Source: Saccharomonospora sp. NB11 (lineage in GTDB: Bacteria; Actinomycetota; Actinomycetes; Mycobacteriales; Pseudonocardiaceae). From it: 64,000 bases of DNA. The notes under the pieces were generated by a model. It was not told the origin of the DNA, did not search any database, and saw only the letters and a list, made by a program, of their open reading frames with translations. The DNA lies in the NCBI RefSeq assembly GCF_015910535.1, contig NZ_JACBJG010000009.1, forward strand, positions 124,001 to 188,000. Reading direction: 5' to 3'. Position 1 is the stretch's first letter, and each line of letters starts with the position of its first letter. A program made the translations under genes and the position numbers. Positions 1-64,000 of this stretch are shown here, in pieces.

Positions 1-1
1 G

Positions 2-55
2 GTGGCGGTCGCCCTGCTCACACTCGCGATGCTGTGGCTCTTCTGGTGGTCGTGA
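2..55 (+). CDS. C-terminal fragment of a membrane protein
   Basis: An open frame enters from the left edge and stops at TGA 53-55. Its 17 residues (…LLTLAMLWLFWWS) are almost all hydrophobic with three Trp, as in the last transmembrane helix of a membrane protein. The frame has GC-rich third positions. Family and function cannot be judged from so little. It is convergent with the hydrolase gene that ends 9 bp downstream. Confidence 0.5.
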   Translation: MAVALLTLAMLWLFWWS

Positions 56-64
56 GCCGGTGGC

Positions 65-928
65 TCAGGAAGTGACCCAACTGCGCCAGCGGGGCAGCAG
101 TTCCGCCAACAGGCCGCGAGGGTTCTCGGTGTTCGGCGAGTGGGCGGCCGATTCGACGATGACGAACTCCACGCCGAGCCGCAGAGCCATGTCCCGCTGA
201 CTCGGCACGCTCCAGGCGTCGTCGTGTTCACCGGCGACGACGAGCCCCGGGATCGCGTCGGCCCTGAGCCTCGCCGCCAGCTCGTCGACGCGGTCCGGTT
301 CGTGTCTCAGGTTCTCGGCCATACCGAGCAGACACGCCGGTGACGTGGCCAGGAAGCGCTTCCGGAGAAACGCCGTCACCGCGTCGCCGCCCGGATGCGG
401 GCCACCGACCTGCTGCCGCACGGCGTACGCCGCTTCGACACCGCGCTCGCGCAACAACGGCTCCCCGACGTCGAGGGCCTGCCGTCGAGGTCCCGGTGGA
501 AGCGCCGCGGGCCCGCTGCACAGCAGCGTCAGGCCCGCGATCGGCGCACCCGCGAGGACCGCGCCGCGAGCCACGAGCCCACCGTAGGAGTGCCCGAGGA
601 CGAGGACGGGACCGGAGGCGGAGGCCACGAGATCGGCGACCACCTTGCCCAACTCCGTGGGACCGTAGGCGGACTCGTCGTCCGGACCGGGGGACTCGAA
701 CTGGCCGGGCAGGTCGATCGCCACGGGCAGGAATCCGGCCTCGGCGATGCCGTCCAGCAGGGGCGCGAAATCTTCCTTGGACCCGGTGTAGCCGGGCACG
801 AGCAGCACGGTCGCCACGGGATCGGTCGGGAGCGGGCCGCGCAACGCGGCCACCGGCCCATGTGGACCGGGAAGCTCCACGCGGTCGGCGCCGTGCGGGC
901 TGAGCTGGGACGACGGGGTAGAGGTCAT
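65..928 (-). CDS. alpha/beta hydrolase
   Basis: A 287-residue alpha/beta-hydrolase-fold protein, probably cytosolic. The nucleophile elbow GHSYGG (Ser in the middle), a late acid in GEHDDAW and a C-terminal His in AAHSPNTEN give a complete Ser-Asp-His triad. The oxyanion/early-strand segment VLLVPGYTG is present near residue 42. Substrate cannot be assigned; esterase or lipase activity on a small acyl ester is the family expectation. Its start lies 4 bp after the stop of the upstream beta-propeller gene, so it is the last gene of a helicase/beta-propeller/hydrolase operon on the minus strand. Confidence 0.85.
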   Translation of the reverse strand: MTSTPSSQLSPHGADRVELPGPHGPVAALRGPLPTDPVATVLLVPGYTGSKEDFAPLLDGIAEAGFLPVAIDLPGQFESPGPDDESAYGPTELGKVVADLVASASGPVLVLGHSYGGLVARGAVLAGAPIAGLTLLCSGPAALPPGPRRQALDVGEPLLRERGVEAAYAVRQQVGGPHPGGDAVTAFLRKRFLATSPACLLGMAENLRHEPDRVDELAARLRADAIPGLVVAGEHDDAWSVPSQRDMALRLGVEFVIVESAAHSPNTENPRGLLAELLPRWRSWVTS

Positions 929-932
929 CGCA

Positions 933-2339
933 TCACCTCAGGGCGACGAGGGTGCCGCCACGCCGTTCGAGCAGCACCGGACCGGTGGCCGCCAGCTCGA
1001 CCGGACCCGCATGGTCGGGCCGGTCGACCGCGACGGTGCGGGTCACGGCTCCGGTGCGTTCGTCGAGAGTGGCCAGACCACCGGGGATGGGTACGACGTA
1101 CTCGGTCGCGAACGTCGTGCCCGCGCCGAGCGTGCCCTCCACCGTCCATCGAGGTCGGAGGTCGGGCAGGGAGAGAGCGACGGTGCTGGAGCCGGTGAAC
1201 CAGTACAGGTTCTCGTGGCCCACGGCGGTCGAGACGGCGCCGGACTCGGGCACCGCGGCGAGGTCGTCGGACGGGACGGCGAGGCCGTACGTGCCGACCT
1301 GCTGCCCCTCGTAGTCCCAGACGTACAGTTGTCGCCGCTCCGGAAGAGCCACCGCCACCCGCTCGTCCGACATGGCCACGACCTGGGCCGTCACCTCCGG
1401 AAGCAGCGCGCTGAACACCTGCTCGGGTTCATCGGCCTCGTCGCCCGCGGCGTCCAGCACCGTCAGCCGGGCGTTGGTCTCGTTCGGGCAGTGCTCGATC
1501 ACGCCCACGCGGTCACCTCCCGCGGCGACCGTCGAGTACGAGCAGCCGGGCCGGGGCTGCCGGTTGGGGTTCACAGGCGCGGGCACCTGGCCGTACTCCA
1601 GGGTCTTCACCAGATCGCTGCGCCACGTGTTGAGCAGGTGCGTCCCGGTCGTCGTGACGTGACTGTCGTCGACGACGAGCCGGGTGGGTGCTTCGGCGTC
1701 ACCGTTGCGTTGAGCCGTGCGGTGTCCGGTCGTCGGGTCGAGCTGGGTGACCTCGCTGCAGCCGGAGCCCTTGCGGTAGACGGCGACGGCCTTCGACCAC
1801 GCGGCGCCCACGGTGCAGAGGTCGAGGTCGCGGCTGTACTCCCAACGGACCTCGCCGGTGAGGGGGTCACGGCCCGACACGGTGCCGTCCGAGCCCGTGA
1901 TCACGAAGCCCCCCTGGGCGATCGGCACCGGGGTGGCCGGGCTGTCGGCGCGCCAGCGTTCGGCCAGGCTGCCGGGCACCGAGGTGAGTCCGACGAGCCG
2001 AGGCGGGGGTTCCGACGCGGTGCGTTGGGTGGTGGCGCGGCTGTCGCTGAACAACCAGACCACCACGCCCGCGGCGACGCAGACGACGGCCAGCGTGGCT
2101 GCCAGCACCCGGTCGCGGCGCCGGTTCCAGGGCGAACGCCGGCTCCTGCGACCGCGGTGTGGTCGCTCACCCCCGCTGACGGTGTGGGCGCCCTTGACCC
2201 CGCCACCCGAGTCGCGCGCCGGTTCCGACGTGGGCGTCCCCGCCGGGTCGACCACGTCCTCGTGCTCCGACGTGGTCCCCGGCGGGGGCTCGGTCGTCTC
2301 GGGAGGCTGCTCGTCGGGCCGTCCGGGCGGGGTGCTCAC
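933..2339 (-). CDS. membrane-anchored PQQ-like beta-propeller protein
   Basis: A 468-residue protein. The N-terminal ~70 residues are Pro/Glu/Arg-rich and probably cytosolic. One transmembrane segment follows (LAATLAVVCVAAGVVVWLF, about residues 80-98), then a long exported domain. That domain has repeated beta-strand blades of the PQQ/quinoprotein type, for example GFVITGSDGTVSGRDPLTGEVRWEY. The family is a conserved actinobacterial neighbour of the RhlE helicase (Rv3212 in M. tuberculosis, from memory). Its biochemical role is unknown; a BamB-like scaffold is only an analogy. It starts 5 bp after the helicase stop and ends 4 bp before the hydrolase start, so co-transcription is likely. Confidence 0.8.
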   Translation of the reverse strand: MSTPPGRPDEQPPETTEPPPGTTSEHEDVVDPAGTPTSEPARDSGGGVKGAHTVSGGERPHRGRRSRRSPWNRRRDRVLAATLAVVCVAAGVVVWLFSDSRATTQRTASEPPPRLVGLTSVPGSLAERWRADSPATPVPIAQGGFVITGSDGTVSGRDPLTGEVRWEYSRDLDLCTVGAAWSKAVAVYRKGSGCSEVTQLDPTTGHRTAQRNGDAEAPTRLVVDDSHVTTTGTHLLNTWRSDLVKTLEYGQVPAPVNPNRQPRPGCSYSTVAAGGDRVGVIEHCPNETNARLTVLDAAGDEADEPEQVFSALLPEVTAQVVAMSDERVAVALPERRQLYVWDYEGQQVGTYGLAVPSDDLAAVPESGAVSTAVGHENLYWFTGSSTVALSLPDLRPRWTVEGTLGAGTTFATEYVVPIPGGLATLDERTGAVTRTVAVDRPDHAGPVELAATGPVLLERRGGTLVALR

Positions 2340-2344
2340 GCGCC

Positions 2345-4021
<1,677 letters not shown>

Positions 4022-4024
4022 TCA

Positions 4025-4397
4025 TACCAGCGCGCACAGCCGGGGTACTCGCGGCTGATCGACCACCACGCGAAATGGCGCGTTCGCTTCGCGACGTGTC
4101 ACACGAAACGGAGTGGGACGCCGCTGGAGGCGTGCACGCACACTGTCAGTACGGAGTGAAGTGGTGCGACGGAAGACGGCGGAGAAGAACCGGCGCCGGG
4201 TCGACATCGCTGTCGTCCGAACTCTTCGGACCGCGGTGCCAAGCGCCTCATGCGCGCCGTCTCGACGTCGTTGCACTACACGAGGCCACCTTCACTACCA
4301 GCTCTCAGTCTAACCTGTCCAGTGGCTAGCACTAGGGACGTCGGCAGGTGGGACGGCGTGTTGTTGGTCTCGTTGTGGCCTGGACTACGGTTGGAAC
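4025..4397. other. divergent intergenic region between helicase and ferritin-like gene
   Basis: About 370 bp with lower GC than the flanks. Short open frames on both strands lack coherent family signatures, so I do not call genes here. It must hold the helicase promoter (minus strand, with what would be a long 5' leader) and the promoter of the ferritin-like gene. I see no clear riboswitch, tRNA or terminator. Confidence 0.5.
4386..4391 (+). promoter_or_regulatory. candidate -10 element for the ferritin-like gene (leaderless)
   Basis: TACGGT fits the actinobacterial TANNNT -10 pattern. It is followed by only 6 bp before GTG 4398, the spacing expected if transcription starts at the first base of the start codon. 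A weak TTG-containing -35 lies near 4361-4369. No Shine-Dalgarno sequence can fit between the two. Confidence 0.4.
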
Positions 4398-5075
4398 GTG
4401 ACTGACGCGAAGGCTGGTGACACCGAAGAGACCCGTTCCCTCGGGGCGGGCGTCGTCGACCTGGTCGGTGTGCTCGCGTACAGCGAGCTGTCGGCGTTCG
4501 ACCGGCTGGCCGAGGACGCGCGCACCGCGCCGTCGCTGGCCGGACGAGCGGCTCTGGCGTCGATGGCGGCCGCGGAGATGGGCCACTACGGCCTGCTGGA
4601 GCGCTACCTCTCCGACCGTGGGGTGCGGGTCGAGGACGCCATGCGCCCGTTCATGCGTCACATCGACGCCTTCCAGGAGTCCACGGCGCCCCGGACGTGG
4701 CTGGAGTCGCTCGTCAAGGCCTACGTCGTGGACAACCTCGCCGCCGACCTGTACCGCGAGCTGGCCGGCGTGCTCGACGACGAGACCCGCGAACTCGTGA
4801 TCACCGTGCTGGCCGACACCGGGCACTCCGCGTTCGCCCAGCGCGAAGTCGCGGCGGCAATCGAGAACGACACTCCGGTGCGCGACCGGCTCGCCCTGTG
4901 GAGTCGGCGACTGCTCGGCGAGGCGTTGACGCAGGCCCAGTACGTCGTCGCCGAGAGCGACGGGCTCGCCGAACTGATCGTGGCGGGAACCGGGGATCTC
5001 TCGGGCATCGCCGCGCTGTTCCGGAAGCTGCAACAGCAACACACCAAGCGGATGCAGACCCTCGGTCTCGGCTAG
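4398..5075 (+). CDS. ferritin-like (MiaE-like) fold protein
   Basis: A 225-residue, mostly helical protein of the ferritin-like/MiaE_2 type (Rv3210c-like). The EMGH segment in MAAAEMGHYGLLERY supplies an ExxH metal-ligand signature. Later helices carry DNLAADLYREL and DTGHSAFAQREV, consistent with a di-iron four-helix bundle. MiaE homologues hydroxylate a tRNA modification, but whether this branch does so is not known. GTG start chosen because the protein begins directly after a leaderless-type promoter. It is divergent from the helicase and followed after 40 bp by the DUF3107 gene, an arrangement conserved in actinobacteria. Confidence 0.8.
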   Translation: MTDAKAGDTEETRSLGAGVVDLVGVLAYSELSAFDRLAEDARTAPSLAGRAALASMAAAEMGHYGLLERYLSDRGVRVEDAMRPFMRHIDAFQESTAPRTWLESLVKAYVVDNLAADLYRELAGVLDDETRELVITVLADTGHSAFAQREVAAAIENDTPVRDRLALWSRRLLGEALTQAQYVVAESDGLAELIVAGTGDLSGIAALFRKLQQQHTKRMQTLGLG

Positions 5076-5115
5076 CCTTGATCCGAGGAACGAATCCGAC
5101 GAGGCGGAGGTCGCA

Positions 5116-5346
5116 GTGGAGGTCAAGATCGGCATCAAGGACGCGCCGCGGGAGCTCGTGGTGGCCAGCAATCTCTCCTCCGACGAGGTGGAGAAGCAGG
5201 TCGCCGACGCGCTCGGTGCCGGTGACGGCCTGTTCCGACTCACCGACGACAAGGGCCGCAAGTATCTCGTGCCCGCCGACCGCATCGCCTACGTCGAGAT
5301 CGCGCCGTCGGACGTCCGCCGGGTCGGTTTCGCCGTCGGCTCCTGA
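5116..5346 (+). CDS. DUF3107 protein (TB9.4-like)
   Basis: A complete 76-residue protein of the DUF3107 family, found next to the ferritin-like gene across actinobacteria (Rv3208A/TB9.4 in M. tuberculosis, from memory). It begins MEVKIGIKDAPRELVVASN and ends VRRVGFAVGS, a compact alpha/beta protein without signal peptide or membrane segment. Function unknown. The GTG start has a GGCGGAGG ribosome site 5 bp upstream. A TAGCCT at 5073-5078 could be its own -10 box. A strong intrinsic terminator follows 21 bp after the stop. Confidence 0.85.
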   Translation: MEVKIGIKDAPRELVVASNLSSDEVEKQVADALGAGDGLFRLTDDKGRKYLVPADRIAYVEIAPSDVRRVGFAVGS

Positions 5347-5367
5347 AAGCCCGATCACCTGACGAAG

Positions 5368-5403
5368 CCACCCCGTGCCCATCGAGCGGCACGGGGTGGT
5401 TTT
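5368..5403. terminator. intrinsic terminator, bidirectional
   Basis: A perfect 12-bp inverted repeat (CCACCCCGTGCC, 5368-5379; GGCACGGGGTGG, 5388-5399) with an 8-nt loop is followed by TTTT. It lies between the convergent DUF3107 and DUF4873 genes and could serve both, although the T-run is only on the plus strand. Confidence 0.85.
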
Positions 5404-5422
5404 CTCGTCTTCGGCGCCCGGC

Positions 5423-5755
5423 TCAGTCGTGGGCGGGCGCCAGGTCGTCGAGGGAGGTCGGCACGAAGAACGGCGGCGTGCTCGTCCCGAGGATGCGGTA
5501 ACGGTCCCACGGGTCGGGGTCGGAGATCTCGCCCTCGGCGCTGCCCTCGGGCGTGCGGATCTCGACCTTCTGCTTCTTGCCGCCCGCGAGTTCGGAGAGC
5601 CGCTGGTCGGCCTTGATCCGGCCATACCAGTGGTAGTAGCCGTCGATGGGCTGGAAGTGGCCCCGCAGCTCCACGTCGACGTCCAGTTCGGTGTCGCCGA
5701 GGCGCAGCGTCGCGGTACCCGTGTAGCCGTCCTCGTCGTGGTCGTGTCCGCTCAC
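5423..5755 (-). CDS. DUF4873 domain protein
   Basis: A 110-residue protein. It begins at GTG 5755 (VSGHDHDEDGYTGTATLRLG) and shows the beta-rich DUF4873 pattern, with HFQPIDGYYHWYGRI in the middle. In other proteins this domain accompanies flavin monooxygenases or AurF-type oxygenases and is thought to bind small hydrophobic ligands; that role is inferred. Its start overlaps the stop of the upstream TetR gene by 4 bp (GTGA), implying translational coupling. Longer upstream readings run into the TetR gene and are rejected. Confidence 0.75.
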   Translation of the reverse strand: MSGHDHDEDGYTGTATLRLGDTELDVDVELRGHFQPIDGYYHWYGRIKADQRLSELAGGKKQKVEIRTPEGSAEGEISDPDPWDRYRILGTSTPPFFVPTSLDDLAPAHD

Positions 5756-6528
5756 GATGGTTCTCCTGTCGGGTCGAGGGAGCCGCCGGGTGTGGCCGTC
5801 AGCCTGACGACCCTGTTGGCGTCCAGCGGCTTGTCGGGGTCCAGCACGATCCCGTGCTGGCGGGTGAGGCCGTCGATGGCGGCCCAGATGATCTGCGTCA
5901 GGTACTCCACGACGCTGTCCCGGCTCATGGTCCGCTTGTCCAGCCACCACTCGCCGGTGTTCTGCACCATGCCGACGATGCCGTAGGCCCAGGGCTCGGC
6001 CGCGCCGGAGTCCAGGTTGAGCATCCGCATGTAGTCGCCGAGCAGCGAGGTGATCGCGGTGGCGATGAATTCCTTGTCCTCGGCCACCACGTCGGCGTCC
6101 ACCGGACGATCGGCGCGGGGGGTGTGCGCCAGCAGGCGGTAGAGGTTCGGGTGTTCCTCGATCACCGAGAAGAACGCGTCGAGGGCCATGCGGATACGGG
6201 GGACGGGCGCGAGTTCGGCGTTGATCGCCGGGATGAGGCGTTCGAACAGGATCTCCGTGCCTCGGCGACCCAGGGCGAGGTACAGGTCGACCTTGTCCTC
6301 GAAATGGCGGTAGAGCACCGGTTTGGTGACTCCCGCGGCGGCGGCCACGTCCTCCATGCCGACGTCCGGACCGTGTTCGGCCAGCGCGCGCAACGCGGCG
6401 TCGACGAACTCCGCTCGGCGCGCGATCCGGTGCTTGCGCCAGCGGTCGCGGCGCGCGTCGCCACTCGACTTCGATGTGGATTCGCGCGATCGCTTGGAGC
6501 GGTTGACACGGTCGGCCATGTTGGTCAT
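5752..6528 (-). CDS. TetR-family transcriptional regulator
   Basis: A 258-residue TetR repressor. After a basic, Ser/Arg-rich leader the helix-turn-helix reads MEDVAAAAGVTKPVLYRHFEDKVDLYLALG (about residues 60-90), followed by an all-helical ligand-binding half. It is divergent from the di-iron oxygenase gene, with repeated operator-like sequences in the 56-bp gap, so it most likely represses that gene and itself. The DUF4873 protein is translated from the same message. Confidence 0.9.
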   Translation of the reverse strand: MTNMADRVNRSKRSRESTSKSSGDARRDRWRKHRIARRAEFVDAALRALAEHGPDVGMEDVAAAAGVTKPVLYRHFEDKVDLYLALGRRGTEILFERLIPAINAELAPVPRIRMALDAFFSVIEEHPNLYRLLAHTPRADRPVDADVVAEDKEFIATAITSLLGDYMRMLNLDSGAAEPWAYGIVGMVQNTGEWWLDKRTMSRDSVVEYLTQIIWAAIDGLTRQHGIVLDPDKPLDANRVVRLTATPGGSLDPTGEPS

Positions 6529-6530
6529 GC

Positions 6531-6559
6531 TACCAGAAGTAACTGTTACCGGAAGTTAC
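6531..6559. promoter_or_regulatory. putative TetR operator
   Basis: Two related blocks, TACCAGAAGTAAC (6531-6543) and TACCGGAAGTTAC (6547-6559), repeat 16 bp apart. Within them GTAAC-T-GTTAC (6539-6549) is a perfect inverted repeat. The site sits immediately upstream of the TetR start and 26 bp before the oxygenase start, the expected place for an autoregulated divergent operator. Confidence 0.7.
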
Positions 6560-6584
6560 ATCAAGGGGAAGGTGGTGGGCCGCG

Positions 6585-7487
6585 ATGACGCGCGCCGCGA
6601 CGGAGTCGACTCGCGACAGGACCGCAGAGCGGTTGCTGAGGTCGTCGGCCAACAAGTTCTACGACCCCGAGATCGACATCGACTGGGACGCTCCGTTGGT
6701 CGAGGGCAAGCACTACCTGCCCGAGGAACGCTCCAGCCTCTACGGCACCCCGCTGTGGGACCGCCTGACCCCTGAACAGCGCATCGAGCTCGGCAAGCAC
6801 GAGATCGCGAGCATCGCCACCAACGGCATCTGGTTCGAGGTCCTGCTCATGCAGATGCTGCTCAAGGAGGTCTACAACTCCGATCCCACCACCGGATTCG
6901 CCCAGTACGCGCTGACCGAGATCGCGGACGAGTGCCGCCACTCGACGATGTTCGCCCGCTTCAGCGAGCGCGTCGGCTGCCCGCACTACGGGCCGGTGGC
7001 CTGGCGCAAGCGGCTCGGCAAGCTGCTCAACGTTCTCGCGTACGGGCCCGCCATGTACGGGTCGATCCTCGTGGCCGAGGAGATCCTCGACCGACTCCAG
7101 CGGGAGCAGATGAACGATCCCGACATCCAACCGCTCGTGCGCATGGTGAACCGCATCCACGTGCTGGAGGAAGCCCGGCACGTGACGTTCGCGCGCGAGG
7201 AGGTCAAGCGCCGGATGAGCACGCTGCGCGGCCCGGAGCGGGCGTACCAGCAGTGGCTCATCGCGGTGGTCTCCAACGAGATCACGCACAGCCTGATCAA
7301 CCCGGCCGTGTACAAGGCCGTCGGCATCCGGCCGAGGGACGGCCAGCGGGCCGCCGAGGCGAACCCGTACTGGCAGGAGACGATCCGCTACACGGGCGAG
7401 CGCATCATGGGCTTCCTCGACGAGGTCGGCCTCGTGGGCAAACCCGGTATGCCGTGGTGGCGGCGTTCGTTCCTCCTGGCGCGGTGA
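6585..7487 (+). CDS. AurF-type di-iron oxygenase
   Basis: A 300-residue protein of the AurF/PF11583 family. AurF itself is a non-haem di-iron N-oxygenase; many relatives have unknown substrates. Ligand-like motifs are visible along the helices: ALTEIADECRHSTMF (ExxxxxxRH type) and RIHVLEEARHVTF (EExRH). The ATG start is preceded by GGGGAAGGTGGTGGG. Divergent from a TetR gene with a clear operator, and followed after 7 bp by an alpha/beta hydrolase, so a small inducible oxidation/hydrolysis module is likely. Substrate not predictable. Confidence 0.8.
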   Translation: MTRAATESTRDRTAERLLRSSANKFYDPEIDIDWDAPLVEGKHYLPEERSSLYGTPLWDRLTPEQRIELGKHEIASIATNGIWFEVLLMQMLLKEVYNSDPTTGFAQYALTEIADECRHSTMFARFSERVGCPHYGPVAWRKRLGKLLNVLAYGPAMYGSILVAEEILDRLQREQMNDPDIQPLVRMVNRIHVLEEARHVTFAREEVKRRMSTLRGPERAYQQWLIAVVSNEITHSLINPAVYKAVGIRPRDGQRAAEANPYWQETIRYTGERIMGFLDEVGLVGKPGMPWWRRSFLLAR

Positions 7488-7494
7488 GCGGCCG

Positions 7495-8385
7495 ATGAAC
7501 ACTCGAACTCTCACCACTAGCGACGGGACCGTGCTGGCGTTGGAGGAGGGCGGGCCCCGCGACGCGGACGTCACCATCGTCCTCGTGCACGGGTGGACGC
7601 AGGATCGCCGCACGTGGGAGCGCGTCATCCCGCTCCTGCCCTCGGATGTCCGGTACGTGCGTTACGACCTGCGGGGACACGGGAAGTCGGCACCGCCGGC
7701 GCCGGGCGGGGCGACGATCGACCGTCTGGCCGACGACCTCGCCGAGGTGATCGCCGACGCGGCACCCACCGGCAAGGTCGTGCTGGCGGGTCACTCGATG
7801 GGTGGCATGACGATCATGGCGTTGGCGGACCGGCACCCGGAACTCGTGCGCACCCGCGTCGTCGGAGCGGCCTTCGTGTCCACGGCCGCGTCCCACCTGA
7901 GCCGGGTGACGCTCGGGCTGCCCGGGGTGCTGGGCGCGCTCGCGCACCGCGCGGAGCGCGCGCTCGCCGACGCGCTGACCCGGTACCGGCGCGACCGGCT
8001 CCCGCTCGGCCGGTCGGCCGCGAGGTGGGGCGTCCGGTGGTTGGTCTTCGGGCGCAGGCCCCGCCGTTCGGACGTCGCGATCGCGGCCGAGCAGTTGCGT
8101 TGCGCCCATCCGGCCGCCGTGGGTGCGTTCCGGGGCGAGATCGCCCGGCACGACCGCAGGGCCGCGTTGGCGGTCCTGGCCGACACACCTGCCGTGGTGA
8201 TGTCGGGGACCGCGGACCGCCTGTGCAGTAGGCGGCACGCGCGGGTCATCGCCGATCACCTGGAGCTGGCCCGACTGGTGCTGTGTCCCGGAGCGGGGCA
8301 CATGCTGCCGCAGGAGCGGGAACGGGAGGTCGCCGACGAGCTGTCGGCATTGTGCCGGGCCGCGGTGACGTCGCGAGCCGCCTGA
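7495..8385 (+). CDS. alpha/beta hydrolase
   Basis: A 296-residue alpha/beta hydrolase. The HGWTQDRRTW oxyanion region, nucleophile elbow GHSMGGM, acid in SGTADRL and terminal His in GAGHMLPQE complete the triad. It starts 7 bp after the oxygenase stop and is probably co-transcribed with it. From position and family it could correspond to the LipV-type hydrolase of the mycobacterial block, but sequence alone does not settle that. No signal peptide. Confidence 0.85.
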   Translation: MNTRTLTTSDGTVLALEEGGPRDADVTIVLVHGWTQDRRTWERVIPLLPSDVRYVRYDLRGHGKSAPPAPGGATIDRLADDLAEVIADAAPTGKVVLAGHSMGGMTIMALADRHPELVRTRVVGAAFVSTAASHLSRVTLGLPGVLGALAHRAERALADALTRYRRDRLPLGRSAARWGVRWLVFGRRPRRSDVAIAAEQLRCAHPAAVGAFRGEIARHDRRAALAVLADTPAVVMSGTADRLCSRRHARVIADHLELARLVLCPGAGHMLPQEREREVADELSALCRAAVTSRAA

Positions 8386-8465
8386 TTTCCGGCCCGCGAC
8401 GACAACGGTTCGACGACGGGCGTGGCCGATCGGTTCGGCCGCGCCCGTTCAGTCGCGGCCGGAAA
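8386..8465. terminator. large convergent hairpin terminator
   Basis: The 63-bp gap between the convergent hydrolase and TetR genes is almost all inverted repeat. An inner hairpin pairs 8416-8429 with 8435-8448 (14 bp, one G-T pair, 5-nt loop). An outer arm TTTCCGGCC (8386-8394) pairs with GGCCGGAAA (8457-8465), extending a few bases into the TetR 3' end. There is no long T-run, which is usual for actinobacteria. Confidence 0.65.
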
Positions 8466-9108
8466 GCGGGAACCCGGCGCCGATCCCGCGCCACGCCAGC
8501 GTCGAGATCAACGACACGGCCTCGTCCTGCGACATCCGGCTGTTGGCCAGCCAGAAGCGGGCACCGACCTGGCTCATGCCGACCAGCCCGACCGCGAGCA
8601 GTCGGGCCTTCTCCTCGTCGAGGCCCGCGTCGGCGGTGATGGTCTCGGTGATGGCGTCGACGCTGGCGGTCGTCGCCCGGTCGACGGCCTCTTGCACGGC
8701 GGGCTCGCCCCGCAGATCCGATTCGAAGACCATGCGGAACGCGCCGGCGTCCCCGTTGACGAACTCGAAGAACGCCCCCACCGCGTTCTTGACGCGCTGC
8801 TTGTTGTCGGTGGTCGACGCGAGAGCTTGCTGCACGGCCGTGACGAGGCTGTCGACGTGGCTCTCCAGCAACGCGATGTAGAGGTCGAGCTTGCCGGGGA
8901 AGTGCTGGTACAGCACCGGCTTGCTCACACCGGCGCGCTCGGCGATGTCGTCCATGGCCGCCGCGTGGTAACCGTTGGCGGCGAACACCTCCTGCGCGGC
9001 CGCCAGCAGTTGCGCGCGGCGCTCCGTCCTCGGGAGCCGCACGCCCCGTCCGAGTGGTGCCGGGTTCGCCCCGTCCGCGACCTGCTGCACCTGCCCCGTT
9101 TCCGTCAT
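8449..9108 (-). CDS. TetR-family regulator (Rv3208-like)
   Basis: A 219-residue TetR regulator. The HTH reads MDDIAERAGVSKPVLYQHFPGKLDLYIALL, and the C-terminal half contains the Arg/Trp-rich VGARFWLANSRMSQDEA segment typical of the Rv3208 subgroup found next to DUF3107 in mycobacteria. ATG 9108 is chosen because TETGQVQQ… begins a normal N-terminus with a GGAGGCGGGG site just upstream. Longer readings would cross the operator region. It is divergent from an alpha/beta hydrolase across an 88-bp gap with palindromes. Confidence 0.9.
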   Translation of the reverse strand: MTETGQVQQVADGANPAPLGRGVRLPRTERRAQLLAAAQEVFAANGYHAAAMDDIAERAGVSKPVLYQHFPGKLDLYIALLESHVDSLVTAVQQALASTTDNKQRVKNAVGAFFEFVNGDAGAFRMVFESDLRGEPAVQEAVDRATTASVDAITETITADAGLDEEKARLLAVGLVGMSQVGARFWLANSRMSQDEAVSLISTLAWRGIGAGFPLSGRD

Positions 9109-9121
9109 CCCCGCCTCCAGT

Positions 9122-9158
9122 CGTACTTCCCACCGAACACTACTCGTGGGTACGTACC
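9122..9158. promoter_or_regulatory. palindromes in the TetR/hydrolase divergent gap
   Basis: GGTACGTACC (9149-9158) is a perfect 10-bp palindrome. CGTAC…CCCAC (9122-9132) and GTGGGTACG (9146-9154) form a wider inverted pair. The location just upstream of the TetR start suggests an operator, but this is not proven. Confidence 0.5.
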
Positions 9159-9196
9159 GCACGCCAAGCGCCGGGGGCGTCAGGCATGCTGTCAGA

Positions 9197-10219
9197 GTGC
9201 CCGAAACACACCCCGGTTCACCCGGAAGCCTGACGTCAGAGCGTTCCCGCCCGCCGCTGACCCATGTGCCGCTGTCGACCACGCCGCTCGCCGAGGTCGA
9301 CGTCACCGCCGGTCCCTGGCCGGGCGCGACCCACCGGGTCGGCGACCTCGACCTCCACGTGCGCCGCACCCCGGCCGACGGGCCCGACGCGCCCGCGGCC
9401 ACCGCGGTCTACGTCCACGGGCTCGGCGGGTCGTCGACCAACTGGACCGACCTCGGCGTCCTCCTCGGTCGCCACGCCGCCGGACACGCCGTCGACCTCC
9501 CCGGCTTCGGTTTCTCGGAACCGTTGGACGGTTTCGAGTTCAGTCTCTCCGCGCACGCGGACGTGCTCGCCGACTACCTGGCCGAGCACACCGACGGGCC
9601 GGTGCACCTGGTCGGCAACTCGATGGGCGGGGCGATCTCCATGCTCGTCGCCGCGCGCCGTCCCGAACTCGTGCGCACGTTGACCCTCGTCTCGCCCGCC
9701 GTTCCCGACCTGCGGCCGGACCCGCGCAGGCTCTCCGATCCCCGCCTGGCGCTGGCCTACCTCCCCGTGCTCGGCAAGCGAGCGCGCCGCGAACTCGCGG
9801 CCATGACGTCGAGGCAGCGGGCCGAGCAGGTCATCCGGCTGTGCTTCGCCGATCCGTCGTCGTTCCCCGCACATCGCTTCGACGAGCTGGTGGAGGAGCA
9901 CGGCGCGCGCCTGGCCTACGACTGGGCGGAGCGGGCGATGTCGCGCAGCACCATGGAGATCTTCCGCGCGTGGTTCACCCTCGGCGCCGGATCGCTGTGG
10001 TCGGTGGCACCCCGCATCGTCGCCCCGACCCTCGTGGTCTGGGGCACGCAGGACCGCGTGATCTCCGTGCGCCGCGCTCCCCGCACGGCGCGGCTCATTC
10101 CGCGCGCCCGTCTCCTCGTCCTCCCCCGCACAGGGCATGTGGCGCAGATGGAGCGACCCACGACCGTGGCGAAGGCGATGCTGGGCATGTGGGAGAGCGT
10201 CGAGGCCGGTCACTGGTGA
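9197..10219 (+). CDS. alpha/beta hydrolase
   Basis: A 340-residue hydrolase with HGLGGSSTNW oxyanion segment, GNSMGGA nucleophile elbow, WGTQDRV acid and RTGHVAQMERP His. GTG 9197 is chosen because earlier in-frame starts overlap the divergent TetR gene. The first ~45 residues are variable and uncharged enough to be disordered. Divergent from the TetR gene, it is the obvious candidate target of that regulator. Substrate unknown. Confidence 0.8.
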   Translation: MPETHPGSPGSLTSERSRPPLTHVPLSTTPLAEVDVTAGPWPGATHRVGDLDLHVRRTPADGPDAPAATAVYVHGLGGSSTNWTDLGVLLGRHAAGHAVDLPGFGFSEPLDGFEFSLSAHADVLADYLAEHTDGPVHLVGNSMGGAISMLVAARRPELVRTLTLVSPAVPDLRPDPRRLSDPRLALAYLPVLGKRARRELAAMTSRQRAEQVIRLCFADPSSFPAHRFDELVEEHGARLAYDWAERAMSRSTMEIFRAWFTLGAGSLWSVAPRIVAPTLVVWGTQDRVISVRRAPRTARLIPRARLLVLPRTGHVAQMERPTTVAKAMLGMWESVEAGHW

Positions 10220-10290
10220 GGGATCGCTGCGCCGAACGGGCGATGTAGCGTTCCGCCGAACGTGTCGAGCCACGCGCGGACTCGCGCGCG

Positions 10291-10305
10291 AGAGTGTGGC
10301 ACTCT
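10291..10305. promoter_or_regulatory. perfect inverted repeat at the DUF3152 gene start
   Basis: AGAGTG-TGG-CACTCT is a perfect 6-bp inverted repeat with a 3-bp spacer. It covers the upstream GTG candidate (10294) of the next gene, which argues that the GTG at 10312 may be the real start and the repeat an operator. A TAGCGT -10-like element lies at 10246-10251. Confidence 0.35.
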
Positions 10306-11424
10306 GAAGCCGTGGAGCGGGTAACAGAAGGAGCACGGAACAGCGACTGGGACATTGCGTCAGCCGGTCACGGTCCTGCTGATGCCCGTGGCTCGTCCGA
10401 ACCGCCGGGCTCGGACGAGGACCCGGAGTTCGCCTCGGACGCCGACCGCGAACGACGCGCGGCGGAGCCGCTGCGCGCGACGTGGCGGCCCGCCGGGACG
10501 ACTCCGCCCGAACGTCCCCGCCGCTCGGGCCTCAAGAAGTTCACCTCCACCTTCGGCTGGCGTGCCTACCTGGTGCCGGTCCTGCTCGTCGTCACCGCGC
10601 TCGTCGTGTGGGACACCACGCAGAAGCCCGCACCGGGGGACTCCGCCTCGTCCTCGTCGCCGGCGGGGCCGGGCGGAGGTGACGGCGGGGCGGCCGACTC
10701 GACGGCGATCGCCACCGAGATCCCCGCCGAGAAGATCCGGCTCGACATCCCCACCGCGGAGCTGCCCGAGGGCGGCGCCTACAGCAAGACCGGGGAGGGC
10801 ACCTGGCACACCGTGCCGCTCTCCGAGAACAGCGGTGAACGTGCGGGCGACAGCGGTCAACTGTTCACCTACACCATCGACGTGGAGGATGGTCTCGACC
10901 CGGGCAGCTTCGGTGGCGACGACATCTTCGCCGCCACGGTGGAGGCCACGTTGTCCGACGACCGGAAGGGCTGGGCTGGCACCGGCGACGTCTCCCTGCA
11001 GCGGGTCGACGACACCCACCCCGAGCCGAACTTCCGGGTCAGCCTCACTTCGCCCGAGACCACGAAGCAGCTCTGCGGCGACGCGATCAAGTACGAGGCT
11101 TCGTGCTACACGAGTGCGCACGGTCGCGTCGTCATCAACCTCGCCCGCTGGGTGCGCGGCGCCAAGGCGTTCAGCGGCAACATGATCAGCTACCAGCAGT
11201 ACGTGATCAACCACGAGGTCGGGCACGCGCTGGGCAACAGCCACGTGGGCTGCGACAAGGACGGCGGCCTGGCGCCGGTGATGATGCAGCAGAGCTTCGG
11301 GGTCGCCAACGACTACGTCGCCAAGCTCAACGACCTGCCCGGCGGGGACCGCGACGCCGTGCCCGCCGACGGCAAGGTCTGCCAGCCCAACGCGTGGCCG
11401 GTGCCACAGCCGAAGGGTGACTGA
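10294..11424 (+). CDS. DUF3152 protein, membrane-anchored, metzincin-like zinc motif
   Basis: Up to 376 residues. A hydrophilic N-terminus is followed by a single transmembrane helix (YLVPVLLVVTALVVW, about residue 95) and an extracytoplasmic DUF3152 domain. The motif HEVGHALGNSH is an exact HExxHxxGxxH zinc signature, followed by VMMQQS, which could be a Met-turn, so a cell-surface metalloprotease is likely. Cysteines at CGDAIKYEASCY may form an exported disulfide. The family is the conserved neighbour of moeZ (Rv3207c-like). Start is uncertain between GTG 10294 and GTG 10312. Confidence 0.85.
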   Translation: MWHSEAVERVTEGARNSDWDIASAGHGPADARGSSEPPGSDEDPEFASDADRERRAAEPLRATWRPAGTTPPERPRRSGLKKFTSTFGWRAYLVPVLLVVTALVVWDTTQKPAPGDSASSSSPAGPGGGDGGAADSTAIATEIPAEKIRLDIPTAELPEGGAYSKTGEGTWHTVPLSENSGERAGDSGQLFTYTIDVEDGLDPGSFGGDDIFAATVEATLSDDRKGWAGTGDVSLQRVDDTHPEPNFRVSLTSPETTKQLCGDAIKYEASCYTSAHGRVVINLARWVRGAKAFSGNMISYQQYVINHEVGHALGNSHVGCDKDGGLAPVMMQQSFGVANDYVAKLNDLPGGDRDAVPADGKVCQPNAWPVPQPKGD

Positions 11425-11480
11425 CCGGACTCACCGTGCCCACGATGTGGACGTGGGAAGACCCAGCCTCCGCGCGTGGT

Positions 11481-11487
11481 TATAGAT
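11481..11487 (+). promoter_or_regulatory. candidate -10 element upstream of moeZ
   Basis: TATAGAT in an otherwise GC-rich 98-bp gap is a good match to a sigma-70/SigA -10 box, 36 bp before the moeZ ATG. No convincing -35 is visible. Confidence 0.4.
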
Positions 11488-11522
11488 GTCGACAGACCGC
11501 GAACGCGCGAGATGGAGGACTG

Positions 11523-12725
11523 ATGTCTGGTAATGAGGGCGGAACGCCGCAAGCCACGCTTCCGCCGCTCGTCGAGCCGGCCGCCGAGCTCACCAAGGAT
11601 GAAGTCGCGCGCTACAGCCGACACCTCATCATTCCCGACGTCGGCGTGGACGGCCAGAAGCGACTGAAGAACGCCAAGGTGCTGGTCATCGGTGCCGGTG
11701 GGCTGGGCAGTCCCGCGTTGCTGTACCTCGCCGCGGCGGGAGTCGGCACGCTCGGCGTCATCGACTTCGACGTCGTGGACGAGTCGAACCTCCAGCGTCA
11801 GGTCATCCACGGGGTGTCGGACGTCGGCAAGCCGAAGGCCGTCTCGGCGAAGGAGTCCGTCGCCGAGATCAACCCGAACGTCAACTTCGTCGCGCACACC
11901 GAGCAGCTCACCACCGAGAACGCGGTGGAGCTGTTCCGCTCGTACGATCTGATCCTCGACGGCACGGACAACTTCGCCACGCGGTACCTCGTCAACGACG
12001 CCGCCGTGCTGGCGGGAAAGCCGTACGTGTGGGGCTCGATCTTCCGCTTCGAGGGCCAGGTGAGCGTCTTCTGGGAGGACGCGCCCAACGGCAAGGGCCT
12101 CAACTACCGCGACCTCTACCCGGAGCCGCCGCCTCCCGGCATGGTGCCGTCGTGCGCCGAGGGCGGTGTCCTCGGTGTGCTGTGCGCGTCCATCGGGTCG
12201 ATCATGGTCACCGAGGCGATCAAGCTCATCACCGGCATCGGGGAGCCGCTGCTCGGCAGGCTCGTCACCTACGACGCGCTGGAGATGCGCTATCGCGAGG
12301 TGAAGATCCGCAAGGACCCGGACACGCCGAAGATCACCGAGCTGATCGACTACGAGGCGTTCTGCGGCGTGGTGTCCGACGACGCGCAGCAGGCGGCCTC
12401 CAACCACACGATCACGCCGCAGGAGCTCAAGGCGAAGTTCGACGCCGGGGAGAACTTCGAGCTGATCGACGTCCGCGAGCCGCACGAGTACGAGATCGTC
12501 AACATCAAGGGCGCCAAGCTGATCCCGAAGGACCGCATTCTCTCGGGTGAGGCGCTGGCCGAGCTGCCGCAGGACAAGCCGATCGTGCTGCACTGCAAGT
12601 CGGGTGCCCGCTCGGCGGAGGCTCTCGCGGCGCTGCACAAGGCGGGCTTCCGCGACGCCACGCACCTCGGCGGCGGTGTCCTGGCATGGGCGCGGCAGGT
12701 GGACACCAGCCTGCCGACGTACTGA
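11523..12725 (+). CDS. moeZ: adenylyltransferase/sulfurtransferase MoeZ
   Basis: A 400-residue fusion that adenylates the C-terminal Gly of ubiquitin-like sulfur carriers (MoaD, ThiS, CysO) and delivers sulfur to them. The N-terminal ThiF/E1-like domain has the GAGGLGSPALLYLAAAGVG nucleotide-binding loop and the DNFATRYL segment. The C-terminal rhodanese domain has the active loop CKSGAR with catalytic Cys358. ATG 11523 has a GGAGG site 5 bp upstream. Orthologous to mycobacterial MoeB1/MoeZ in the same gene context. A strong hairpin follows the stop. Confidence 0.93.
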   Translation: MSGNEGGTPQATLPPLVEPAAELTKDEVARYSRHLIIPDVGVDGQKRLKNAKVLVIGAGGLGSPALLYLAAAGVGTLGVIDFDVVDESNLQRQVIHGVSDVGKPKAVSAKESVAEINPNVNFVAHTEQLTTENAVELFRSYDLILDGTDNFATRYLVNDAAVLAGKPYVWGSIFRFEGQVSVFWEDAPNGKGLNYRDLYPEPPPPGMVPSCAEGGVLGVLCASIGSIMVTEAIKLITGIGEPLLGRLVTYDALEMRYREVKIRKDPDTPKITELIDYEAFCGVVSDDAQQAASNHTITPQELKAKFDAGENFELIDVREPHEYEIVNIKGAKLIPKDRILSGEALAELPQDKPIVLHCKSGARSAEALAALHKAGFRDATHLGGGVLAWARQVDTSLPTY

Positions 12726-12780
12726 GCCCGGACCGACACCGAGCACCGTGTCGCCGTCGCCTTGCAGGGGTGTACGCGAC

Positions 12781-12817
12781 GTGCGGACACGCGTGCGCAC
12801 AGTGCGGACACGCCGGG
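12781..12817. repeat. 21-bp-period repeat, intergenic copy 1
   Basis: Between moeZ and the TIGR02569 gene a unit starting GTGCGGACACGCGTGCG (12781-12801) is followed after exactly 21 bp by GTGCGGACACGCC (12802). The same unit and period recur at 17543-17626. The second copy forms the left arm of the hairpin at 12803-12845. Confidence 0.6.
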
Positions 12818-12845
12818 GTGGGCGAACTGCCCCGGCGTGTCCGCA
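12803..12845. terminator. perfect 16-bp hairpin after moeZ
   Basis: TGCGGACACGCCGGGG (12803-12818) pairs without mismatch with 12830-12845 around an 11-nt loop. No T-tract follows, so it may be a U-less actinobacterial terminator or the folded end of a repeat element. Confidence 0.55.
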
Positions 12846-12889
12846 GTTCATGAACGGATGTTCGCACTTCGTCGGGGTACCGTCTCGGC

Positions 12890-13684
12890 GTGATTCAGGG
12901 ACCGCCGCCACCGGAGCACACGCGCCGGGCCTTCGGGCTGGGCGGCGCCGACGTCGAACCGTTGGTCGGCGGGCAGGGATGGCGCTGCGGTGACGTGGTG
13001 CTCGAACCGGTGCACGACCGCGCGCGGGGCGTCTGGCTGTCCCGGGTCCTTGCCACCCTGGACGTGCCCGAACTCCGCATCGCCCGTCCCGTCGGAGCCA
13101 CCGACGGACGGTGGGTGGTCGGCGGCTGGCGGGCCCGCCGCCTGCTGACAGGCGCGCCCGAACACCGCCCGGACGAGACCGTGCTCGCGGCGGTGCACCT
13201 GCACCGCGCGACGGCCACGTTCGAGCGCCCCGCCTTCCTCGACGACCGGCAGGACGTCTTCGCCGTCGCCGAGCGCATGGCGTGGGACGAGGAACGCCGC
13301 GAGCTGGACGAGGCCAAGGGCGGGCGCCTGTTCGAGATCCTCGCGCCGTCCCGCCGTCCGGTGCGGGGCACCGACCAACTCGTGCACGCCGAACTGTTCG
13401 GCACGCTGCTCTTCGAGGACGGCCAACCCCCGGGCCTGGTGGGTTTCGTCCCGCACTTCCGGCCCGCCGAGTGGGGTGCCGCGGTCGCAGCCGTGGACGC
13501 TGTGGCGTGGGGCGGCGCCGACGGCACGTTGCTGCGGCACTGGTCCCACCTTCCCGAGTGGTCGCAACTGCTGTTGCGCGCCGTGCTGTTCCGACTCGCC
13601 TGGCACGCCCTGCATCCCCGGTCGAGCGCCGCGACCCTCGACGGCCTGCGCCGCGTCGCCGGCGAGGTCACCGAGCTGCTCTAG
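12890..13684 (+). CDS. TIGR02569 family protein
   Basis: A 264-residue protein of the actinobacterial TIGR02569 family (Rv3205c-like, next to moeZ in mycobacteria). It starts at GTG 12890 (VIQGPPPPEHTRRAFGL), contains LGGADVEPLVGGQGWRCGDVVLEPV and VVGGWRARRLL, and resembles the phosphotransferase/kinase-like fold in outline. No catalytic HGD-type motif is clear. No membrane segment. Function unknown. It is convergent with the DUF3224/winged-helix gene, with stops 1 bp apart. Confidence 0.8.
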   Translation: MIQGPPPPEHTRRAFGLGGADVEPLVGGQGWRCGDVVLEPVHDRARGVWLSRVLATLDVPELRIARPVGATDGRWVVGGWRARRLLTGAPEHRPDETVLAAVHLHRATATFERPAFLDDRQDVFAVAERMAWDEERRELDEAKGGRLFEILAPSRRPVRGTDQLVHAELFGTLLFEDGQPPGLVGFVPHFRPAEWGAAVAAVDAVAWGGADGTLLRHWSHLPEWSQLLLRAVLFRLAWHALHPRSSAATLDGLRRVAGEVTELL

Positions 13685-13685
13685 G

Positions 13686-15230
13686 TCACGCCCACCGCAG
13701 GCGGAGGGTCGTCGCGCCCCGGACCTCGCGGACGCGGTCGGCCTCGGCCTCCACGGCGGTCCGGGTGCGTCGCGACAACGGCCGCAGGGCGGTCAGCGTC
13801 ACCTCCAACCGGTCGCCGGAGCGCGTCGCGCGCCAGGTCCCGGCGAGTTCGCCGTCGGCGAGGATCGTGCCCGGGTTGCCGAGCACCTTCCACACCTCCT
13901 TGCGGTGCGCGGGGTCCGGCACGAGCAGGGCCCGGTCGCGGCCCTGCACCAGCGGGTCCTTCGGCGGCAGCAGGCGGACCGGGTTCGGCTCCGGCGGGTT
14001 CTCCAGCAGCGCCAGGGCGTCGGCGGGGACGAAACCGCGTCGGCCTGCCACGGACACCTCGGCGAGGTCGTCCGGCCACATCGTGCGTGTCACGACGGTC
14101 TTCGTGGTGCCCACGAACCCGGCCGCCTCCCCGGCCGTGGCCGGGCCGTGCAGCCGCAGGTACGCGCGCACCACGTCGGTCGCCGCGGCCGGGTCCGGGC
14201 GCGTGGCCAGCGGCGGACGGGGACGCAGTGGCACCAGCGTGGCGGGGGAGGTGCCCGGTTGCAGCGCGATCCCGGCCAGCGGGGTGGCCAGGCGCATGAG
14301 CTGGTCGTGAATGTGGGTGGCCTGGCAGCGTCGGCACCACAGCGAGAGCCCGTCCGGAATCGCCGCCGTCACGGCCTCGCTCGTCTCTCCCTTCGTCATC
14401 GTGCGCCCGACGACGTCGCGCAGCGCCCGCGCGGCGGTGCGGACCGCCTCGTCCGCGGGCATCCCGGCCGCCTCGACGTCCCGTCGCTGCCAGCTCAGCC
14501 GGGCCGCGGCGTCGGCGGCGTCCCACGGTGGCAGCGCGCGGAGGAGGGTTCGGATGTCGGCCGTGCGGTGGTAGTGCGGCGCACCCCGGTGCGACCAGGC
14601 GAGGGTGAACCGCGGGTCCTCGGCGAGCCCGATCGGTGCAGCCGTGGCGAGCCGGGCCAGCATCGAGACCTCGGCGGTCCCGCGCTGGAAGTCGTCCTGG
14701 ACGCCCAGGTCGAACACCTGGAGTGTCGTGGCGTCGTCGGTCTCGCGATGCAGCCCGTGCGCGGCGATCCGGTACGCGAGTGCCTGACGTCGGTCGATCG
14801 TGAGCATCGTGGCCTCCCGAGTGCGCGACCGCCGTCCGGCGAAGCGGTGGTCGAACGTGTACGGCACCGTCTCCGAGGCCGACGTCGCCGTGCCGGTGCC
14901 GGTCAACCCGGCGAGTTCGCCGGTCCCCGAGCCGGGCACCACGCTGAAGTGGTCGGTGATGCCGTGGTCGGAGTAGGTGACGTCGTGTCGGACGACGAAC
15001 GTCCCCGCACGGCCCGCGACGCTGCCCTCGATGCGGGAGTACCCGGGAGCGCGCTGGCCACCGTTGCCGCTCGCCTCGTCGTAGTACAGCAGGTAGTCGG
15101 TGGTCGCCGAGCCGGTGATGACGCCCTCGTGGTCGAACGTCGCGTGGGCGTGGGAGTAACGGGGCTCGGTCTCGCCGCCCGCGACGACATGCTCGGTCCA
15201 GCCGGTCATGGTGTCGGTGTTCGTGCTCAT
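13686..15230 (-). CDS. DUF3224 domain fused in frame to an AlkZ-type winged-helix protein
   Basis: A 514-residue open frame from ATG 15230. Residues 1-~130 match DUF3224 (TGWTEHVV, HATFDHEGVITGSATTDYL, ending TVPYTFDH). After a short basic linker (RFAGRRSRTREAT) a second protein begins at Met encoded at 14807: MLTIDRRQALAYRIAAHGL…, a winged-helix DNA-binding protein of the HTH_42/AlkZ type, ending with NPGTILADGELAGTWR. AlkZ relatives are DNA glycosylases; activity here is inferred. ATG 14807 has its own GGGAGG site, so the second domain may also be made separately. No stop separates the two. It is divergent from the broken WYL regulator. Confidence 0.75.
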   Translation of the reverse strand: MSTNTDTMTGWTEHVVAGGETEPRYSHAHATFDHEGVITGSATTDYLLYYDEASGNGGQRAPGYSRIEGSVAGRAGTFVVRHDVTYSDHGITDHFSVVPGSGTGELAGLTGTGTATSASETVPYTFDHRFAGRRSRTREATMLTIDRRQALAYRIAAHGLHRETDDATTLQVFDLGVQDDFQRGTAEVSMLARLATAAPIGLAEDPRFTLAWSHRGAPHYHRTADIRTLLRALPPWDAADAAARLSWQRRDVEAAGMPADEAVRTAARALRDVVGRTMTKGETSEAVTAAIPDGLSLWCRRCQATHIHDQLMRLATPLAGIALQPGTSPATLVPLRPRPPLATRPDPAAATDVVRAYLRLHGPATAGEAAGFVGTTKTVVTRTMWPDDLAEVSVAGRRGFVPADALALLENPPEPNPVRLLPPKDPLVQGRDRALLVPDPAHRKEVWKVLGNPGTILADGELAGTWRATRSGDRLEVTLTALRPLSRRTRTAVEAEADRVREVRGATTLRLRWA

Positions 15231-15252
15231 GGTTCGCAGCCTGCCGCCGCAA

Positions 15253-15271
15253 CCTGACACCTGTCGTCAGG
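15253..15271. promoter_or_regulatory. operator-like inverted repeat between DUF3224 gene and WYL remnant
   Basis: CCTGAC (15253-15258) and GTCAGG (15266-15271) are perfect inverted arms around 7 bp, containing TGACACCTGTCGTCA. Sites of this TGACA-N-TGTCA style commonly lie upstream of genes divergent from WYL/YafY regulators. Its regulator here is gutted. Confidence 0.55.
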
Positions 15272-15293
15272 TCCTTCGAGGAGAATCGACGTC

Positions 15294-15550
15294 GTGCGGG
15301 CGAGCCGGTTGCTGTCGTTGGTACTGCTGCTGCAGAACCGTGGCCGGATGACGGCGCGGGAGCTGGCCGACGAGCTGGAGGTGTCGGTGCGCACGGTGTA
15401 CCGGGACGTCGAGGCGCTGTCGACGGCGGGAGTGCCCGTGTACGCCGAGCGGTGCGACGGGTCGGTGCGGACCTACCGGGTCTCGCCCCGGCGGAGCTGC
15501 GGCGTCGGGTGGCGGAAACGCTGTCCAGGATGGGACGGACGTATGGCTGA
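15294..15550 (+). pseudogene. WYL/YafY-type regulator with internal deletion
   Basis: From GTG 15294, with AGGAGAA upstream, the frame encodes an intact N-terminal HTH of a WYL regulator (LSLVLLLQNRGRMTARELADELEVS…, split here: VRTVYRDVEALSTAGVPVYAER). After about 15448 the normal GPGGGYRL continuation is missing. In a different frame at 15488-15550 the sequence reads PAELRRRVAETLSRMGRTYG-stop, the usual WYL-regulator C-terminus. About 220 residues of a roughly 320-residue protein are therefore deleted and the two ends are out of frame. The HTH frame instead runs directly into uroporphyrinogen-III synthase. Confidence 0.75.
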
Positions 15551-16355
15551 CGGCGCTCTCACCGGCGTCACGGTGGGGATCACGGCGGAGCGTCGGGCCG
15601 ATGAGTTCGCTGCCGCACTGCGACGGCACGGCGCGGCGGTGCGGCACGCGCCCACGATCACGATCGTGCCGTTGCCCGACGACGAACGACTGCGCAAGGC
15701 GACCGAGGCCGTCACCCGCACTCGGGTCGACGTCGTGGCGGTGACCACGGGAGCCGGGTTCCGGGGCTGGATTGACGCCGCCGAGGGGTGGGGGCTGTCG
15801 GACGCGCTGCGGGAGTCGCTGTCGCGGGCGCGCGTGTTCACCCGGGGTCCGAAGGCCACCGGCGCGGTGCGGGGCGCGGGGTTGTCCGAGGTCTTCTCGG
15901 CGCCGAGCGAGACGAACCGGGAGCTGTTCGACCGGCTCGGCCCGGACGAGGTGCGAGATCGGCGGGTGGTGGTCCAGTTGCACGGCGCGGAGCTGCCGGA
16001 CGAGATCGCCGCGCTGCGCGAGCGGGGTGCCGAGGTGCTGGAGGTGCAGCCCTACCGCTGGGAGTGGCCTGCCGATCTCACGCCTGCGCGCGACCTGGTG
16101 GCCGCGGTCGCGGACGGCCGGGTGGACGCGCTGGCCTTCACCAGTGCTCCCGCCGCGGCGAACCTGTTGACGTTGGCCGACGAGAGCCCGCGGCGGCGCG
16201 CGTTCGTCGAGGCCATCACCGACCGGGTGCTGTGCGCGTGTGTCGGCCCGGTGACCGCCGCGCCCCTCGTCGAGCGCGGCGTCCCGGTGGTGCTGCCCGA
16301 GCGGCAACGGCTCGGCGCGCTGGTGAAGCTGCTTGTCGCCCGCCTGGGGCGGTGA
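15543..16355 (+). CDS. uroporphyrinogen-III synthase family protein
   Basis: A 270-residue HemD-type protein from ATG 15543. Such enzymes cyclise hydroxymethylbilane, inverting ring D, to give uroporphyrinogen III for haem and cobalamin. Family features are GVTVGITAERRADEF at the start, VTTGAGFRGW, QLHGAELPDEIAALRERGAEVLEVQPYRWE (shown in part: VVVQLHGAELPDEI) and AFTSAPAAANLL. The family is poorly conserved and no other tetrapyrrole genes adjoin, so a diverged role is possible. Its ATG overlaps the end of the WYL remnant, whose HTH is in frame with it, giving a potential 353-residue HTH-HemD chimera from GTG 15294. Confidence 0.8.
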   Translation: MADGALTGVTVGITAERRADEFAAALRRHGAAVRHAPTITIVPLPDDERLRKATEAVTRTRVDVVAVTTGAGFRGWIDAAEGWGLSDALRESLSRARVFTRGPKATGAVRGAGLSEVFSAPSETNRELFDRLGPDEVRDRRVVVQLHGAELPDEIAALRERGAEVLEVQPYRWEWPADLTPARDLVAAVADGRVDALAFTSAPAAANLLTLADESPRRRAFVEAITDRVLCACVGPVTAAPLVERGVPVVLPERQRLGALVKLLVARLGR

Positions 16356-16358
16356 GAC

Positions 16359-17216
16359 TCAGCTCGCCGACTCGCTCGCCCGGTCGTGAGCGCGGAGCTG
16401 CTCGCGTCCGGCGTCCTCCTCGCTGCGGCCCCGTCGCCAGTAGCCGGTGAACGTGATGTGGCGCTTGTCGACACCGCGTTCGCGGACGAGATGGCGTCGG
16501 ACGTGCTTGACCAGCCCGGCCTCGCCGGAGATCCAGGCGTACGGGGCGCCCGTGGGCAACGTCGCCTCGCGCACGGCGGACAGGACGGCCTCGCCGACGT
16601 CGGCACCCGCGCGATGGACCCACCGCACGTCCACGCGATCGCCGTACCCGGCGAGCGGGATCTCGTCGGCGGCGTCGGCCACCTCCACGAACACGACCGC
16701 CCTGGCGTGCTCCGGCAGGCGCTCGCAGATCGCCGCGATGGCGGGCACGGCTGTCTCGTCGCCCACGAGCAGTTGCCAGGACGTGCCGGTCGGGACGTCG
16801 TAGAGGCCGTGCGGGCCGAGCAGTGCCACCTCGTCGCCGGGGCGGGCGGTGGCGGCCCAGCGCGACCCGGGGCCCGCGTCGTCGTGCAGGACGAAGTCGA
16901 TGTCCAGCTCGGCGGCCCAGGGGCGCGCGTGTCGCACGGTGTAGGTGCGCATGGCGGGTCGCACGCCGTCGGGCATCGCGAGGTAGCGCCGGTACCACGA
17001 CATCGCGTCGTCGGTCAGCGTGGGCGGGAGGTGGGGAGCCTTCGCGCCGGGGCCGGGGAAGAACACCTTGACGTACTGGTCGGGGGCACCGTCCACGACA
17101 TGCGCGAGGTCGGGGCCGGTGAAGGTGACCCGCACGAGTCGCGGCGTGACGGGGCGGACGCTGCGGACGGACGCGGTCAGGTAGGCCAGACGCGGCCGGG
17201 TCGCCTCGGTGCTCAT
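16359..17216 (-). CDS. siderophore-interacting protein (FAD-dependent ferric-siderophore reductase)
   Basis: A 285-residue cytosolic flavoprotein of the SIP/ViuB family, which reduces ferric siderophores to release iron. The FAD-binding barrel carries RTYTVRHARP (R-x-Y-T/S flavin motif) and the ferredoxin-reductase-like half carries LLVGDETAVPAI. YAWISGEAGLVKHVRRHLV and TGYWRRGRSEED are the family's C-terminal signatures. The ATG is immediately adjacent to an iron-box operator, suggesting a leaderless, iron-repressed transcript. It is convergent with the HemD-like gene (3-bp gap). No siderophore biosynthesis or uptake genes are nearby. Confidence 0.9.
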   Translation of the reverse strand: MSTEATRPRLAYLTASVRSVRPVTPRLVRVTFTGPDLAHVVDGAPDQYVKVFFPGPGAKAPHLPPTLTDDAMSWYRRYLAMPDGVRPAMRTYTVRHARPWAAELDIDFVLHDDAGPGSRWAATARPGDEVALLGPHGLYDVPTGTSWQLLVGDETAVPAIAAICERLPEHARAVVFVEVADAADEIPLAGYGDRVDVRWVHRAGADVGEAVLSAVREATLPTGAPYAWISGEAGLVKHVRRHLVRERGVDKRHITFTGYWRRGRSEEDAGREQLRAHDRASESAS

Positions 17217-17233
17217 TAGGCAAGGCTAACCTA
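17216..17233 (-). promoter_or_regulatory. iron box (IdeR/DmdR-type operator)
   Basis: TTAGGCAAGGCTAACCTA matches 16 of 19 positions of the IdeR/DmdR consensus TTAGGTTAGGCTAACCTAA when extended by one base. On the minus strand TAGCCT within it is a good -10 box 6 bp before the SIP ATG. Iron-loaded IdeR/DmdR bound here would block the promoter. The site lies between the stop of the upstream ATL gene and the SIP start. Confidence 0.8.
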
Positions 17234-17521
17234 CAGGGGCCGCCAGCGAAACCTCCGCAGGTCGACGCGCTGTCCGTCGGCGAGCACGCCCTCGGCGCGC
17301 AGCCGGGCGAGTTGCTCTCGTGCCAGGTGCGGAGCCGGAGTCCCGTTCGCGCGGAGCACCCGGTGCCACGGAAGGTCGTGCCCGTCCTCGGCGAGCACCC
17401 GGCCCACCAGCCGCGGGGTCGAGGCTCCCGCCATGGCGGCCACGTCGCCGTAGGTGGTCACGGTGCCCTCCGGAACCGACGCGACGACGTCGCGGATCCG
17501 TTCGTGCAGTTCCTCGTTCAT
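17231..17521 (-). CDS. alkyltransferase-like protein (ATL), catalytic Cys replaced by Trp
   Basis: A 96-residue MGMT-family protein. The active-site motif reads PWHRV (Trp52) in place of PCHRV, so it cannot transfer the alkyl group and is an ATL. Such proteins bind O6-alkylguanine and channel it to nucleotide-excision repair. The DNA-binding HTH region VTTYGDVAAMAG and arginine finger in PRLVGRVL are retained. ATG 17521 is chosen; the upstream in-frame extension is only tandem repeat DNA (TRVRAPRTRVRAP). It lies 14 bp upstream of SIP and divergent from adnA, a conserved context (Rv3204-like). Confidence 0.88.
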   Translation of the reverse strand: MNEELHERIRDVVASVPEGTVTTYGDVAAMAGASTPRLVGRVLAEDGHDLPWHRVLRANGTPAPHLAREQLARLRAEGVLADGQRVDLRRFRWRPL

Positions 17522-17542
17522 GCCGTCCCCCGTACGGACACT

Positions 17543-17626
17543 GCGGACACGTGTGCGTGGCGCGCGGACACGAGTGCGTGGCGCGCGGACACGAGTGCGC
17601 AGGGCGCGGACACCCGGCCGGGCGCC
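17543..17626. repeat. 21-bp tandem repeat, intergenic copy 2
   Basis: Four consecutive 21-bp units start at 17543, 17564, 17585 and 17606. Each begins GCGGACAC; the first three continue GWGTGCG, and the fourth is degenerate after the first 8 bases. They fill the divergent gap between the ATL and adnA genes. The unit matches that at 12781. Confidence 0.75.
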
Positions 17627-17688
17627 ACACGCAACACTCGCCACCAGGCTGCGTCGTCACGTCGGGTCGGCATGATTCCATCAGGCAC

Positions 17689-20600
17689 GTGAACGGACTT
17701 CGAGCGCGACTCGTGCGGGCCCCCGCGCGGCCGTTCCCGCGACAGGAGTGGGACGACGGCGCCCGGTGGTTGCAGGAGGCGCCCCGCGGGTTCGTCCGGG
17801 TGCTCGGGGGCCCGGGTACGGGCAAGACCACGCTGCTCGCCGCCACGGTGGCCGCGCGCATCGCCGACGGCGCCGACCCGGAGAGCGTCCTGGTGCTCAC
17901 CGCCTCGCGACGGGCGGCCGACGCCCTGCGCGCCGACATCGCCCGCCGACTGGCCGCCGTCGACTCCGGTGAGCCCGGCGAGCTGCGGACCGTGCGGGAG
18001 CCGCTCGTGCGGACCGTGCACTCCTACGCCTTCGCGGTGCTCCGGGCACAGGCGGCACGGGACGGTCTCCCCGCGCCCCGGCTGTTGTCGGGGCCCGAGC
18101 AGGACGTCGTGGTGCGGGAACTGCTCGCCGGTGACCTCGCCCGGGGCGCCCCGGACTGGCCCGAGCCGCTGCGACCCGCGCTGGCCGTCCCCGGGTTCGC
18201 CGAGGAACTGCGCGACCTGCTCCTGCGTGCCGCCGAACGCGGCCTCGGGCCGGAGGACCTCGTGAAGCTCGGACGCAGGCAGGGTCGCCCCGAGTGGGTG
18301 GCGGCCGGTCGGTTCTGGAGCCAGTACGAGCAGGTCACGCTCTTGCAGGGCATCGGAGGCAATGCCGTGGGCGAGCCCGGTGCCCCCGCCCTCGACGCGG
18401 CGGAGTTGGTGTCGAGCGCGGTCGTCGAGCTGGAGGGTGACCCCGAGCTGCTCGACCGCGAACGCCGCCGGGTGCGCCACCTCTTCGTGGACGACGCGCA
18501 GCATCTGGACCCGTTGCAGTTCCGGCTCGTGCGGCTGCTGGGCGAGACGGCGGCCGAGTCGGTCGTCGCGGGGGACCCCGACCAGGCGGTGTTCTCGTTC
18601 CGGGGCGCCGATCCCGCGCTGCTCGCCGACGCCGACCCGGACGGCGACCGCACGGTCCTGTTGCTGCGGTCGCACCGGCTTTCCCCCGTGGTGCACGAGA
18701 CGGTCGCCCGCATTGCGGGGACGTTGCCGGGGACGGCGGCGCACCGGGCTTTCGGGTCGTTGCCGCCGGGGGAGTTCGACGGTGTGGTGCGCACGCGGCT
18801 GTTGCCGACGGAGGCGGCGGAGGCGGCGTGGGTGGCCGACCAGTTGCGCCGCGCCCACCTGCTGGACGGGGTGCCCTGGTCGGAGATGGCGGTGCTCATG
18901 CGGTCGGCGTCACAGTCGATGCCGCTGTTGCAACGCGCACTCGCCACGGCCGGGGTGCCGGTGGCCGCCGCGATCGAGGAGTTGCCGTTGGCGCGCCAGC
19001 CCGCGGTGCGGCCGTTGCTGACGCTGCTGCGGGTGGCGGCCGACCCCGACGCGCTGGACGTCGAGACGGCGGAGATGCTGCTGTCGTCGCCGTTGGGTGG
19101 CGCGGACCCGTTGGCGTTGCGGCGGCTCCGCCGTGGGCTGCGCAGGTTGGAGTTGGTGGCCGGGGGCGAGCGGTCCAGCGACGAGTTGCTCGTGGCGGCC
19201 TTGCGCGACGGCGACGTGCTCGCCGGGCTGGCCGACGCGGAGGCGGCGTCGGTGCGGCGGGTCGGCGCGTTGCTCGCCACGGCCACGGAGGCCATCGGCG
19301 AGGGCGTCGGTGTCGAGGACGTCCTGTGGCGGGTGTGGGAGCGCAGCGGGTTGCAGGAGCGGCTGCTCGCGCAGGCGAACCGGGGCGGGACGCTGGGAGC
19401 GCGGGCGGATCGCGACCTCGACGCCGTCGTGGCCCTGTTCGAGGCGGCGCGACGCTACGTCGAACGGCTCCCGAGGGCGAGCGCGGCCGGGTTCGCGGAG
19501 TACCTGTCCTCGCAACACATCGCGGGGGACAGCCTCGCGCCCGTGGCGGTGCGGGGCACGGGGGTCTCGTTGCTCACCGCGCACGCCGCCGTCGGTCGGG
19601 AGTGGACGGTCGTGGCCGTGACGGGACTGCAGGAGGGGAGCTGGCCCGACCTGCGGTTGCGGGGTTCGGTGCTCGGCGTGGAGCGGCTGGTCGACCTGCT
19701 GTCCGGAGTGGACGGTGACGCGATGTCGGCGGTGTCGGCCACCGCGCCGATCCTGGCGGAGGAACGTCGCCTGTTCTACGTGGCCGCCAGCCGGGCCCGG
19801 CGCGTGTTGCTCGCCAGCGCCGTGCAGAACGACGACGAGCAGCCGTCGCGGTTCCTCTCCGAGCTGACCGACGCCGGGGACGACGACCAGCACGCGGCAC
19901 AGAGCCCGCGCCTCGAACCACGCGAGCGGGGGCTCACGCTCGCCGAGCTCGTCGGGGAGTTGCGGGCCGCCGTCACGGACCCTGACACCGACCCGGCCCG
20001 CCGCAGACTCGCCGCCCGTCAGCTCGCGCGGCTGGCGAAGGCCGGAGTGCCCGGGGCTCACCCGTCCCAGTGGTACGGCATGGTGACGCCGTCGAGCGAC
20101 CGCCCGCTCCGGCCGTCCGGTGAGGCCGTCCGGGTCTCGCCGTCGGTCGTGGAGACCCTCGTGACGTGCCCGCTGCGGTGGCTGCTGGAGCGGCACGGCG
20201 GCAGCGACCCGGCGCCGTTGCCCGCGCTCACCGGCACCCTCGTGCACGACCTCGCGCAGAAGGCGGCCGAGGGCACCGAGGAGCGGATGTTGTGGAAGGA
20301 ACTCGACGCCGCCTGGGCCAAGGTGGACGCCGGAGCGCCGTGGTTCTCCCGCAAGGAACGCGTCCGGGTGGAGGGCATGGTCCGCAACTTCCTCGCGTGG
20401 TTGCAAACGAGCCGGGCCGAACTCACCCAGCACGCCGTGGAGCAGGACATGCGGGTGGAGCTGCCCGCCGCGGAGGGAGAGCCGACGGTCGCGTTGACGG
20501 GGCGGGTCGACCGGCTCGAACTCGACGCCGAGGGCAATCCCGTGGTCGTCGACCTGAAGACGAGCAAGACCGCGGTCAGCCCCGACGCCGCCGCCGAACA

Positions 20601-20904
20601 CCCGCAGCTCGCGGTCTACCAACTCGCCGCGTTGCTGGGCGCGTTCGGCGAACAGGCGGGGAGCACCGGCGGGGCGAAACTCCTCTACGTCGGCAAGTCG
20701 CACACCAAGACGGGGGCCGTCGTGCGGGAACAGCCGCCGTTGGACGAGGAGAAGACGCGCCAGTGGTTGGGCACGGTGCGCAAGGCCGCCGCTGACAGCA
20801 CCGGCCCCGCCTACGAGGCACGGGAGAACGGCGACTGTTCGCGGTGTCCCGCGCGGTTCTCGTGTCCGTTGCGTCCCGAGGGCAGGCAGGTGACAGGGCC
20901 GTGA
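17689..20904 (+). CDS. adnA: AdnA helicase-nuclease subunit
   Basis: A 1071-residue UvrD-like superfamily-1 helicase with C-terminal RecB-type nuclease, half of the AdnAB double-strand-break resection machine. Walker A is GGPGTGKTT (about residues 40-48). The motif-II position reads VDDAQ (Asp268-Asp269) rather than DExQ, and later motifs are FRGADPA (III), LLTAHAAVGREW (V) and FYVAASRARR (VI). The nuclease motif VVDLKTSKT is intact. Cys residues in TCPLRWL and DCSRCPARFSC give a C…CxxCx5C pattern like Fe-S-containing AddB/Cas4 nucleases. Start GTG 17689. The stop overlaps adnB by 4 bp. Confidence 0.92.
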   Translation: MNGLRARLVRAPARPFPRQEWDDGARWLQEAPRGFVRVLGGPGTGKTTLLAATVAARIADGADPESVLVLTASRRAADALRADIARRLAAVDSGEPGELRTVREPLVRTVHSYAFAVLRAQAARDGLPAPRLLSGPEQDVVVRELLAGDLARGAPDWPEPLRPALAVPGFAEELRDLLLRAAERGLGPEDLVKLGRRQGRPEWVAAGRFWSQYEQVTLLQGIGGNAVGEPGAPALDAAELVSSAVVELEGDPELLDRERRRVRHLFVDDAQHLDPLQFRLVRLLGETAAESVVAGDPDQAVFSFRGADPALLADADPDGDRTVLLLRSHRLSPVVHETVARIAGTLPGTAAHRAFGSLPPGEFDGVVRTRLLPTEAAEAAWVADQLRRAHLLDGVPWSEMAVLMRSASQSMPLLQRALATAGVPVAAAIEELPLARQPAVRPLLTLLRVAADPDALDVETAEMLLSSPLGGADPLALRRLRRGLRRLELVAGGERSSDELLVAALRDGDVLAGLADAEAASVRRVGALLATATEAIGEGVGVEDVLWRVWERSGLQERLLAQANRGGTLGARADRDLDAVVALFEAARRYVERLPRASAAGFAEYLSSQHIAGDSLAPVAVRGTGVSLLTAHAAVGREWTVVAVTGLQEGSWPDLRLRGSVLGVERLVDLLSGVDGDAMSAVSATAPILAEERRLFYVAASRARRVLLASAVQNDDEQPSRFLSELTDAGDDDQHAAQSPRLEPRERGLTLAELVGELRAAVTDPDTDPARRRLAARQLARLAKAGVPGAHPSQWYGMVTPSSDRPLRPSGEAVRVSPSVVETLVTCPLRWLLERHGGSDPAPLPALTGTLVHDLAQKAAEGTEERMLWKELDAAWAKVDAGAPWFSRKERVRVEGMVRNFLAWLQTSRAELTQHAVEQDMRVELPAAEGEPTVALTGRVDRLELDAEGNPVVVDLKTSKTAVSPDAAAEHPQLAVYQLAALLGAFGEQAGSTGGAKLLYVGKSHTKTGAVVREQPPLDEEKTRQWLGTVRKAAADSTGPAYEARENGDCSRCPARFSCPLRPEGRQVTGP

Positions 20905-23900
20905 CCAGCGTCAGCGAGGAGGCCGGAGGACACCCGGCGTCCGGACGACCCGCGGTGTCCGGGCGGGTCGTGTCGCCCGCCGACATCGCCGAGGCACTCG
21001 GGCTGCCGTCCCCGACACCGGAGCAGGCCGCCGTCATCGCGGCCCCGCCGGAACCTGCGCTCGTGGTCGCGGGCGCGGGTGCGGGCAAGACCGAGACGAT
21101 GGCGGCGCGAGTGGTGTGGCTGGTGGCCAACGGCCTCGTGACCCCCGACCGCGTGTTGGGCCTGACGTTCACCCGCAAGGCGTCCCGGCAGCTCGCCGAG
21201 CGTGTCCGAGCGCGACTGCGGCGGTTGGCGGGGTCGGGCCTGCTCGACGACGTCGACCCGAGCGGGCGTCGCAGGCTCGCGGTGGCGTCGGGCGAGCCGA
21301 CCGTGCTGACCTACCACGCCTACGCGGGACGGCTGTTGGCCGAGCACGGGCTGCGGCTGCCGGTGCAGCCGGGTGCGCGCATCCTGTCGGAGACGGCGGC
21401 GTGGCAGCTCGCGCACCGGGTCGTCTCGTCGTGGGACGACGACCTCGACACCGACAAGGTGCCCACCACCGTCACCGAGCACGTGCTCGCGCTCGCGGGG
21501 GAGCTGGGGGAGCACCTGGTCACCGCGAAGCGACTCCGGGAGTACACGGAGTGGTTCTGCGAGCTGGTGGAGACGGCCCCGCGAGCGAAGGGCCAGCGCA
21601 CCAAGCCGCCGAACGAGCTGCTCGACGTCGTGGCGGCGCAGCGGTTCCGTACGCAACTGCTGCCGCTGGTGGAGGCGTACGAGCACCGCAAGCGGGCCGA
21701 GGGCGCGCTCGACTTCGCCGACCAGATGTCGCTCGCGGCGCGGCTGGCGCAGACGCAGCCGGACGTCGTCGCGGCCGAACGCGCCCGGTACGGCGCGGTG
21801 TTGCTCGACGAGTACCAGGACACCGGACACGCCCAGCGGGTGCTGTTGCGGGCGCTGTTCGGCGGTGGAGAGCCCATGCCGGTCACCGCGGTGGGCGACC
21901 CGGCGCAGGCGATCTACGGCTGGCGCGGCGCGAGCGCGGCGAACCTGCCTCGCTTCACCACCGACTTCCCCCGTCGTGACGGCGGGGTGGAGATGGGTGG
22001 GCTCGCTCCCGCGCGGGAGTACGGGATGCTCACGAGCTTCCGCAACCCGCCCGAGGTGCTGACGTTGGCCAACGCGGTGGCCGCACCGCTGCGGGCGAGC
22101 GGGCTCGGCGTGCGGGAGCTGCGGGCCAGGCCGGACGCGGGTCCCGCCGACGTGCGGGTGGCGCTGTTGCCCGACGTGGTCGCCGAACGCCGGTGGGTGG
22201 CGGAGCAGATCGCCACCCGCTGGTTCGCCGAGCGCGCGGAGACCGGGGTCGCGCCGACGGCGGCGGTGCTGGTGCGCAGGCGGGCCGACATGGCGCCGCT
22301 GGCCGCCGCGCTGCGGGAGCAGGGACTGCCGGTGGAGGTCGTCGGGCTCGGCGGGCTGCTGGACGAGCCGGAGGTCGCCGACCTGGTGGCCACGCTGCGG
22401 GTGCTGGCCGAGCCGCTGTCCGGGACGGCGGCGGCGCGGCTGTTGACGGGGGCCCGGTGGCGGCTCGGGGCGGCCGACCTCGCCGCGCTGTGGCGTCGGG
22501 CGGGTGAGTTGTCCGCCGAGTCCGGGGACGCGACGGCTGTGGCCGAACGCGCCGAGCAGGCCGGACTGGTGGATGCCCTCGACGACCCGGGCGAGCCGTC
22601 GCGCTACTCGCCCGAGGGCTACGCCCGCATTCGCAGGCTGAGCCAGGAACTCGGCGCGCTGCGGCGCCGGCTCGACCAGCCGTTGCCCGAGCTCGTGGCC
22701 GACGTGGAGCGCACTATGCTGCTGGGTGTGGAGGCGTTGGCGCGACCCGGCGCGGTGGGGCGCGCGCACCTCGACGCGTTCGCCGAGGTCGTGCACGACT
22801 ATGCCGAGAACTCGCCGACCGCCACGCTGCTGTCGTTCGTCGACTACCTCACCACGGCCGCCCGTGCCGAGGACGGGCTCGAACCCGGGGAGGTGGAGGT
22901 CGCTCCGGAGCGCGTGCAGGTGCTCACCGCCCACGCGGCGAAGGGCCTGGAATGGCGGATCGTGGCTGTGCCGCACCTGGTCGCGAAGGTCTTCCCCAAC
23001 GAGCGCAAGACGTCGTCGTGGCTGAGGACGGTCGCCGAGCTTCCCGCAGCGCTGCGAGGCGACGCCCAGGACCTGCCGACGCTGGACCTCCAGGGCGGTG
23101 AGGACCGCAAACAGGTCAAGGAGGCACTGGCCGACCACGATGAGCGGTTCAAGCAGCGGCACGCCGACGAGGAGCGCAGGCTGTGTTACGTGGCGCTGAC
23201 CCGCTCGGAACACTGTCTGCTCGTCTCCGGACACCGCTGGAGCGACGCCACGGCGACCAAGCCGAAGGCGCCGTCGGAGTTCCTGCTGGAGGTGCGCGAG
23301 CAGGTGGAGGCGCACCCCGAGGTGGGTGTGCTGGAGCAGTGGTCGGAGGACGTGGAGGCCAACCCGCTGTCGGATGCGTCGCGGGAGGCGCTGTGGCCGG
23401 TCGACCCGCTCGGCGCGCGTCGGACGGCGGTGGAGGACGGGGCCGCGCTCGTGCTCGACGCGCTGGCGGAGCTGGACGACGACTCGGACCTCGACGAGCC
23501 CGGCGACGACCCGGACGGCTGGGTGAGCGACACCGACGTGCTCCTGGCCGAGCGGGCACGGGCCCGTGAACCGGAGTCCGAGATCGAACTGCCCGGCGCG
23601 TTGTCGGTGAGCCAACTCGTCGACCTGGCGGGCCGCCCCGAGGAGCTGGCGCGCAAGCTGCGCCGACCGCTGCCGTTCCCGCCGAACGCCTACGCCCGTC
23701 GGGGCACGGAGTTCCACGGGTGGCTCGAACGCCGGTTCGCGGGCGACAAGCTGTTCGACCTGGACGACTTGCCGGGCGCGGCGGACCTCGACGACGCCGC
23801 GGACGCCGACGAGCCCGCCGACCCGATCGGGTTGGAGGCGCTCAAGGAGGCCTTCGAACGCAGCGAGTGGGCCCGTCGCACGCCGCACGACGTGGAGGTG

Positions 23901-24224
23901 CCGTTCTCCACCGACGTGGACGGCATCACCGTGCGAGGCCGGATGGACGCGGTGTTCGCCGACGAGGACGGCGGGTGGACCGTGGTCGACTGGAAGACCG
24001 GCGCGCTGCCGGACGCCGACCGGATGCCCGCGTTGTCGGTGCAGCTCGCCGCGTACCGGCTCGCGTGGGCCGCTCTCAGCGGGACACCGCTGGACCGGGT
24101 GAGGGCGGCGTTCCACTACGTCCGTCCCAACCGTACTGTGCGCCCCGTGGACCTGGTGGACGCCGACGGACTGCGGGCGCTGCTGCGGACGGTGCCGATC
24201 CGGGAGACGGGTGAGGAGCGATGA
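20901..24224 (+). CDS. adnB: AdnB helicase-nuclease subunit
   Basis: An 1107-residue partner of AdnA. All SF1A motifs are intact: Walker A GAGAGKT (58-64), LTFTRKAS (Ia), DEYQDT (II), GDPAQAIYGWRGAS (III), TAHAAKGLEW (V) and CYVALTRSEHCL (VI). The C-terminal RecB nuclease has GTEFHGWLE and VVDWKTG. In mycobacteria AdnB is the lead 3'-5' motor of the complex. GTG 20901 overlaps the adnA TGA (GTGA), consistent with coupled synthesis of a 1:1 heterodimer. Confidence 0.93.
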   Translation: MTSVSEEAGGHPASGRPAVSGRVVSPADIAEALGLPSPTPEQAAVIAAPPEPALVVAGAGAGKTETMAARVVWLVANGLVTPDRVLGLTFTRKASRQLAERVRARLRRLAGSGLLDDVDPSGRRRLAVASGEPTVLTYHAYAGRLLAEHGLRLPVQPGARILSETAAWQLAHRVVSSWDDDLDTDKVPTTVTEHVLALAGELGEHLVTAKRLREYTEWFCELVETAPRAKGQRTKPPNELLDVVAAQRFRTQLLPLVEAYEHRKRAEGALDFADQMSLAARLAQTQPDVVAAERARYGAVLLDEYQDTGHAQRVLLRALFGGGEPMPVTAVGDPAQAIYGWRGASAANLPRFTTDFPRRDGGVEMGGLAPAREYGMLTSFRNPPEVLTLANAVAAPLRASGLGVRELRARPDAGPADVRVALLPDVVAERRWVAEQIATRWFAERAETGVAPTAAVLVRRRADMAPLAAALREQGLPVEVVGLGGLLDEPEVADLVATLRVLAEPLSGTAAARLLTGARWRLGAADLAALWRRAGELSAESGDATAVAERAEQAGLVDALDDPGEPSRYSPEGYARIRRLSQELGALRRRLDQPLPELVADVERTMLLGVEALARPGAVGRAHLDAFAEVVHDYAENSPTATLLSFVDYLTTAARAEDGLEPGEVEVAPERVQVLTAHAAKGLEWRIVAVPHLVAKVFPNERKTSSWLRTVAELPAALRGDAQDLPTLDLQGGEDRKQVKEALADHDERFKQRHADEERRLCYVALTRSEHCLLVSGHRWSDATATKPKAPSEFLLEVREQVEAHPEVGVLEQWSEDVEANPLSDASREALWPVDPLGARRTAVEDGAALVLDALAELDDDSDLDEPGDDPDGWVSDTDVLLAERARAREPESEIELPGALSVSQLVDLAGRPEELARKLRRPLPFPPNAYARRGTEFHGWLERRFAGDKLFDLDDLPGAADLDDAADADEPADPIGLEALKEAFERSEWARRTPHDVEVPFSTDVDGITVRGRMDAVFADEDGGWTVVDWKTGALPDADRMPALSVQLAAYRLAWAALSGTPLDRVRAAFHYVRPNRTVRPVDLVDADGLRALLRTVPIRETGEER

Positions 24225-24243
24225 CCGGGAGCGCTCGACGGCC

Positions 24244-25329
24244 ATGGTGAGACCGTTCAAGTTCACCCTCCGCGAGGAGAAGCTGTCCGACCGCCCGAGC
24301 TACGCGCTGGTGGGTGTGGTCAACATGCCCGCCCACGCCATTTCCCCGGCCAGGGCGATCGGCCGCCGCGTGTTGCTCGCCTTGGTGGCCCTGACCGCCG
24401 TGGTGTTCGTCGTCTACCTCGAACGCGACGGGTACCGGGACGTCGACGGGGACCCGCTGTCGTTGCTGGACTGCTTCTACTACGCCAGCGTGTCGCTGTC
24501 GACGACGGGCTACGGTGACATCACGCCCGTGTCCGAGACGGCTCGGCTCGTGAACGTCGTGGTGATCACACCGCTGCGCGTGTTGTTCCTGATCGTCCTG
24601 ATCGGAACGACCCTGGAGGTGCTCACCGAGCGGTCGCGGCAGGCATTCCGGATTCAGAAGTGGAGGCGCAGGGTGCGCGACCACGTCGTGGTCATCGGGT
24701 TCGGCACGAAGGGCCGGTCGGCGGTCAACGCGCTGCTGGGTGAGGAGGACAGCGATCCCGGTCAGGTCGTCGTGGTGGACAGCGATCGCGCCGCGCTCGA
24801 CGCCGCGAGCGCGCGGGGCCTGATCACCGTGCACGGGTCGGCCACCCGGTCGGACGTGTTGCGGGTCGCCGGGGTGCAGCGGGCGAGGGCGGTGATCGTC
24901 GCGCCGAACCGGGACGACACGGCCGTACTGGTGACGCTGAGCGCGCGGGAGATCAACCCGCAGGCGCGCATCCTGGTGTCGGTGCGGGAGGCACAGAACG
25001 TCCACCTGCTCAAGCAGTCGGGGGCCGACCAGGTGGTGGTGTCGAGCGAGACGGCCGGACGGCTGCTCGGCATCGCCACACGCACTCCGCGCGTGGTCGA
25101 CATGGTCGAGGACCTCCTCACTCCCGAGGCGGGCCTCGCGATCGCCGAGCGGGCCGTGGAACCGTCGGAGGAGGGCGGCTCGCCCCGGCACCTGCCGGAC
25201 ATCGTGCTCGGTCTCGTGCGCGACGGGAAGCTCTACCGGGTGGACGCGCCCGAGGCGGACGCGTTGGAGCCCGGTGACCGGCTGTTGTACGTGCGCAAGG
25301 TGTCGGCGGGGGACGAATCGGTCACCTGA
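24244..25329 (+). CDS. RCK-type potassium channel
   Basis: A 361-residue two-transmembrane potassium channel. TM1 is VLLALVALTAVVFVVYL, followed by a pore helix and the selectivity filter TTGYGD (87-92), TM2 (VLFLIVLIGTTLEVL), and a cytosolic RCK/TrkA-N domain with the Rossmann loop VVVIGFGTKGRS (148-159) and a TrkA-C-like tail. Gating by NAD(H), nucleotides or ions is the family expectation. ATG 24244 chosen; an in-frame GTG at 24211 would overlap adnB. The gene follows adnB closely, as in mycobacteria (Rv3200c-like). Confidence 0.9.
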   Translation: MVRPFKFTLREEKLSDRPSYALVGVVNMPAHAISPARAIGRRVLLALVALTAVVFVVYLERDGYRDVDGDPLSLLDCFYYASVSLSTTGYGDITPVSETARLVNVVVITPLRVLFLIVLIGTTLEVLTERSRQAFRIQKWRRRVRDHVVVIGFGTKGRSAVNALLGEEDSDPGQVVVVDSDRAALDAASARGLITVHGSATRSDVLRVAGVQRARAVIVAPNRDDTAVLVTLSAREINPQARILVSVREAQNVHLLKQSGADQVVVSSETAGRLLGIATRTPRVVDMVEDLLTPEAGLAIAERAVEPSEEGGSPRHLPDIVLGLVRDGKLYRVDAPEADALEPGDRLLYVRKVSAGDESVT

Positions 25330-25377
25330 TCCGACCGCGTGGTGGGCAGGGGAAGTCGGTTCTGGGACCATTGAGCC

Positions 25378-25854
25378 GTGCCGGAGCCAGCGAATCCAGA
25401 CAGACGGCGGAGCGCTCAACTGACCCCCCAGGCCCTCGCGGTGGCCGTGGTGACCGGGATCCTGCTACTCCTCGGCGCGTGGTGGATGGGGCCCTCGCTG
25501 TTCGGTCCGGCGTCGGCCGCGTCGGAACGGCAGGTCGTCGACGCGACGGTGGTCGAACCCGTGGACTGTACGGCGGCGGACACCGAGGAGACCGTGCGTT
25601 TCCGGCTGCAGGGCAAGATCTACAAAGGCCTGCTCAGCGGGTGCGGGCACGACCAGGACGAGAAGCTGAGCATCGCGTTGGCCGAGGACCCCTCGAAGGT
25701 GGACGGCCCCGTGGAGGTGGCGTTGGCGGCCACGGAGCCCGGAGTGCGCGACCTGCGCAGGCCCGTCGGTCTCGGGCTGCTGACCCTCGGCTGCGCGGGC
25801 GGCGGAACCTATGCGTTCCTCCTGGCACGGGGGCCACGCTCCGGGCTCGCGTGA
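25378..25854 (+). CDS. two-transmembrane protein of unknown function
   Basis: A 158-residue protein with a basic N-terminus, one transmembrane helix at about 18-36 (AVAVVTGILLLLGAWWM), an extracytoplasmic loop with two Cys (VDCTAADTEETVRF and SGCGHDQDE), and a second helix near the C-terminus (GLGLLTLGCAGGGTYAFLL). The loop could carry one disulfide. I do not recognise the family. The GTG start follows AAGTCGG weakly. It lies 48 bp after the channel gene and may share its message. Confidence 0.65.
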   Translation: MPEPANPDRRRSAQLTPQALAVAVVTGILLLLGAWWMGPSLFGPASAASERQVVDATVVEPVDCTAADTEETVRFRLQGKIYKGLLSGCGHDQDEKLSIALAEDPSKVDGPVEVALAATEPGVRDLRRPVGLGLLTLGCAGGGTYAFLLARGPRSGLA

Positions 25855-25873
25855 ACCACGTCGCCCGGAGCCG

Positions 25874-26944
25874 TCAGGCCACGTCCTCGCTCGGGGCGGC
25901 GAAGGTGTTGCAGTCGACGATGCGGTTGTCGTAGGCCCCGGCCCGCCACCACTTCGCGTAGTTGGCGTTGCTGCCGTGGTCGCGGGTGCCCGACGTGTCG
26001 TCGCCGCGGGTCTCCTGGTCGTACCAGGCCGCGTCGTACATGGCTCGCGTCACCGAGCCACCCCGGTCCACGTGGGCGCCGAGGAACATTCCCGAGAAGC
26101 ACTGCGCCTGCAGCTCCTTGCGGCGGGACATCTCCTGCCCGGCCGGGCTGTCCTGGCCCTCGGCGTAGATGCGTTCCCACGCCGCGTCCATGATGCCCGC
26201 CAGTTCCTGCACGTGATGGCCGTACTCGTGGGCGAAGAGGGCCAGGTAGACGCCGGGGGCGTCGCCGTACTGGTCGGTCTGGAGGCCGTCGAAGGGCAGG
26301 TACAAATCGCCCTCGCAGTAGTAGGCCGCCGTGGCGATGCCGACGTTGATCGTGCCGCACTGGGTGTCGAAGCTCGCCGCCTTCGGGAAGTGCAGCCGGG
26401 GCGGTGTGAACGGCAGGTTGTACGCCTGGAGGAACGGCCCCCACGCCTCGTCGAGGCACACGCGGGCGGCGGTGAAGAACGCCTCCGCGCCCTCGGGGGT
26501 GCTCTGCCACGGCGGCAGCTCGCACGCCCGGTTGGCGAGTCCCGCGTTCGGGTCCTGCAGGATCGGGTGGTCGGCGAGCGCCAGGATCTTCGTCGGCTGG
26601 TTCGCCTGTCCCGTCGCCGAGGCGCCACCCGCGGGTGTCGACGTCGGCGAGTCGCTCGTGGTGGTGGTCGTCGGCTGCTCGGTCGTGGAGGCCGCCGGGG
26701 GCAGCGCCGGTGCGGACGCGGCCGTGTCGGTGGGCGACACGCGCGACTCGGTGCCGGTCGTGAACACGTACACCAGCACGAGCGCCAACGACAGCAACAT
26801 CGTCCCGCCGCCGTAGGCCAAGACGTACGGCCACACCGGCTTCCGGGGCGGCCGGGGTGGCCCCGGCGGCGAGGGGAAGTGCTGGCCGTACTGCGGGCCG
26901 TAACCGTGGCCCGGGGAACCCGGCCAGGGTGGCGGTTGTGTCAT
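25874..26944 (-). CDS. membrane-anchored neutral zinc metallopeptidase (YpfJ-like)
   Basis: A 356-residue protein. The cytosolic head is Pro/Gly/Tyr-rich (MTQPPPWPGSPGHGYGPQ), followed by one transmembrane helix (LAYGGGTMLLSLALVLVYVF), a Thr/Ser/Pro-rich linker likely to be glycosylated, and a catalytic domain with HEYGHH (HExxH) and a downstream EMSRRKELQAQCFSG segment typical of PF04228 peptidases. Cys pairs CGT…CEGD suggest exported disulfides. Target unknown. ATG 26944 chosen over longer readings that cross the oppositely oriented membrane-protein gene. Confidence 0.88.
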   Translation of the reverse strand: MTQPPPWPGSPGHGYGPQYGQHFPSPPGPPRPPRKPVWPYVLAYGGGTMLLSLALVLVYVFTTGTESRVSPTDTAASAPALPPAASTTEQPTTTTTSDSPTSTPAGGASATGQANQPTKILALADHPILQDPNAGLANRACELPPWQSTPEGAEAFFTAARVCLDEAWGPFLQAYNLPFTPPRLHFPKAASFDTQCGTINVGIATAAYYCEGDLYLPFDGLQTDQYGDAPGVYLALFAHEYGHHVQELAGIMDAAWERIYAEGQDSPAGQEMSRRKELQAQCFSGMFLGAHVDRGGSVTRAMYDAAWYDQETRGDDTSGTRDHGSNANYAKWWRAGAYDNRIVDCNTFAAPSEDVA

Positions 26945-27076
26945 CTGGTCGTCCCCGCGCGCTCGATGAAACTCGATGGCCAGCATAGCGAGAGTGCCAC
27001 CGACCGGGCTCGTGCGGCGGTGGATCGTCGGGACCCGGCCGGATGCGAGGTCCGGGGCAGGAGTCAGGATGGTGGC

Positions 27077-27961
27077 ATGTCCGACTCGACAGGCTGGTCC
27101 ACGTCCCGCGAGCGGCGCCCCGGCGTCATCCCCCTGCGGCCGCTCATGCTCGGCGAGATCGTCGAGGGCGCCGTCACCACGATGCGTCGGCACGCGGGTG
27201 TGGTGTTCGGGTCCGCCGCCGTGGTGGCCCTGCTGAGCGCCCTCGTCTACTACGCGGCCGACCTGTGGCTGCTCGACGCGACGAGCCCCGCTCCCGTGAT
27301 CGACGCCGACGCGCCGCCGGAGGTCCAGCTCGACCAGGCGGTGTCGCAGCTTCAGGACGCCCTGCCGCAGTTCGGTGTCCTCGGACTGATCACCCTGGTG
27401 ACCCAGACGTTCCTGGCCGGTCTGCTCACGGTCGTCGTCGGCAGGGCGGTGCTCGGTCAGTCGATCGGGGTGCGGGCGGCCTGGGAGGAACTGCGGCCGC
27501 GGCTGCTGCCGCTGCTCGGGCTGACCGCCGTGGTCACGGCGCTGGTGATGGTGGGCACCGCGTTCTTCATCGTCCCGGGAGTGTGGCTGTACGCGTTGCT
27601 GAGCCTGGCCACGCCCGCGCTGATCCTCGAACGGGGTCGGGTGGGTGCCGCGCTGCGGCGGTCGGTGGCTCTCGTGCAGGGGGCTTGGTGGCGCGTGTTC
27701 GGTGTGCTGCTCGCCGCGATCCTCGTGACGTGGGTGCTGTCGTACCTCATCCAGTGGCCCTTCAACCTGGCAATCGACCCGCAGGCGTTCGCCCGGGGCT
27801 ACACGCCCGAGGAGCTGTTGCTGCAGGAGCTCGGGGGCGCCGTGGCGCGCACGGTGACGGTGCCGTTCTCCGCGGCGGTGACGGCGTTGCTGTACATCGA
27901 TCAGCGGATGCGACGCGAGAATCTGGCCGACGAACTCGCCCGCGCCTCTCGCTCGGAGTGA
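27077..27961 (+). CDS. polytopic membrane protein
   Basis: A 294-residue protein with about five to six hydrophobic segments, e.g. VVFGSAAVVALLSALVYYAA, FLAGLLTVVVGRAVL, LLGLTAVVTALVMVGTAFF, VWLYALLSLATPALIL and VFGVLLAAILVTWVLSYLI. It resembles the glycerophosphodiester-phosphodiesterase-associated/YIP-like membrane domain proteins of actinobacteria (IPLRPLMLGEIVEGAVTTMRRH is their usual opening). Function unknown. ATG 27077 preceded by CAGGATGGTGG. Divergent from the metallopeptidase. Confidence 0.75.
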   Translation: MSDSTGWSTSRERRPGVIPLRPLMLGEIVEGAVTTMRRHAGVVFGSAAVVALLSALVYYAADLWLLDATSPAPVIDADAPPEVQLDQAVSQLQDALPQFGVLGLITLVTQTFLAGLLTVVVGRAVLGQSIGVRAAWEELRPRLLPLLGLTAVVTALVMVGTAFFIVPGVWLYALLSLATPALILERGRVGAALRRSVALVQGAWWRVFGVLLAAILVTWVLSYLIQWPFNLAIDPQAFARGYTPEELLLQELGGAVARTVTVPFSAAVTALLYIDQRMRRENLADELARASRSE

Positions 27962-28095
27962 CCTGCGACGCTGTGTCATCACTCACACGTGGTCTTTTCC
28001 CGAAGGGGTGAAACGCGGGGGCCGGTGTCGGCGACGAGCACGGTGACGCCGCCGGTGCACCGTGTCCGGCGTGCGCGTCGCGGCGAGGAGACACC

Positions 28096-28881
28096 GTGGG
28101 TCGTGTGGGGGGCCGAGTCCGCGGCGGACGGCGACGTGATCGCCGCCGCGCGGCAGGCATTGGGGTGGTTCTGTTGATGGCGATGGCGATCTCGGGGTGT
28201 CTTGCTCCCCGGACGACGGCGGCCGTGACCGCGACGTGGTGCGCCGACCAGTCGGCGATCGTCGTCCTGGGCGACTCCCACAGCACGGGGTACGGGCTTC
28301 CCGACTACCCGGGTGGGGGCGGGTTCGAGCCGACTGCCGTGGGGTGGACGTCCACCGTGCTGCGGGCTGCATCCGAGCGGTGGGGCACCGTCACCACCGT
28401 GCTCGCGCACAACGGAGCCATGGCGTCCGACTTCCTGCCGGGAGGCCGGTGGCCGGAGACCACGAGCGCGATCGAGTACGTGCACGACGTGCAACCCGCG
28501 TTGGTGATCGTGGAGCTGGGGGCCAACGAGTTCGCCGGGGACCTCGCGCCTCACGAGTTCGACGAGCGCTACCGCGGTCTCGTGGCCGAGGTGCAGCACG
28601 CCTCACCGCGCAGCGCCGTCCTGTTGCTGGTGCCACCCGAGATGGGCGCGCGGCTCGTGCCGGACCCGATCCACTCCTGGGACGCCTACACCGGGGTGAT
28701 CGAGACGGTCGCGGCCGAGCGTGGCACCGAACTGCTCGACCTCGGCCAGTACCTGCCACCCGGTGGGACGCCCGAGGCCGACGGCCTCTACCTGAGCGAC
28801 GCGGCCCACCTCACCGAGGCCGGGCATCGAGTGGTGCACGCGGCCGTGTGGACCTTCCTCGAAGCCTCGTGCGGGCTGTGA
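28096..28881 (+). CDS. SGNH/GDSL-family lipoprotein hydrolase
   Basis: A 261-residue exported esterase-like protein. After an Arg-rich n-region, VVLLMAMAISGC forms a lipobox (ISG-Cys), so it is probably a lipoprotein. Block I is VLGDSHSTGYG (nucleophile Ser), the Asn of LGANEF is block III, and SDAAHLTEAGH supplies the DxxH pair of block V. Substrates may be acylated wall polymers or lipids; this is inferred. The GTG start has GAGGAG 6 bp upstream. The 134-bp gap before it holds no clear gene. Confidence 0.85.
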   Translation: MGRVGGRVRGGRRRDRRRAAGIGVVLLMAMAISGCLAPRTTAAVTATWCADQSAIVVLGDSHSTGYGLPDYPGGGGFEPTAVGWTSTVLRAASERWGTVTTVLAHNGAMASDFLPGGRWPETTSAIEYVHDVQPALVIVELGANEFAGDLAPHEFDERYRGLVAEVQHASPRSAVLLLVPPEMGARLVPDPIHSWDAYTGVIETVAAERGTELLDLGQYLPPGGTPEADGLYLSDAAHLTEAGHRVVHAAVWTFLEASCGL

Positions 28882-28990
28882 ATCCGGCGAACGGACACGC
28901 TCCTCGGGACGCCGCCCGGGCCTGCGGTGCGTGACGGGGTGTCGGCCCGGTGTGCCGCTGCGGCCCCGGGATTGCCCGTAGGGTGTGGTC

Positions 28991-30277
28991 ATGGCCGTCT
29001 CCGAACTCCACAAGTTCACCCTCGACAACGGCCTGCGGGTCGTGCTCGCCCCCGATCCGACGGCACCGGTCGTCGGGGTGAGCGTGCACTACGACGTGGG
29101 CTTCCGCTCCGAACCGGAAGGGCGCACCGGGTTCGCCCATCTCTTCGAACACCTGATGTTCCAAGGCAGTGAGAGCCTCGAGAAGCTCGCTCACTTCCGC
29201 TGGGTGCAGAGCAGTGGCGGCACCTTCAACGGCTCCACGCACCCCGACTACACCGACTACTTCGAGGTGCTGCCCTCGGCCGCCCTGGAGCGCGCGTTGT
29301 TCCTGGAGGCCGACCGGATGCGCGCGCCCAAGCTGACCCAGGAGAACCTCACCAACCAGATCGACGTGGTGAAGGAGGAGATCCGCCTCAACGTGCTGAA
29401 CCGGCCCTACGGCGGGTTCCCGTGGATCCTCCTGCCGCCGGTGCTGTACTCGACGTTCCCCAACGCGCACAACGGTTACGGCGACTTCACCGACCTCGAA
29501 CAGGCGACGTTGGACGACTGCGCGGCCTTCTTCGACACCTACTACGCGCCCGCCAACGCGGTCCTCACCGTCGCGGGCGACCTGGACGTGGATCGCACGC
29601 GGGAGTTGGTGCACAAGCACTTCGACGACGTGCCCGCGCGGCCGAGGCCGCAGCGGCCGTCGTTCGCCGAACCACGCCCCACCCAGGAGCTGCGGGGCAC
29701 GCACACCGACCCGCACGCGCCCCTGCCCGCCCTTGCCGTGGGCTACCGCATGCCCGACCCGATCAACGAGCTGGACGCCTACCTCGCGAACCTCGTCCTC
29801 GCCGGGGTGCTCGCCGACAGCGACTCGTCGCGGCTGCAGCAACGACTCGTGCACACCGAACCGCTGGTCACCGACGTCGGCGCGGGAGCTGGTCTCTTCG
29901 GGCCCTTCGAGGCGCGCGATCCCGACACGTTCTCCGTGACCGCGATCCATCCGCCGGAGACGTCCGCCGAGCAGGTCCTCGACGCGCTCGACGCCGAGCT
30001 GGAGGCGCTCGCCACCACGCCACCCGGACCCGAGGAGCTGACCAAGGTGACGGCCCGCTGGAGCGCGGCGTTGCACTCCGAACACGACCGCCTCGTGTCG
30101 CGCACGCTCGCGCTCGGCTCGCTGGAGTTGCTCCACGGGGACGCGGGTCTGGTGTACGCGCTCCCCGAGCGCATGGCCGCGGTGACGGCTGAGCAGGTGT
30201 CCGAGGCCGCGAAGGCGCTACGCCCCGACTCGCGTGCCGTACTCGTGGTGGAACCGGGACAGGGAGGTGCCCAGTGA
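28991..30277 (+). CDS. M16 zinc peptidase, catalytic subunit
   Basis: A 428-residue M16B (pitrilysin/processing-peptidase-like) protein. The inverted zinc motif HLFEH (His50, Glu53, His54) with a downstream Glu in VVKEEIRLN makes it the catalytic half. FAHLFEHLMFQG and FNGSTHPDYTDYFEVLP are family signatures. Cytosolic, no signal peptide. ATG 28991; GTG 28985 is a near alternative. The stop overlaps the start of the second M16 gene (GTGA), so the two products probably form a heterodimer like mitochondrial MPP. Confidence 0.92.
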   Translation: MAVSELHKFTLDNGLRVVLAPDPTAPVVGVSVHYDVGFRSEPEGRTGFAHLFEHLMFQGSESLEKLAHFRWVQSSGGTFNGSTHPDYTDYFEVLPSAALERALFLEADRMRAPKLTQENLTNQIDVVKEEIRLNVLNRPYGGFPWILLPPVLYSTFPNAHNGYGDFTDLEQATLDDCAAFFDTYYAPANAVLTVAGDLDVDRTRELVHKHFDDVPARPRPQRPSFAEPRPTQELRGTHTDPHAPLPALAVGYRMPDPINELDAYLANLVLAGVLADSDSSRLQQRLVHTEPLVTDVGAGAGLFGPFEARDPDTFSVTAIHPPETSAEQVLDALDAELEALATTPPGPEELTKVTARWSAALHSEHDRLVSRTLALGSLELLHGDAGLVYALPERMAAVTAEQVSEAAKALRPDSRAVLVVEPGQGGAQ

Positions 30278-31674
30278 GCGTGACCGACCACCGCTCCGCC
30301 GAGGAGATCGGCCGCACGGAAGGCGGCCCGCGACCGCTTCCGCCGCTCGGCGAGCAGAAGCCGGCGGCCGAGCTGTCGCATGTGGACACGGTGTTGGGCA
30401 ACGGCCTGCGGGTGCTGGCCGTGCACAAGCCCACCGTGCCGATGGTCGAGCTTCGGCTGCGCATCCCGTTCGCGGGGGAGGACGCGTTGCACGCGGCCAC
30501 GGCCGAGGTGCTCGCCGAGACGTTGCTGACCGGAACGCGCCGACGGGACCGCGTGGCCGTCGACACCGACCTCGCGCTCATCGGCGGTGACCTGGGTGCC
30601 ATGGTCGACCCCGAGTATCTCGGCGTCTCGGGCAGTGCGCTGGCGGAGAAGCTGCCCGACCTGCTCGACGTGCTCGCCGACGCGCTGACCGACGCGGCCT
30701 ACGCCGAGGGTGAGGTGGCGAGGGAGGCCGACCGGATCTCCGAGCGGCTCGCCGTCGCGCGCACGCAGCCGAGGGTGATCGCGCGCGAGGCGTTGCAGCG
30801 CAGGCGGTACGGCGACCACCCGTACACGCGGGAGATGCCGAGGGCCGAGGACGTCGCCGTGGTGACGCCCGAGGCGGTGCGGGCTTTGCATGCCGCCGCC
30901 GTGTTGCCCGCCGGTTCGATCCTGGTCCTGGTGGGTGACGTGCCGCCGGAGACGGCGGTCGCCGAGGTCGAGCGTGCTCTCGCGGGCTGGTCGAGCGAGG
31001 CACAGGCGCGCAGGCTGCCTCCGCTGCCCGACCTGACGCCGGCTGACCTGCTGCTCGTCGACCGTCCGGGCGCGGTGCAGTCGCAGTTGCGGTTGTCCGC
31101 GCAGGCTGTTCCGAGGACCGACCCGCGCTACCCGGCGCTCCAGCTCGCCAACCTCGCCTACGGCGGGTACTTCTCCTCGCGGCTGGTGGAGAACATCCGC
31201 GAGGACAAGGGCTACACCTACGGCGCCCACTCTGCATTCGAGTTCTCGGGCGGCAAGGCCACGCTGCAGGTGGAGGCCGACACGGCCAGCGAGGTGACGG
31301 CGGCGGCGCTGTTGGAGACCCGGTACGAGCTGGGCAGGCTGGGGCTCGTGCCGCCCACGGACACCGAGGTCGAGTCGGTGCGGCAGTACGCCGTGGGCGC
31401 GCTGCTGATCGGTGCCGCGTCCCAGTCCGGGTTGGCGACCCAGCTCGCCTCACTGGCCTCCGCCGGGTTGGGCGTGGACTGGCTCGTGGAGCATCCGAAG
31501 CGGCTCGCGGCCGTGACCACCGACGAGGTCGCGGAGGCGGCGTTGGACTTCTTCGCGCCCCACCGTTTCACCGGCGTCGTCGTCGGTGACGCGGCCTCGC
31601 TCGCGCCGAAACTGACCGCGCTCGGCGGGGTGGTGTCGGAGTCCGCGGACGAGGGGAGCGGGCAGGCTCGATGA
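30274..31674 (+). CDS. M16 peptidase, non-catalytic partner subunit
   Basis: A 466-residue M16B homologue in which the HxxEH motif is absent (ATAEVLAETLLTG at the equivalent place). The substrate-binding Arg/Tyr motif near the C-terminus is intact (ENIREDKGYTYGAHSAFEF). This division of labour is known for heterodimeric bacterial M16 peptidases. It begins at GTG 30274 overlapping the catalytic gene by 4 bp and ends overlapping nudC by 4 bp (ATGA). Confidence 0.9.
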   Translation: MSVTDHRSAEEIGRTEGGPRPLPPLGEQKPAAELSHVDTVLGNGLRVLAVHKPTVPMVELRLRIPFAGEDALHAATAEVLAETLLTGTRRRDRVAVDTDLALIGGDLGAMVDPEYLGVSGSALAEKLPDLLDVLADALTDAAYAEGEVAREADRISERLAVARTQPRVIAREALQRRRYGDHPYTREMPRAEDVAVVTPEAVRALHAAAVLPAGSILVLVGDVPPETAVAEVERALAGWSSEAQARRLPPLPDLTPADLLLVDRPGAVQSQLRLSAQAVPRTDPRYPALQLANLAYGGYFSSRLVENIREDKGYTYGAHSAFEFSGGKATLQVEADTASEVTAAALLETRYELGRLGLVPPTDTEVESVRQYAVGALLIGAASQSGLATQLASLASAGLGVDWLVEHPKRLAAVTTDEVAEAALDFFAPHRFTGVVVGDAASLAPKLTALGGVVSESADEGSGQAR

Positions 31675-32687
31675 CAGCAGCGAGCCGCCCGGAACCCTTC
31701 CGGCTGTCCTCGGCGCCGGCGTTGTCGCGGTCGACGGCCGACCGGCAGGAGACGTTGCGCACCGACCCCGAGCGGCTGCGGGCCGCGTGGCCGTCGGCGC
31801 GGGTGATCCGCGTGGACGGCCACGGTCGGGCGCCCGTGCCGGAGCACCGGATCGTCGGCGTGGAGCCGAAGGACGTGCCGCTGGTGAGCGTTCCGGCGCT
31901 CGACGTCGCCGAGACGGTGCCGGACGAGGCCGTCTTCCTGGGACGTTGGCGTGACGCCGACTACTGGGCGGTGTCGGCGGAGCCCGGCCCGGACGCCCAC
32001 TCCCTCGCGCTCGACCTCGACGGCTGGGGCGTTCCGGTGGAGGTGCCCGTGGCCGCCGGTGAGGTCTGGGTGGAGCTGCGGGTGCACGGAGCGGTGCTGG
32101 ACGACACGGCCGCGGGCTTGTTGACCACGGCACTGGCTCTGCGCAACTGGCATCGCCGGGCCCGTCACTGCGCCCGCTGCGGCGGGACGTGCCGACTGCG
32201 GCAGTTCGGGTGGGCGAGTCGGTGCGAGCAGTGCGGACGCGAGGAGTACCCGCGCACGGACCCGGCCGTGATCTGCCTCGTGCACGACGACGTCGGGGTG
32301 AACGGCGAGCACGTGTTGCTGGCGCGACAACCGGTGTGGCCGCCCACGCGGTACTCGGTGCTCGCCGGGTTCGTCGAGGCCGGCGAGTCGCTGGAGGGCT
32401 GCGTGGAGCGTGAGATCCGCGAGGAGGTGGGGGTCGCCGTCCGCGATGTCCGCTACCTCGGCAGCCAGCCGTGGCCCTTCCCGCGCTCGGTCATGGTCGG
32501 CTTCGCGGCGAGGGCGGACGCCGGAGCCGCCCTCGCCCCGGCCGAGGGCGAGATCGAGGACGCGCAGTGGGTCTCGCGCGACCGTGTGCGGAAGGCACTC
32601 GCCGAGGGTGACCCGGACCTGCGGTTGCCGGGCGGGACGTCCATCGCCAACGTCATGATCCGCGCGTGGGCGGAGGCCGACGAGTGA
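31671..32687 (+). CDS. nudC: NAD+ diphosphatase / NADH pyrophosphatase
   Basis: A 338-residue Nudix hydrolase that cleaves NAD(H) to NMN(H) and AMP and may decap NAD-RNA. A four-Cys zinc ribbon (HCARCGG…RCEQCG) precedes the Nudix box GFVEAGESLEGCVEREIREEV. The family-specific SQPWPFPRSVM lies just after it. The N-terminal domain is present. Overlaps the M16 gene by 4 bp. Position after AdnAB/channel matches the mycobacterial block. Confidence 0.93.
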   Translation: MTAASRPEPFRLSSAPALSRSTADRQETLRTDPERLRAAWPSARVIRVDGHGRAPVPEHRIVGVEPKDVPLVSVPALDVAETVPDEAVFLGRWRDADYWAVSAEPGPDAHSLALDLDGWGVPVEVPVAAGEVWVELRVHGAVLDDTAAGLLTTALALRNWHRRARHCARCGGTCRLRQFGWASRCEQCGREEYPRTDPAVICLVHDDVGVNGEHVLLARQPVWPPTRYSVLAGFVEAGESLEGCVEREIREEVGVAVRDVRYLGSQPWPFPRSVMVGFAARADAGAALAPAEGEIEDAQWVSRDRVRKALAEGDPDLRLPGGTSIANVMIRAWAEADE

Positions 32688-32741
32688 GCGGTGCCTGAGG
32701 CGATAGTCTCGCGGCACTCGGGAGTCACGGGGGTAGGTGTG

Positions 32742-33704
32742 GTGAGCGCGGCGCGAGCTGTGGGACTGCTGTTGGGTGTGGTGGCCGACGCGATGGTCGG
32801 TGAATCGGTGCGTGGCCGTGCGGACGCCACGCTCACTCGGGCAGCCAGGGCGATCCGGCGACGTGTGCCCGCGAACCATCCGGTGGCGGGTGCAGTGCAC
32901 GTCGGCGCGGTCGCCGGGGCAGCCGTGCTGGCCGGGGCGGCCGTGGAGCGCGTCGGTCGTGGTCGCCCGCTGTTCACCGCCGTCACCACCGCGGCGGGAA
33001 CGTGGGCGGTGCTCGGTGGGGCGCGGTTGGCCACCGACGGCACGGCCATGGCGCGGCAGTTGGAGACCGGTGACGTCCAGGCCACGCGCGAGACGCTGGC
33101 CCAGTGGGACCCGCGCTGCTCGGAGAACCTGGACGCGGTGGCTCTGGCGCGGGCCTCGGTGGAGGCGGTCGCGCACAACACCTCCGACACGGTGGTCGCA
33201 CCTCTGTGGTGGGGCGCGGTGGCCGGGTTGCCGGGGCTGCTCGGGTCCCGCGCCGTGGGGGTGCTCCGGCGGACGGCGGCGGAGCAGGCCGACCGGTCAC
33301 GCGCGAGCGTCGTTCCCACCCACCTCGACACGGTGGTCAACCAGGCGCCCACCCGGCTGGCGGCGGCGCTGACCGTCGCGGGCGCGCCCGTGGTCGGCGG
33401 CTCGGCCCGTGCGGCGTGGCAGGCGTGGCGGCGCGACACCGTGCTGCACCCGCAGCCGAACTCGGGCCGGGTGACGGCGGCGTACGCGGGTGCGCTGGAG
33501 GTCCGTCTCGGCGGCCGCACGGAGTATCCCGACGGTGTCCGGGAGCTGCCGGTGCTCGGGGACGGCCGCATGCCGGACGCCGGGCACGTCACCCGGGCCG
33601 TCGAGCTGTCGCGGGTGGTCGGCTGGCTGGCGGGTGTCGGCTCGGCCGTGGTCGCGCTGAGGCCGCGACTGCGTCGTCGCCGCTCCCGGGGAGCGGAGAA
33701 CTAG
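32742..33704 (+). CDS. cobD: adenosylcobinamide-phosphate synthase CobD/CbiB-like
   Basis: An integral membrane protein of about 320 residues that joins aminopropanol (phosphate) to adenosylcobyric acid in cobalamin synthesis. Family motifs are ENLDAVALARASVEAVAHNT with SDTVVAPLWWGAVAGLPG after it, and HPQPNSGRVTAAYAGAL. GTG 32742 aligns with the usual family N-terminus (SAARAVGLLLG); an in-frame GTG at 32691 would add 17 residues. The start of the gene lies 54 bp after nudC. It is convergent with SURF1, with stops sharing 4 bp. No other cobalamin gene is in the window. Confidence 0.85.
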   Translation: MSAARAVGLLLGVVADAMVGESVRGRADATLTRAARAIRRRVPANHPVAGAVHVGAVAGAAVLAGAAVERVGRGRPLFTAVTTAAGTWAVLGGARLATDGTAMARQLETGDVQATRETLAQWDPRCSENLDAVALARASVEAVAHNTSDTVVAPLWWGAVAGLPGLLGSRAVGVLRRTAAEQADRSRASVVPTHLDTVVNQAPTRLAAALTVAGAPVVGGSARAAWQAWRRDTVLHPQPNSGRVTAAYAGALEVRLGGRTEYPDGVRELPVLGDGRMPDAGHVTRAVELSRVVGWLAGVGSAVVALRPRLRRRRSRGAEN

Positions 33705-34600
33705 GGCCGGGAGTCGTCGGCGGGCGAGCGGCTGCCGACGACCGTCTGCGAGGCGTCGTGCTCGGCGTCCGACGAGGCGCGTTCGGCCTCCTCGTCCTCG
33801 GCCAGCAGCTCCGCCACCGACTTGCGACGCGGGCGCTGGCTCTCGGCCGACAGCGCGCCGCCCGGCTTCAACTCCCGCACCGTGAAGTAGCCCCAGGCGA
33901 GAACGGCCATCGTGCCGAAGGCCACCCACTGCAGCGCGTACGAGAAGTACGGACCGGCCTCCAGCTTGGGCAGCGGCAGGGCGCCGAGCACTCCCGGCTG
34001 CCCCTCGGTGAGCTGCAGGTAGCCGGGGGAGACGTCGAGTCCGCTGGCGCGCGCGACGGTCCGCGAGTCGATCGTGTAGGCGTGCAGCCTGCCCTGGGTT
34101 GACTCGTCCGAGAACGCGTCACGGCCCTGCGGGTCGGTCTCGTCGCCCCGCACGCGGGCTTCGACCCGGACGGTGCCGCCCGGCGGAGCAGCGTAGGGCG
34201 GGACGTCGCCGTTGTCGGGTCGGAGGTACCCGCGGTCGATCACCACGATCCGGCCGTCGGTGGTCCGGAGCGGGGTGAGCACCTCGAACGCCGGTTGCCC
34301 CTGCACCGTGCGCAGGCGTGCGATGATCTCGTGTTCGGGCAGGTAGGTGCCCTCGACCACGACCCTGCGCCATTCTGTGTCCGGTCCCGGCGCGCGTCCT
34401 TCCGGCAGGACCTCCTGCAACGGCCGTGGCTGCTCCGAGAACGACGTCGAGACGGCGTCGTTCTGCGCCTTGCGTTCGGCGTGACGGTCGAACTGCCACG
34501 GCGCGAGCACCGTGTAACAGGTCACGGCGAACCCGAACACGACGAACGTGAGCGCCAGCCAACCCGGCTGGAGCAGCGATTTCCAGCGCACGACCACCAC
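33701..34600 (-). CDS. SURF1-family protein
   Basis: A 299-residue membrane protein of the SURF1/Shy1 family, assisting cytochrome c oxidase assembly (haem a insertion in related systems). TM1 (WLALTFVVFGFAVTCYTVL) is followed by APWQFDRHAERKAQN, a periplasm-side domain with VEGTYLPEHEI and VIDRGYLRP, then TM2 (ALQWVAFGTMAVLAWGYF). The charged C-terminal tail (RRKSVAELLAEDEEAE) is cytosolic. GTG 34600 chosen; GTG 34591 is also possible. Longer upstream readings would overlap the kinase gene. Confidence 0.88.
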   Translation of the reverse strand: MVVVRWKSLLQPGWLALTFVVFGFAVTCYTVLAPWQFDRHAERKAQNDAVSTSFSEQPRPLQEVLPEGRAPGPDTEWRRVVVEGTYLPEHEIIARLRTVQGQPAFEVLTPLRTTDGRIVVIDRGYLRPDNGDVPPYAAPPGGTVRVEARVRGDETDPQGRDAFSDESTQGRLHAYTIDSRTVARASGLDVSPGYLQLTEGQPGVLGALPLPKLEAGPYFSYALQWVAFGTMAVLAWGYFTVRELKPGGALSAESQRPRRKSVAELLAEDEEAERASSDAEHDASQTVVGSRSPADDSRP

Positions 34601-34647
34601 GGTATGCGGGTCGTCCGCGGCGAGCCCGAGAGGGGTCCGCGCCGGGC

Positions 34648-35523
34648 TCACGCCGTGCGCAACGCCGTCCTGGCGGCGGCGAGCGCCTGTCGCGCGTAGC
34701 CGCCACCGAACAGCACCGTGTGCACCAGCAGGGGGAACAGCTGGTGTAGCGCCACCCGGTCCTCGTGGCCGTCGGCGAGCGGGCGACCCAGGTCGTGCGC
34801 GGTCTCGCGGTACGCGCCGAGGACGTGGTCGAGCAGTGGCGTGGAGAACAGTCGCAGCATGGCCAAGTCGGTCTCCCGGTGCCCACCGTGTGCGGCCGGG
34901 TCCAACAGCCAGGCCCGCCCGTCCGCGGCCCAGTGGACGTTGCCGCTCCACGCGTCGCCGTGCAGTCGCGCGGGCGGTTCGGGCGGCCCGCCGAGGTCGG
35001 CCAGGCGGGCGCACACCGTGTCGAACACGGCGGCCTCGCCGGTGGTGAACAGCCCCTGGTCCACCGCCTCTCGCACGTAGGGCAGGACACGGCACGCGGC
35101 GTAGAACGACGGCCAGTCGTCGTGGGGCTCGTTGATCATCCGTGCGAGCCCGATCCAGGCGTGGCGCGCGCCCCCGGGCGGTGGTGCGCCGAACGCGGGC
35201 GCGCCCCGCGCGTGGAGGCGGGCGAGTCCCCGCCCGAAGGTCTCCGCGGCCCGACGGTCGGGTGCTCCGGAGGGGACGTACTCCAGCACCAGCCAGTCGT
35301 CGTCGACGCCGTGCACCACGGGCACCGGCACGTCCCCGGGCTCGCGCAGCCAACGCAGGCCCGCGGCCTCGGCGGAGGCGGCGCCGGGATCGGAGCCGCG
35401 CTTGGCGACCACGGTGCGTCCGTCGTCCAGGTCGACGAGGGTCGCCCCGCTCGCGAGCGGCCGGACGTCCCCGGCCCGCACCCCGGTGTGTCGTTCGGCC
35501 GCCTGGCGGGCGGGCTCGTTCAC
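34648..35523 (-). CDS. fructosamine kinase family protein
   Basis: A 291-residue protein of the FN3K/aminoglycoside-phosphotransferase fold. The catalytic loop HGDAWSGNVHW and metal-binding LDPAAHGGHRETDLAML are complete; an ATP lysine sits in TVVAKRGSD. It probably phosphorylates ketoamine adducts for deglycation, though bacterial substrates vary. The ATG overlaps the stop of the upstream low-molecular-weight phosphatase by 4 bp, a pairing seen in other actinobacteria and bacteria, where the phosphatase may act in the same pathway. Confidence 0.88.
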   Translation of the reverse strand: MNEPARQAAERHTGVRAGDVRPLASGATLVDLDDGRTVVAKRGSDPGAASAEAAGLRWLREPGDVPVPVVHGVDDDWLVLEYVPSGAPDRRAAETFGRGLARLHARGAPAFGAPPPGGARHAWIGLARMINEPHDDWPSFYAACRVLPYVREAVDQGLFTTGEAAVFDTVCARLADLGGPPEPPARLHGDAWSGNVHWAADGRAWLLDPAAHGGHRETDLAMLRLFSTPLLDHVLGAYRETAHDLGRPLADGHEDRVALHQLFPLLVHTVLFGGGYARQALAAARTALRTA

Positions 35524-36011
35524 CGGTCGCGCACCCAGGCGACGAGACCGGCCACGGCGCGTTCGATCATGCGCAGCACCTCGACGAAGCCGTCGTCGCC
35601 GCCGTAGTACGGGTCGGGGACCTCGGCGTCGGCCGGTGCGGTCGGGTCGAAGCTCCGGAGCAACCTCACCCGGTCGGGGTCCGCCACGAGGTCCCGCAGG
35701 TCGCGCAGGTGACTCTTGTCCGCCGCCAGCAGCAGGTCGGCGTCGAGGTGTTCGGAGCCCACCTGGCGGGCCGTGTGCTCGACCGGGTAGCCGTGGGCGG
35801 CCAGGGTCGCGCGGGCTCGTGGGTCGGCGGGTTCACCCACGTGCCACCCGCCGGTGCCCGCGCTGCGCACGGTCACCACGTCGTCGAGGCCCTCCTCGGC
35901 GAGGCGGTGGCGGAACACGATCTCGGCCATGGGCGAGCGGCAGATGTTGCCGGAACAGACGAAGACGATCTCGATCGGCTCGCGCGGCGCGCGGGTGCTG
36001 TCGTCGGCCAT
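35520..36011 (-). CDS. low-molecular-weight protein-tyrosine phosphatase
   Basis: A 163-residue LMW-PTP. The P-loop VCSGNICRS starts at Cys19 and the general-acid Asp lies in VPDPYYGG near the C-terminus. Single domain, no export signal. It may dephosphorylate tyrosine on proteins or small phospho-sugars; the downstream coupled fructosamine kinase suggests the latter as one option. It is divergent from the cvn operon across 213 bp. Confidence 0.9.
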   Translation of the reverse strand: MADDSTRAPREPIEIVFVCSGNICRSPMAEIVFRHRLAEEGLDDVVTVRSAGTGGWHVGEPADPRARATLAAHGYPVEHTARQVGSEHLDADLLLAADKSHLRDLRDLVADPDRVRLLRSFDPTAPADAEVPDPYYGGDDGFVEVLRMIERAVAGLVAWVRDR

Positions 36012-36224
36012 GAACCCAGTGTCTCCCCGGCGTCGAGGGCACCGTTCGGTGGGTCGAATGGCGCTGAATGGGACCGCTCGGGGAAATGTCGCGACCGAAC
36101 GGCGTGCGTCCGGTGGCAGGTGTCAGCAGGCTCGACTAAGCTGCCGGTCTCGTCGGCATTCGGGAATTGCGATCTCCCGTGCGCCGACTTCTCTCGAAGA
36201 AACGCCAAGCACACCTAGTAGACC

Positions 36225-37571
36225 TTGGGGGCTCCCATTTCCCCGTCGCATGCGCTCCGCGCCCTCGCCTCGGACTCGCCGAACGGTCGAGCGCTGTTGG
36301 CCCTGGCCTGCTCGGTCGTCGTGACCGGCGCTCTCTGGGTCTGGGCGAGCCTGGAAACCGTTGCGTCACAACGACTTCCACTTCTTCTCGTCGGTGGATT
36401 AGCGCTCGCGTTGCTGTGTGCGGCGACGTACCTGGCGACGCTCCACTACACACGACTACAGGAAGTGAACCGCCTTACCGAATCGACGGAAAGCGAACTC
36501 ACCCGTCTGGTGGAAGACATTTGTCCGACACTGGCCCGTCGATTACGGGAAGGTGCCTCGATCGACACCGTGAAGGATGAGATCCCGGATCTTTCGAATG
36601 AATTGTCCGAGCGGGTCGTGCAGTTGTTCCTGAAAGAGCTCGACGCCAGCGAACGGCAGCGCGAGGCTGCCATGGCGGCCTGCGCCAACGCGGCGGGCCG
36701 GGTGCAGGCCATGGCGATGGGCATGCTCGCCGACCTGCGCGAGATGGAGTACCGGCACAACGAGGACGTGCTGGGCGACCTGCTCAAGCTCGACCACTGC
36801 ACCTCGCAGGCGGGGCGACTGGCCGACAGCATCGCCGTGCTGACCGGGGCACGCACCGGCCGACGCTGGACGAAGCCGATCATCATGGAGAGCATCCTGC
36901 GCGGGGCGATGGGTCGCATCGGCTCGTACCAGCGGGTCAAGCTGCACTCGACGTGCACCTCCGCCGTCGTCGGCTACGCGGCCGAGGACGTCATGCACAC
37001 GCTCGCCGAGCTGATGGACAACGCGACCAAGTTCTCGAAGCCCTCCGAGGACGTGCACGTGTACGTCGAGGAATTGGCGTCCGGAGTGGTGGTGATCGTC
37101 GAGGACGCCGGCCTCGGCATGAAACCGAGCGCGCTCGAACGTGCCGAGCGTGCCGTGTCGACCACCGAACCCCTCGACCTCGCCGCACTCACCGGCACCC
37201 GGCTCGGACTCGCGGTCGTCGGACGCCTCGCCCGCAAGCACCAGCTCCGCGTGCGCTTCCGCCGGTCACCACGGGGCGGTGTCAGCGTCGTCGTGCGTAT
37301 CCCGGCCACGTTGATCACGAAGCCGTGCCCCGAGGACGAGCCCACCCTGCGCAACCGGCGGCCGGTGGACGAGCGCGCCGTCCAGCAGGGTGCGCCCGCC
37401 GGGCGGCTGCCGAAGCGTCGTCGGGGACAGACCCTGACCGGGTCGCCACCGCCCCCCCGCCGGTCGCGGCAACAGCGCGCGGAGAGCAAGCCCCGCGCCG
37501 ACGCGGGCGCCCGGTTCAGCGCGTTCCGCGCCGCGGTCCGGCCGCACACTCCACCGACCACAGCCGACTGA
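36225..37571 (+). CDS. cvnA: conservon sensor kinase-like protein CvnA
   Basis: A 448-residue membrane sensor. Two transmembrane helices (ALLALACSVVVTGALWVWA; LPLLLVGGLALALLCAATYLA) are followed by a coiled dimerisation region and an HATPase domain with N-box ELMDNATKFS, DAGLGM (G1) and GTRLGLAVVG (G2). A basic Pro/Arg-rich tail ends the protein. No canonical H-box is clear, as in other CvnA proteins. The start is TTG 36225; the first ~150 codons have visibly lower third-position GC than the rest. It leads the cvnABCD cluster, which in Streptomyces forms a GPCR-like signalling complex. Confidence 0.88.
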   Translation: MGAPISPSHALRALASDSPNGRALLALACSVVVTGALWVWASLETVASQRLPLLLVGGLALALLCAATYLATLHYTRLQEVNRLTESTESELTRLVEDICPTLARRLREGASIDTVKDEIPDLSNELSERVVQLFLKELDASERQREAAMAACANAAGRVQAMAMGMLADLREMEYRHNEDVLGDLLKLDHCTSQAGRLADSIAVLTGARTGRRWTKPIIMESILRGAMGRIGSYQRVKLHSTCTSAVVGYAAEDVMHTLAELMDNATKFSKPSEDVHVYVEELASGVVVIVEDAGLGMKPSALERAERAVSTTEPLDLAALTGTRLGLAVVGRLARKHQLRVRFRRSPRGGVSVVVRIPATLITKPCPEDEPTLRNRRPVDERAVQQGAPAGRLPKRRRGQTLTGSPPPPRRSRQQRAESKPRADAGARFSAFRAAVRPHTPPTTAD

Positions 37572-37581
37572 GGGACTGATC

Positions 37582-38001
37582 ATGAGCGTCACCGACCAGA
37601 GTCTCGAATGGTTCTTGCAGAGTCTGCTGGAGCAGACGCCGGGAGCCCGTTACGCCCTGGTGCTCTCCCGCGACGGTCTGAAGTTGTGCCACACCCGCAA
37701 TCTCGGGGTCGATCAAGCCGACCAACTCGCCGCGATCGCAGCGGGGGTGCAGGCGCTCGCCCAGAGCGCGTCGGCCGAGTTCGGGGACGGTTCGGGAGGA
37801 GTGCGTCAGTCCATGACCGAGTTCCACGGCGGGCTGCTGTTCGTGGTGGAGGCGGGCGAGGGAGCCCACCTGGCCATGGTGGCCCGCGAGAACGCCGACG
37901 TCGGGCTCGTGGGCCACAAGATGAACGAGATGGTGGAGCAAATCGGGGCGTTCCTCACCGCACCACCTCGGCACCGTCGTCGTACCGGTCAGCCGGCATG
38001 A
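37582..38001 (+). CDS. cvnB: roadblock/LC7 protein CvnB
   Basis: A 139-residue roadblock/LC7 protein (LEWFLQSLLEQTPGARYALVLSRDGL, shown in part), the type that acts as GTPase-activating or scaffold subunit for the CvnD GTPase. It follows cvnA by 10 bp with GAGGGACTG upstream of the ATG. The stop overlaps cvnC by 4 bp. Confidence 0.92.
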   Translation: MSVTDQSLEWFLQSLLEQTPGARYALVLSRDGLKLCHTRNLGVDQADQLAAIAAGVQALAQSASAEFGDGSGGVRQSMTEFHGGLLFVVEAGEGAHLAMVARENADVGLVGHKMNEMVEQIGAFLTAPPRHRRRTGQPA

Positions 38002-38354
38002 TGCCCGACACCGAGGCCGACAGGCCCGACCGGCTGTACACGATCACCAGCGGGCGGAGCAGGGCGGACGACACCGAGCTGGACCTCGTCACACTCATCG
38101 TGAGCGAGCGCGAGCCGGAGCCCGGCATGCAGTCCGAGCACGCCCGCATCCTGCTGTTGTGCGTCCACCCGACGGCGGTCGTCGAGATCGCCGCCGAGGT
38201 GGGCCTGCCGGTCAGCGTCGCCAAGATTCTGATCACCGACCTGCTGAACGCGGGCGACGTGACGGCGCGGCATCCCAGCGCCCCGCGTGCGTTCGACCAG
38301 CTCCCCGACCCTGCTTTCCTGGAGAAGGTCCTTGTTGGACTCCGCAATCTCTGA
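37998..38354 (+). CDS. cvnC: DUF742 protein CvnC
   Basis: A 118-residue DUF742 protein with a winged-helix-like core: RLYTITSGRSRAD, LDLVTLIVS, SVAKILITDLLNAGDVTARH and a final DPAFLEKVLVGLRNL. It is the third component of the conservon; exact function unknown. The ATG 37998 overlaps the cvnB stop (ATGA). Its 3' end overlaps the start of cvnD by 20 bp. Confidence 0.9.
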   Translation: MMPDTEADRPDRLYTITSGRSRADDTELDLVTLIVSEREPEPGMQSEHARILLLCVHPTAVVEIAAEVGLPVSVAKILITDLLNAGDVTARHPSAPRAFDQLPDPAFLEKVLVGLRNL

Positions 38355-38961
38355 GCGCGTGGAGACCCCCGCCGAACTCGGGGGCCGCACTCCGCTGCGC
38401 AGCACCGCGACGGACGGCGCCAAGATCGTCATCGTCGGCGGGTTCGGCGTCGGCAAGACCACGCTCGTCCGCTCGGTCAGCGAGATCCGACCGCTCTCCA
38501 CCGAGGAGACGATGACCGAGGCCGGGCGTGGCGTCGACGACACGGCGGCGGTCGCCACAAAGCTCCGCACCACGGTGGCGTTCGACTTCGGGCGGGTGTC
38601 GTTGTCCGACGACCTCGTCCTGTACCTGTTCGGCGCTCCCGGGCAGCGGCGGTTCTGGTTCCTGTGGGACCGATTGTTCGCCGGGACACTGGGAGCGGTG
38701 GTGCTGGTGGACACCCGCCGTATCGAGGACTCGTGGTACGCCATCGACCGCCTGGAGCACTACGGGATGCCGTTCGTGGTGGCCCGCAACAACTTCCCGG
38801 GCAGCGCGCACGGCCTCGACGAGCTGCGGGAGGCGCTGTCGGTCCACGAGACGGTGCCGATCGTGGACTGCGACGCCCGGCGTCGTGACTCGGCCAAGCA
38901 CGTGCTGATCACGCTGGTCCACCACCTGTACACGATGTCGCGGGCCCGGAGTGCCCGGTAG
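38335..38961 (+). CDS. cvnD: conservon small GTPase CvnD
   Basis: A 208-residue Ras-like/ATP-GTP-binding protein. The P-loop is GGFGVGKTT (35-43); switch-II-like FGAPGQRRFWFLWD follows DLVLYL, and the base-specificity region reads VVARNNFP. The start is TTG 38335 inside cvnC, with GGAGAAGG about 8 bp upstream. CvnB is its expected regulator and CvnA its membrane partner. Confidence 0.92.
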   Translation: MDSAISERVETPAELGGRTPLRSTATDGAKIVIVGGFGVGKTTLVRSVSEIRPLSTEETMTEAGRGVDDTAAVATKLRTTVAFDFGRVSLSDDLVLYLFGAPGQRRFWFLWDRLFAGTLGAVVLVDTRRIEDSWYAIDRLEHYGMPFVVARNNFPGSAHGLDELREALSVHETVPIVDCDARRRDSAKHVLITLVHHLYTMSRARSAR

Positions 38962-39005
38962 CCGGTCGGCGGAACCACACCGGGCGCGTTTGGCAGGATC
39001 ACCGC

Positions 39006-39812
39006 ATGGCTTCGACAGTGTCCGACGTGATCGCCGCCCTCGACGCCGCGTACCCGCGCGCACTCGCGGAGTCGTGGGACGCGGTGGGGCTGGTGTGCGG
39101 TGACCCGGCCGAGCCCGTCGAGCGGGTGCTCGTGTGCGTCGACCCGGTGACGGCCACGGTGGACGAGGCGATCGAGTGGGGTGCGCAGGTCCTCGTGGCA
39201 CACCATCCGCTGTTGCTGCGTGGCGTCCACGGTGTGGGTACCGACACCGCCAAGGGGCGGCTCGTGCACCGCATGGTGCGCTCGCAGGTCGCACTGTTCT
39301 GCGCGCACACCAACGCGGACTCCGCGGTACCGGGTGTCTCGGACGCGCTCGCCGAGCGCATCGGGCTTCGGGTGTTGCGCCCGCTCGCACCGCACGCCGA
39401 GGGCAGTTCCACGGGTATCGGCCGGATCGGCGAGCTGCCGGAGCCGGTGCCGTTCGTCGAGTTCGTGCGCCAGGTCGGTGCTGCGCTCCCGGCCACCCGG
39501 CCCGGCGTGCTGGGAGCCGGGGACCCGGATCGTCCGGTGCGGACCGTCGCCGTCTCCGGCGGCGCGGGCGACTCGTACCTCGCCACGGCGGCAGCGGCGG
39601 GCGTCGACGCCTACGTGACGGCGGACCTGCGGCACCACCCGGCGGGGGAGCACCTCGAACAGGACGGTCCGGCGCTCGTCGGACTCACGCACTGGGCCAG
39701 TGAGTGGCCGTGGTGCGAGCAGGCTGCCGGGGTGATCCGCGCGGCGTGCGACGTGGAGGTGCGCGTGTCGACGACGTGCACCGACCCGTGGACCGTGCGG
39801 GCGGGGGAGTAG
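39006..39812 (+). CDS. NIF3/DUF34 dinuclear metal-centre protein
   Basis: A 268-residue member of the NIF3/YqfO family, which forms hexameric rings with a dinuclear metal site. Metal-ligand segments are VLVAHHPLLLRG, FCAHTNADSA and, near the C-terminus, LTHWASEWPW. Proposed to act on metal or nucleotide metabolites (GTP cyclohydrolase-like fold), without settled function. The ATG has no strong ribosome site. In related genomes it sits next to the zinc-ribbon protein and RNase H/CobC genes that follow here after two regulators. Confidence 0.88.
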   Translation: MASTVSDVIAALDAAYPRALAESWDAVGLVCGDPAEPVERVLVCVDPVTATVDEAIEWGAQVLVAHHPLLLRGVHGVGTDTAKGRLVHRMVRSQVALFCAHTNADSAVPGVSDALAERIGLRVLRPLAPHAEGSSTGIGRIGELPEPVPFVEFVRQVGAALPATRPGVLGAGDPDRPVRTVAVSGGAGDSYLATAAAAGVDAYVTADLRHHPAGEHLEQDGPALVGLTHWASEWPWCEQAAGVIRAACDVEVRVSTTCTDPWTVRAGE

Positions 39813-39866
39813 CGCGAACAGCGGCGGTCCCCCGTACGCGGTCCGGTGACTCTCTACAGTGAGGAC

Positions 39867-40430
39867 ATGACCGACGAGGCGGCCAGGGACGCGAGGCAGG
39901 ACCGTCCGGACACGGACGACCTCGACTTCTGGTCGTTCGTCGACCTCGCCAACCACCGGCTCGCCACCGAGTACGGCTTCCGCCACCAGTTGGCCACCGA
40001 GGTGCTGCTGACCCTCAACCGCGCGTCCAACATCGTCACCTACGACCTGGAGGCGGCGGTCCACCGGCCGCACGGCTTGTCGTGGTCGGCGTTCCGCCTG
40101 TTGTTCGTCACCTGGCTCGCCGGTCCGCTGGAGCCGAAGCGTGCCGCCGTGCTGTCCGGGATGAGCAGGGCCGCCGTGTCGAACCTCGTCAAGACGCTGG
40201 TGGCGGACGGTCTGCTGGACCGGAGCCCGGACGCGCGGGACGGTCGGTCGGTGCGCCTGTCGCTCACCGACCAGGGGCACGCGCGCATGGTGGAGGTCTT
40301 CCGCGTGCACAACGAACGCGAGCACGAGTGGGCCAGCGTGTTGACCGACACCGAGCAGCGCATCCTCGTCATGCTGCTCGACAAGCTCATCACCAATCGC
40401 GACCAGTTCGACGTGCGGGGCCGCAACTGA
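39867..40430 (+). CDS. MarR-family regulator
   Basis: A 187-residue MarR-type winged-helix protein: LSWSAFRLLFVTWLAGP, AAVLSGMSRAAVSNLVKTL (recognition helix), DARDGRSVRLSLTDQG (wing). The N-terminal ~45 residues are acidic. ATG 39867 has GAGGAC upstream and is preferred to the start at 39846. It is convergent with the IclR gene. Target genes unknown. Confidence 0.88.
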   Translation: MTDEAARDARQDRPDTDDLDFWSFVDLANHRLATEYGFRHQLATEVLLTLNRASNIVTYDLEAAVHRPHGLSWSAFRLLFVTWLAGPLEPKRAAVLSGMSRAAVSNLVKTLVADGLLDRSPDARDGRSVRLSLTDQGHARMVEVFRVHNEREHEWASVLTDTEQRILVMLLDKLITNRDQFDVRGRN

Positions 40431-40445
40431 GGTCGGCTCGCGGGC

Positions 40446-41114
40446 TCAGGTGGTGACGAGCCGGGCCAGCCGTTGCGCCGCGTCGACGACCGCCCCGGAG
40501 GCCTTGTCGGTGTCCAGCCCTTCGAGGGCGACGACGCCGACGCTGCGTTCGAGCGACCCACCGTGGGAGGGAATGCCCGCCGACACCCCGACCGCTCCGC
40601 GTTCGAGTTCGCCCGTGGTGATGCTGTAGCCGTCGCGTCGGGCCCGACGAACGGGTTCGGGGTCCCGATCGTCCGGCGGTCGCATCGCGAGAATGGCGAT
40701 GCCCGACGCGCCGCGATGCAACGGATGCCGACTGCCCACCCGGTAGCCGACCCGGAAGACCGCGTCGCTGGGCTCGGCGACCATGAGCACCACGCACTCG
40801 GAGCCCTCGGCCGCCGCCACGAACGCCGTGGCGTGGGTCCGGTCGGCCAGTTCGGTGAGTACCGGACGGGCACCGTGGAGGAACTGCGGTTCGAACCGGG
40901 ACAACAGCACGGCGGCGCCCACCCCGAGCCGCAACCGGCCCGAGTCCGTGCGCGCCACAAGCGAGTGCGCTTCCAGCGTGGCGACGATGCGGTAGCAGAT
41001 GGCCCGGTGCACGCCCAGCTCGGAGGCCAGCTCGGCCACGGTGATGCCTGTCGGGCTCTGCGAGATGATGTCCAGCGCGCGCAGGCCGCGATCGAGGGTC
41101 TGCAGGGTGCTCAT
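40446..41114 (-). CDS. IclR-family regulator
   Basis: A 222-residue IclR protein: N-terminal winged helix (ITVAELASELGVHRAICYRIV) and a GAF-like effector domain with VGSRHPLHRGASGIAILA. A TATCAT -10-like element lies on the minus strand at 41143-41148, about 30 bp upstream. No metabolic operon adjoins it, so the effector cannot be guessed. Confidence 0.88.
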   Translation of the reverse strand: MSTLQTLDRGLRALDIISQSPTGITVAELASELGVHRAICYRIVATLEAHSLVARTDSGRLRLGVGAAVLLSRFEPQFLHGARPVLTELADRTHATAFVAAAEGSECVVLMVAEPSDAVFRVGYRVGSRHPLHRGASGIAILAMRPPDDRDPEPVRRARRDGYSITTGELERGAVGVSAGIPSHGGSLERSVGVVALEGLDTDKASGAVVDAAQRLARLVTT

Positions 41115-41194
41115 CCGGTTCCTCGTCGTGTCGGTGGTCCCGATGATAGAGGTCGACGACGCGTCGCGAGGACACGCGGCGCACGACGGAGCCC

Positions 41195-41216
41195 GGTGTC
41201 GAGCCGGTGTCGAGCC
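41195..41216. repeat. 11-bp tandem direct repeat
   Basis: GGTGTCGAGCC occurs twice in direct tandem (41195-41205 and 41206-41216) within the 256-bp gap between the divergent IclR and zinc-ribbon genes. Its role is unknown. Apart from this and a possible IclR -10 box I see nothing definite in the gap. Confidence 0.5.
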
Positions 41217-41370
41217 GGCGTGGGAGGCGCCGAACGCGGACCCGTCCGGCGGCTCCCGGCGCGTGCGCTCGGCGGGCCGACGCCCTGTGGGAGGATCGCA
41301 GGAGTGGGGCGGGGCGAGTCCCCGACTGAGCGAACGTTGTGCGCACCCGCGATGACGAACGGAGACAGCA

Positions 41371-42108
41371 GTGAAGGCAGAACCCGCCGTTCAGCGTCAG
41401 TTGCTCGACCTGGCGAAGGTCGACGCCGAGCTGACCCGCGTCGCTCATCGCCGCCGAACCCTGCCGGAGCTGGCCGAGATCGAGGACGTGGAGAAGCGGC
41501 TGCGGGAACGGCGCGACGCGCTGGTGTCGGTGCAGACGACGGCGTCGGACCTGGAACGCGACGTGGCCAAGCAGGAGCGCGAGATCGAGTCGGTGCGCGC
41601 CAGGGCAGAGCGTGACCGCTCGCTGATGGCGTCGGGTTCGGTGTCGGCGAAGCAGTTGGCCGATCTCGAACACGAGTTGGAGACTCTGGCACGACGGCAG
41701 TCTGTGTTGGAGGACGACCAGCTCGAACTCATGGAGCGCAAGGAGGCCGTCGACGCCGACGTGCAGCGCACCGCCGCCGAGGTGGACAAGGTGGAGCAGG
41801 AACTCGCCGACGCCCGCAAGCGTCGGGACGAGGCGCTGGCCGACCTCGACGCCACGCAGGCTCGCCGGGAGAGCGACCGGGAGCGGTTGCTGCCCCGACT
41901 GCCGGAGAACCTGGTTGCCCTCTACGAGCGGGTGCGCGCCCACAAGGGCATCGGTGCGGCTCTGCTGAAGGCCCGCCGTTGTGGCGCCTGCCAGTTGGAG
42001 CTCGACCGCAGCGCGATCTCCGAGATCAAGGCCGCGGCGGAGGACGAGGTCGTGCAGTGCGAGAACTGCGACGCGATCCTCGTGCGCACGCTGGAGTCCG
42101 GGCTGTGA
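41371..42108 (+). CDS. coiled-coil protein with C4 zinc ribbon (Rv2229c-like)
   Basis: A 245-residue cytosolic protein. Residues ~10-170 form a long antiparallel coiled coil of heptads rich in Glu, Arg and Leu. A C-terminal zinc ribbon (RRCGACQLEL…VQCENCDAIL) follows. The family is conserved next to RNase H/CobC genes in actinobacteria and is thought to bind nucleic acid or act as a chaperone-like hub; no enzyme activity is known. The stop overlaps the next GTG by 4 bp. Confidence 0.88.
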   Translation: MKAEPAVQRQLLDLAKVDAELTRVAHRRRTLPELAEIEDVEKRLRERRDALVSVQTTASDLERDVAKQEREIESVRARAERDRSLMASGSVSAKQLADLEHELETLARRQSVLEDDQLELMERKEAVDADVQRTAAEVDKVEQELADARKRRDEALADLDATQARRESDRERLLPRLPENLVALYERVRAHKGIGAALLKARRCGACQLELDRSAISEIKAAAEDEVVQCENCDAILVRTLESGL

Positions 42109-43295
42109 AGGTCGTCGTCGAGGCAGACGGCGGGTCGCGGGGCAATCCCGGGCCCGCCGGTTACGGCGCGGTGGTGCGCGACCCCGTCAGCGGGGAGGTG
42201 TTGGCCGAACGGCAGGACGGCCTCGGCGTCGCCACCAACAACGTGGCCGAGTACACCGGGCTGATCGCCGGCCTCGAAGCGGCGGCGGAACTGGGTGCGT
42301 CCACAGTGGAGGCTCGGCTCGACTCGAAGCTCGTCGTGGAGCAGATGAGCGGCCGTTGGAAGATCAAGAACGCGGCGCTGCAACCGCTGGCACTGCGGGC
42401 GCGGGAGCTGGCGAGCGGGTTCGACCGCGTGACGTACACGTGGGTGCCTCGGGCGAAGAACGCCCACGCCGACCGGCTCGCCAACGAGGCGATGGACGCC
42501 CAGGCCGAGGGTCGCAGCGTCGGTGACGCCTCGTCGGCGGAACCGGAGAAGTCACGGCAGCCACAGCAGCCACAGCAGCCCGCCGCCGAGTCCGCGGAGT
42601 CGCCGAGCGCGACGGCCACGGAGGCGCGCAGGCCCGCCGAGTGGTCGCCGACCCACTGGACCGGTGCCCGGGGTGCTCCCACACGGCTGATTCTGCTGCG
42701 GCACGGCCAGACCCCGATGTCGATCGACCGCCGGTACTCCGGGGCCGGCGACGTGAGCCTCACGGAGCTGGGGACTCGGCAGGCCGAGGCGGCTGCGAAG
42801 CGGATCGCGGCCATGGACGACCTCGGCGAGACCGTGCACGTCGTGTCGTCTCCGCTCACCAGGGCAGCCCAGACGGCGCAGAAGGTGGCCGACGCACTCG
42901 GCGTGCGGGTGGAGACCCACCGTGACCTCCGGGAGACCGACTTCGGCGAGTGGGAGGGCCTCACCTTCGACGAGGCCGCTCGACGCGACCCGGACCTGCA
43001 CCGCCGTTGGCTGCGCAACGCGTCGGTGCGGCCGCCGGGCGGGGAGAGCTTCGACGAGGTCCACCGCCGCGTGCGTCGGGCGTGCAGTGACGTGGTGGCC
43101 CGCTACGGCGGCAGCACCGTGGTGGTGGTCAGCCACGTCACGCCGATCAAGTCGTTGCTGCGGGCGGCGCTGGATGTCGGTCCGTCGCTGCTGTTCCGGC
43201 TGCACCTCGATCTCGCGTCGGTGTCGCTGGTCGACCTCTACCCCGACGGCAACGCGTCGGTGCGGCTGGTGAACGACACCTGCCACCTCGGTTAG
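42105..43295 (+). CDS. two-domain RNase HI / histidine-phosphatase (CobC-like)
   Basis: A 396-residue fusion. The N-terminal RNase HI degrades RNA in RNA-DNA hybrids and has the four acidic ligands Asp8 (EADGGSRGNPG), Glu49 (NNVAEYTG), Asp73 and Asp123. A Gln/Pro/Ala linker (~140-185) leads to a histidine phosphatase with LILLRHGQT (His200) and a second His in VVVSHVTPI, like CobC alpha-ribazole phosphatase. The arrangement equals Rv2228c. Coupled to the zinc-ribbon gene by GTGA, and followed directly by rnpB. Confidence 0.92.
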   Translation: MKVVVEADGGSRGNPGPAGYGAVVRDPVSGEVLAERQDGLGVATNNVAEYTGLIAGLEAAAELGASTVEARLDSKLVVEQMSGRWKIKNAALQPLALRARELASGFDRVTYTWVPRAKNAHADRLANEAMDAQAEGRSVGDASSAEPEKSRQPQQPQQPAAESAESPSATATEARRPAEWSPTHWTGARGAPTRLILLRHGQTPMSIDRRYSGAGDVSLTELGTRQAEAAAKRIAAMDDLGETVHVVSSPLTRAAQTAQKVADALGVRVETHRDLRETDFGEWEGLTFDEAARRDPDLHRRWLRNASVRPPGGESFDEVHRRVRRACSDVVARYGGSTVVVVSHVTPIKSLLRAALDVGPSLLFRLHLDLASVSLVDLYPDGNASVRLVNDTCHLG

Positions 43296-43305
43296 GGGCT
43301 GGGGG

Positions 43306-43311
43306 TACGCT
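43306..43311 (+). promoter_or_regulatory. candidate rnpB -10 element
   Basis: TACGCT lies 6-9 bp before the predicted 5' end of RNase P RNA, a suitable -10 position. The promoter would sit in the 25-bp gap after the RNase H gene. Confidence 0.45.
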
Positions 43312-43320
43312 CTGTCGCGT

Positions 43321-43719
43321 GGACGAGTTGGCAGGGCGGCCGCGGTCGGAGGCGACGCCTCCGGTCGAGGAAAGTCCGGACTCCACAGGGCAGGGTGGTT
43401 GCTAACGGCAACCCGGGGTGACCCGCGGGACAGTGCCACAGAAAACAGACCGCCCGGCCGTCACGGCCGGGTAAGGGTGAAACGGTGGTGTAAGAGACCA
43501 CCAGCGCCTCGGGTGACCGGGGCGGCTCGGTAAACCCCACCCGGAGCAAGGTCAAGAGGGAGCCGTCAGGTTCCTGCGCAGGCGTTCGAGGGCGGCCCGT
43601 CCGATGCCTGCGGGTAGACCGCTTGAGCCTGTCGGCGACGGCAGGCCCAGATGGATGGTCGCCCATCGTCCGCCGCGAGGCGGGCGTGGACAGAATCCGG
43701 CTTACATGCCAACTCGTCC
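43321..43719 (+). ncRNA. rnpB: RNase P RNA (class A)
   Basis: The catalytic RNA that matures tRNA 5' ends. The ends pair as P1: GGACGAGTTGGCA (43321-43333) with TGCCAACTCGTCC (43707-43719). Universally conserved blocks are present: GAGGAAAGTCCGGACTCC near 43367, ACAGTGCCACAGAAA near 43430, GGGTAAGGGTGAAACGGTG, and near the 3' end GGACAGAATCCGGCTTAC. Length (~399 nt) and order are typical of actinobacterial type A RNA. CTCTCGTGCGAGAG at 43721-43734 may be a terminator hairpin, with a CTTTTT run about 15 bp later. Confidence 0.95.
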
Positions 43720-44229
43720 TCTCTCGTGCGAGAGCGGGTCGTGGCGCGCTTTTTCGTGATCACCGGGCGGGCGGTCGCGTCTCAGGCACGCCAGCACCAG
43801 TGGGATCGTCGTGCCCCAGCACAGCAGCACCACTCCCGCGCTCGTCAGCGTTGTCGGGGTCGGTGAGTCGACGTCATGACCACTGTGGTGCAGAAGCCAC
43901 GTGTACACGGAGAGCGCCCACGCGGCCGACCAGGCCACCGTCCCGAACCAGAGCGCGGCTCGTGTTCCGCGCCGGCGTCGCCCATGCCACACAGCGACGG
44001 CGACGCATGCCGCGACCATGGTCGGCAGATGCAGGAACAGCACGAGAGCGCCGATACCGTCGGCTGTGTCGATCTCGTCGAACGACACCGGCTGTCCCGT
44101 GAGATAGCGGTGCCAGAGAACGGCGTCGTACCACTCGACAGCGTGCAGAGCCGTTCTCAGCACCGCCTCCGTCACGAGCAGCGCGGCGACGACTCCGGTC
44201 GTCCGCGTCTGCGTCACAGCTCGGTTCAC
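43702..44229 (-). CDS. four-helix membrane protein
   Basis: A 175-residue protein with four hydrophobic helices: VVAALLVTEAVLRTALHA, IGALVLFLHLPTMVAACVAVAV, AALWFGTVAWSAAWALSVYTW and AGVVLLCWGTTIPLVLACL. I do not recognise the family. GTG 44229 overlaps the stop of the upstream 65-residue gene (GTGA). Its last 18 bp lie antisense to the 3' end of rnpB. Confidence 0.65.
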   Translation of the reverse strand: MNRAVTQTRTTGVVAALLVTEAVLRTALHAVEWYDAVLWHRYLTGQPVSFDEIDTADGIGALVLFLHLPTMVAACVAVAVWHGRRRRGTRAALWFGTVAWSAAWALSVYTWLLHHSGHDVDSPTPTTLTSAGVVLLCWGTTIPLVLACLRRDRPPGDHEKARHDPLSHERGRVGM

Positions 44230-44423
44230 TCCGTCGTCCACTCGGGGCGCGGGGTCATCCGGAAGGTCAGGTAGTCGACCGTCCAGCCGTCCTTGGTCTG
44301 GCTCCGCTCGACGACGACGGTGCGGTCGAAGCCCGCCTCGTCGCGGTAGGCGCGTTCGTGCCAGCGGCGGATCTGCTCGACCCGCTCGGCCGGCATCCAT
44401 GGGCGGTGCGGCTGGTCGCTCAT
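44226..44423 (-). CDS. small hypothetical protein
   Basis: A complete 65-residue protein: MSDQPHRPWMPAERVEQIRR…, ending in YLTFRMTPRPEWTTE. Charged, with two Trp-containing motifs, no membrane segment. Not a family I can name. The codon pattern is strongly GC3 and the gene is coupled by 4 bp to the downstream membrane protein, so I treat it as real. Longer upstream readings are shadows of the plus-strand SCO6745-type gene. Confidence 0.6.
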   Translation of the reverse strand: MSDQPHRPWMPAERVEQIRRWHERAYRDEAGFDRTVVVERSQTKDGWTVDYLTFRMTPRPEWTTE

Positions 44424-44552
44424 GCGGGCAGGGTATGGCCGCCGCTCTCCCTCGAACACCGGATTTCCGTTCCGGCACACGCGCGGAGCCATCGTCGTCG
44501 TGCGTGGTCGTGGATCTTCCCGGCGAGGGCGCGCGGCCCTAGGGTGTGCTCC

Positions 44553-45416
44553 ATGGACCGTGCGCTTGCCCGCGAACTCGCCCATCGCTGCCACAACGCG
44601 GTGGAGCCGTTGCACGCCTTCGTCTACTTCTCGCCCGAGATGGAACAGACCTTCGCCGGTGCGGGTCTCAAGGCGGGGCGCAGGGCGTACTTCGCCGGCC
44701 GCGCCGCGCCGCTGGGTCCGGTGGGCGCGACAGTGGTCACCGCGACGTTCTACAACTTCAGCCCGAGGCTCGTGGAGCGCCACATTCCTGAGGCGTGGCG
44801 GGTGGTGGCTCCGGCCGAGGTCGTGAACCTGAGGTTCTCCGCCGCCGAGGCCGGGTTGCGCAGGCTGCTCGGCGAGGCGGCGGACTCGCCCGAGGTCGGG
44901 GAGCTCGGGGAGTTGCTGCGGGAGGCCGCCGGGCAGGCTCCGGCGGAGGGGCGGGCGCTGTTCGCCGCGCACGCCGACCTCGACTGGCCGGACGGTGCCG
45001 TGGCGAGGCTGTGGCACGCCGCCACCCTCCTGCGTGAGTTCCGTGGGGACGGGCACATCGCCGCGCTCGTCGCCGAGGGGCTGTCCGGGCTCGACGCCCT
45101 CGTGACGCACATCGCCACGGGCAAGAGCTTCCGCGCCGACGTCGCCCGCGAGACGCGTGGCTGGACGGAGGCCGAGTGGTCCGCCGCCGAGGACGCGCTG
45201 CGCGAGCGCGGCCTGCTCGACGACACCGGCGCGCTCACCGACGCGGGGCACGCGCTGCGGGCGGCGGTCGAGGAGCGCACCGACGCGGCCGCGACGGCCC
45301 CCTACCGCAAGCTCGGCGAGGACAAGGCTCGCCGCATCGTCGAGCTGGCCAAGCCGCTGTCGCGGACGCTGCTCAAGGCCGGAGGCATCCCTCGCGAGCT
45401 GTTCGCCCGCGGCTAG
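44553..45416 (+). CDS. SCO6745 family protein
   Basis: A 287-residue all-helical protein of the actinobacterial SCO6745/SalK family. Recognisable segments are ELAHRCHNAVEPLHAFVYFSPE, ATFYNFSPRLVERHIPEAW and GLSGLDALVTHIATG. The C-terminal third (WSAAEDALRERGLLDDTGALTDAG) is winged-helix-like, so DNA or small-molecule binding is possible; the function is unknown. A run of palindromes follows the stop. Confidence 0.8.
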   Translation: MDRALARELAHRCHNAVEPLHAFVYFSPEMEQTFAGAGLKAGRRAYFAGRAAPLGPVGATVVTATFYNFSPRLVERHIPEAWRVVAPAEVVNLRFSAAEAGLRRLLGEAADSPEVGELGELLREAAGQAPAEGRALFAAHADLDWPDGAVARLWHAATLLREFRGDGHIAALVAEGLSGLDALVTHIATGKSFRADVARETRGWTEAEWSAAEDALRERGLLDDTGALTDAGHALRAAVEERTDAAATAPYRKLGEDKARRIVELAKPLSRTLLKAGGIPRELFARG

Positions 45417-45652
45417 GTCCGCGTTCGCCCTCGCCGGGCGAGGTGTCACGGCCCGTGACCGGCTGCGCGGGTCGCTCGGTCGGATCGCCGTGGGCGATAC
45501 GCCCGTTCGGATGAGGTCCGGACCCGCTGCCTGGGCAGGCAGCGCGAGTGTTGTGATCTCCGTGCCGCAACCGGCCCGAGGCATGATTCACTGTCTTAGC
45601 GGTCACCGACCGAGGGACTTTCGGCACACACTGTGAAGGGGCGTCGACGAGC
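45417..45652. other. intergenic region with three palindromes upstream of the T4SS-like cluster
   Basis: Three perfect inverted repeats stand here: CCTCGCC-G-GGCGAGG (45429-45443), GTCACGG-C-CCGTGAC (45445-45459) and GCTGCCT-GGGC-AGGCAGC (45526-45543). The last would make a good hairpin without a T-tract; the first two look more like protein-binding palindromes or tight stems. The promoter of the downstream cluster should lie here or just beyond, but I cannot point to a convincing -10. Confidence 0.5.
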
Positions 45653-45922
45653 ATGAGTGAGTTCGGGCACGCCGGGGGACACCCGCGCGGGCACCGTGCG
45701 AATCGTCACGGCGGCGTCCTCGAACTGGGGGACGTGCACGTCCCGGTGTGTGGGGTCACGCAGGGAGGTCCGGTGGACGGGGCACGGTGCCGGACCAGAC
45801 CTTTGACCCCCATCCGTCATCACGCCATGATGTTGGATGAACACGGCACGTGCCGGACGATCAGCGCTGCGCACATCCGTGTACGGCACCACACACCCCG
45901 GGCACTCGGGAGCATGCGATGA
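45653..45922 (+). CDS. doubtful 89-residue open frame at the head of the cluster
   Basis: ATG 45653 opens a frame of 89 residues rich in His and Arg (MSEFGHAGGHPRGHRANRHG…). It resembles no family I know, and third-position GC falls in its second half. Its one favourable feature is a 4-bp ATGA overlap with the next gene. It may instead be an untranslated leader. Confidence 0.25.
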   Translation: MSEFGHAGGHPRGHRANRHGGVLELGDVHVPVCGVTQGGPVDGARCRTRPLTPIRHHAMMLDEHGTCRTISAAHIRVRHHTPRALGSMR

Positions 45923-46182
45923 CCACGATGACGCTTGCGACACTCGCGCAGGCCGAGCTCGACACCGGCAACGTCCAGAACTGGATTCTCGACAACATCA
46001 TTCCGCTGGTGTTGCTGTCCGTCGCGCTGCTGCTGCTGTGGCTCGGTGGCGGCAAGGGCGACAACGCGGGCGTCATGCGCAGGCTCGCGGGCGTGGTGAT
46101 CGCTCTGGCGATCATCGGACTCGCCGTGAGCGGGATGGGCGTCGACGTCGGTCAGTGGCTCGCCAGCCTCTTCACGAGCTGA
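45919..46182 (+). CDS. small two-transmembrane protein, first gene of the T4SS-like cluster
   Basis: An 87-residue protein: MTTMTLATLAQAELDTGN, then helix 1 (IIPLVLLSVALLLLWLGG), a short basic loop (KGDNAGVMRRL) and helix 2 (GVVIALAIIGLAVSGMGV). Size and topology recall the small membrane components (TcpD- or VirB2/3-like) found in Gram-positive conjugation clusters; this is inferred from context. It is followed after 15 bp by the TcpE-like gene. Confidence 0.75.
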   Translation: MTTMTLATLAQAELDTGNVQNWILDNIIPLVLLSVALLLLWLGGGKGDNAGVMRRLAGVVIALAIIGLAVSGMGVDVGQWLASLFTS

Positions 46183-46197
46183 CGTAGGGCACGCGCG

Positions 46198-46677
46198 GTG
46201 CGAATCCGAACCGACGACGAGATCTACCGCGTCGACGCAGTCTGGCTGGGGCCGCCGAAGGCCACGTTCCCGTGGCGTGCGCGCTATGTGGCGTGGGGCG
46301 TGGGAGTCCCGCTGTTCCTCGTCGTGCTGGCCGTCGAGCGGCAGATCGGCATCGGCTTCGACTTCTTCTCCACGGCGTGGGGGCTGGTCATCACCATCGC
46401 GCTCACCCGCATCATCACGTCGAAGATCAGCCACGAGCGTCCGCTCGGTGCCGTGTTCACGATGTGGTTCCGCGAACTGCACGCGCCTCGGGAACGTCGG
46501 ACTCCCACGGGAGGTGCCGCGAGCGCGAGCAAGATCAGAGTCAACCGGGAGCGGCCGCGACCTCGAGCCAGACGCCGAGGCGGAGGCAGACGTGGGGTGG
46601 CCCCGCCACCCGCCCCGTATCCGCCAGACAGCCCAGCACGAGCGCGCCGTCGCCCGCCGGCGGCGGTCGGGAGGTAG
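46198..46677 (+). CDS. TcpE-like conjugation membrane protein
   Basis: A 159-residue protein starting at GTG 46198. After IRTDDEIYRVDAVWLGPPKA two adjoining hydrophobic segments (YVAWGVGVPLFLVVLAVE; FFSTAWGLVITIALTRII) form a hairpin in the membrane, followed by RPLGAVFTMWFRELHAPR and a very basic Arg/Pro tail. This resembles the TcpE/PrgI-type partner always encoded just before the VirB4-type ATPase in Gram-positive systems. It ends 3 bp before the ATPase. Confidence 0.7.
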   Translation: MRIRTDDEIYRVDAVWLGPPKATFPWRARYVAWGVGVPLFLVVLAVERQIGIGFDFFSTAWGLVITIALTRIITSKISHERPLGAVFTMWFRELHAPRERRTPTGGAASASKIRVNRERPRPRARRRGGGRRGVAPPPAPYPPDSPARARRRPPAAVGR

Positions 46678-46680
46678 TCG

Positions 46681-49593
46681 TTGTTCGGTCGCGGCAGTAG
46701 CCGGAAGGCCCAGTACCCGGCACCAGCGCAACAGGCCGAGAGCGGCCGCCGAGGCAGGCGGCTCCCCGGCGAGGCGGCCATTCCCAGCTACACGCCGTCG
46801 ATCGCGGCTCGCTCGATCGACGGGCACCTCCTGCGCACGGGTCAGGAGGTGTACGCGTGGTACCGGCTGGCGCCGCAACGCTGGTCGTTCCGGTCGGACT
46901 CACAGCGGCGCGACCTCATCGCCGCGATCGCCGGTCAGTACGCCGAGCTGCAGGGCCGGTGGATGCACCTGCGGGTCACCAACCGGCCCTATCCCATCAG
47001 GATGTGGGCGGAGGCGCACGTCCACAACGCGCACAACCGCCCGCCGGACGTGTCGGGCGCGTTGTCGTTCGACGACTACCTGGTCGGCGAGCAGCAGCAG
47101 TTGATGGGCCGCTCGATGGCGGAGAAAGAGGTCTACCTGGGGGTCCAGGTCCAGACCAGGCGGATGGTCGACCGGGCGGTGGAACGCGCCGCGCCGTTGC
47201 TGCGCAAGATCCTGCCCGAGGCCGTCGACGCCGAGCTGGCCGCGCTGGACTCGGAGGTCGAGCACCTCGACCAGGTGATCGGTGCTCCCGGCCTGGAGGG
47301 GCGACCGGTGCACGCCGAGGAGATGTCCTGGCTGATGCACCGCTCGTGCTCGCTCGGGCTGCCCGCGCCGAGGAACATGCCCGCCGTGCCCGGCTCCGAG
47401 TGGGAGCCGGAGGACCTCGCGAGTTTCACCGACGCCGCGGACTTTCACTGCGAGCCCTACGCGCCCACGGTCACGGTCCGAGGCCGGACCGGCTCCAACG
47501 CGGGCGTGTCGCGCCACGTCGCCGTGCTCACGGTGGGGCAGATGCACGGCCTCTCGATTCCCGAGGTGGACGACCCGTGGGTCCAGCACGCCGACCGGTT
47601 GCCGTCGGCGGTGGAGTGGTCCGCGCGCATCTACGTCCGCAGGCCCGAGGAGGTCGCGGGCGAGCTGCAACGGCAGATGAACAAGGTGCGCTCGCAGGTC
47701 AAGCACTACACCGACGAGCACGATCTGGAGCCACCGCAGTCGTTGGCCCGCCAGGCGTCGCGGGTGCTGGAGATCGACGACGAGATGACGTCGGGCTTCA
47801 CGGCCCTGGCCACACGGGTGCGGTCGTGGTGGCGGCTCGCGGTGTCGGGGCCCACGGAACGCGACGCGCTGCGGCTCGCGCAGCAGCTGCTCGATCTCTA
47901 CAAGCCGAAGGTCGCCATCGAGCACCCGGAGGCGCAGTACGCGCTCGCGCGGGAGTTCATTCCCGGCGAGCCGTTGTCCTCGGGTGCGTACCTCCGGCGT
48001 GGTTCGGTGGTGTGGGCCGCGTCGGCGGTGCCGACCGCGACCGCCGAGGTGGGCGACCGGCGCGGCATCCTGCTCGGCGAGACGTGCACGGCCACGCGCA
48101 GGCCGGTGGCGTGGGACCCGTGGATGGCGCAGGAGGTCCGCGACGGCTCCGGCCTGACCGCGATGGTCGCCGGTCTCGGTGGCGGCAAGTCGTTTTTGGG
48201 CGGCGGCATCGTCTACAAGACACTGAGAGCAGGCGCGCACTGGACGATCCTCGACCCGTCGGGGCCGCTCTCGGCGTTGTGCGCGCTGCCGGAGATCCGC
48301 CCGTACGCCCGTCCCATCAACCTGCTCAACGCACAGCCGGGCATCCTCAACCCGTATCGCGTCGTGGCGGAGCCCCAGCTCGAACACTTCCTCGACGAGG
48401 AGGACCCCGAGCGTGCGTGGCGACGGGAACGCGCGCTGGCGGGTGCGACCCGGCGGCGGCTGGTGCTCGACGTGCTCACCGGTGTGCTGCCGTACGAGGT
48501 CGCGCGCATGCCGCAGACCCGCATCGTCTTGCTGCGCGCGGTGCGTGCGGTCGGCGGTCGCTACGACGCCGACCCCGGCCAGGTGATCGACGCCCTGCGG
48601 CGGGACGCCAGCGAACATCACGAACACGCCGTCGTCGTGGCGGACTTCCTCGACGAGCTGCGGGAACGCATGTCGCTGCTCATCCCGGAGGCCGACGCCG
48701 ACCCGTACTCGGAGACCCGTGACGACCGGCTCACGGTGCTGACGATGGCCGGGCTGACGCTGCCGAAGGAGGGCGTGGGCCGGGAGCACTGGACCGACGC
48801 GGAGGCGCTGGGCGTGGAGATGCTCAACCTCGCCGCCTGGCTGACGCAGCGGTCGGTGTACGAGAAGCCGAAGAAGGAGCGCAAGGGCGTCTGGATCGAC
48901 GAGGCGTTCTTCCTCTCCGAGGTGCCGACGGGGCGCGTGCTGATGAACCGGTTCGCGCGCGACTCCCGCAAGTGGAACGTGCGGGTGCTGCTGTCGTCGC
49001 AGATCCCGGCGGACTTCCTGCGCATCCAGGGCTTCGTCGCGCTGCTCGACTCGGTGTTCGTGGGACGGCTCGACGACGACGAGACCCAGTCGGACGCGCT
49101 GCGCCTGCTCAAGGTGCCGGTGGGTGTCGGCTACGAGCAGGTCGTCGCCGCACTCGGGCGCAGGCCCGGTTCGCGCCGCGACGTCGAGCGTGACACCGAA
49201 CCGAGGCAGTTCATCTTCGCGGACGGCGCCGGTGGCGTGGAGCGCATCCGGGTGGACTTCTCCGGCCCGCACCTCGATCACTTGCGGGCGGCGCTCGACA
49301 CCACCCCCGGTGCGCTGCCGACCGGTGAGCGGCGGCCACAGCGTGCCGAGCGGACCACGGAAGAACCGCGTGACGTTTCCGACGTGCCCGCACCGGAACC
49401 CGAGCCGGAGCTGGACGAGGAGTTCGAGCGCGCGGCGGAACGCGAGGTCGGCCTCACCGAGGAGGCGTTGTTGGAGGACGCCGACTCCGGCGCGACGACC
49501 AACGGGACGCGCGAGGCCAACGAGACGGGCAAGGCGGTCGACAAGGAGCCCGCGGGAGCGGGCAAGGGTGGCACCGGCAGGGGCGCGGCATGA
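46681..49593 (+). CDS. VirB4/TcpF-like secretion ATPase
   Basis: A 970-residue protein starting at TTG 46681. The N-terminal ~480 residues match no motif I can name but contain the APTATAEVGDRRG turn typical before VirB4 P-loops. Walker A is AGLGGGKSF (about 498-504), Walker B is GVWIDEAFFL (about 735-744), and SRKWNVRVLLSSQIPADF is the VirB4 motif beyond it. A Glu-rich tail ends the protein. VirB4-type ATPases energise assembly of, and substrate passage through, conjugation/T4SS channels. It has no membrane segment and overlaps the VirB6-like gene by 4 bp. Confidence 0.82.
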   Translation: MFGRGSSRKAQYPAPAQQAESGRRGRRLPGEAAIPSYTPSIAARSIDGHLLRTGQEVYAWYRLAPQRWSFRSDSQRRDLIAAIAGQYAELQGRWMHLRVTNRPYPIRMWAEAHVHNAHNRPPDVSGALSFDDYLVGEQQQLMGRSMAEKEVYLGVQVQTRRMVDRAVERAAPLLRKILPEAVDAELAALDSEVEHLDQVIGAPGLEGRPVHAEEMSWLMHRSCSLGLPAPRNMPAVPGSEWEPEDLASFTDAADFHCEPYAPTVTVRGRTGSNAGVSRHVAVLTVGQMHGLSIPEVDDPWVQHADRLPSAVEWSARIYVRRPEEVAGELQRQMNKVRSQVKHYTDEHDLEPPQSLARQASRVLEIDDEMTSGFTALATRVRSWWRLAVSGPTERDALRLAQQLLDLYKPKVAIEHPEAQYALAREFIPGEPLSSGAYLRRGSVVWAASAVPTATAEVGDRRGILLGETCTATRRPVAWDPWMAQEVRDGSGLTAMVAGLGGGKSFLGGGIVYKTLRAGAHWTILDPSGPLSALCALPEIRPYARPINLLNAQPGILNPYRVVAEPQLEHFLDEEDPERAWRRERALAGATRRRLVLDVLTGVLPYEVARMPQTRIVLLRAVRAVGGRYDADPGQVIDALRRDASEHHEHAVVVADFLDELRERMSLLIPEADADPYSETRDDRLTVLTMAGLTLPKEGVGREHWTDAEALGVEMLNLAAWLTQRSVYEKPKKERKGVWIDEAFFLSEVPTGRVLMNRFARDSRKWNVRVLLSSQIPADFLRIQGFVALLDSVFVGRLDDDETQSDALRLLKVPVGVGYEQVVAALGRRPGSRRDVERDTEPRQFIFADGAGGVERIRVDFSGPHLDHLRAALDTTPGALPTGERRPQRAERTTEEPRDVSDVPAPEPEPELDEEFERAAEREVGLTEEALLEDADSGATTNGTREANETGKAVDKEPAGAGKGGTGRGAA

Positions 49594-51602
49594 ACACGAT
49601 CATGACGTTGGTGGCCGTCGTCTGCTGCGCGTGGGCGTGGCGGGCGATGCGAACACGTCGTCGTGGCGGCACGGTGCGACGCAGGGGTCCTGCGCTCGCC
49701 ATGGTCGTCGCGGTGCTCGGACTCCAACTGACGATCGCGGCACCGGCGACGGCACAGAGCGGCTGCGAGGTGCCGAATCCCGAGCGCCCGGGCTCGGGCA
49801 TGGTGGGCGAGATCGACGAACCCGGCGTCAAGGGTGAGGCGGGCAGCCCGTACCTGGACTACAGCTACGCCGGCATGGTCTGGCACGTCTACGACTGCGA
49901 CGAGGGCGTGCTGAGCCTCGGCTCGCCGGAGTCGACCATCGACACGTGGGCGGGCAACCAGCTCTTCAACATCGCGAAGAACATCGTCGGCGCCACGAAC
50001 TCGCTGCACTACACCGTGCTGGAAGGCGGGCTGCTCAACCCGATCTACAACGCGGTGTCGGAGGGCGCGAAGGCCGTCTACGACAACATCTACACCCAGT
50101 TGTTCGGCCTGTTCGCGCTGCTGCTGGCGATCCTGTTGTTCCGCAACATCTGGCGGGGCGATCTGTCCACGGTCAGCAAGCGCGCGTTGTTCGCGATCGG
50201 GGGCGTGTGGCTGGCCGCCTCGTCGCTGGCGTTGCTGCGGTACTACGACGACATCGACCACGCGATCGTCCAGACCACCACCAACATCCAGGCCGGTTTC
50301 GTCGACGAGACCGAGGACCGGGTGGTGCGGCACGTGCTGCCCACCGACCTGCACAACGAGGTGGTCTACAAGAACTGGTTGCGCGGCGAGTTCGGCGACC
50401 ACGATTCGCCCCAGGCCGAGCAGTACGGTCGTGACCTGCTCGACGCGCAGGCGTTCACCTGGGAAGAGGTGCGCAACGGCGACGACGCCGACGAGGCCGT
50501 GATCGAGGAGAAGAAGTCGGCCTACCGGGAAATCGCCACGCAGCTCGGCCCGGCGACGGGCAACTTCACAGGCGAGGACGGAAGCCGGACCGGCGTCGGG
50601 TTCCTGGCTTTGTTGCAGAGTCTCTGTTACGCGCTGTTCCAGTTGTTCGCGAAGGCGGCGGTGCTGCTGGCGCAGATTCTGGTCCGGGTGTTCACGCTGA
50701 CCGCGCCGCTCATCGGCTTGGTCGCGATCCTGCATCACGACATCCTGCGGCGCGTCGGCCGAGTCGTCGGCACCGTCACGTTCAACCTGCTGGTGTTGTC
50801 GGTCCTCGCGGGTGTGCAGGCGTTGTTGCTGCGGGCCGTGTTCGACGCGACCGGGTTGTCGATGCTGACGCAGATGGCCGTGGCAGGCCTGATCACCGTG
50901 TTGCTGTTCATGGTCGGCAAGCCCGGGCGGCGGCTGTGGCAGATGGTCGAGATGTCTGTCGGGATGGTCGGTGCCGCCGTGCCGACCCCGAAGGGCGGGT
51001 TGTTCTCGCGCTTCCGCCGTGGCGGCGACCGGCCGAGCCCACAGGACGAGTTCTGGAAGACCGTCGCGGAGGAGGACGCCGCCGAGGGCGGTGCGGCGAC
51101 GCGCGGCACTGCCGGTGCGCTCGGCGACGGTCGGGGTCGTCCGGAGGCGACGATCATGGCGACGGCCCAGCGGCTCGACACGCGCGCGGCAGGGGGACAC
51201 CCGGCGACCCTGTGGTCGCCCGAGCGGGCCGCGTTGCCCGCGGGTGGCAGCGATACGTCCGATGTGTACGGCGGGTTCACCCCGAGCCGTTCGCCCGGCG
51301 ACTACCTGCGGCCCGGTTCGGCCGGCAGCCGCAGGGTCGACACGGCCCCGGTGACCGAGTCGCGGTGGGACCGCGTGGACGATCCGGACCCCGTCGTGAT
51401 TCCGTCCCGACTGTCGTCGATGGACGATCCGGTGGTGCCGCCGTCTCCCGGGTTCTCCGCGGCGCCGCCCGCGCCCGTTCCGCAGCCGCGGCGGGTGGAG
51501 CACGAGCTGGTGGCGGGCAAGCCCGTGTTCGTGCTGTACCGGCCGTCGCGGGGCCTGGAGGTTCGCGACGACGGTCGGGACACCGACCGCGTGGTCCGGT
51601 AA
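49590..51602 (+). CDS. VirB6/TcpH-like polytopic channel protein
   Basis: A 670-residue membrane protein. Two N-terminal hydrophobic stretches, the second ending APATAQSG like a signal peptide, lead to an exported segment and then helices LFGLFALLLAILLF, LFAIGGVWLAASSLALL, LLAQILVRVFTLTAPLIGLV, VTFNLLVLSVLAGVQALLL and VAGLITVLLFMVG. A long, charged, Pro-rich cytosolic tail (~200 residues) ends VFVLYRPSRGLEVRDDGRD. The layout is that of VirB6/TcpH channel proteins. ATG 49590 overlaps the ATPase stop (ATGA). Confidence 0.78.
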   Translation: MNTIMTLVAVVCCAWAWRAMRTRRRGGTVRRRGPALAMVVAVLGLQLTIAAPATAQSGCEVPNPERPGSGMVGEIDEPGVKGEAGSPYLDYSYAGMVWHVYDCDEGVLSLGSPESTIDTWAGNQLFNIAKNIVGATNSLHYTVLEGGLLNPIYNAVSEGAKAVYDNIYTQLFGLFALLLAILLFRNIWRGDLSTVSKRALFAIGGVWLAASSLALLRYYDDIDHAIVQTTTNIQAGFVDETEDRVVRHVLPTDLHNEVVYKNWLRGEFGDHDSPQAEQYGRDLLDAQAFTWEEVRNGDDADEAVIEEKKSAYREIATQLGPATGNFTGEDGSRTGVGFLALLQSLCYALFQLFAKAAVLLAQILVRVFTLTAPLIGLVAILHHDILRRVGRVVGTVTFNLLVLSVLAGVQALLLRAVFDATGLSMLTQMAVAGLITVLLFMVGKPGRRLWQMVEMSVGMVGAAVPTPKGGLFSRFRRGGDRPSPQDEFWKTVAEEDAAEGGAATRGTAGALGDGRGRPEATIMATAQRLDTRAAGGHPATLWSPERAALPAGGSDTSDVYGGFTPSRSPGDYLRPGSAGSRRVDTAPVTESRWDRVDDPDPVVIPSRLSSMDDPVVPPSPGFSAAPPAPVPQPRRVEHELVAGKPVFVLYRPSRGLEVRDDGRDTDRVVR

Positions 51603-51614
51603 GGGGGCACGGGG

Positions 51615-52250
51615 ATGCCGATTCGCACGAACCGGGGCAGGGCGGCGGTCTATCGCCGCCTCTGGGGCTTCCCCATGCGCTCGCCCTCGCACCTCGTGGG
51701 CACCGTGGTCGTCGTCGCGGCGATCCTCGTGGCGGCAGGTGTGCTGGTGCCGAGACTGGTGGGGGAGAAGCAACCGACCTCGCCGGTCACGGGTGCGGCC
51801 GGCACCACCTCGGAGCAGTCGTCGCCGGACAGCACCACCGAACCCAGTCTGGACCGCGAGACGCTGCCCACACGGTTGTCCGAACCACTCGTCACACCCA
51901 CCCCCACCCAGGCTGCGCCGGAGGCGTTGGCGGTGGCGACGCAGTGGGTCGAGGCCTGGGTGGACGTGCCCGACGAGGACACCACTGAGGACACCGGTGA
52001 GGACGCCGCGGAGACCTGGGTCGAGGGCCTGCGTCCCTACACCACACCGGAGTTCCTGCCGCAGTTGCGCACCGTGGACCCGGCCAACGTCACGGCGACG
52101 AAGGTCGTCGGCGAACCGAAGGCCCGTACGGCGTATCCGCGGTCGGTCGAGGTGGAGATCGCCACCGACGGGCCCACGCTGCTCGTCACGGTGATCGACA
52201 CCGACGAGGGGTGGAAGGTGACGGCCTACAGCGAGGCGGAGAGCGGGTGA
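51615..52250 (+). CDS. TcpC/VirB8-like bitopic protein
   Basis: A 211-residue protein: short basic cytosolic head, one transmembrane helix (LVGTVVVVAAILVAAGVLV, about 28-46), a Thr/Pro/Ser linker, and an exported domain with VATQWVEAWVD, RPYTTPEFLPQLRTVD and VEVEIATDGPTLLVTVIDTD, which fits an NTF2-like fold as in TcpC and VirB8. Twelve bp after the VirB6-like gene, with GGGGGCACGGGG upstream of ATG. Confidence 0.7.
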   Translation: MPIRTNRGRAAVYRRLWGFPMRSPSHLVGTVVVVAAILVAAGVLVPRLVGEKQPTSPVTGAAGTTSEQSSPDSTTEPSLDRETLPTRLSEPLVTPTPTQAAPEALAVATQWVEAWVDVPDEDTTEDTGEDAAETWVEGLRPYTTPEFLPQLRTVDPANVTATKVVGEPKARTAYPRSVEVEIATDGPTLLVTVIDTDEGWKVTAYSEAESG

Positions 52251-52257
52251 GGTTGCC

Positions 52258-53247
52258 GTGCGTGCCGGACTGCTGATCGGATGTGTCGCCGCGGTGAGCG
52301 TCACGGTGCTCGTGGCCGCGGGCGCGGTGCTGGTGATGGACGGTCAGCGGCAGCAGGCCCACGCCATGTCCCTGAGCTGCAACGCGGCGCTCGGCCCGAC
52401 CCAGCCGGGACAACAGCATCGCGGTGCGGTCGACGCGGCCAACCTCACCCAGGAACAGCTCGACACCGTCTCGCTGATCATCTCGATCGGCAAGGAGCGG
52501 GAGCTCTCACCGCGAGCGTGGCAGGTCGCGATCCAGGCGGGCATGACCGAGTCGGGGCTGCGCAACGTCCACTACGGCGACCGCGATTCGCTGGGCATCT
52601 TCCAGATGCGGCCGTCCATGGGCTGGGGCACACCGTCGGAGGTCACCGACCCGACCTACGCGGTCAACAAGTTCTACGACGTCCTGGAATCCCTTCCGGA
52701 CTGGGAACAATTGCGCCCGGGTGACGCCGCCCAGGCGGTGGAGCGCTCGGCGTTCCCGGACCGCTACCACCGCTGGGAGCCCATGGCGGTGCATCTGGTG
52801 GAGACGGTGGGCGAGGTGACCGACTCCGGTGGTTGCGGCATCGGACTCGGGGCGGCCCTGCCACCGAACGAGGACGCCGCCGAGGCGATCCGGTTCGCCC
52901 TGGAGGAGCGCGGCGACCCGTACGTGTGGGGCGCCACCGGACCGGACGCCTACGACTGTTCCGGCCTGATGCTGCGGGCCTACGAGGCAGCCGGGATCAC
53001 CCTGCCGCGGGTGTCCCGCGACCAGTACAAGGCGGGGGCGATGCTGCCGGTGGAACAGGCACAGCCCGGCGACCTCGTCTTCTGGGCCTACGACTCGTCG
53101 GACCCGGCGACGATCCACCACGTCGCCATGTACCTGGGCAACGGCAAGATCGTGGAGGCTCAGCAGTCCGGTGTGCCCGTGCACACGCGGGACTTCTCGT
53201 TCGACGAAGCCGGTCTGGTGCCGCAGGCTGTCCGGCCGGGTGTGTGA
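52258..53247 (+). CDS. two-domain cell-wall hydrolase (lysozyme-like plus NlpC/P60)
   Basis: A 329-residue exported muramidase/peptidase like TcpG/VirB1. An N-terminal membrane anchor (LLIGCVAAVSVTVLVAAGAVLVM) is followed by a lysozyme/SLT-like domain (QAGMTESGLRNVHYGDRDSL; GIFQMRP) with Glu in TESGL, then an NlpC/P60 peptidase domain with catalytic Cys234 (AYDCSGLM) and His288 (IHHVAMYLG). Such enzymes open peptidoglycan for the secretion channel. Seven bp after the TcpC-like gene. Confidence 0.9.
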   Translation: MRAGLLIGCVAAVSVTVLVAAGAVLVMDGQRQQAHAMSLSCNAALGPTQPGQQHRGAVDAANLTQEQLDTVSLIISIGKERELSPRAWQVAIQAGMTESGLRNVHYGDRDSLGIFQMRPSMGWGTPSEVTDPTYAVNKFYDVLESLPDWEQLRPGDAAQAVERSAFPDRYHRWEPMAVHLVETVGEVTDSGGCGIGLGAALPPNEDAAEAIRFALEERGDPYVWGATGPDAYDCSGLMLRAYEAAGITLPRVSRDQYKAGAMLPVEQAQPGDLVFWAYDSSDPATIHHVAMYLGNGKIVEAQQSGVPVHTRDFSFDEAGLVPQAVRPGV

Positions 53248-53256
53248 GGAGACGTC

Positions 53257-54174
53257 GTGGCCAAGAAGTGGGGCAAGCGCAGGAAGTCGACCCCGGTGGT
53301 GGTGCCGCAGGCGTTCGAGGCCGCTTTCGCGGCCCGGCCGCAGGCGCGGCCGTCGGCTCCGCGGGCGGGACGCGCTCCCGCGTCGAGCACGCCGCTGGCC
53401 GACCAGTTGTCCGGCGACGCGCCAGGGGTGAGCGAGAACTACGTGGTGCTGCCGCGCTCGCTCGCCGAGAACATGCCGCTGCCGTGGCAGCAGCAGCTCG
53501 CCGGGTTGCTCGCGCAGTTCCAGGAGACTCACCGGAATCTGTCGTGGCCGACGTACCGGGTCGTGCCGTCCCGACCGGAACGTCTGGTGGACCTCGACGA
53601 GGAACAACTCGCGGAGGCCGGTTACCTGGTGGAACTCGACGCCGACGGTGAGATGGTCTACCGCGACCGCACCGGGCGACGGGTCGAGAACCCGGAGGAG
53701 ACCGTGGCGCTCGTGCCGTGCCTCGACCCAATCGCCCGGAGGGCCGACGACGGCGCGGCGGGCCAAGACAAGCCCGGTGTCGCGCCGATGAACATCGGTC
53801 CACAGCCGGTGTGGCGAGCCACCGGTTCCGCGCCGGCGAGTCCCACGCCGTCCGGCCAGGCCGCGCCGCCCTTGCCGCCACCGCCGACCGCGCCGACCCT
53901 CGCGCCACCGCCCCAGTCGGCGACCCCGGCTCCGGCAGCGAACGTGGCACCGAGCCCGACGCCGTCGGCGGGCGAGCCCGGATGGGCTGAGGAGCTGGCC
54001 TCGGCGAGCACCCTGTCCACCACACCGGGTCCCTCCGCGTCGGTGGACACGCCGACGCCTCCGGAGGCCAGGCCGGACGCCGGTGGTCGGAGCGGCTCGG
54101 ACGACACCGCCCCGCCCGAGTTCGGGCCGACGGGCGACGAGCCGACCGAGATTCCCTACCGCTTCCGCCGCTGA
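53257..54174 (+). CDS. soluble Pro-rich protein, last gene of the T4SS-like cluster
   Basis: A 305-residue protein. The basic start (VAKKWGKRRKSTPVVVPQ) is followed by a folded-looking part (LPRSLAENMPLPWQQQLAGL; WPTYRVVPSRPERLVDLDEE; GYLVELDADGEMVYRDRTG) and a ~130-residue Pro/Ala/Ser-rich, disordered C-terminus. Not a family I recognise. With 9-bp spacing and GAGGAG before its GTG it belongs to the cluster; a substrate, adaptor or accessory role is possible. Confidence 0.65.
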   Translation: MAKKWGKRRKSTPVVVPQAFEAAFAARPQARPSAPRAGRAPASSTPLADQLSGDAPGVSENYVVLPRSLAENMPLPWQQQLAGLLAQFQETHRNLSWPTYRVVPSRPERLVDLDEEQLAEAGYLVELDADGEMVYRDRTGRRVENPEETVALVPCLDPIARRADDGAAGQDKPGVAPMNIGPQPVWRATGSAPASPTPSGQAAPPLPPPPTAPTLAPPPQSATPAPAANVAPSPTPSAGEPGWAEELASASTLSTTPGPSASVDTPTPPEARPDAGGRSGSDDTAPPEFGPTGDEPTEIPYRFRR

Positions 54175-54197
54175 GCGCGCGACGCTGGAGCTGACGC

Positions 54198-54236
54198 GCG
54201 GTTCGACCGCTCTTGATGATCAGCGGTTCCACCGCT
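54198..54236 (+). terminator. double hairpin after the T4SS-like cluster
   Basis: Two short related stems follow the last gene: GCGGT-TCG-ACCGC (54198-54210) and AGCGGT-TCC-ACCGCT (54222-54236). They could end the long transcript; no T-tract. Confidence 0.4.
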
Positions 54237-54270
54237 ACCGCCCCAGGTCGGTCCGTGCCACGCTGACACC

Positions 54271-54492
54271 ATGGCAGCCAAACGCAAGGACCCGAACCCG
54301 CCCAGCGGCTGGTGGTACAACACGCGCACCGGCCAGGTCGAACACGGCGAACTGTCGCGCGCCATCGACCTCATGGGGCCCTACCCCGACGAGGCGACCG
54401 CCCGCAACGCGTTGGAGATCGCCAGAGAACGCACGAAGCGCGCCGACCGCGAGGAAGCCGAGTGGGAGGGCGAGGACGTCGACGAGCGCTGA
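54271..54492 (+). CDS. small SPOR-like conserved protein
   Basis: A 73-residue protein, MAAKRKDPNPPSGWWYNTRT…, conserved in actinobacteria and often labelled SPOR-domain-like: GQVEHGELSRAIDLMGPY and PDEATARNALEIARERTK. Soluble and charged. Its true role is unknown; peptidoglycan binding is doubtful since it lacks an export signal. Confidence 0.75.
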   Translation: MAAKRKDPNPPSGWWYNTRTGQVEHGELSRAIDLMGPYPDEATARNALEIARERTKRADREEAEWEGEDVDER

Positions 54493-54602
54493 GCGCCGGA
54501 GGCCTCTGCCGGCGTCCGAGATCCCACGATCCGCCGCGCCCCGGGCGGTCGACGCTTCGCCGACTTCGGCGACCTCCCCGCACCTCGGGTTAGTGTCGAG
54601 TT

Positions 54603-56021
54603 GTGGCTCTCGTGGCTCACGGCACGGGCGCCGGCGACTTCGCCTCGCTGCGCGCCGAGTTCGCGCTGCCGGAGTCGTTCCCACCGCAGGCGCTGGCCGA
54701 GGCCGACGACGTCGCCGGTGATCTCGTGCCGTGTCCGGGCGTCCGGGAGGACGCGACCGACCTGCCGCTGGTGACCGTCGACCCGCCCGGTGCCAAGGAC
54801 CTCGACCAGGCCATGGCGTTGACGCGCCGTGGGCGCGGATTCCGTGTCGACTACGCGATCGCCGACCTCGGCGCGTTCGTGGCTCCGGATGGTGCGCTCG
54901 ACACCGAGGCCCGACGACGCGGCCAGACGCTCTACCTGCCCGACGGCAACGTGGGCCTGCACCCGGCGATCGTCGCCGAGCACGCGGCCAGCCTGCTGCC
55001 CGGTGTCGTCCGTCCCGCGGTGTTGTGGACGCTCGACCTCGACGCCGACGGTGAGCCCGTCGATGTCGCCGTCCGCCGAGCCTGGGTGCGTTCGGTGGAG
55101 CAGCTCGACTACGACACCGTCGCCGAGAGCCTGCGTCGGGGAACACCGCACCCGTCGGTGGAGGCGTTACCGGACGTGGGGCGCCGACGACGCGAGCGCG
55201 CGGCGGGTCGTGGCGCCGTGGAGCCGCAGATTCCCGAGTCGCGGGTGCAGGCGGAACCCGACGGTGGGTGGGCGCTCGTGCGTCGCCCTCAGCACGACGT
55301 CGAGGAGTGGAACGCCGAGATCTCCCTGCTCACGGGCATGGTGGCCGCGCAGATGATGATCGACGCCCGGGTGGGGGTGCTGCGGACCGTGCCCGAGGCC
55401 GGAGACGAAGCCGTCGAGTGGCTTCGCCGATCGGCCCACGCGCTCGGGGTGCCGTGGCCGGAATCCGCGAGCGTCGCCGAGGTGCTCGCGGGCCTCGACC
55501 CGGTGGACCCCGCGTCCCTGGCACTGCACGCGGGGACGGTGCGACTGCTGCGGGGCGCCGGATACACGGCCTTCGACGGCCGGGTTCCCGAGTCGATCGG
55601 ACACGCGGGCATCGGCAGTCCGTACGCGCACGTCACCGCGCCGATCCGGCGCTTGGTCGACCGGTTCACCGCCGAAGTGTGTCTGGCGATCTCGGCGGAC
55701 GCGCCGGTGCCGGAGTGGGTGCGGTGCACGCTGCCGGACCTGCCCCGGTTGATGGGCGCGTCGGACGAGCGGGCGTCGCGAGTGGAACGAGCCTGCCTCG
55801 ACCAGGTGGGTGCGTGGATCCTCGCCGAGCGGGTCGGGACGACGTTCGAGGGCGTGGTGTTGCGGTCCGGCGGCTCGGCGGCGGAGGTGTTCGTGGAGGA
55901 CCCGCCCGTGCTGACCCGTTGCGCCGACGTGACCGTTCCCGAAGGCAGCACGATCACCGTGCGGCTCACCGAGGTCGATGTCGCCAATCGGAGGGTGCGC
56001 TTTGAACAGGCGGAGTGCTGA
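54603..56021 (+). CDS. RNB-domain exoribonuclease (RNase II/R family)
   Basis: A 472-residue ribonuclease. The catalytic Mg site lies in TVDPPGAKDLDQAM (DPxxxxDxD pattern) with VDYAIADLGAFV following. YAHVTAPIRRLVDRF is the family's second signature. It is shorter than E. coli RNase II or R and lacks cold-shock and S1 domains, as in the compact actinobacterial/plant-type branch. The GTG start is at 54603. The stop overlaps the DUF4326 gene by 20 bp. Confidence 0.88.
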   Translation: MALVAHGTGAGDFASLRAEFALPESFPPQALAEADDVAGDLVPCPGVREDATDLPLVTVDPPGAKDLDQAMALTRRGRGFRVDYAIADLGAFVAPDGALDTEARRRGQTLYLPDGNVGLHPAIVAEHAASLLPGVVRPAVLWTLDLDADGEPVDVAVRRAWVRSVEQLDYDTVAESLRRGTPHPSVEALPDVGRRRRERAAGRGAVEPQIPESRVQAEPDGGWALVRRPQHDVEEWNAEISLLTGMVAAQMMIDARVGVLRTVPEAGDEAVEWLRRSAHALGVPWPESASVAEVLAGLDPVDPASLALHAGTVRLLRGAGYTAFDGRVPESIGHAGIGSPYAHVTAPIRRLVDRFTAEVCLAISADAPVPEWVRCTLPDLPRLMGASDERASRVERACLDQVGAWILAERVGTTFEGVVLRSGGSAAEVFVEDPPVLTRCADVTVPEGSTITVRLTEVDVANRRVRFEQAEC

Positions 56022-56409
56022 GCACGTCGACGACGAGACGCGCGGCTGGACGGACGAGGAGCGGGCGTTGCGCGAGCAGGTCCTCGCCGGCCGGAGCGTG
56101 GTCGTCAACGTCCGCAAGTCGGGCCCGCACCGGCATCTCGTGCCGTGGCTGGTGGAGCGGGACCTCGTCACCTACGTCGGACACGCCGGAAACCGGCACG
56201 CCTGGCCCGAGTCCGACTTCGCCAACCCGTTCGTCAAGGAGGCCAAGCACGACCGCGAGGCCATGGTGCGGCACTACCGGGACTACCTGCGTGAGCAGCC
56301 GGAGTTGCTGCGGCGGCTGCGGGAGGGCGAGCTGAACGGTCGAGCCCTGGGGTGCTGGTGTGCCCCCGAGCCCTGCCACGCCGACGTTCTGGTGGAGTAC
56401 ACGGCATGA
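56002..56409 (+). CDS. DUF4326 protein
   Basis: A 135-residue protein with the DUF4326 pattern: VVNVRKSGPHRHLVPWLV, YVGHAGNRHAWPESDFANPF and GCWCAPEPCHADVLVEY, whose Cys-x-Cys…Cys-His may bind metal. Function unknown; related phage and bacterial proteins are linked to nucleic acid metabolism. TTG 56002 with GGAGGG just upstream is preferred to ATG 55978. It overlaps both its neighbours (20 bp and 4 bp), making a three-gene operon. Confidence 0.75.
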   Translation: MNRRSAEHVDDETRGWTDEERALREQVLAGRSVVVNVRKSGPHRHLVPWLVERDLVTYVGHAGNRHAWPESDFANPFVKEAKHDREAMVRHYRDYLREQPELLRRLREGELNGRALGCWCAPEPCHADVLVEYTA

Positions 56410-57188
56410 GAGACGATCTGGGTGACGAGGTGCCGCTTCGCCGACCTGCGCGCCGGGTGGTGTCGTTGGTGCCGTCGTTGACGGAGGCGGTGGCGGAGAC
56501 GGTGGCGGACGTGCTGGTGGGGGCGACCGACTACTGCACCCATCCGGCCGGGCTGGACGTCACGCGGGTGGGCGGGTCGAAGTACCCGACTCTCGCCGCC
56601 GTGCTGGATTGCATCCCCGACCTGGTGATCGCCAACGCGGAGGAGAACCGCCCGGAGGACGTGCGACGGTTGCGGGACGAAGGTGTCGCCGTGTGGGTCA
56701 CCGCCGCCCCCGCGACGGTGCCCATGGCGTTGGAGTCGATGCGGGCCCTGTTCACCGAGGCGTTCGCGGTGCCGATGCCCGAGTGGTTCACCGAGGCCGA
56801 ACGCGCCTGGAAGGACCCGGTGCCCGTGCGGGTCCGCGCCGTCGTGCCGGTGTGGCGCAAGCCGTGGGTCGTGCTGGGGCGCGACACCTTCGGCGGGGAC
56901 GTGTTGCACCGGCTCGGTGTGCACAACGTCTACGCCGACCACGCCGACCGCTACCCGCGTCCCACGATCGACGAGCTGCGGGCCCGGTTCTCCGACGGCG
57001 ACGCCGAGCTGCTCGTCCTGCCCGACGAGCCGTACGTGTTCACTGACGACGACGGGCCGGACCACTTCCCCGGGGTGCCCTACGCGCTCGTCTCGGGGCG
57101 TCGGCTCACGTGGTACGGCCCGTCGCTGGCCTACGCCCGGGCCGAGTTGGAGGCTTCGTTGGGCTCGGCGCTCGACGGCGTCTCCTGA
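56406..57188 (+). CDS. helical-backbone metal receptor fold protein without export signal
   Basis: A 260-residue protein resembling periplasmic cobalamin/haem/siderophore-binding proteins (BtuF-like): RRVVSLVPSLTEAVAETV, GATDYCTHPAGLD, VGGSKYPTLAAVLDCIPDLVI (in part) and DVLHRLGVHNVYADHADRYP. It has no signal peptide or lipobox and no ABC transporter beside it, so it may be a cytosolic binding protein. ATG overlaps the DUF4326 stop (ATGA). Its last 58 bp overlap the convergent iminopeptidase gene. Confidence 0.82.
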   Translation: MRDDLGDEVPLRRPARRVVSLVPSLTEAVAETVADVLVGATDYCTHPAGLDVTRVGGSKYPTLAAVLDCIPDLVIANAEENRPEDVRRLRDEGVAVWVTAAPATVPMALESMRALFTEAFAVPMPEWFTEAERAWKDPVPVRVRAVVPVWRKPWVVLGRDTFGGDVLHRLGVHNVYADHADRYPRPTIDELRARFSDGDAELLVLPDEPYVFTDDDGPDHFPGVPYALVSGRRLTWYGPSLAYARAELEASLGSALDGVS

Positions 57189-58147
57189 CCGGCGAACGTG
57201 TCCGTGGCCCGACGCAACGCGGCGGAGACACCGGGGTCGGTGATGGCGTGCCCGGCACCGTCGAGCAAGGTCAACTCCGAGTCCGGCCACGCGCGGTGCA
57301 GCTCGAACGCGGTGACCGGAGGACACACCACGTCGTAGCGGCCTTGCACGATGTGGCCCGGAATGCCCGCGAGTCGGTGTGCGTCCCGAATGAGCTGGCC
57401 CTCGTCGAGCCACGCGCCGTGTGTGAAGTAGTGCAGGGCGATGCGGGCGAACGCCACGGCGAAACGTGGGTCCGAGTACTGCGCGACGAAGCCCGCCTGC
57501 GGTGCGATCGACACGAGCGCACCCTCCCAGGCGCTCCACGCGACGGCCGCGCGCTCGGCCAGCTCGCGGTCCGGCCCCTCGATCAAGTCACGGTAGGCCA
57601 CGAGCAGGTCACCGCGGGCCGAGGGCGGCACCAGTTCGACGTAGCGCTCCCATGCGTCGGGGAAGAACTGCCTCGCCCCGCCGTTGTAGAGCCAGTCGAG
57701 TTCCGACCGGCGGGACGTGATCACCCCGCGCAGCACCAGCTCGCTCACCCGTGACGGGTGGGTTTCGGCGTAGGCGAGCGCGAGAGTGGCGCCCCACGAG
57801 CCACCGAAGACGAGCCAGCGGTCGATGCCGAGCTGCTCGCGGAGCGCCTCCATGTCCGCGACGAGGTGCCAGGTCGTGTTCGTCGACAGGTCGGCGGCGG
57901 GATCGCTGACGTGGGGTGTGCTGCGACCCGATCCGCGCTGGTCGAACTGCACGATCCGGTAGCGAGTGGGGTCGAAGTACCGGCGGTACACGGGGGAGCT
58001 GCCACTGCCCGGACCGCCGTGGACGACGACGGCGGGCTTGCCGTCGGGATTGCCACTGACCTCCCAGTACACCTGGTGGCCGTCACCGACGTCGAGCAGA
58101 CCCGTGGTGTACGGCGAGATCGGCGGGTACAGGACGTGTGGGGACAC
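57131..58147 (-). CDS. pip: prolyl iminopeptidase
   Basis: A 338-residue alpha/beta-hydrolase peptidase (S33) releasing N-terminal proline. HGGPGSGSSP oxyanion loop, FDQRGSGRSTPH, nucleophile elbow GGSWGATLALAYAETHP, acid in GRYDVVCP and His in DGAGHAITDP are all at family positions. The His-Gly-Gly-Pro segment distinguishes prolyl iminopeptidases from general esterases. Cytosolic. The 3' end overlaps the metal-receptor gene on the other strand. Confidence 0.92.
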   Translation of the reverse strand: MSPHVLYPPISPYTTGLLDVGDGHQVYWEVSGNPDGKPAVVVHGGPGSGSSPVYRRYFDPTRYRIVQFDQRGSGRSTPHVSDPAADLSTNTTWHLVADMEALREQLGIDRWLVFGGSWGATLALAYAETHPSRVSELVLRGVITSRRSELDWLYNGGARQFFPDAWERYVELVPPSARGDLLVAYRDLIEGPDRELAERAAVAWSAWEGALVSIAPQAGFVAQYSDPRFAVAFARIALHYFTHGAWLDEGQLIRDAHRLAGIPGHIVQGRYDVVCPPVTAFELHRAWPDSELTLLDGAGHAITDPGVSAALRRATDTFAGQETPSSAEPNEASNSARA

Positions 58148-58238
58148 CGGGCTGACCTCCTCCGAGCGATCGCTGCGCCCGCCGCGAGGGTGTCGTCGCC
58201 CGCGGTGGGCGCAGCGATTCTGGCAAGCCCGGTCGGTG

Positions 58239-59120
58239 TCAGTGGAACGTGTGCTCGGGTGCCGGGAAGGACCGGTTCCGGACGTCGTCGGCGAACGCCG
58301 TCGCGGCCCCGGTCAGCACGCCCGCGAGATCGGCGTACTGCTTAACGAACCTCGGCAGCCGACCGGTTCGCAACCCCGCCATGTCCTGCCACACCAGGAC
58401 CTGCGCGTCGCAGTCCGGGCCCGCGCCGATGCCCACGGTGGGGATGCTCAGCTCGTGCGTGATCTGCTTGGCGATCTCGGCGGGCACCATCTCCATGACC
58501 ACGGCGAACGCGCCCGCGTCCTGCAACGCGAGTGCGTCGGCGATAAGTCCGTCCCCGGTGCCGCCCCGGCCCTGCACGCGGTAGCCGCCCAGGTTGTGCT
58601 CGCTCTGCGGGGTGAAGCCGATGTGTCCCATCACCGGGACTCCCGACGCGGTGACGGCCTCGACGTGCGCGGCGAAGCGCCGACCGCCTTCGAGCTTGAC
58701 CGCGTGGGCGCGGCCCTCCTTCATGAATCGCGCCGCGGTGTTCACCGCCTGCTCGGGCGAGGCCTGGTAGGACCCGAAAGGCAGGTCGGCCACCACGAGC
58801 GCCTTCGTCACCGACCGGGTCACCGCCCGGACGAGCGGCAACATCTCGTCGACCGTGACGGGCAGCGAGGACTCGTAGCCATACACCGTGTTGGCGGCGG
58901 AGTCACCCACCAGCAACACCGGAATGCCCGCGTCCTCGAACAGGCGGGCGGTGTAGGTGTCGTAGGCGGTGAGCATGGGCCACGGCTCGCCGCGGTCCTT
59001 CATCTCCTGCAGGTGGTGGATGCGGACGCGCTTGCGCAGTCCCGACTGGGCTGCCGGCTCCCCGTACGGTGCGGGCGTCTCGGTGTCGCCGGTGTGGGCG
59101 CGCGGAGTTTCATGTGACAT
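58239..59120 (-). CDS. panB: ketopantoate hydroxymethyltransferase
   Basis: A 293-residue PanB, transferring a hydroxymethyl group from methylene-THF to 2-oxoisovalerate in pantothenate/CoA synthesis. Signatures: [71 protein letters not shown] and [21 protein letters not shown] 59120. The N-terminal ~25 residues are an extra, disordered leader. panC/panD are not next to it. The 192 bp upstream to the DUF998 gene hold the divergent promoters. Confidence 0.95.
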
Positions 59121-59312
59121 CGCTGTCGTACCGTCCTTCCCTCGAGGCCGCTCTGCGGTCCCCGGGTCGTGGATCGTTGGCGTCCTCCAGCGTCCCACCG
59201 GGTGGAATCGGCACCCAAGCCCGCTGGGACGAGCTTCACAGTCGCGACCGAGCGTGACTGAGCAGCGACGACATCTACCCTCGACCGCGTGATGCGTGGT
59301 AAGTAACTCGCC

Positions 59313-60017
59313 ATGCTGTCGGGCCTGCACCACGCCGAGCCGCCCCTGGGCGCGGTCCGACGGTTCGCCGCCGCGGCCCTGTTCGTCGGTGCCGCCGCCC
59401 ACACGGGGTTCCTCGCGGAGGTCTTCGTCGAGACCGCGTTGTCGACCAACCACGAGGTTCCGGCCAGGCTGGCCTCCGACGGACAGCCGAACGCCGAGGT
59501 GTTCCGCACGCTCGACGTCGTGGCGGGGGCGGCGTTCGTATTGGCGGGCCCGTTCCTGCTGCGTCTCGCTCCGGTGCACCGCTGGGGCAGGCTCACGGCG
59601 GCGTTGGTGTGGCTGTACGGCGCGGTGTTGCTGACGCGGGCGGCGCTGCCGCCGGAGTGCCTGCCGCAGGGCGCGGGCAGATGCGCCGACCCCACGGGAC
59701 GGATCAGCGAGCTCCCGGTGCTGCTGGCGGGAGTCCAGTACGTCGTGAGCCCGCTGGTGGTGGCGTCGTGGTGGCGCGGCAGCTGGAAGCTGGCCACCCG
59801 GCTGTCGTTCGCGGTCCAGTTCGGGTTGTGGGCGTGGTTGGTCGTCGCGCACGTGGTGTTCGACAGCCGCTTCGCGGGACTGGCCGCGCGGACACAGATC
59901 CTGGTGGCGACGGCGTTGTTCCTGGTCGGCGTCACCTACGTCGTCCGCATGGGCACGCCGCGACGCACCCGGCGAGCGCTCCCGCGGACACGGGAGGTCG
60001 CGCCGTGCCCGGGTTGA
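59313..60017 (+). CDS. DUF998-type membrane protein
   Basis: A 234-residue membrane protein with six hydrophobic segments, for example [68 protein letters not shown] and [14 protein letters not shown]. An exported loop has two Cys ([15 protein letters not shown]), probably a disulfide. This matches the DUF998 family; function unknown. The 3' end overlaps the DinB-like gene by 13 bp. Confidence 0.75.
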
Positions 60018-60613
60018 TCGGGCCGGTCGCCGACGAGCGCGAGGGACTGCTCGACTACCTCGCGCAACAGCGCTACGTGCTGTGCCTCGCCGCCTACGGG
60101 CTCACCGACCAGCAGATCCGCGAGACCCCGACCGTGAGTGCGCTGAGCGTGGGCGGCATCCTCAAGCACGTCTGCCGTACGGAGCGGGTGTGGATCGACC
60201 TCGTCTGCGGGCTCGGTCCGACCGATCCGGGAGACGACCTGCGCCTCGCGCCGGACGAGACGCTGGCCGACCTCATCGCCGAGTACGAGCGGGTGGCGAC
60301 GCGCACCGAGGAGGTCGTCGAGGGCATCGAGGACCTGGGCGAACCGGTGCCCGTGCCTCGCGACGTGCCGTGGTTCCCCGCCGATGTGGAGGCGTGGTCG
60401 GTGCGCTGGGTGCTGCTGCACCTGATCGAGGAGACCGCGCGGCACGCCGGACACGCCGACATCCTGCGTGAGTCGATCGACGGGGCGACGGCGTTGCCGC
60501 TGATGGCCGCGGCGGAGGGCTGGCCCGACACTCCCTGGCTGAGGCCGTGGCGTCCGCCCCGACGCCCGGCCCCGCCCTACCAGAGTTCGAACAGCGTCGG
60601 CTGGTCGCCGTGA
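60005..60613 (+). CDS. DinB-like metal-dependent protein
   Basis: A 202-residue DinB/YfiT four-helix protein. Metal-ligand histidines are in [14 protein letters not shown] and in [18 protein letters not shown], the usual DinB triad. Members include mycothiol- or bacillithiol-dependent transferases; the specific reaction is not evident. GTG 60005. Translated in overlap with the DUF998 gene, and its last 37 bp are antisense to the ogt gene. Confidence 0.85.
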
Positions 60614-61128
60614 GCCCGTTCGAGGGCGAGCAGCCGCTGCTTGGTGGCGACTCCACCGGGACCGGAGAAGCCACCGATGGCGCCGTTCGCGGCCAGCACC
60701 CGGTGACAGGGGACGATCGGTGCGAACGGGTTGGTTCCCATCGCGCGACCGACGGCCCGCGCGGCGCCCGGTTCCCCGAGCGCGGCGGCCACGTCGCCGT
60801 ACGTCATCGTGTGGCCCACCGCGATGGTGCGGACGAACTCGTAGACCTTGCGGTGGAACACGGGAACGGCGGACATGTCGAGCGGAACGACCGAGGTGTC
60901 CACAGGCTCGCCGCGCAGCAACGCCACCACGGCCTCCACGGCGGGCACGAGCGTCGCGGGCACCGGCGCCTCCACGGCGTCGGGCACCGCCTCGGCGAGT
61001 CGAGCGCGCGCCTGGTCGGGATCGGCCTCGGGGAGCTGGCAACGGACGACGGTGTCGCCCCGCCACGCGAGTCCGCTGTGCCCGAGAGTCGTCTCGAACA
61101 CGGCGAACCCGCACGCGTCGGTCGTCAC
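60577..61128 (-). CDS. ogt: O6-alkylguanine-DNA alkyltransferase
   Basis: A 183-residue suicide DNA-repair protein. PCHRVL with Cys141 is the alkyl acceptor; MTYGDVAAALGEPGAARAVG provides the HTH and Arg finger, and NPFAPIVP precedes the active site. The N-terminal domain is present. The GTG at 61128 overlaps the nadE stop by 4 bp (GTGA), so repair enzyme and NAD synthetase are co-translated. Confidence 0.92.
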   Translation of the reverse strand: MTTDACGFAVFETTLGHSGLAWRGDTVVRCQLPEADPDQARARLAEAVPDAVEAPVPATLVPAVEAVVALLRGEPVDTSVVPLDMSAVPVFHRKVYEFVRTIAVGHTMTYGDVAAALGEPGAARAVGRAMGTNPFAPIVPCHRVLAANGAIGGFSGPGGVATKQRLLALERAHGDQPTLFELW

Positions 61129-62891
61129 GGCCGGTGGGTCTCCCGCCAGCGGTTGGTCATCGGCAACCTGCGGTCGCGACCGAACGCCTTGAAGGTGATC
61201 TTCGTGCCGGGCGGGTACTGCCTGCGCTTGTACTCGGCGCGGTCGACCATGCGCACGACCTGGTCGACGACCTCGGCGTCGAAGCCCGCCGCGAGCAGGT
61301 CGGCGAAGCCGCGGTCGCCCTCGACGTAGTCGTCGAGGATGTCGTCGAGCAGCGCGTAGTCGGGCAGCGAGTCGGTGTCGAGCTGGCCGGGGCGCAACTC
61401 GGCCGACGGGGGTTTGGTGATCGAGTTCGGCGGGATCGGCGGCGTCTCGCCCCGCTTCTCCGCCTCCGCGTTGCGCCAGCGCGCGAGTTCCCACACGTGG
61501 GTCTTGAAGACGTCCTTGATGGGTGCGAACCCGCCCACGGCGTCGCCGTAGATGGTGGAGTACCCGACGGCCAACTCGGTCTTGTTGCCGGTGGCCAGCA
61601 CCAGGTGGCCCTCCAGGTTGGACAGCGCCATCAGCAGCATGCCGCGCGCCCTCGCCTGGATGTTCTCCTCCGCCAACCCGCTCAGGCCGAGCTGGTCGAC
61701 GTAGGTGGCGACCATGTCCTCCACCGGCTCGACCCGGAAGTGGCAGCCGAGCCGCTCGGCCAGGTCGGCCGCGTCGGAGCGGGAGTGGTCGGACGAGTAC
61801 CGCGACGGCATCGACACGCCGTACACGGCGTCGGCGCCGAGGGCGTCGGCCGCCAACGCGGCGGTCACCGCCGAGTCGATCCCGCCCGAGAGCCCGAGCA
61901 GCACCGACCGGAAACCGTTCTTGCGCACGTAGTCGCGCAGGCCCACCACGAGCGCCGACCACACCTCCGCCTCACCGGACAGGGGCTCGGCCACCCTCGG
62001 CCGGTGCGTCACCGGGTAGCGCTCCAGCGGGGCCTCCGACAGCACTCGACGCCGCACCACGAACCCTTCGACCCGGTCGCGCAGGACCTCCGAGCCGTTC
62101 GTGACGGTGGGGAGATCCCGGTCGGGCAGGTCGAGGTCGATCACCAACAGGTGCTCGGTGAACTGCGGAGCCCGGGCGAGCAACGTCCCGTCCGCCGCCA
62201 CCACGATCGAGTCGCCGTCGAACACGAGGTCGTCCTGGCCGCCGACCTGGTTGGTGTAGACGATCGGGGCCTTCGCCTCGGCGGCCCGCCGGGCCACCAG
62301 CGGCAACCGCACGTCGTCCTTGTCGCGCTCGTAGGGGGAGGCGTTGGGGGAGAGCACGAGGTCGACTCCCAGCGCGCCCAGCGCCGTGATCGGACCGCCC
62401 TCCTGCCACAGGTCCTCGCACACCACCATGCCGAGGTCGACGCCGTGCAGCCGCAGCACGGTGAGTTCGTCGCCCGGCTTGAAGTTCCGGCGTTCGTCGA
62501 AAACGCCGTAGTTCGGCAGGTGGTGCTTGAACTGGGTGGCCACCACCTCGCCCCGGTACAGCGCGGCGACCGCGTTGCGGGGCCCGACGTCATCGGCGTC
62601 GAGGTAGCCCACCACGACGAGCAGCTCACCGCACTCGGCATCCACCAGCGCGCGGGCGAGCGTGTGGACGGCCTCGCGTGCCGCGTCGGCGAACGCGCGG
62701 CGGAGCGCGAGGTCCTCGACGGGGTAGCCGGTCAGCGTCATCTCGGGGAACACCACGACGTGGGCCCCCTCCGCCGCGGCCGACCGGGTGTGTTCGACGA
62801 CCAGGTCGGAGTTGCCGGAGAGGTCTCCGACGCACGTGTTCACCTGGGCCGAGGCGATCCGAAGTTGACGCATGCGCTCATTCTCGCTCAC
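61125..62891 (-). CDS. nadE: glutamine-dependent NAD+ synthetase
   Basis: A 588-residue two-domain enzyme that amidates NaAD to NAD. The N-terminal nitrilase-type glutaminase has the Glu50-Lys122-Cys158 triad (FPEMTLTGYP, FKHHLPNYGVFDERRNF, VVCEDLW). The C-terminal synthetase has the PP-loop LGLSGGIDSAVTAAL, and later ATGNKTELAVGYSTIYGDAVGG and KTHVWELARW. The length is that of the bacterial 560-600 residue branch. Four bp separate it from the upstream secA2 stop. Confidence 0.94.
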   Translation of the reverse strand: MSENERMRQLRIASAQVNTCVGDLSGNSDLVVEHTRSAAAEGAHVVVFPEMTLTGYPVEDLALRRAFADAAREAVHTLARALVDAECGELLVVVGYLDADDVGPRNAVAALYRGEVVATQFKHHLPNYGVFDERRNFKPGDELTVLRLHGVDLGMVVCEDLWQEGGPITALGALGVDLVLSPNASPYERDKDDVRLPLVARRAAEAKAPIVYTNQVGGQDDLVFDGDSIVVAADGTLLARAPQFTEHLLVIDLDLPDRDLPTVTNGSEVLRDRVEGFVVRRRVLSEAPLERYPVTHRPRVAEPLSGEAEVWSALVVGLRDYVRKNGFRSVLLGLSGGIDSAVTAALAADALGADAVYGVSMPSRYSSDHSRSDAADLAERLGCHFRVEPVEDMVATYVDQLGLSGLAEENIQARARGMLLMALSNLEGHLVLATGNKTELAVGYSTIYGDAVGGFAPIKDVFKTHVWELARWRNAEAEKRGETPPIPPNSITKPPSAELRPGQLDTDSLPDYALLDDILDDYVEGDRGFADLLAAGFDAEVVDQVVRMVDRAEYKRRQYPPGTKITFKAFGRDRRLPMTNRWRETHRP

Positions 62892-62895
62892 GTGG

Positions 62896-64000
62896 TCAGG
62901 CCCGCTTCTTCCGAAGCATGCTTCGTACCTTCTTGAGTGCCTGTTCGGCGTCGGAATCGAACGGGTTGTCCTGCACCAGGTAGGTCCACGTCGAGGTGGG
63001 CCTCCGGACTCCGGCCTTCGCGAGATCGAGCCCGCCGGTGGTGATCTCGGCCTCCAGCAGCGTCTTGGCCGACCGGGTGCGGAGGTCGTCGCGGATCCGC
63101 CGGAAGGCGGGGACGGCCGTGCGGTGGAACTCGTCCAGCGGAGCCTCCTTCGCCAGCGCCCGCAGGTGGATCGTCTCGCGCACCTCGGTGAGGAAGGCCA
63201 GGTGGTCGGTCCAGAGCTGGTCGAGGTGGAACAGCACGATCTGCCGACACACGCGTTCCAGCGTCTCGGGCTCCAGCTTCTCGGCGAGCTCGCCGTAGCG
63301 GTCGGGCTCCTCCTCCTTCAGCAGCGCACTGGCCGTGTCACCGCGCAACACCTCGTCGCGGTAGCGCAGCAGTTCGGCCCGCTGGTGCTCGATGAGCCGC
63401 GTGTATCGCCACGTGTTGCGGTGGATCTCCAGGTCGACGCCCTCCGCGACCCGCTGGGCGTGGTTGAGCTGTCGGTGTGCGGCGACGTCGGTGATCTCGC
63501 CCGTCTCGTCGTCGGCGGGGATGCCCTCCGGGACGTCCGGGGCGTGGGCGAGTACGAGTTCGTCGCCGAGGCTGGCGAAGAACACCGAGCTGCCCGGGTC
63601 GCCCTGCCGTCCTGCGCGGCCCCGCAACTGGTCGTCGAGGCGGCTGCTCGGGTAGCGGGCGGTACCGATGACGTGGAGGCCGCCGAGTTCCGCGACGCGC
63701 TCGGCGTCCGCGCCGTCGGCGCCGCCGAGCCGGATGTCGGTGCCCCGGCCCGCCATCTGCGTCGACACCGTGATGGCCCCGTACGCGCCGGCCTGGGCGA
63801 TCACGGCCGCTTCCTCCGCGTCGTTGCGTGCGTTGAGCACCACGCACGACAGCCCGGCCTTGCGCAGCTTCTCCGCGAGTTCCTCCGACTCCGCGACGTC
63901 CTGGGTGCCGACGAGGATCGGCCTGCCGGTCTCGTGCACCTCGCGGATCTCCTCCACGATGGCGCGGAGCTTGCGCGTCGGCGTGGTGAACACGCGGTGC
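62896..64000 (-). CDS. secA2: accessory secretion ATPase SecA2, C-terminal part
   Basis: The 3' part of a SecA gene; the 5' end lies beyond base 64000. Visible are the NBD2 region (RPILVGTQDVAESEELAEKL, VLNARNDAEEAAVIAQAG), TVSTQMAGRGTDIRLGG, DDQLRGRAGRQGDPGSSVFF and the helical scaffold (LVLFHLDQLWTDHLAFLTEV with small variation). It ends without the linker and zinc-binding tail of SecA1, and GTARYPSSRLDDQLRGR is SecA2-like. In mycobacteria SecA2 exports a limited set of proteins. It runs directly into nadE. Confidence 0.9.
   Translation of the reverse strand, partial: HRVFTTPTRKLRAIVEEIREVHETGRPILVGTQDVAESEELAEKLRKAGLSCVVLNARNDAEEAAVIAQAGAYGAITVSTQMAGRGTDIRLGGADGADAERVAELGGLHVIGTARYPSSRLDDQLRGRAGRQGDPGSSVFFASLGDELVLAHAPDVPEGIPADDETGEITDVAAHRQLNHAQRVAEGVDLEIHRNTWRYTRLIEHQRAELLRYRDEVLRGDTASALLKEEEPDRYGELAEKLEPETLERVCRQIVLFHLDQLWTDHLAFLTEVRETIHLRALAKEAPLDEFHRTAVPAFRRIRDDLRTRSAKTLLEAEITTGGLDLAKAGVRRPTSTWTYLVQDNPFDSDAEQALKKVRSMLRKKRA

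Follow-up and report, generated by a model that had tools for sequence, protein, structure and literature searches.

Gene content of the cluster

Seven closely packed open reading frames on the forward strand occupy positions 45919-54174 of a 64,000-nucleotide stretch of the Saccharomonospora sp. NB11 genome, here called the window, and together specify an FA-type (Tcp/ICEBs1-like) type IV secretion (T4SS) apparatus (Table 1). The genes A through G are separated by 15, 3, -4, 12, 7 and 9 bp, which agrees with the original prediction of seven same-strand genes with a spacing of -4 to 15 bp at this place. The promoter is predicted from two 8-mers, CTTTGACC and CCATGATG, found in 47/79 and 48/79 upstream regions, respectively, while in the control, one random piece from each of the same loci, any 8-mer reached at most 14. 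The window contains no tRNA genes, and within 43300-57200 there are no exact direct repeats of at least 18 nt, as had been foreseen; the best repeat pair in this interval with one copy upstream of the cluster matches over 18 nt at 94% and has its second copy inside G.

Table 1. Predicted features of the cluster, with positions counted in the window
Feature	Position	Strand	Description	Basis
Promoter	45803..45831	+	Predicted conserved sigma-70-like promoter TTGACC-N17-CATGAT ahead of the operon	8-mer conservation
A	45919..46182	+	87 aa with a charged loop and two hydrophobic stretches; VirB2-pilin/TcpD-like (tentative)	Weak TcpD match; PF04956 matches of homologues
B	46198..46677	+	159 aa, in TcpE/ConD/VirB3 position	Position, size
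C	46681..49593	+	VirB4/TcpF-type ATPase, 970 aa	AAA_10, TcpF, Walker motifs, PDB 4ag5
D	49590..51602	+	VirB6/ConG-like membrane protein	NF046089 CD3337/EF1877
E	51615..52250	+	VirB8/TcpC-like, N-terminal helix and single NTF2-like domain	Predicted structure
F	52258..53247	+	Muramidase-like and NlpC/P60 wall hydrolase (CwlT-like)	NLPC_P60, PDB muramidase 8b2e
G	53257..54174	+	Conserved core of about 110 aa, variable Pro-rich linker, conserved C-terminal FGPTG..PTEIPYR tail	Alignment
H	54271..54492	+	73 aa, usually downstream of the cluster; membership uncertain	Recurrence in family loci

Judged by its sequence, C is an intact VirB4 ATPase. It matches AAA_10 (E 2e-19), the VirB4-like protein of PDB entry 4ag5 (E 1e-12) and the NCBIfam model TcpF (E 9e-18, yet far under that model's own cut-off), and its Walker A lysine K503 and Walker B residues D740-E741 are invariant in 17/17 aligned homologues. 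By homology, D is a VirB6-like polytopic protein, with a match to NF046089 (CD3337/EF1877) at E 9.7e-10, which lies below the 120-bit cut-off of that model. F matches NLPC_P60 (E 2e-24), its residues 72-181 match the muramidase 8b2e (E 8e-9), and it also matches the Tn916-like protein CTn1-Orf17 (4hpe), all of which identifies it at the domain level as a VirB1-type wall hydrolase combining lysozyme and NlpC/P60 domains. The original prediction had named these three proteins as a VirB4-like ATPase, a VirB6-like channel protein and a lysozyme plus NlpC/P60 wall hydrolase, and all three assignments hold.

The other assignments needed adjustment. E had been called TcpC/VirB8-like; it has no match in Pfam, and the profile PF12642 (TcpC) is silent as well, but its predicted structure shows an NTF2-like fold with TraM of pIP501 and TcpC as top matches, so that E is, according to the model, a VirB8-fold protein. 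Foldseek alone gave weak matches for this model. For B, the proposed TcpE profile PF12648 misses the protein of the window and matches one of 24 homologues (E 0.008, alongside other weak matches); the label "TcpE-like" comes from the place of the gene, the size of its product and a pair of hydrophobic segments. A small gene stands at the place of B in all nine plasmid loci read (see below). A, predicted as a small protein with two transmembrane segments, indeed has two hydrophobic segments, and we add a tentative reading as VirB2/TcpD-like: it matches the TcpD profile at E 0.011, three of 28 homologues match TcpD, and 3/28 match the TrbC/VirB2 pilin family PF04956 weakly (best 2.2e-4). LptF_LptG matches of two of the 28 homologues are stronger than those to PF04956 (2.9e-6) and are probably caused by hydrophobicity. 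A, with a median identity of 79.5% across named loci, and C show the highest conservation in the cluster.

G, previously an unknown Pro-rich protein, has neither a Pfam or NCBIfam match nor a confident match in fold searches, and that description can now be refined to a two-part protein, whose homologues range from 147 to 1041 aa (contig-end cases left out). Its core matches a protein encoded directly after F on plasmid L245 (34% over 105 aa, E 8e-10); no such core was found in the other 36 non-family loci or in the other eight of the nine plasmid loci read. We had considered that G was gained by the family, but dropped this since the core occurs on L245. The sequence match, which fits transfer from plasmid to chromosome or the reverse, suggests that the core arrived together with the operon or one of its relatives; tether and tail look like additions made within the family. 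H, which lacks a Pfam match, accompanies 18/20 family loci of the first set and 63 of the 72 named loci with enough flank, and has no match in 37 non-family loci.

Distribution and inheritance in the Pseudonocardiaceae

The VirB4 gene was found in 249/249 family genomes searched, among them 228/228 good ones, and in 46/46 genera; it had been found in 37/37 genomes of the first set, and most family genomes give a single match. All seven genes stand in order in 20/20 family loci of the first set, representing 19 genera, and in 69/73 named loci that span the cluster, the four exceptions being two assembly gaps and two loci with an ORF replacing G. Upstream, genes for NIF3, CT398 and RNase H are present in 16/20 first-set loci; they are rarer among the named loci (43/74, 44/74 and 56/75, respectively), where RNB follows downstream in 56/70. 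As genome G015 moreover carries the cluster between other flanks, its surroundings have been rearranged in places.

The distances of VirB4, D and F track those of five flanking genes (Mantel r 0.67-0.88, 0/999 permutations, each comparison using the 33-59 loci that have both genes); flank-versus-flank comparisons gave 0.80 and 0.59. The mean distance is 0.15 for VirB4 versus 0.32-0.43 for the flanks. For the seven genes, dN/dS in two within-genus pairs is 0.07-0.27; in one of these pairs A and B are free of differences and the ratio is undefined for them. In a VirB4 tree of 26 sequences the four family members form one clade (100/99); the branching between family and plasmid VirB4s has moderate support (93/98), and plasmids may therefore have captured chromosomal clusters.

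These data bear on what kind of element the cluster is. An ordinary ICE, with patchy distribution, is ruled out by the presence throughout the family and the largely conserved synteny. The lack of a linked relaxase and coupling protein would also fit a decaying ICE remnant, but low dN/dS, invariant catalytic motifs and retention in 249/249 genomes leave this practically no chance, and we reject it on the grounds of purifying selection. The suggested domesticated machine is thus supported by a cluster that occupies a site common to many genera, and the proposed synteny comparison supports mainly vertical inheritance.

DNA-handling genes and related systems

The original prediction of a minimal envelope half of a Gram-positive T4SS, with relaxase and coupling protein not linked, survives the tests run. 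Its proposed genome-wide search for an unlinked relaxase or TcpA gave a mixed outcome: a TrwC profile search found no TrwC relaxase in the NB11 genome, whereas another contig (C12) carries a Replic_Relax gene (E 7e-42) beside the sole TraG-D_C match of this genome, which is weak and VirD4-like. No FtsK-family match lies on the contig of the window. When eight coupling-type ATPases of plasmids were compared with 100 family loci at E 1e-4, zero matches resulted, with some species present in both sets. For the ATPase of plasmid L240, matches in 24 family genomes were confined to motor domains, in chromosomal proteins of FtsK size and in others (E 1e-8 at best).

The gene pair on C12 raises the question whether mobilizable plasmids or ICEs equipped with a relaxase and coupling protein of their own still use the apparatus in trans, and TrwC matches in 15/50 genomes searched, a set that extends beyond the family, would likewise provide possible clients. 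However, in locus L102 a relative of the C12 VirD4 gene is accompanied by its own VirB4-like ATPase, and service to parasites fails to explain universal retention and a VirB4 conservation above that of the neighbours. We regard such service as very improbable and assign the C12 match to a different type of element.

Slightly better, although still improbable, is a two-part exporter of DNA or protein whose coupling ATPase is encoded elsewhere, namely as a conserved 923-aa FtsK-domain protein (G000 C3:87580-90336); the match of genome G004 in the TraG-D_C search is such an FtsK-domain protein. Long orthologues (E under 1e-55) occur in 14/15 family genomes and 5/10 other genomes of the same order with a VirB4 match, and in 0/11 genomes of the class with distant VirB4, 0/23 without VirB4 found and 0/6 Streptomyces, in groups defined by large searches that scored few candidates per genome. 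G050 and G253 have a paralogue at a distance of about 6 kb from VirB4, but these two represent one genus, and the co-occurrence may mirror shared ancestry. Moreover, the protein is missing from G019, which has the cluster, while a shorter match (E 4e-36, 33%) exists in G107, where no VirB4 was found; in G004 its gene is near a dynamin-family gene. Its next best matches are frames of 1300-1500 aa, which we take from their size to be EccC-like.

No earlier description of the cluster was found in the literature searched. Relatives are the T4SS operons of actinobacterial plasmids (for example Streptomyces sp. 891-h NZ_CP050694, Pseudonocardia p1 NZ_CP080522, Rhodococcus erythropolis pRLCBG43), which have the gene order A-B-C-D-E-F in all nine read. 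Their VirB4s are 33-43% identical to C among the 30 listed of 89 records, the best of those listed reaching 42.6%. Unlike the NB11 cluster they are plasmid-borne, with an FtsK- or T4CP-type coupling ATPase nearby in 8/9 and a ParA-annotated gene in 7/9 of the stretches read. With the Tcp/ICEBs1-type (MPF_FA) systems of Firmicutes the cluster shares a TcpF-type VirB4, a CD3337/EF1877-type VirB6, a TcpC/TraM-like VirB8 fold and a lysozyme plus NlpC hydrolase, but it has no linked TcpA/ConQ or relaxase, a single NTF2 domain in E, and the extra protein G.

The system is not unique, as similar clusters, likewise orphaned, occupy common sites in other actinobacterial families, either beside infC-rpmI-rplT or close to ychF and sdh genes, and Streptomyces has cmdABCDEF (SCO4126-4131), likewise a conserved chromosomal VirB4-like cluster of a mycelial actinomycete. 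The cmd mutants show late aerial growth, branching and 6-8% anucleate spores, and cmd had no effect on plasmid transfer (PMC2782261; data not shown there). According to a further report, cmdBCDEF turned up once more when transposon mutants were screened for actinorhodin (PMC6585502). The cmd cluster differs in gene order, in its split VirB4 and in keeping the T4CP-like CmdA, and the wall hydrolase is absent in two cmd loci read. CmdB is also distant from C (hhalign probability 95.9, 19% identity over 352 columns). As the family VirB4 profile missed CmdB in 4/4 Streptomyces genomes holding the cmdB primer site and the gene order is unlike, direct orthology was rejected. The weak VirB4-profile matches in those genomes are presumably RecD-like helicases.

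Two more remote parallels concern chromosomal systems. In Patescibacteria, T4SS on monoderm chromosomes mostly lack a relaxase and are taken as co-opted (PMC12102498); they differ from the NB11 cluster in their FATA class, VirB2-like pilins and host lineage. The archaeal Ced/Ted systems are domesticated sets of VirB4, VirB6 and VirB2-like pilin homologues, for which DNA transfer is demonstrated; the DNA moved is cellular, and no relaxase is known to take part (PMC9905601).

This parallel suggests that the apparatus could import or export the cell's own DNA among hyphae or kin without relaxase or classical coupling protein, which we consider possible but rather doubtful. Such an exchange would fit the high conservation of A and C, the presence of D, the A homologues matching TrbC/VirB2, and nearest mobile relatives that are plasmid-borne with coupling-type ATPases. 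In addition, A and B of the window and of G003 are without any DNA difference although their neighbours differ, and DNA therefore moves between these species somehow. This identical tract is, however, explicable without a special machine, the VirB2 match is weak, and linked genes for DNA processing were not recognised, in a search that stopped short of HerA/NurA and of genes for competence and recombination.

A probable domesticated apparatus and its proposed working

We favor a domesticated FA-type T4SS apparatus with the working and role outlined here, an explanation that is on the whole probable. Its domestication part is very likely: the cluster is universal in the family genomes searched, largely syntenic, conserved and without a linked DNA-handling half, and hence appears ancient, domesticated and mostly vertically inherited. 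The apparatus would have been chromosomal since about the origin of the Pseudonocardiaceae and would lack the coupling ATPase and the relaxase that its plasmid relatives have.

Based on its domains, F would open the peptidoglycan locally, and D and E, from homology and fold, would form the membrane base. Given its intact and invariant motifs, C is expected to hydrolyze ATP for apparatus assembly, during which it perhaps moves the VirB2-like subunit A. Because no VirD4/TcpA-type coupling protein was found at the locus, the substrate would be chosen by C itself and/or by G, which may act as an adaptor or tethered substrate with a folded core, a flexible Pro-rich tether and a conserved terminal peptide. 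The cargo may be protein, in connection with wall work, or cellular DNA.

The most likely role, at slightly less than even chances, is a cell-owned envelope or developmental one in the growth of the mycelium or its differentiation, like that of the distant cmd system. It is an analogy, since CmdB is distant and missed by the profile, and cmd differs in order, CmdA and hydrolase.

A whole family, antibiotic producers among its members, keeps an intact T4SS with a VirB4 conserved above its neighbours and no linked conjugation parts. In the boldest reading, to which we give limited credence, a former conjugation machine would have become family-wide core biology that moves the cell's own DNA or protein across the envelope of the hyphae without relaxase or coupling ATPase, receives its substrates via VirB4 and the adaptor G, and forms a bacterial counterpart of archaeal Ced. 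If true, the parallel orphan clusters elsewhere would point to a recurrent actinobacterial strategy. Core clusters of this type may also account for some apparently defective ICEs in actinomycete genomes.

Conservation and inheritance of the cluster

The seven-gene cluster (A–G) is a core, non-mobile component of Pseudonocardiaceae genomes, and no prior description of it was found in the open-licence PMC literature. Its VirB4 ATPase (gene C) occurs in all 249 family genomes searched, an even draw from a larger group with the own genome among the 249, and in 46 of 46 genera. In a first set of loci A–G are complete and in order in 20 of 20 (19 genera), and the same housekeeping genes lie upstream in 16 of them. 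The synteny check agreed with mainly vertical inheritance: in a second set of 80 loci, gene order is kept in 69 of the 73 that cover the whole cluster, and inter-locus distances track those of the flanking genes (Mantel r 0.67–0.88, 0 of 999 permutations). Two of the four incomplete loci have assembly gaps, and two carry an ORF where G belongs. Where the second set offered sufficient flank, NIF3 (43/74), CT398 (44/74) and RNase H (56/75) were found upstream and RNB (56/70) and another gene (59/68) downstream, indicating that the site is largely, yet not everywhere, retained. In G015, the sole genome read from its genus, VirB4 is 64% identical and the flanks differ. VirB4 is more conserved (median identity 84.6%) than the neighbouring NIF3, CT398, RNase H and RNB (62–72%), and dN/dS of the window's cluster genes against locus L061 is 0.07–0.27. 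Genes A and B form a recent local recombination tract shared with L060 (genome G003); dS of their neighbours is about 0.3–0.5.

Features located in the window and in other loci
Locus	Position	Observation
Window	36225–38961	Consecutive HATPase, Roadblock/LC7 and ATP_bind_1 protein genes; a conservon-like operon
Window and L060	45919–46677 (window)	A and B; zero DNA differences between two species
L100 (own genome, contig C12)	8218–11849	Unlinked element type: VirB4-/VirD4-like ATPases and Replic_Relax gene
L102	3213–11498	Same element type
L103	7734–14590	Conserved 923-aa FtsK-domain protein; small proteins and dynamin-family gene adjoining
Own genome, C3	87580–90336	As L103
L232 (Streptomyces)	8454–9884	Primer called K404A in PMC2782261 spans the ESGNGKS Walker A motif; residue 90 is the motif lysine in these Streptomyces orthologues
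L245 (Streptomyces plasmid)	15990–16436	G-core homologue right behind wall hydrolase

Plasmid relatives and protein G

VirB4 relatives were found in 89 plasmid records, all below 60% identity, the closest among the 30 records listed reaching 42.6%. All nine plasmid loci read share the order two small genes, ATPase, large gene, small gene, wall hydrolase, the last being of metallopeptidase type in a Rhodococcus plasmid and split in a Gordonia plasmid. An ATPase annotated as FtsK or T4CP lies near the T4SS genes in eight; L241 has none within the plasmid stretch read. Seven of these eight ATPases form one family, to which that of L246 is only weakly similar. None of the eight had a match at E 1e-4 in 100 family loci (up to 10 kb per side, some ending at contig ends, some species represented twice), and the L240 ATPase gave only short motor-domain matches in 24 of 24 family genomes. 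In a 26-row VirB4 tree the family's four rows group as a single clade (100/99) neighboured by plasmid lineages (93/98), the family rows having shorter branches. The simplest history would be that the cluster was captured from a plasmid at about the time the family arose, then dropped the coupling gene and evolved slowly by vertical descent; plasmids may also have acquired it from chromosomes.

Protein G consists of a core of about 110 residues, rich in invariant positions, and a Pro/Ala/Gln-rich linker; its length ranges from 147 to 1041 aa in 59 extracted loci, excluding proteins cut by contig ends. In several Amycolatopsis (L173, L180, L181, L192, L202) G of 808–1041 aa has an enlarged linker with core and terminal motif kept. 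A conserved C-terminal tail, FGPTG..PTEIPYR, occurs in Saccharomonospora, Prauserella, Amycolatopsis, Thermocrispum and some others (43 of 80 second-set loci) and is absent from every second-set locus of Lentzea, Saccharothrix, Umezawaea and Actinokineospora. The core's sole match among 37 non-family loci, on plasmid L245 immediately 3' of F (E 8e-10; 34% across 105 aa), suggests that it probably belonged to the mobile ancestor or was common to both, while linker and tail look like additions made within the family. An alpha/beta structure is predicted for the core, with no confident fold match. T4SS substrates usually carry C-terminal signals, and G could be either an adaptor or a tethered substrate.

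Relaxase and coupling ATPases

A search of the own genome found no TrwC relaxase. On contig C12 it has a single weak TraG-D_C match adjoining a Replic_Relax gene. In L102 a relative of this ATPase adjoins its own VirB4-like ATPase. FtsK-family matches lie on C21, C26 (two), C3 and weakly C12, none on the window's contig; their sizes and scores suggest FtsK, EccC and a protein of 923 aa. In a sample of 65 genomes, long orthologues of the latter are present in 14 of the 15 from the family, in 5 of the 10 others from the same order that have VirB4, and in none of 11 class genomes with distant VirB4, 23 without VirB4 found or 6 Streptomyces; G107, from the group in which no VirB4 was found, has a shorter match. 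The protein co-occurs with the orphan T4SS across the order, and a paralogue lies beside the T4SS cluster in G050 and G253. It is a possible partner, which cannot be obligatory because it is missing from G019.

Orphan clusters elsewhere and possible function

Related clusters lie among housekeeping genes in other actinobacterial families, without linked T4CP or TrwC. These further orphan FA-type clusters occupy shared sites (L081–L083, L090–L099): the first three adjoin infC-rpmI-rplT (genes confirmed by Pfam in L082), and in family f31, whose VirB4 is 78–98% identical over eight further loci, ychF lies upstream in 4/8 and sdh genes downstream in 3/8 (confirmed in L091 and L094). VirB4 copies at 26–28% in G046, G040 and G059 have a T4CP 6–12 kb away, as expected for ICEs. 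We think that the family cluster is very probably a domesticated core T4SS apparatus.

A published cmdB primer site is present in 70 of 199 Streptomyces genomes (up to 3 mismatches). Two Streptomyces loci read contain the cmd cluster, with genes for a small TM protein, for VirB8-like, VirB6-like and PrgI/VirB4-N-like proteins, for a VirB4 ATPase half and for a T4CP-like CmdA; the names that go beyond Pfam matches are our own assignments. Its ATPase, the sole part compared, is distant from that of the family cluster. PMC9513070 describes a defective ICE that lies near mid-chromosome in every Streptomyces strain examined there; our guess is that this could be cmd. Mutation of cmd genes in Streptomyces impairs aerial development and chromosome segregation but leaves plasmid transfer unaffected, and the cmdA mutant appears normal (PMC2782261). 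A DNA-exchange machine, for which archaeal Ced is the analogue, seems unlikely. With cmd as the best functional analogue, an envelope or developmental role is tentatively proposed as the leading one for the cluster.
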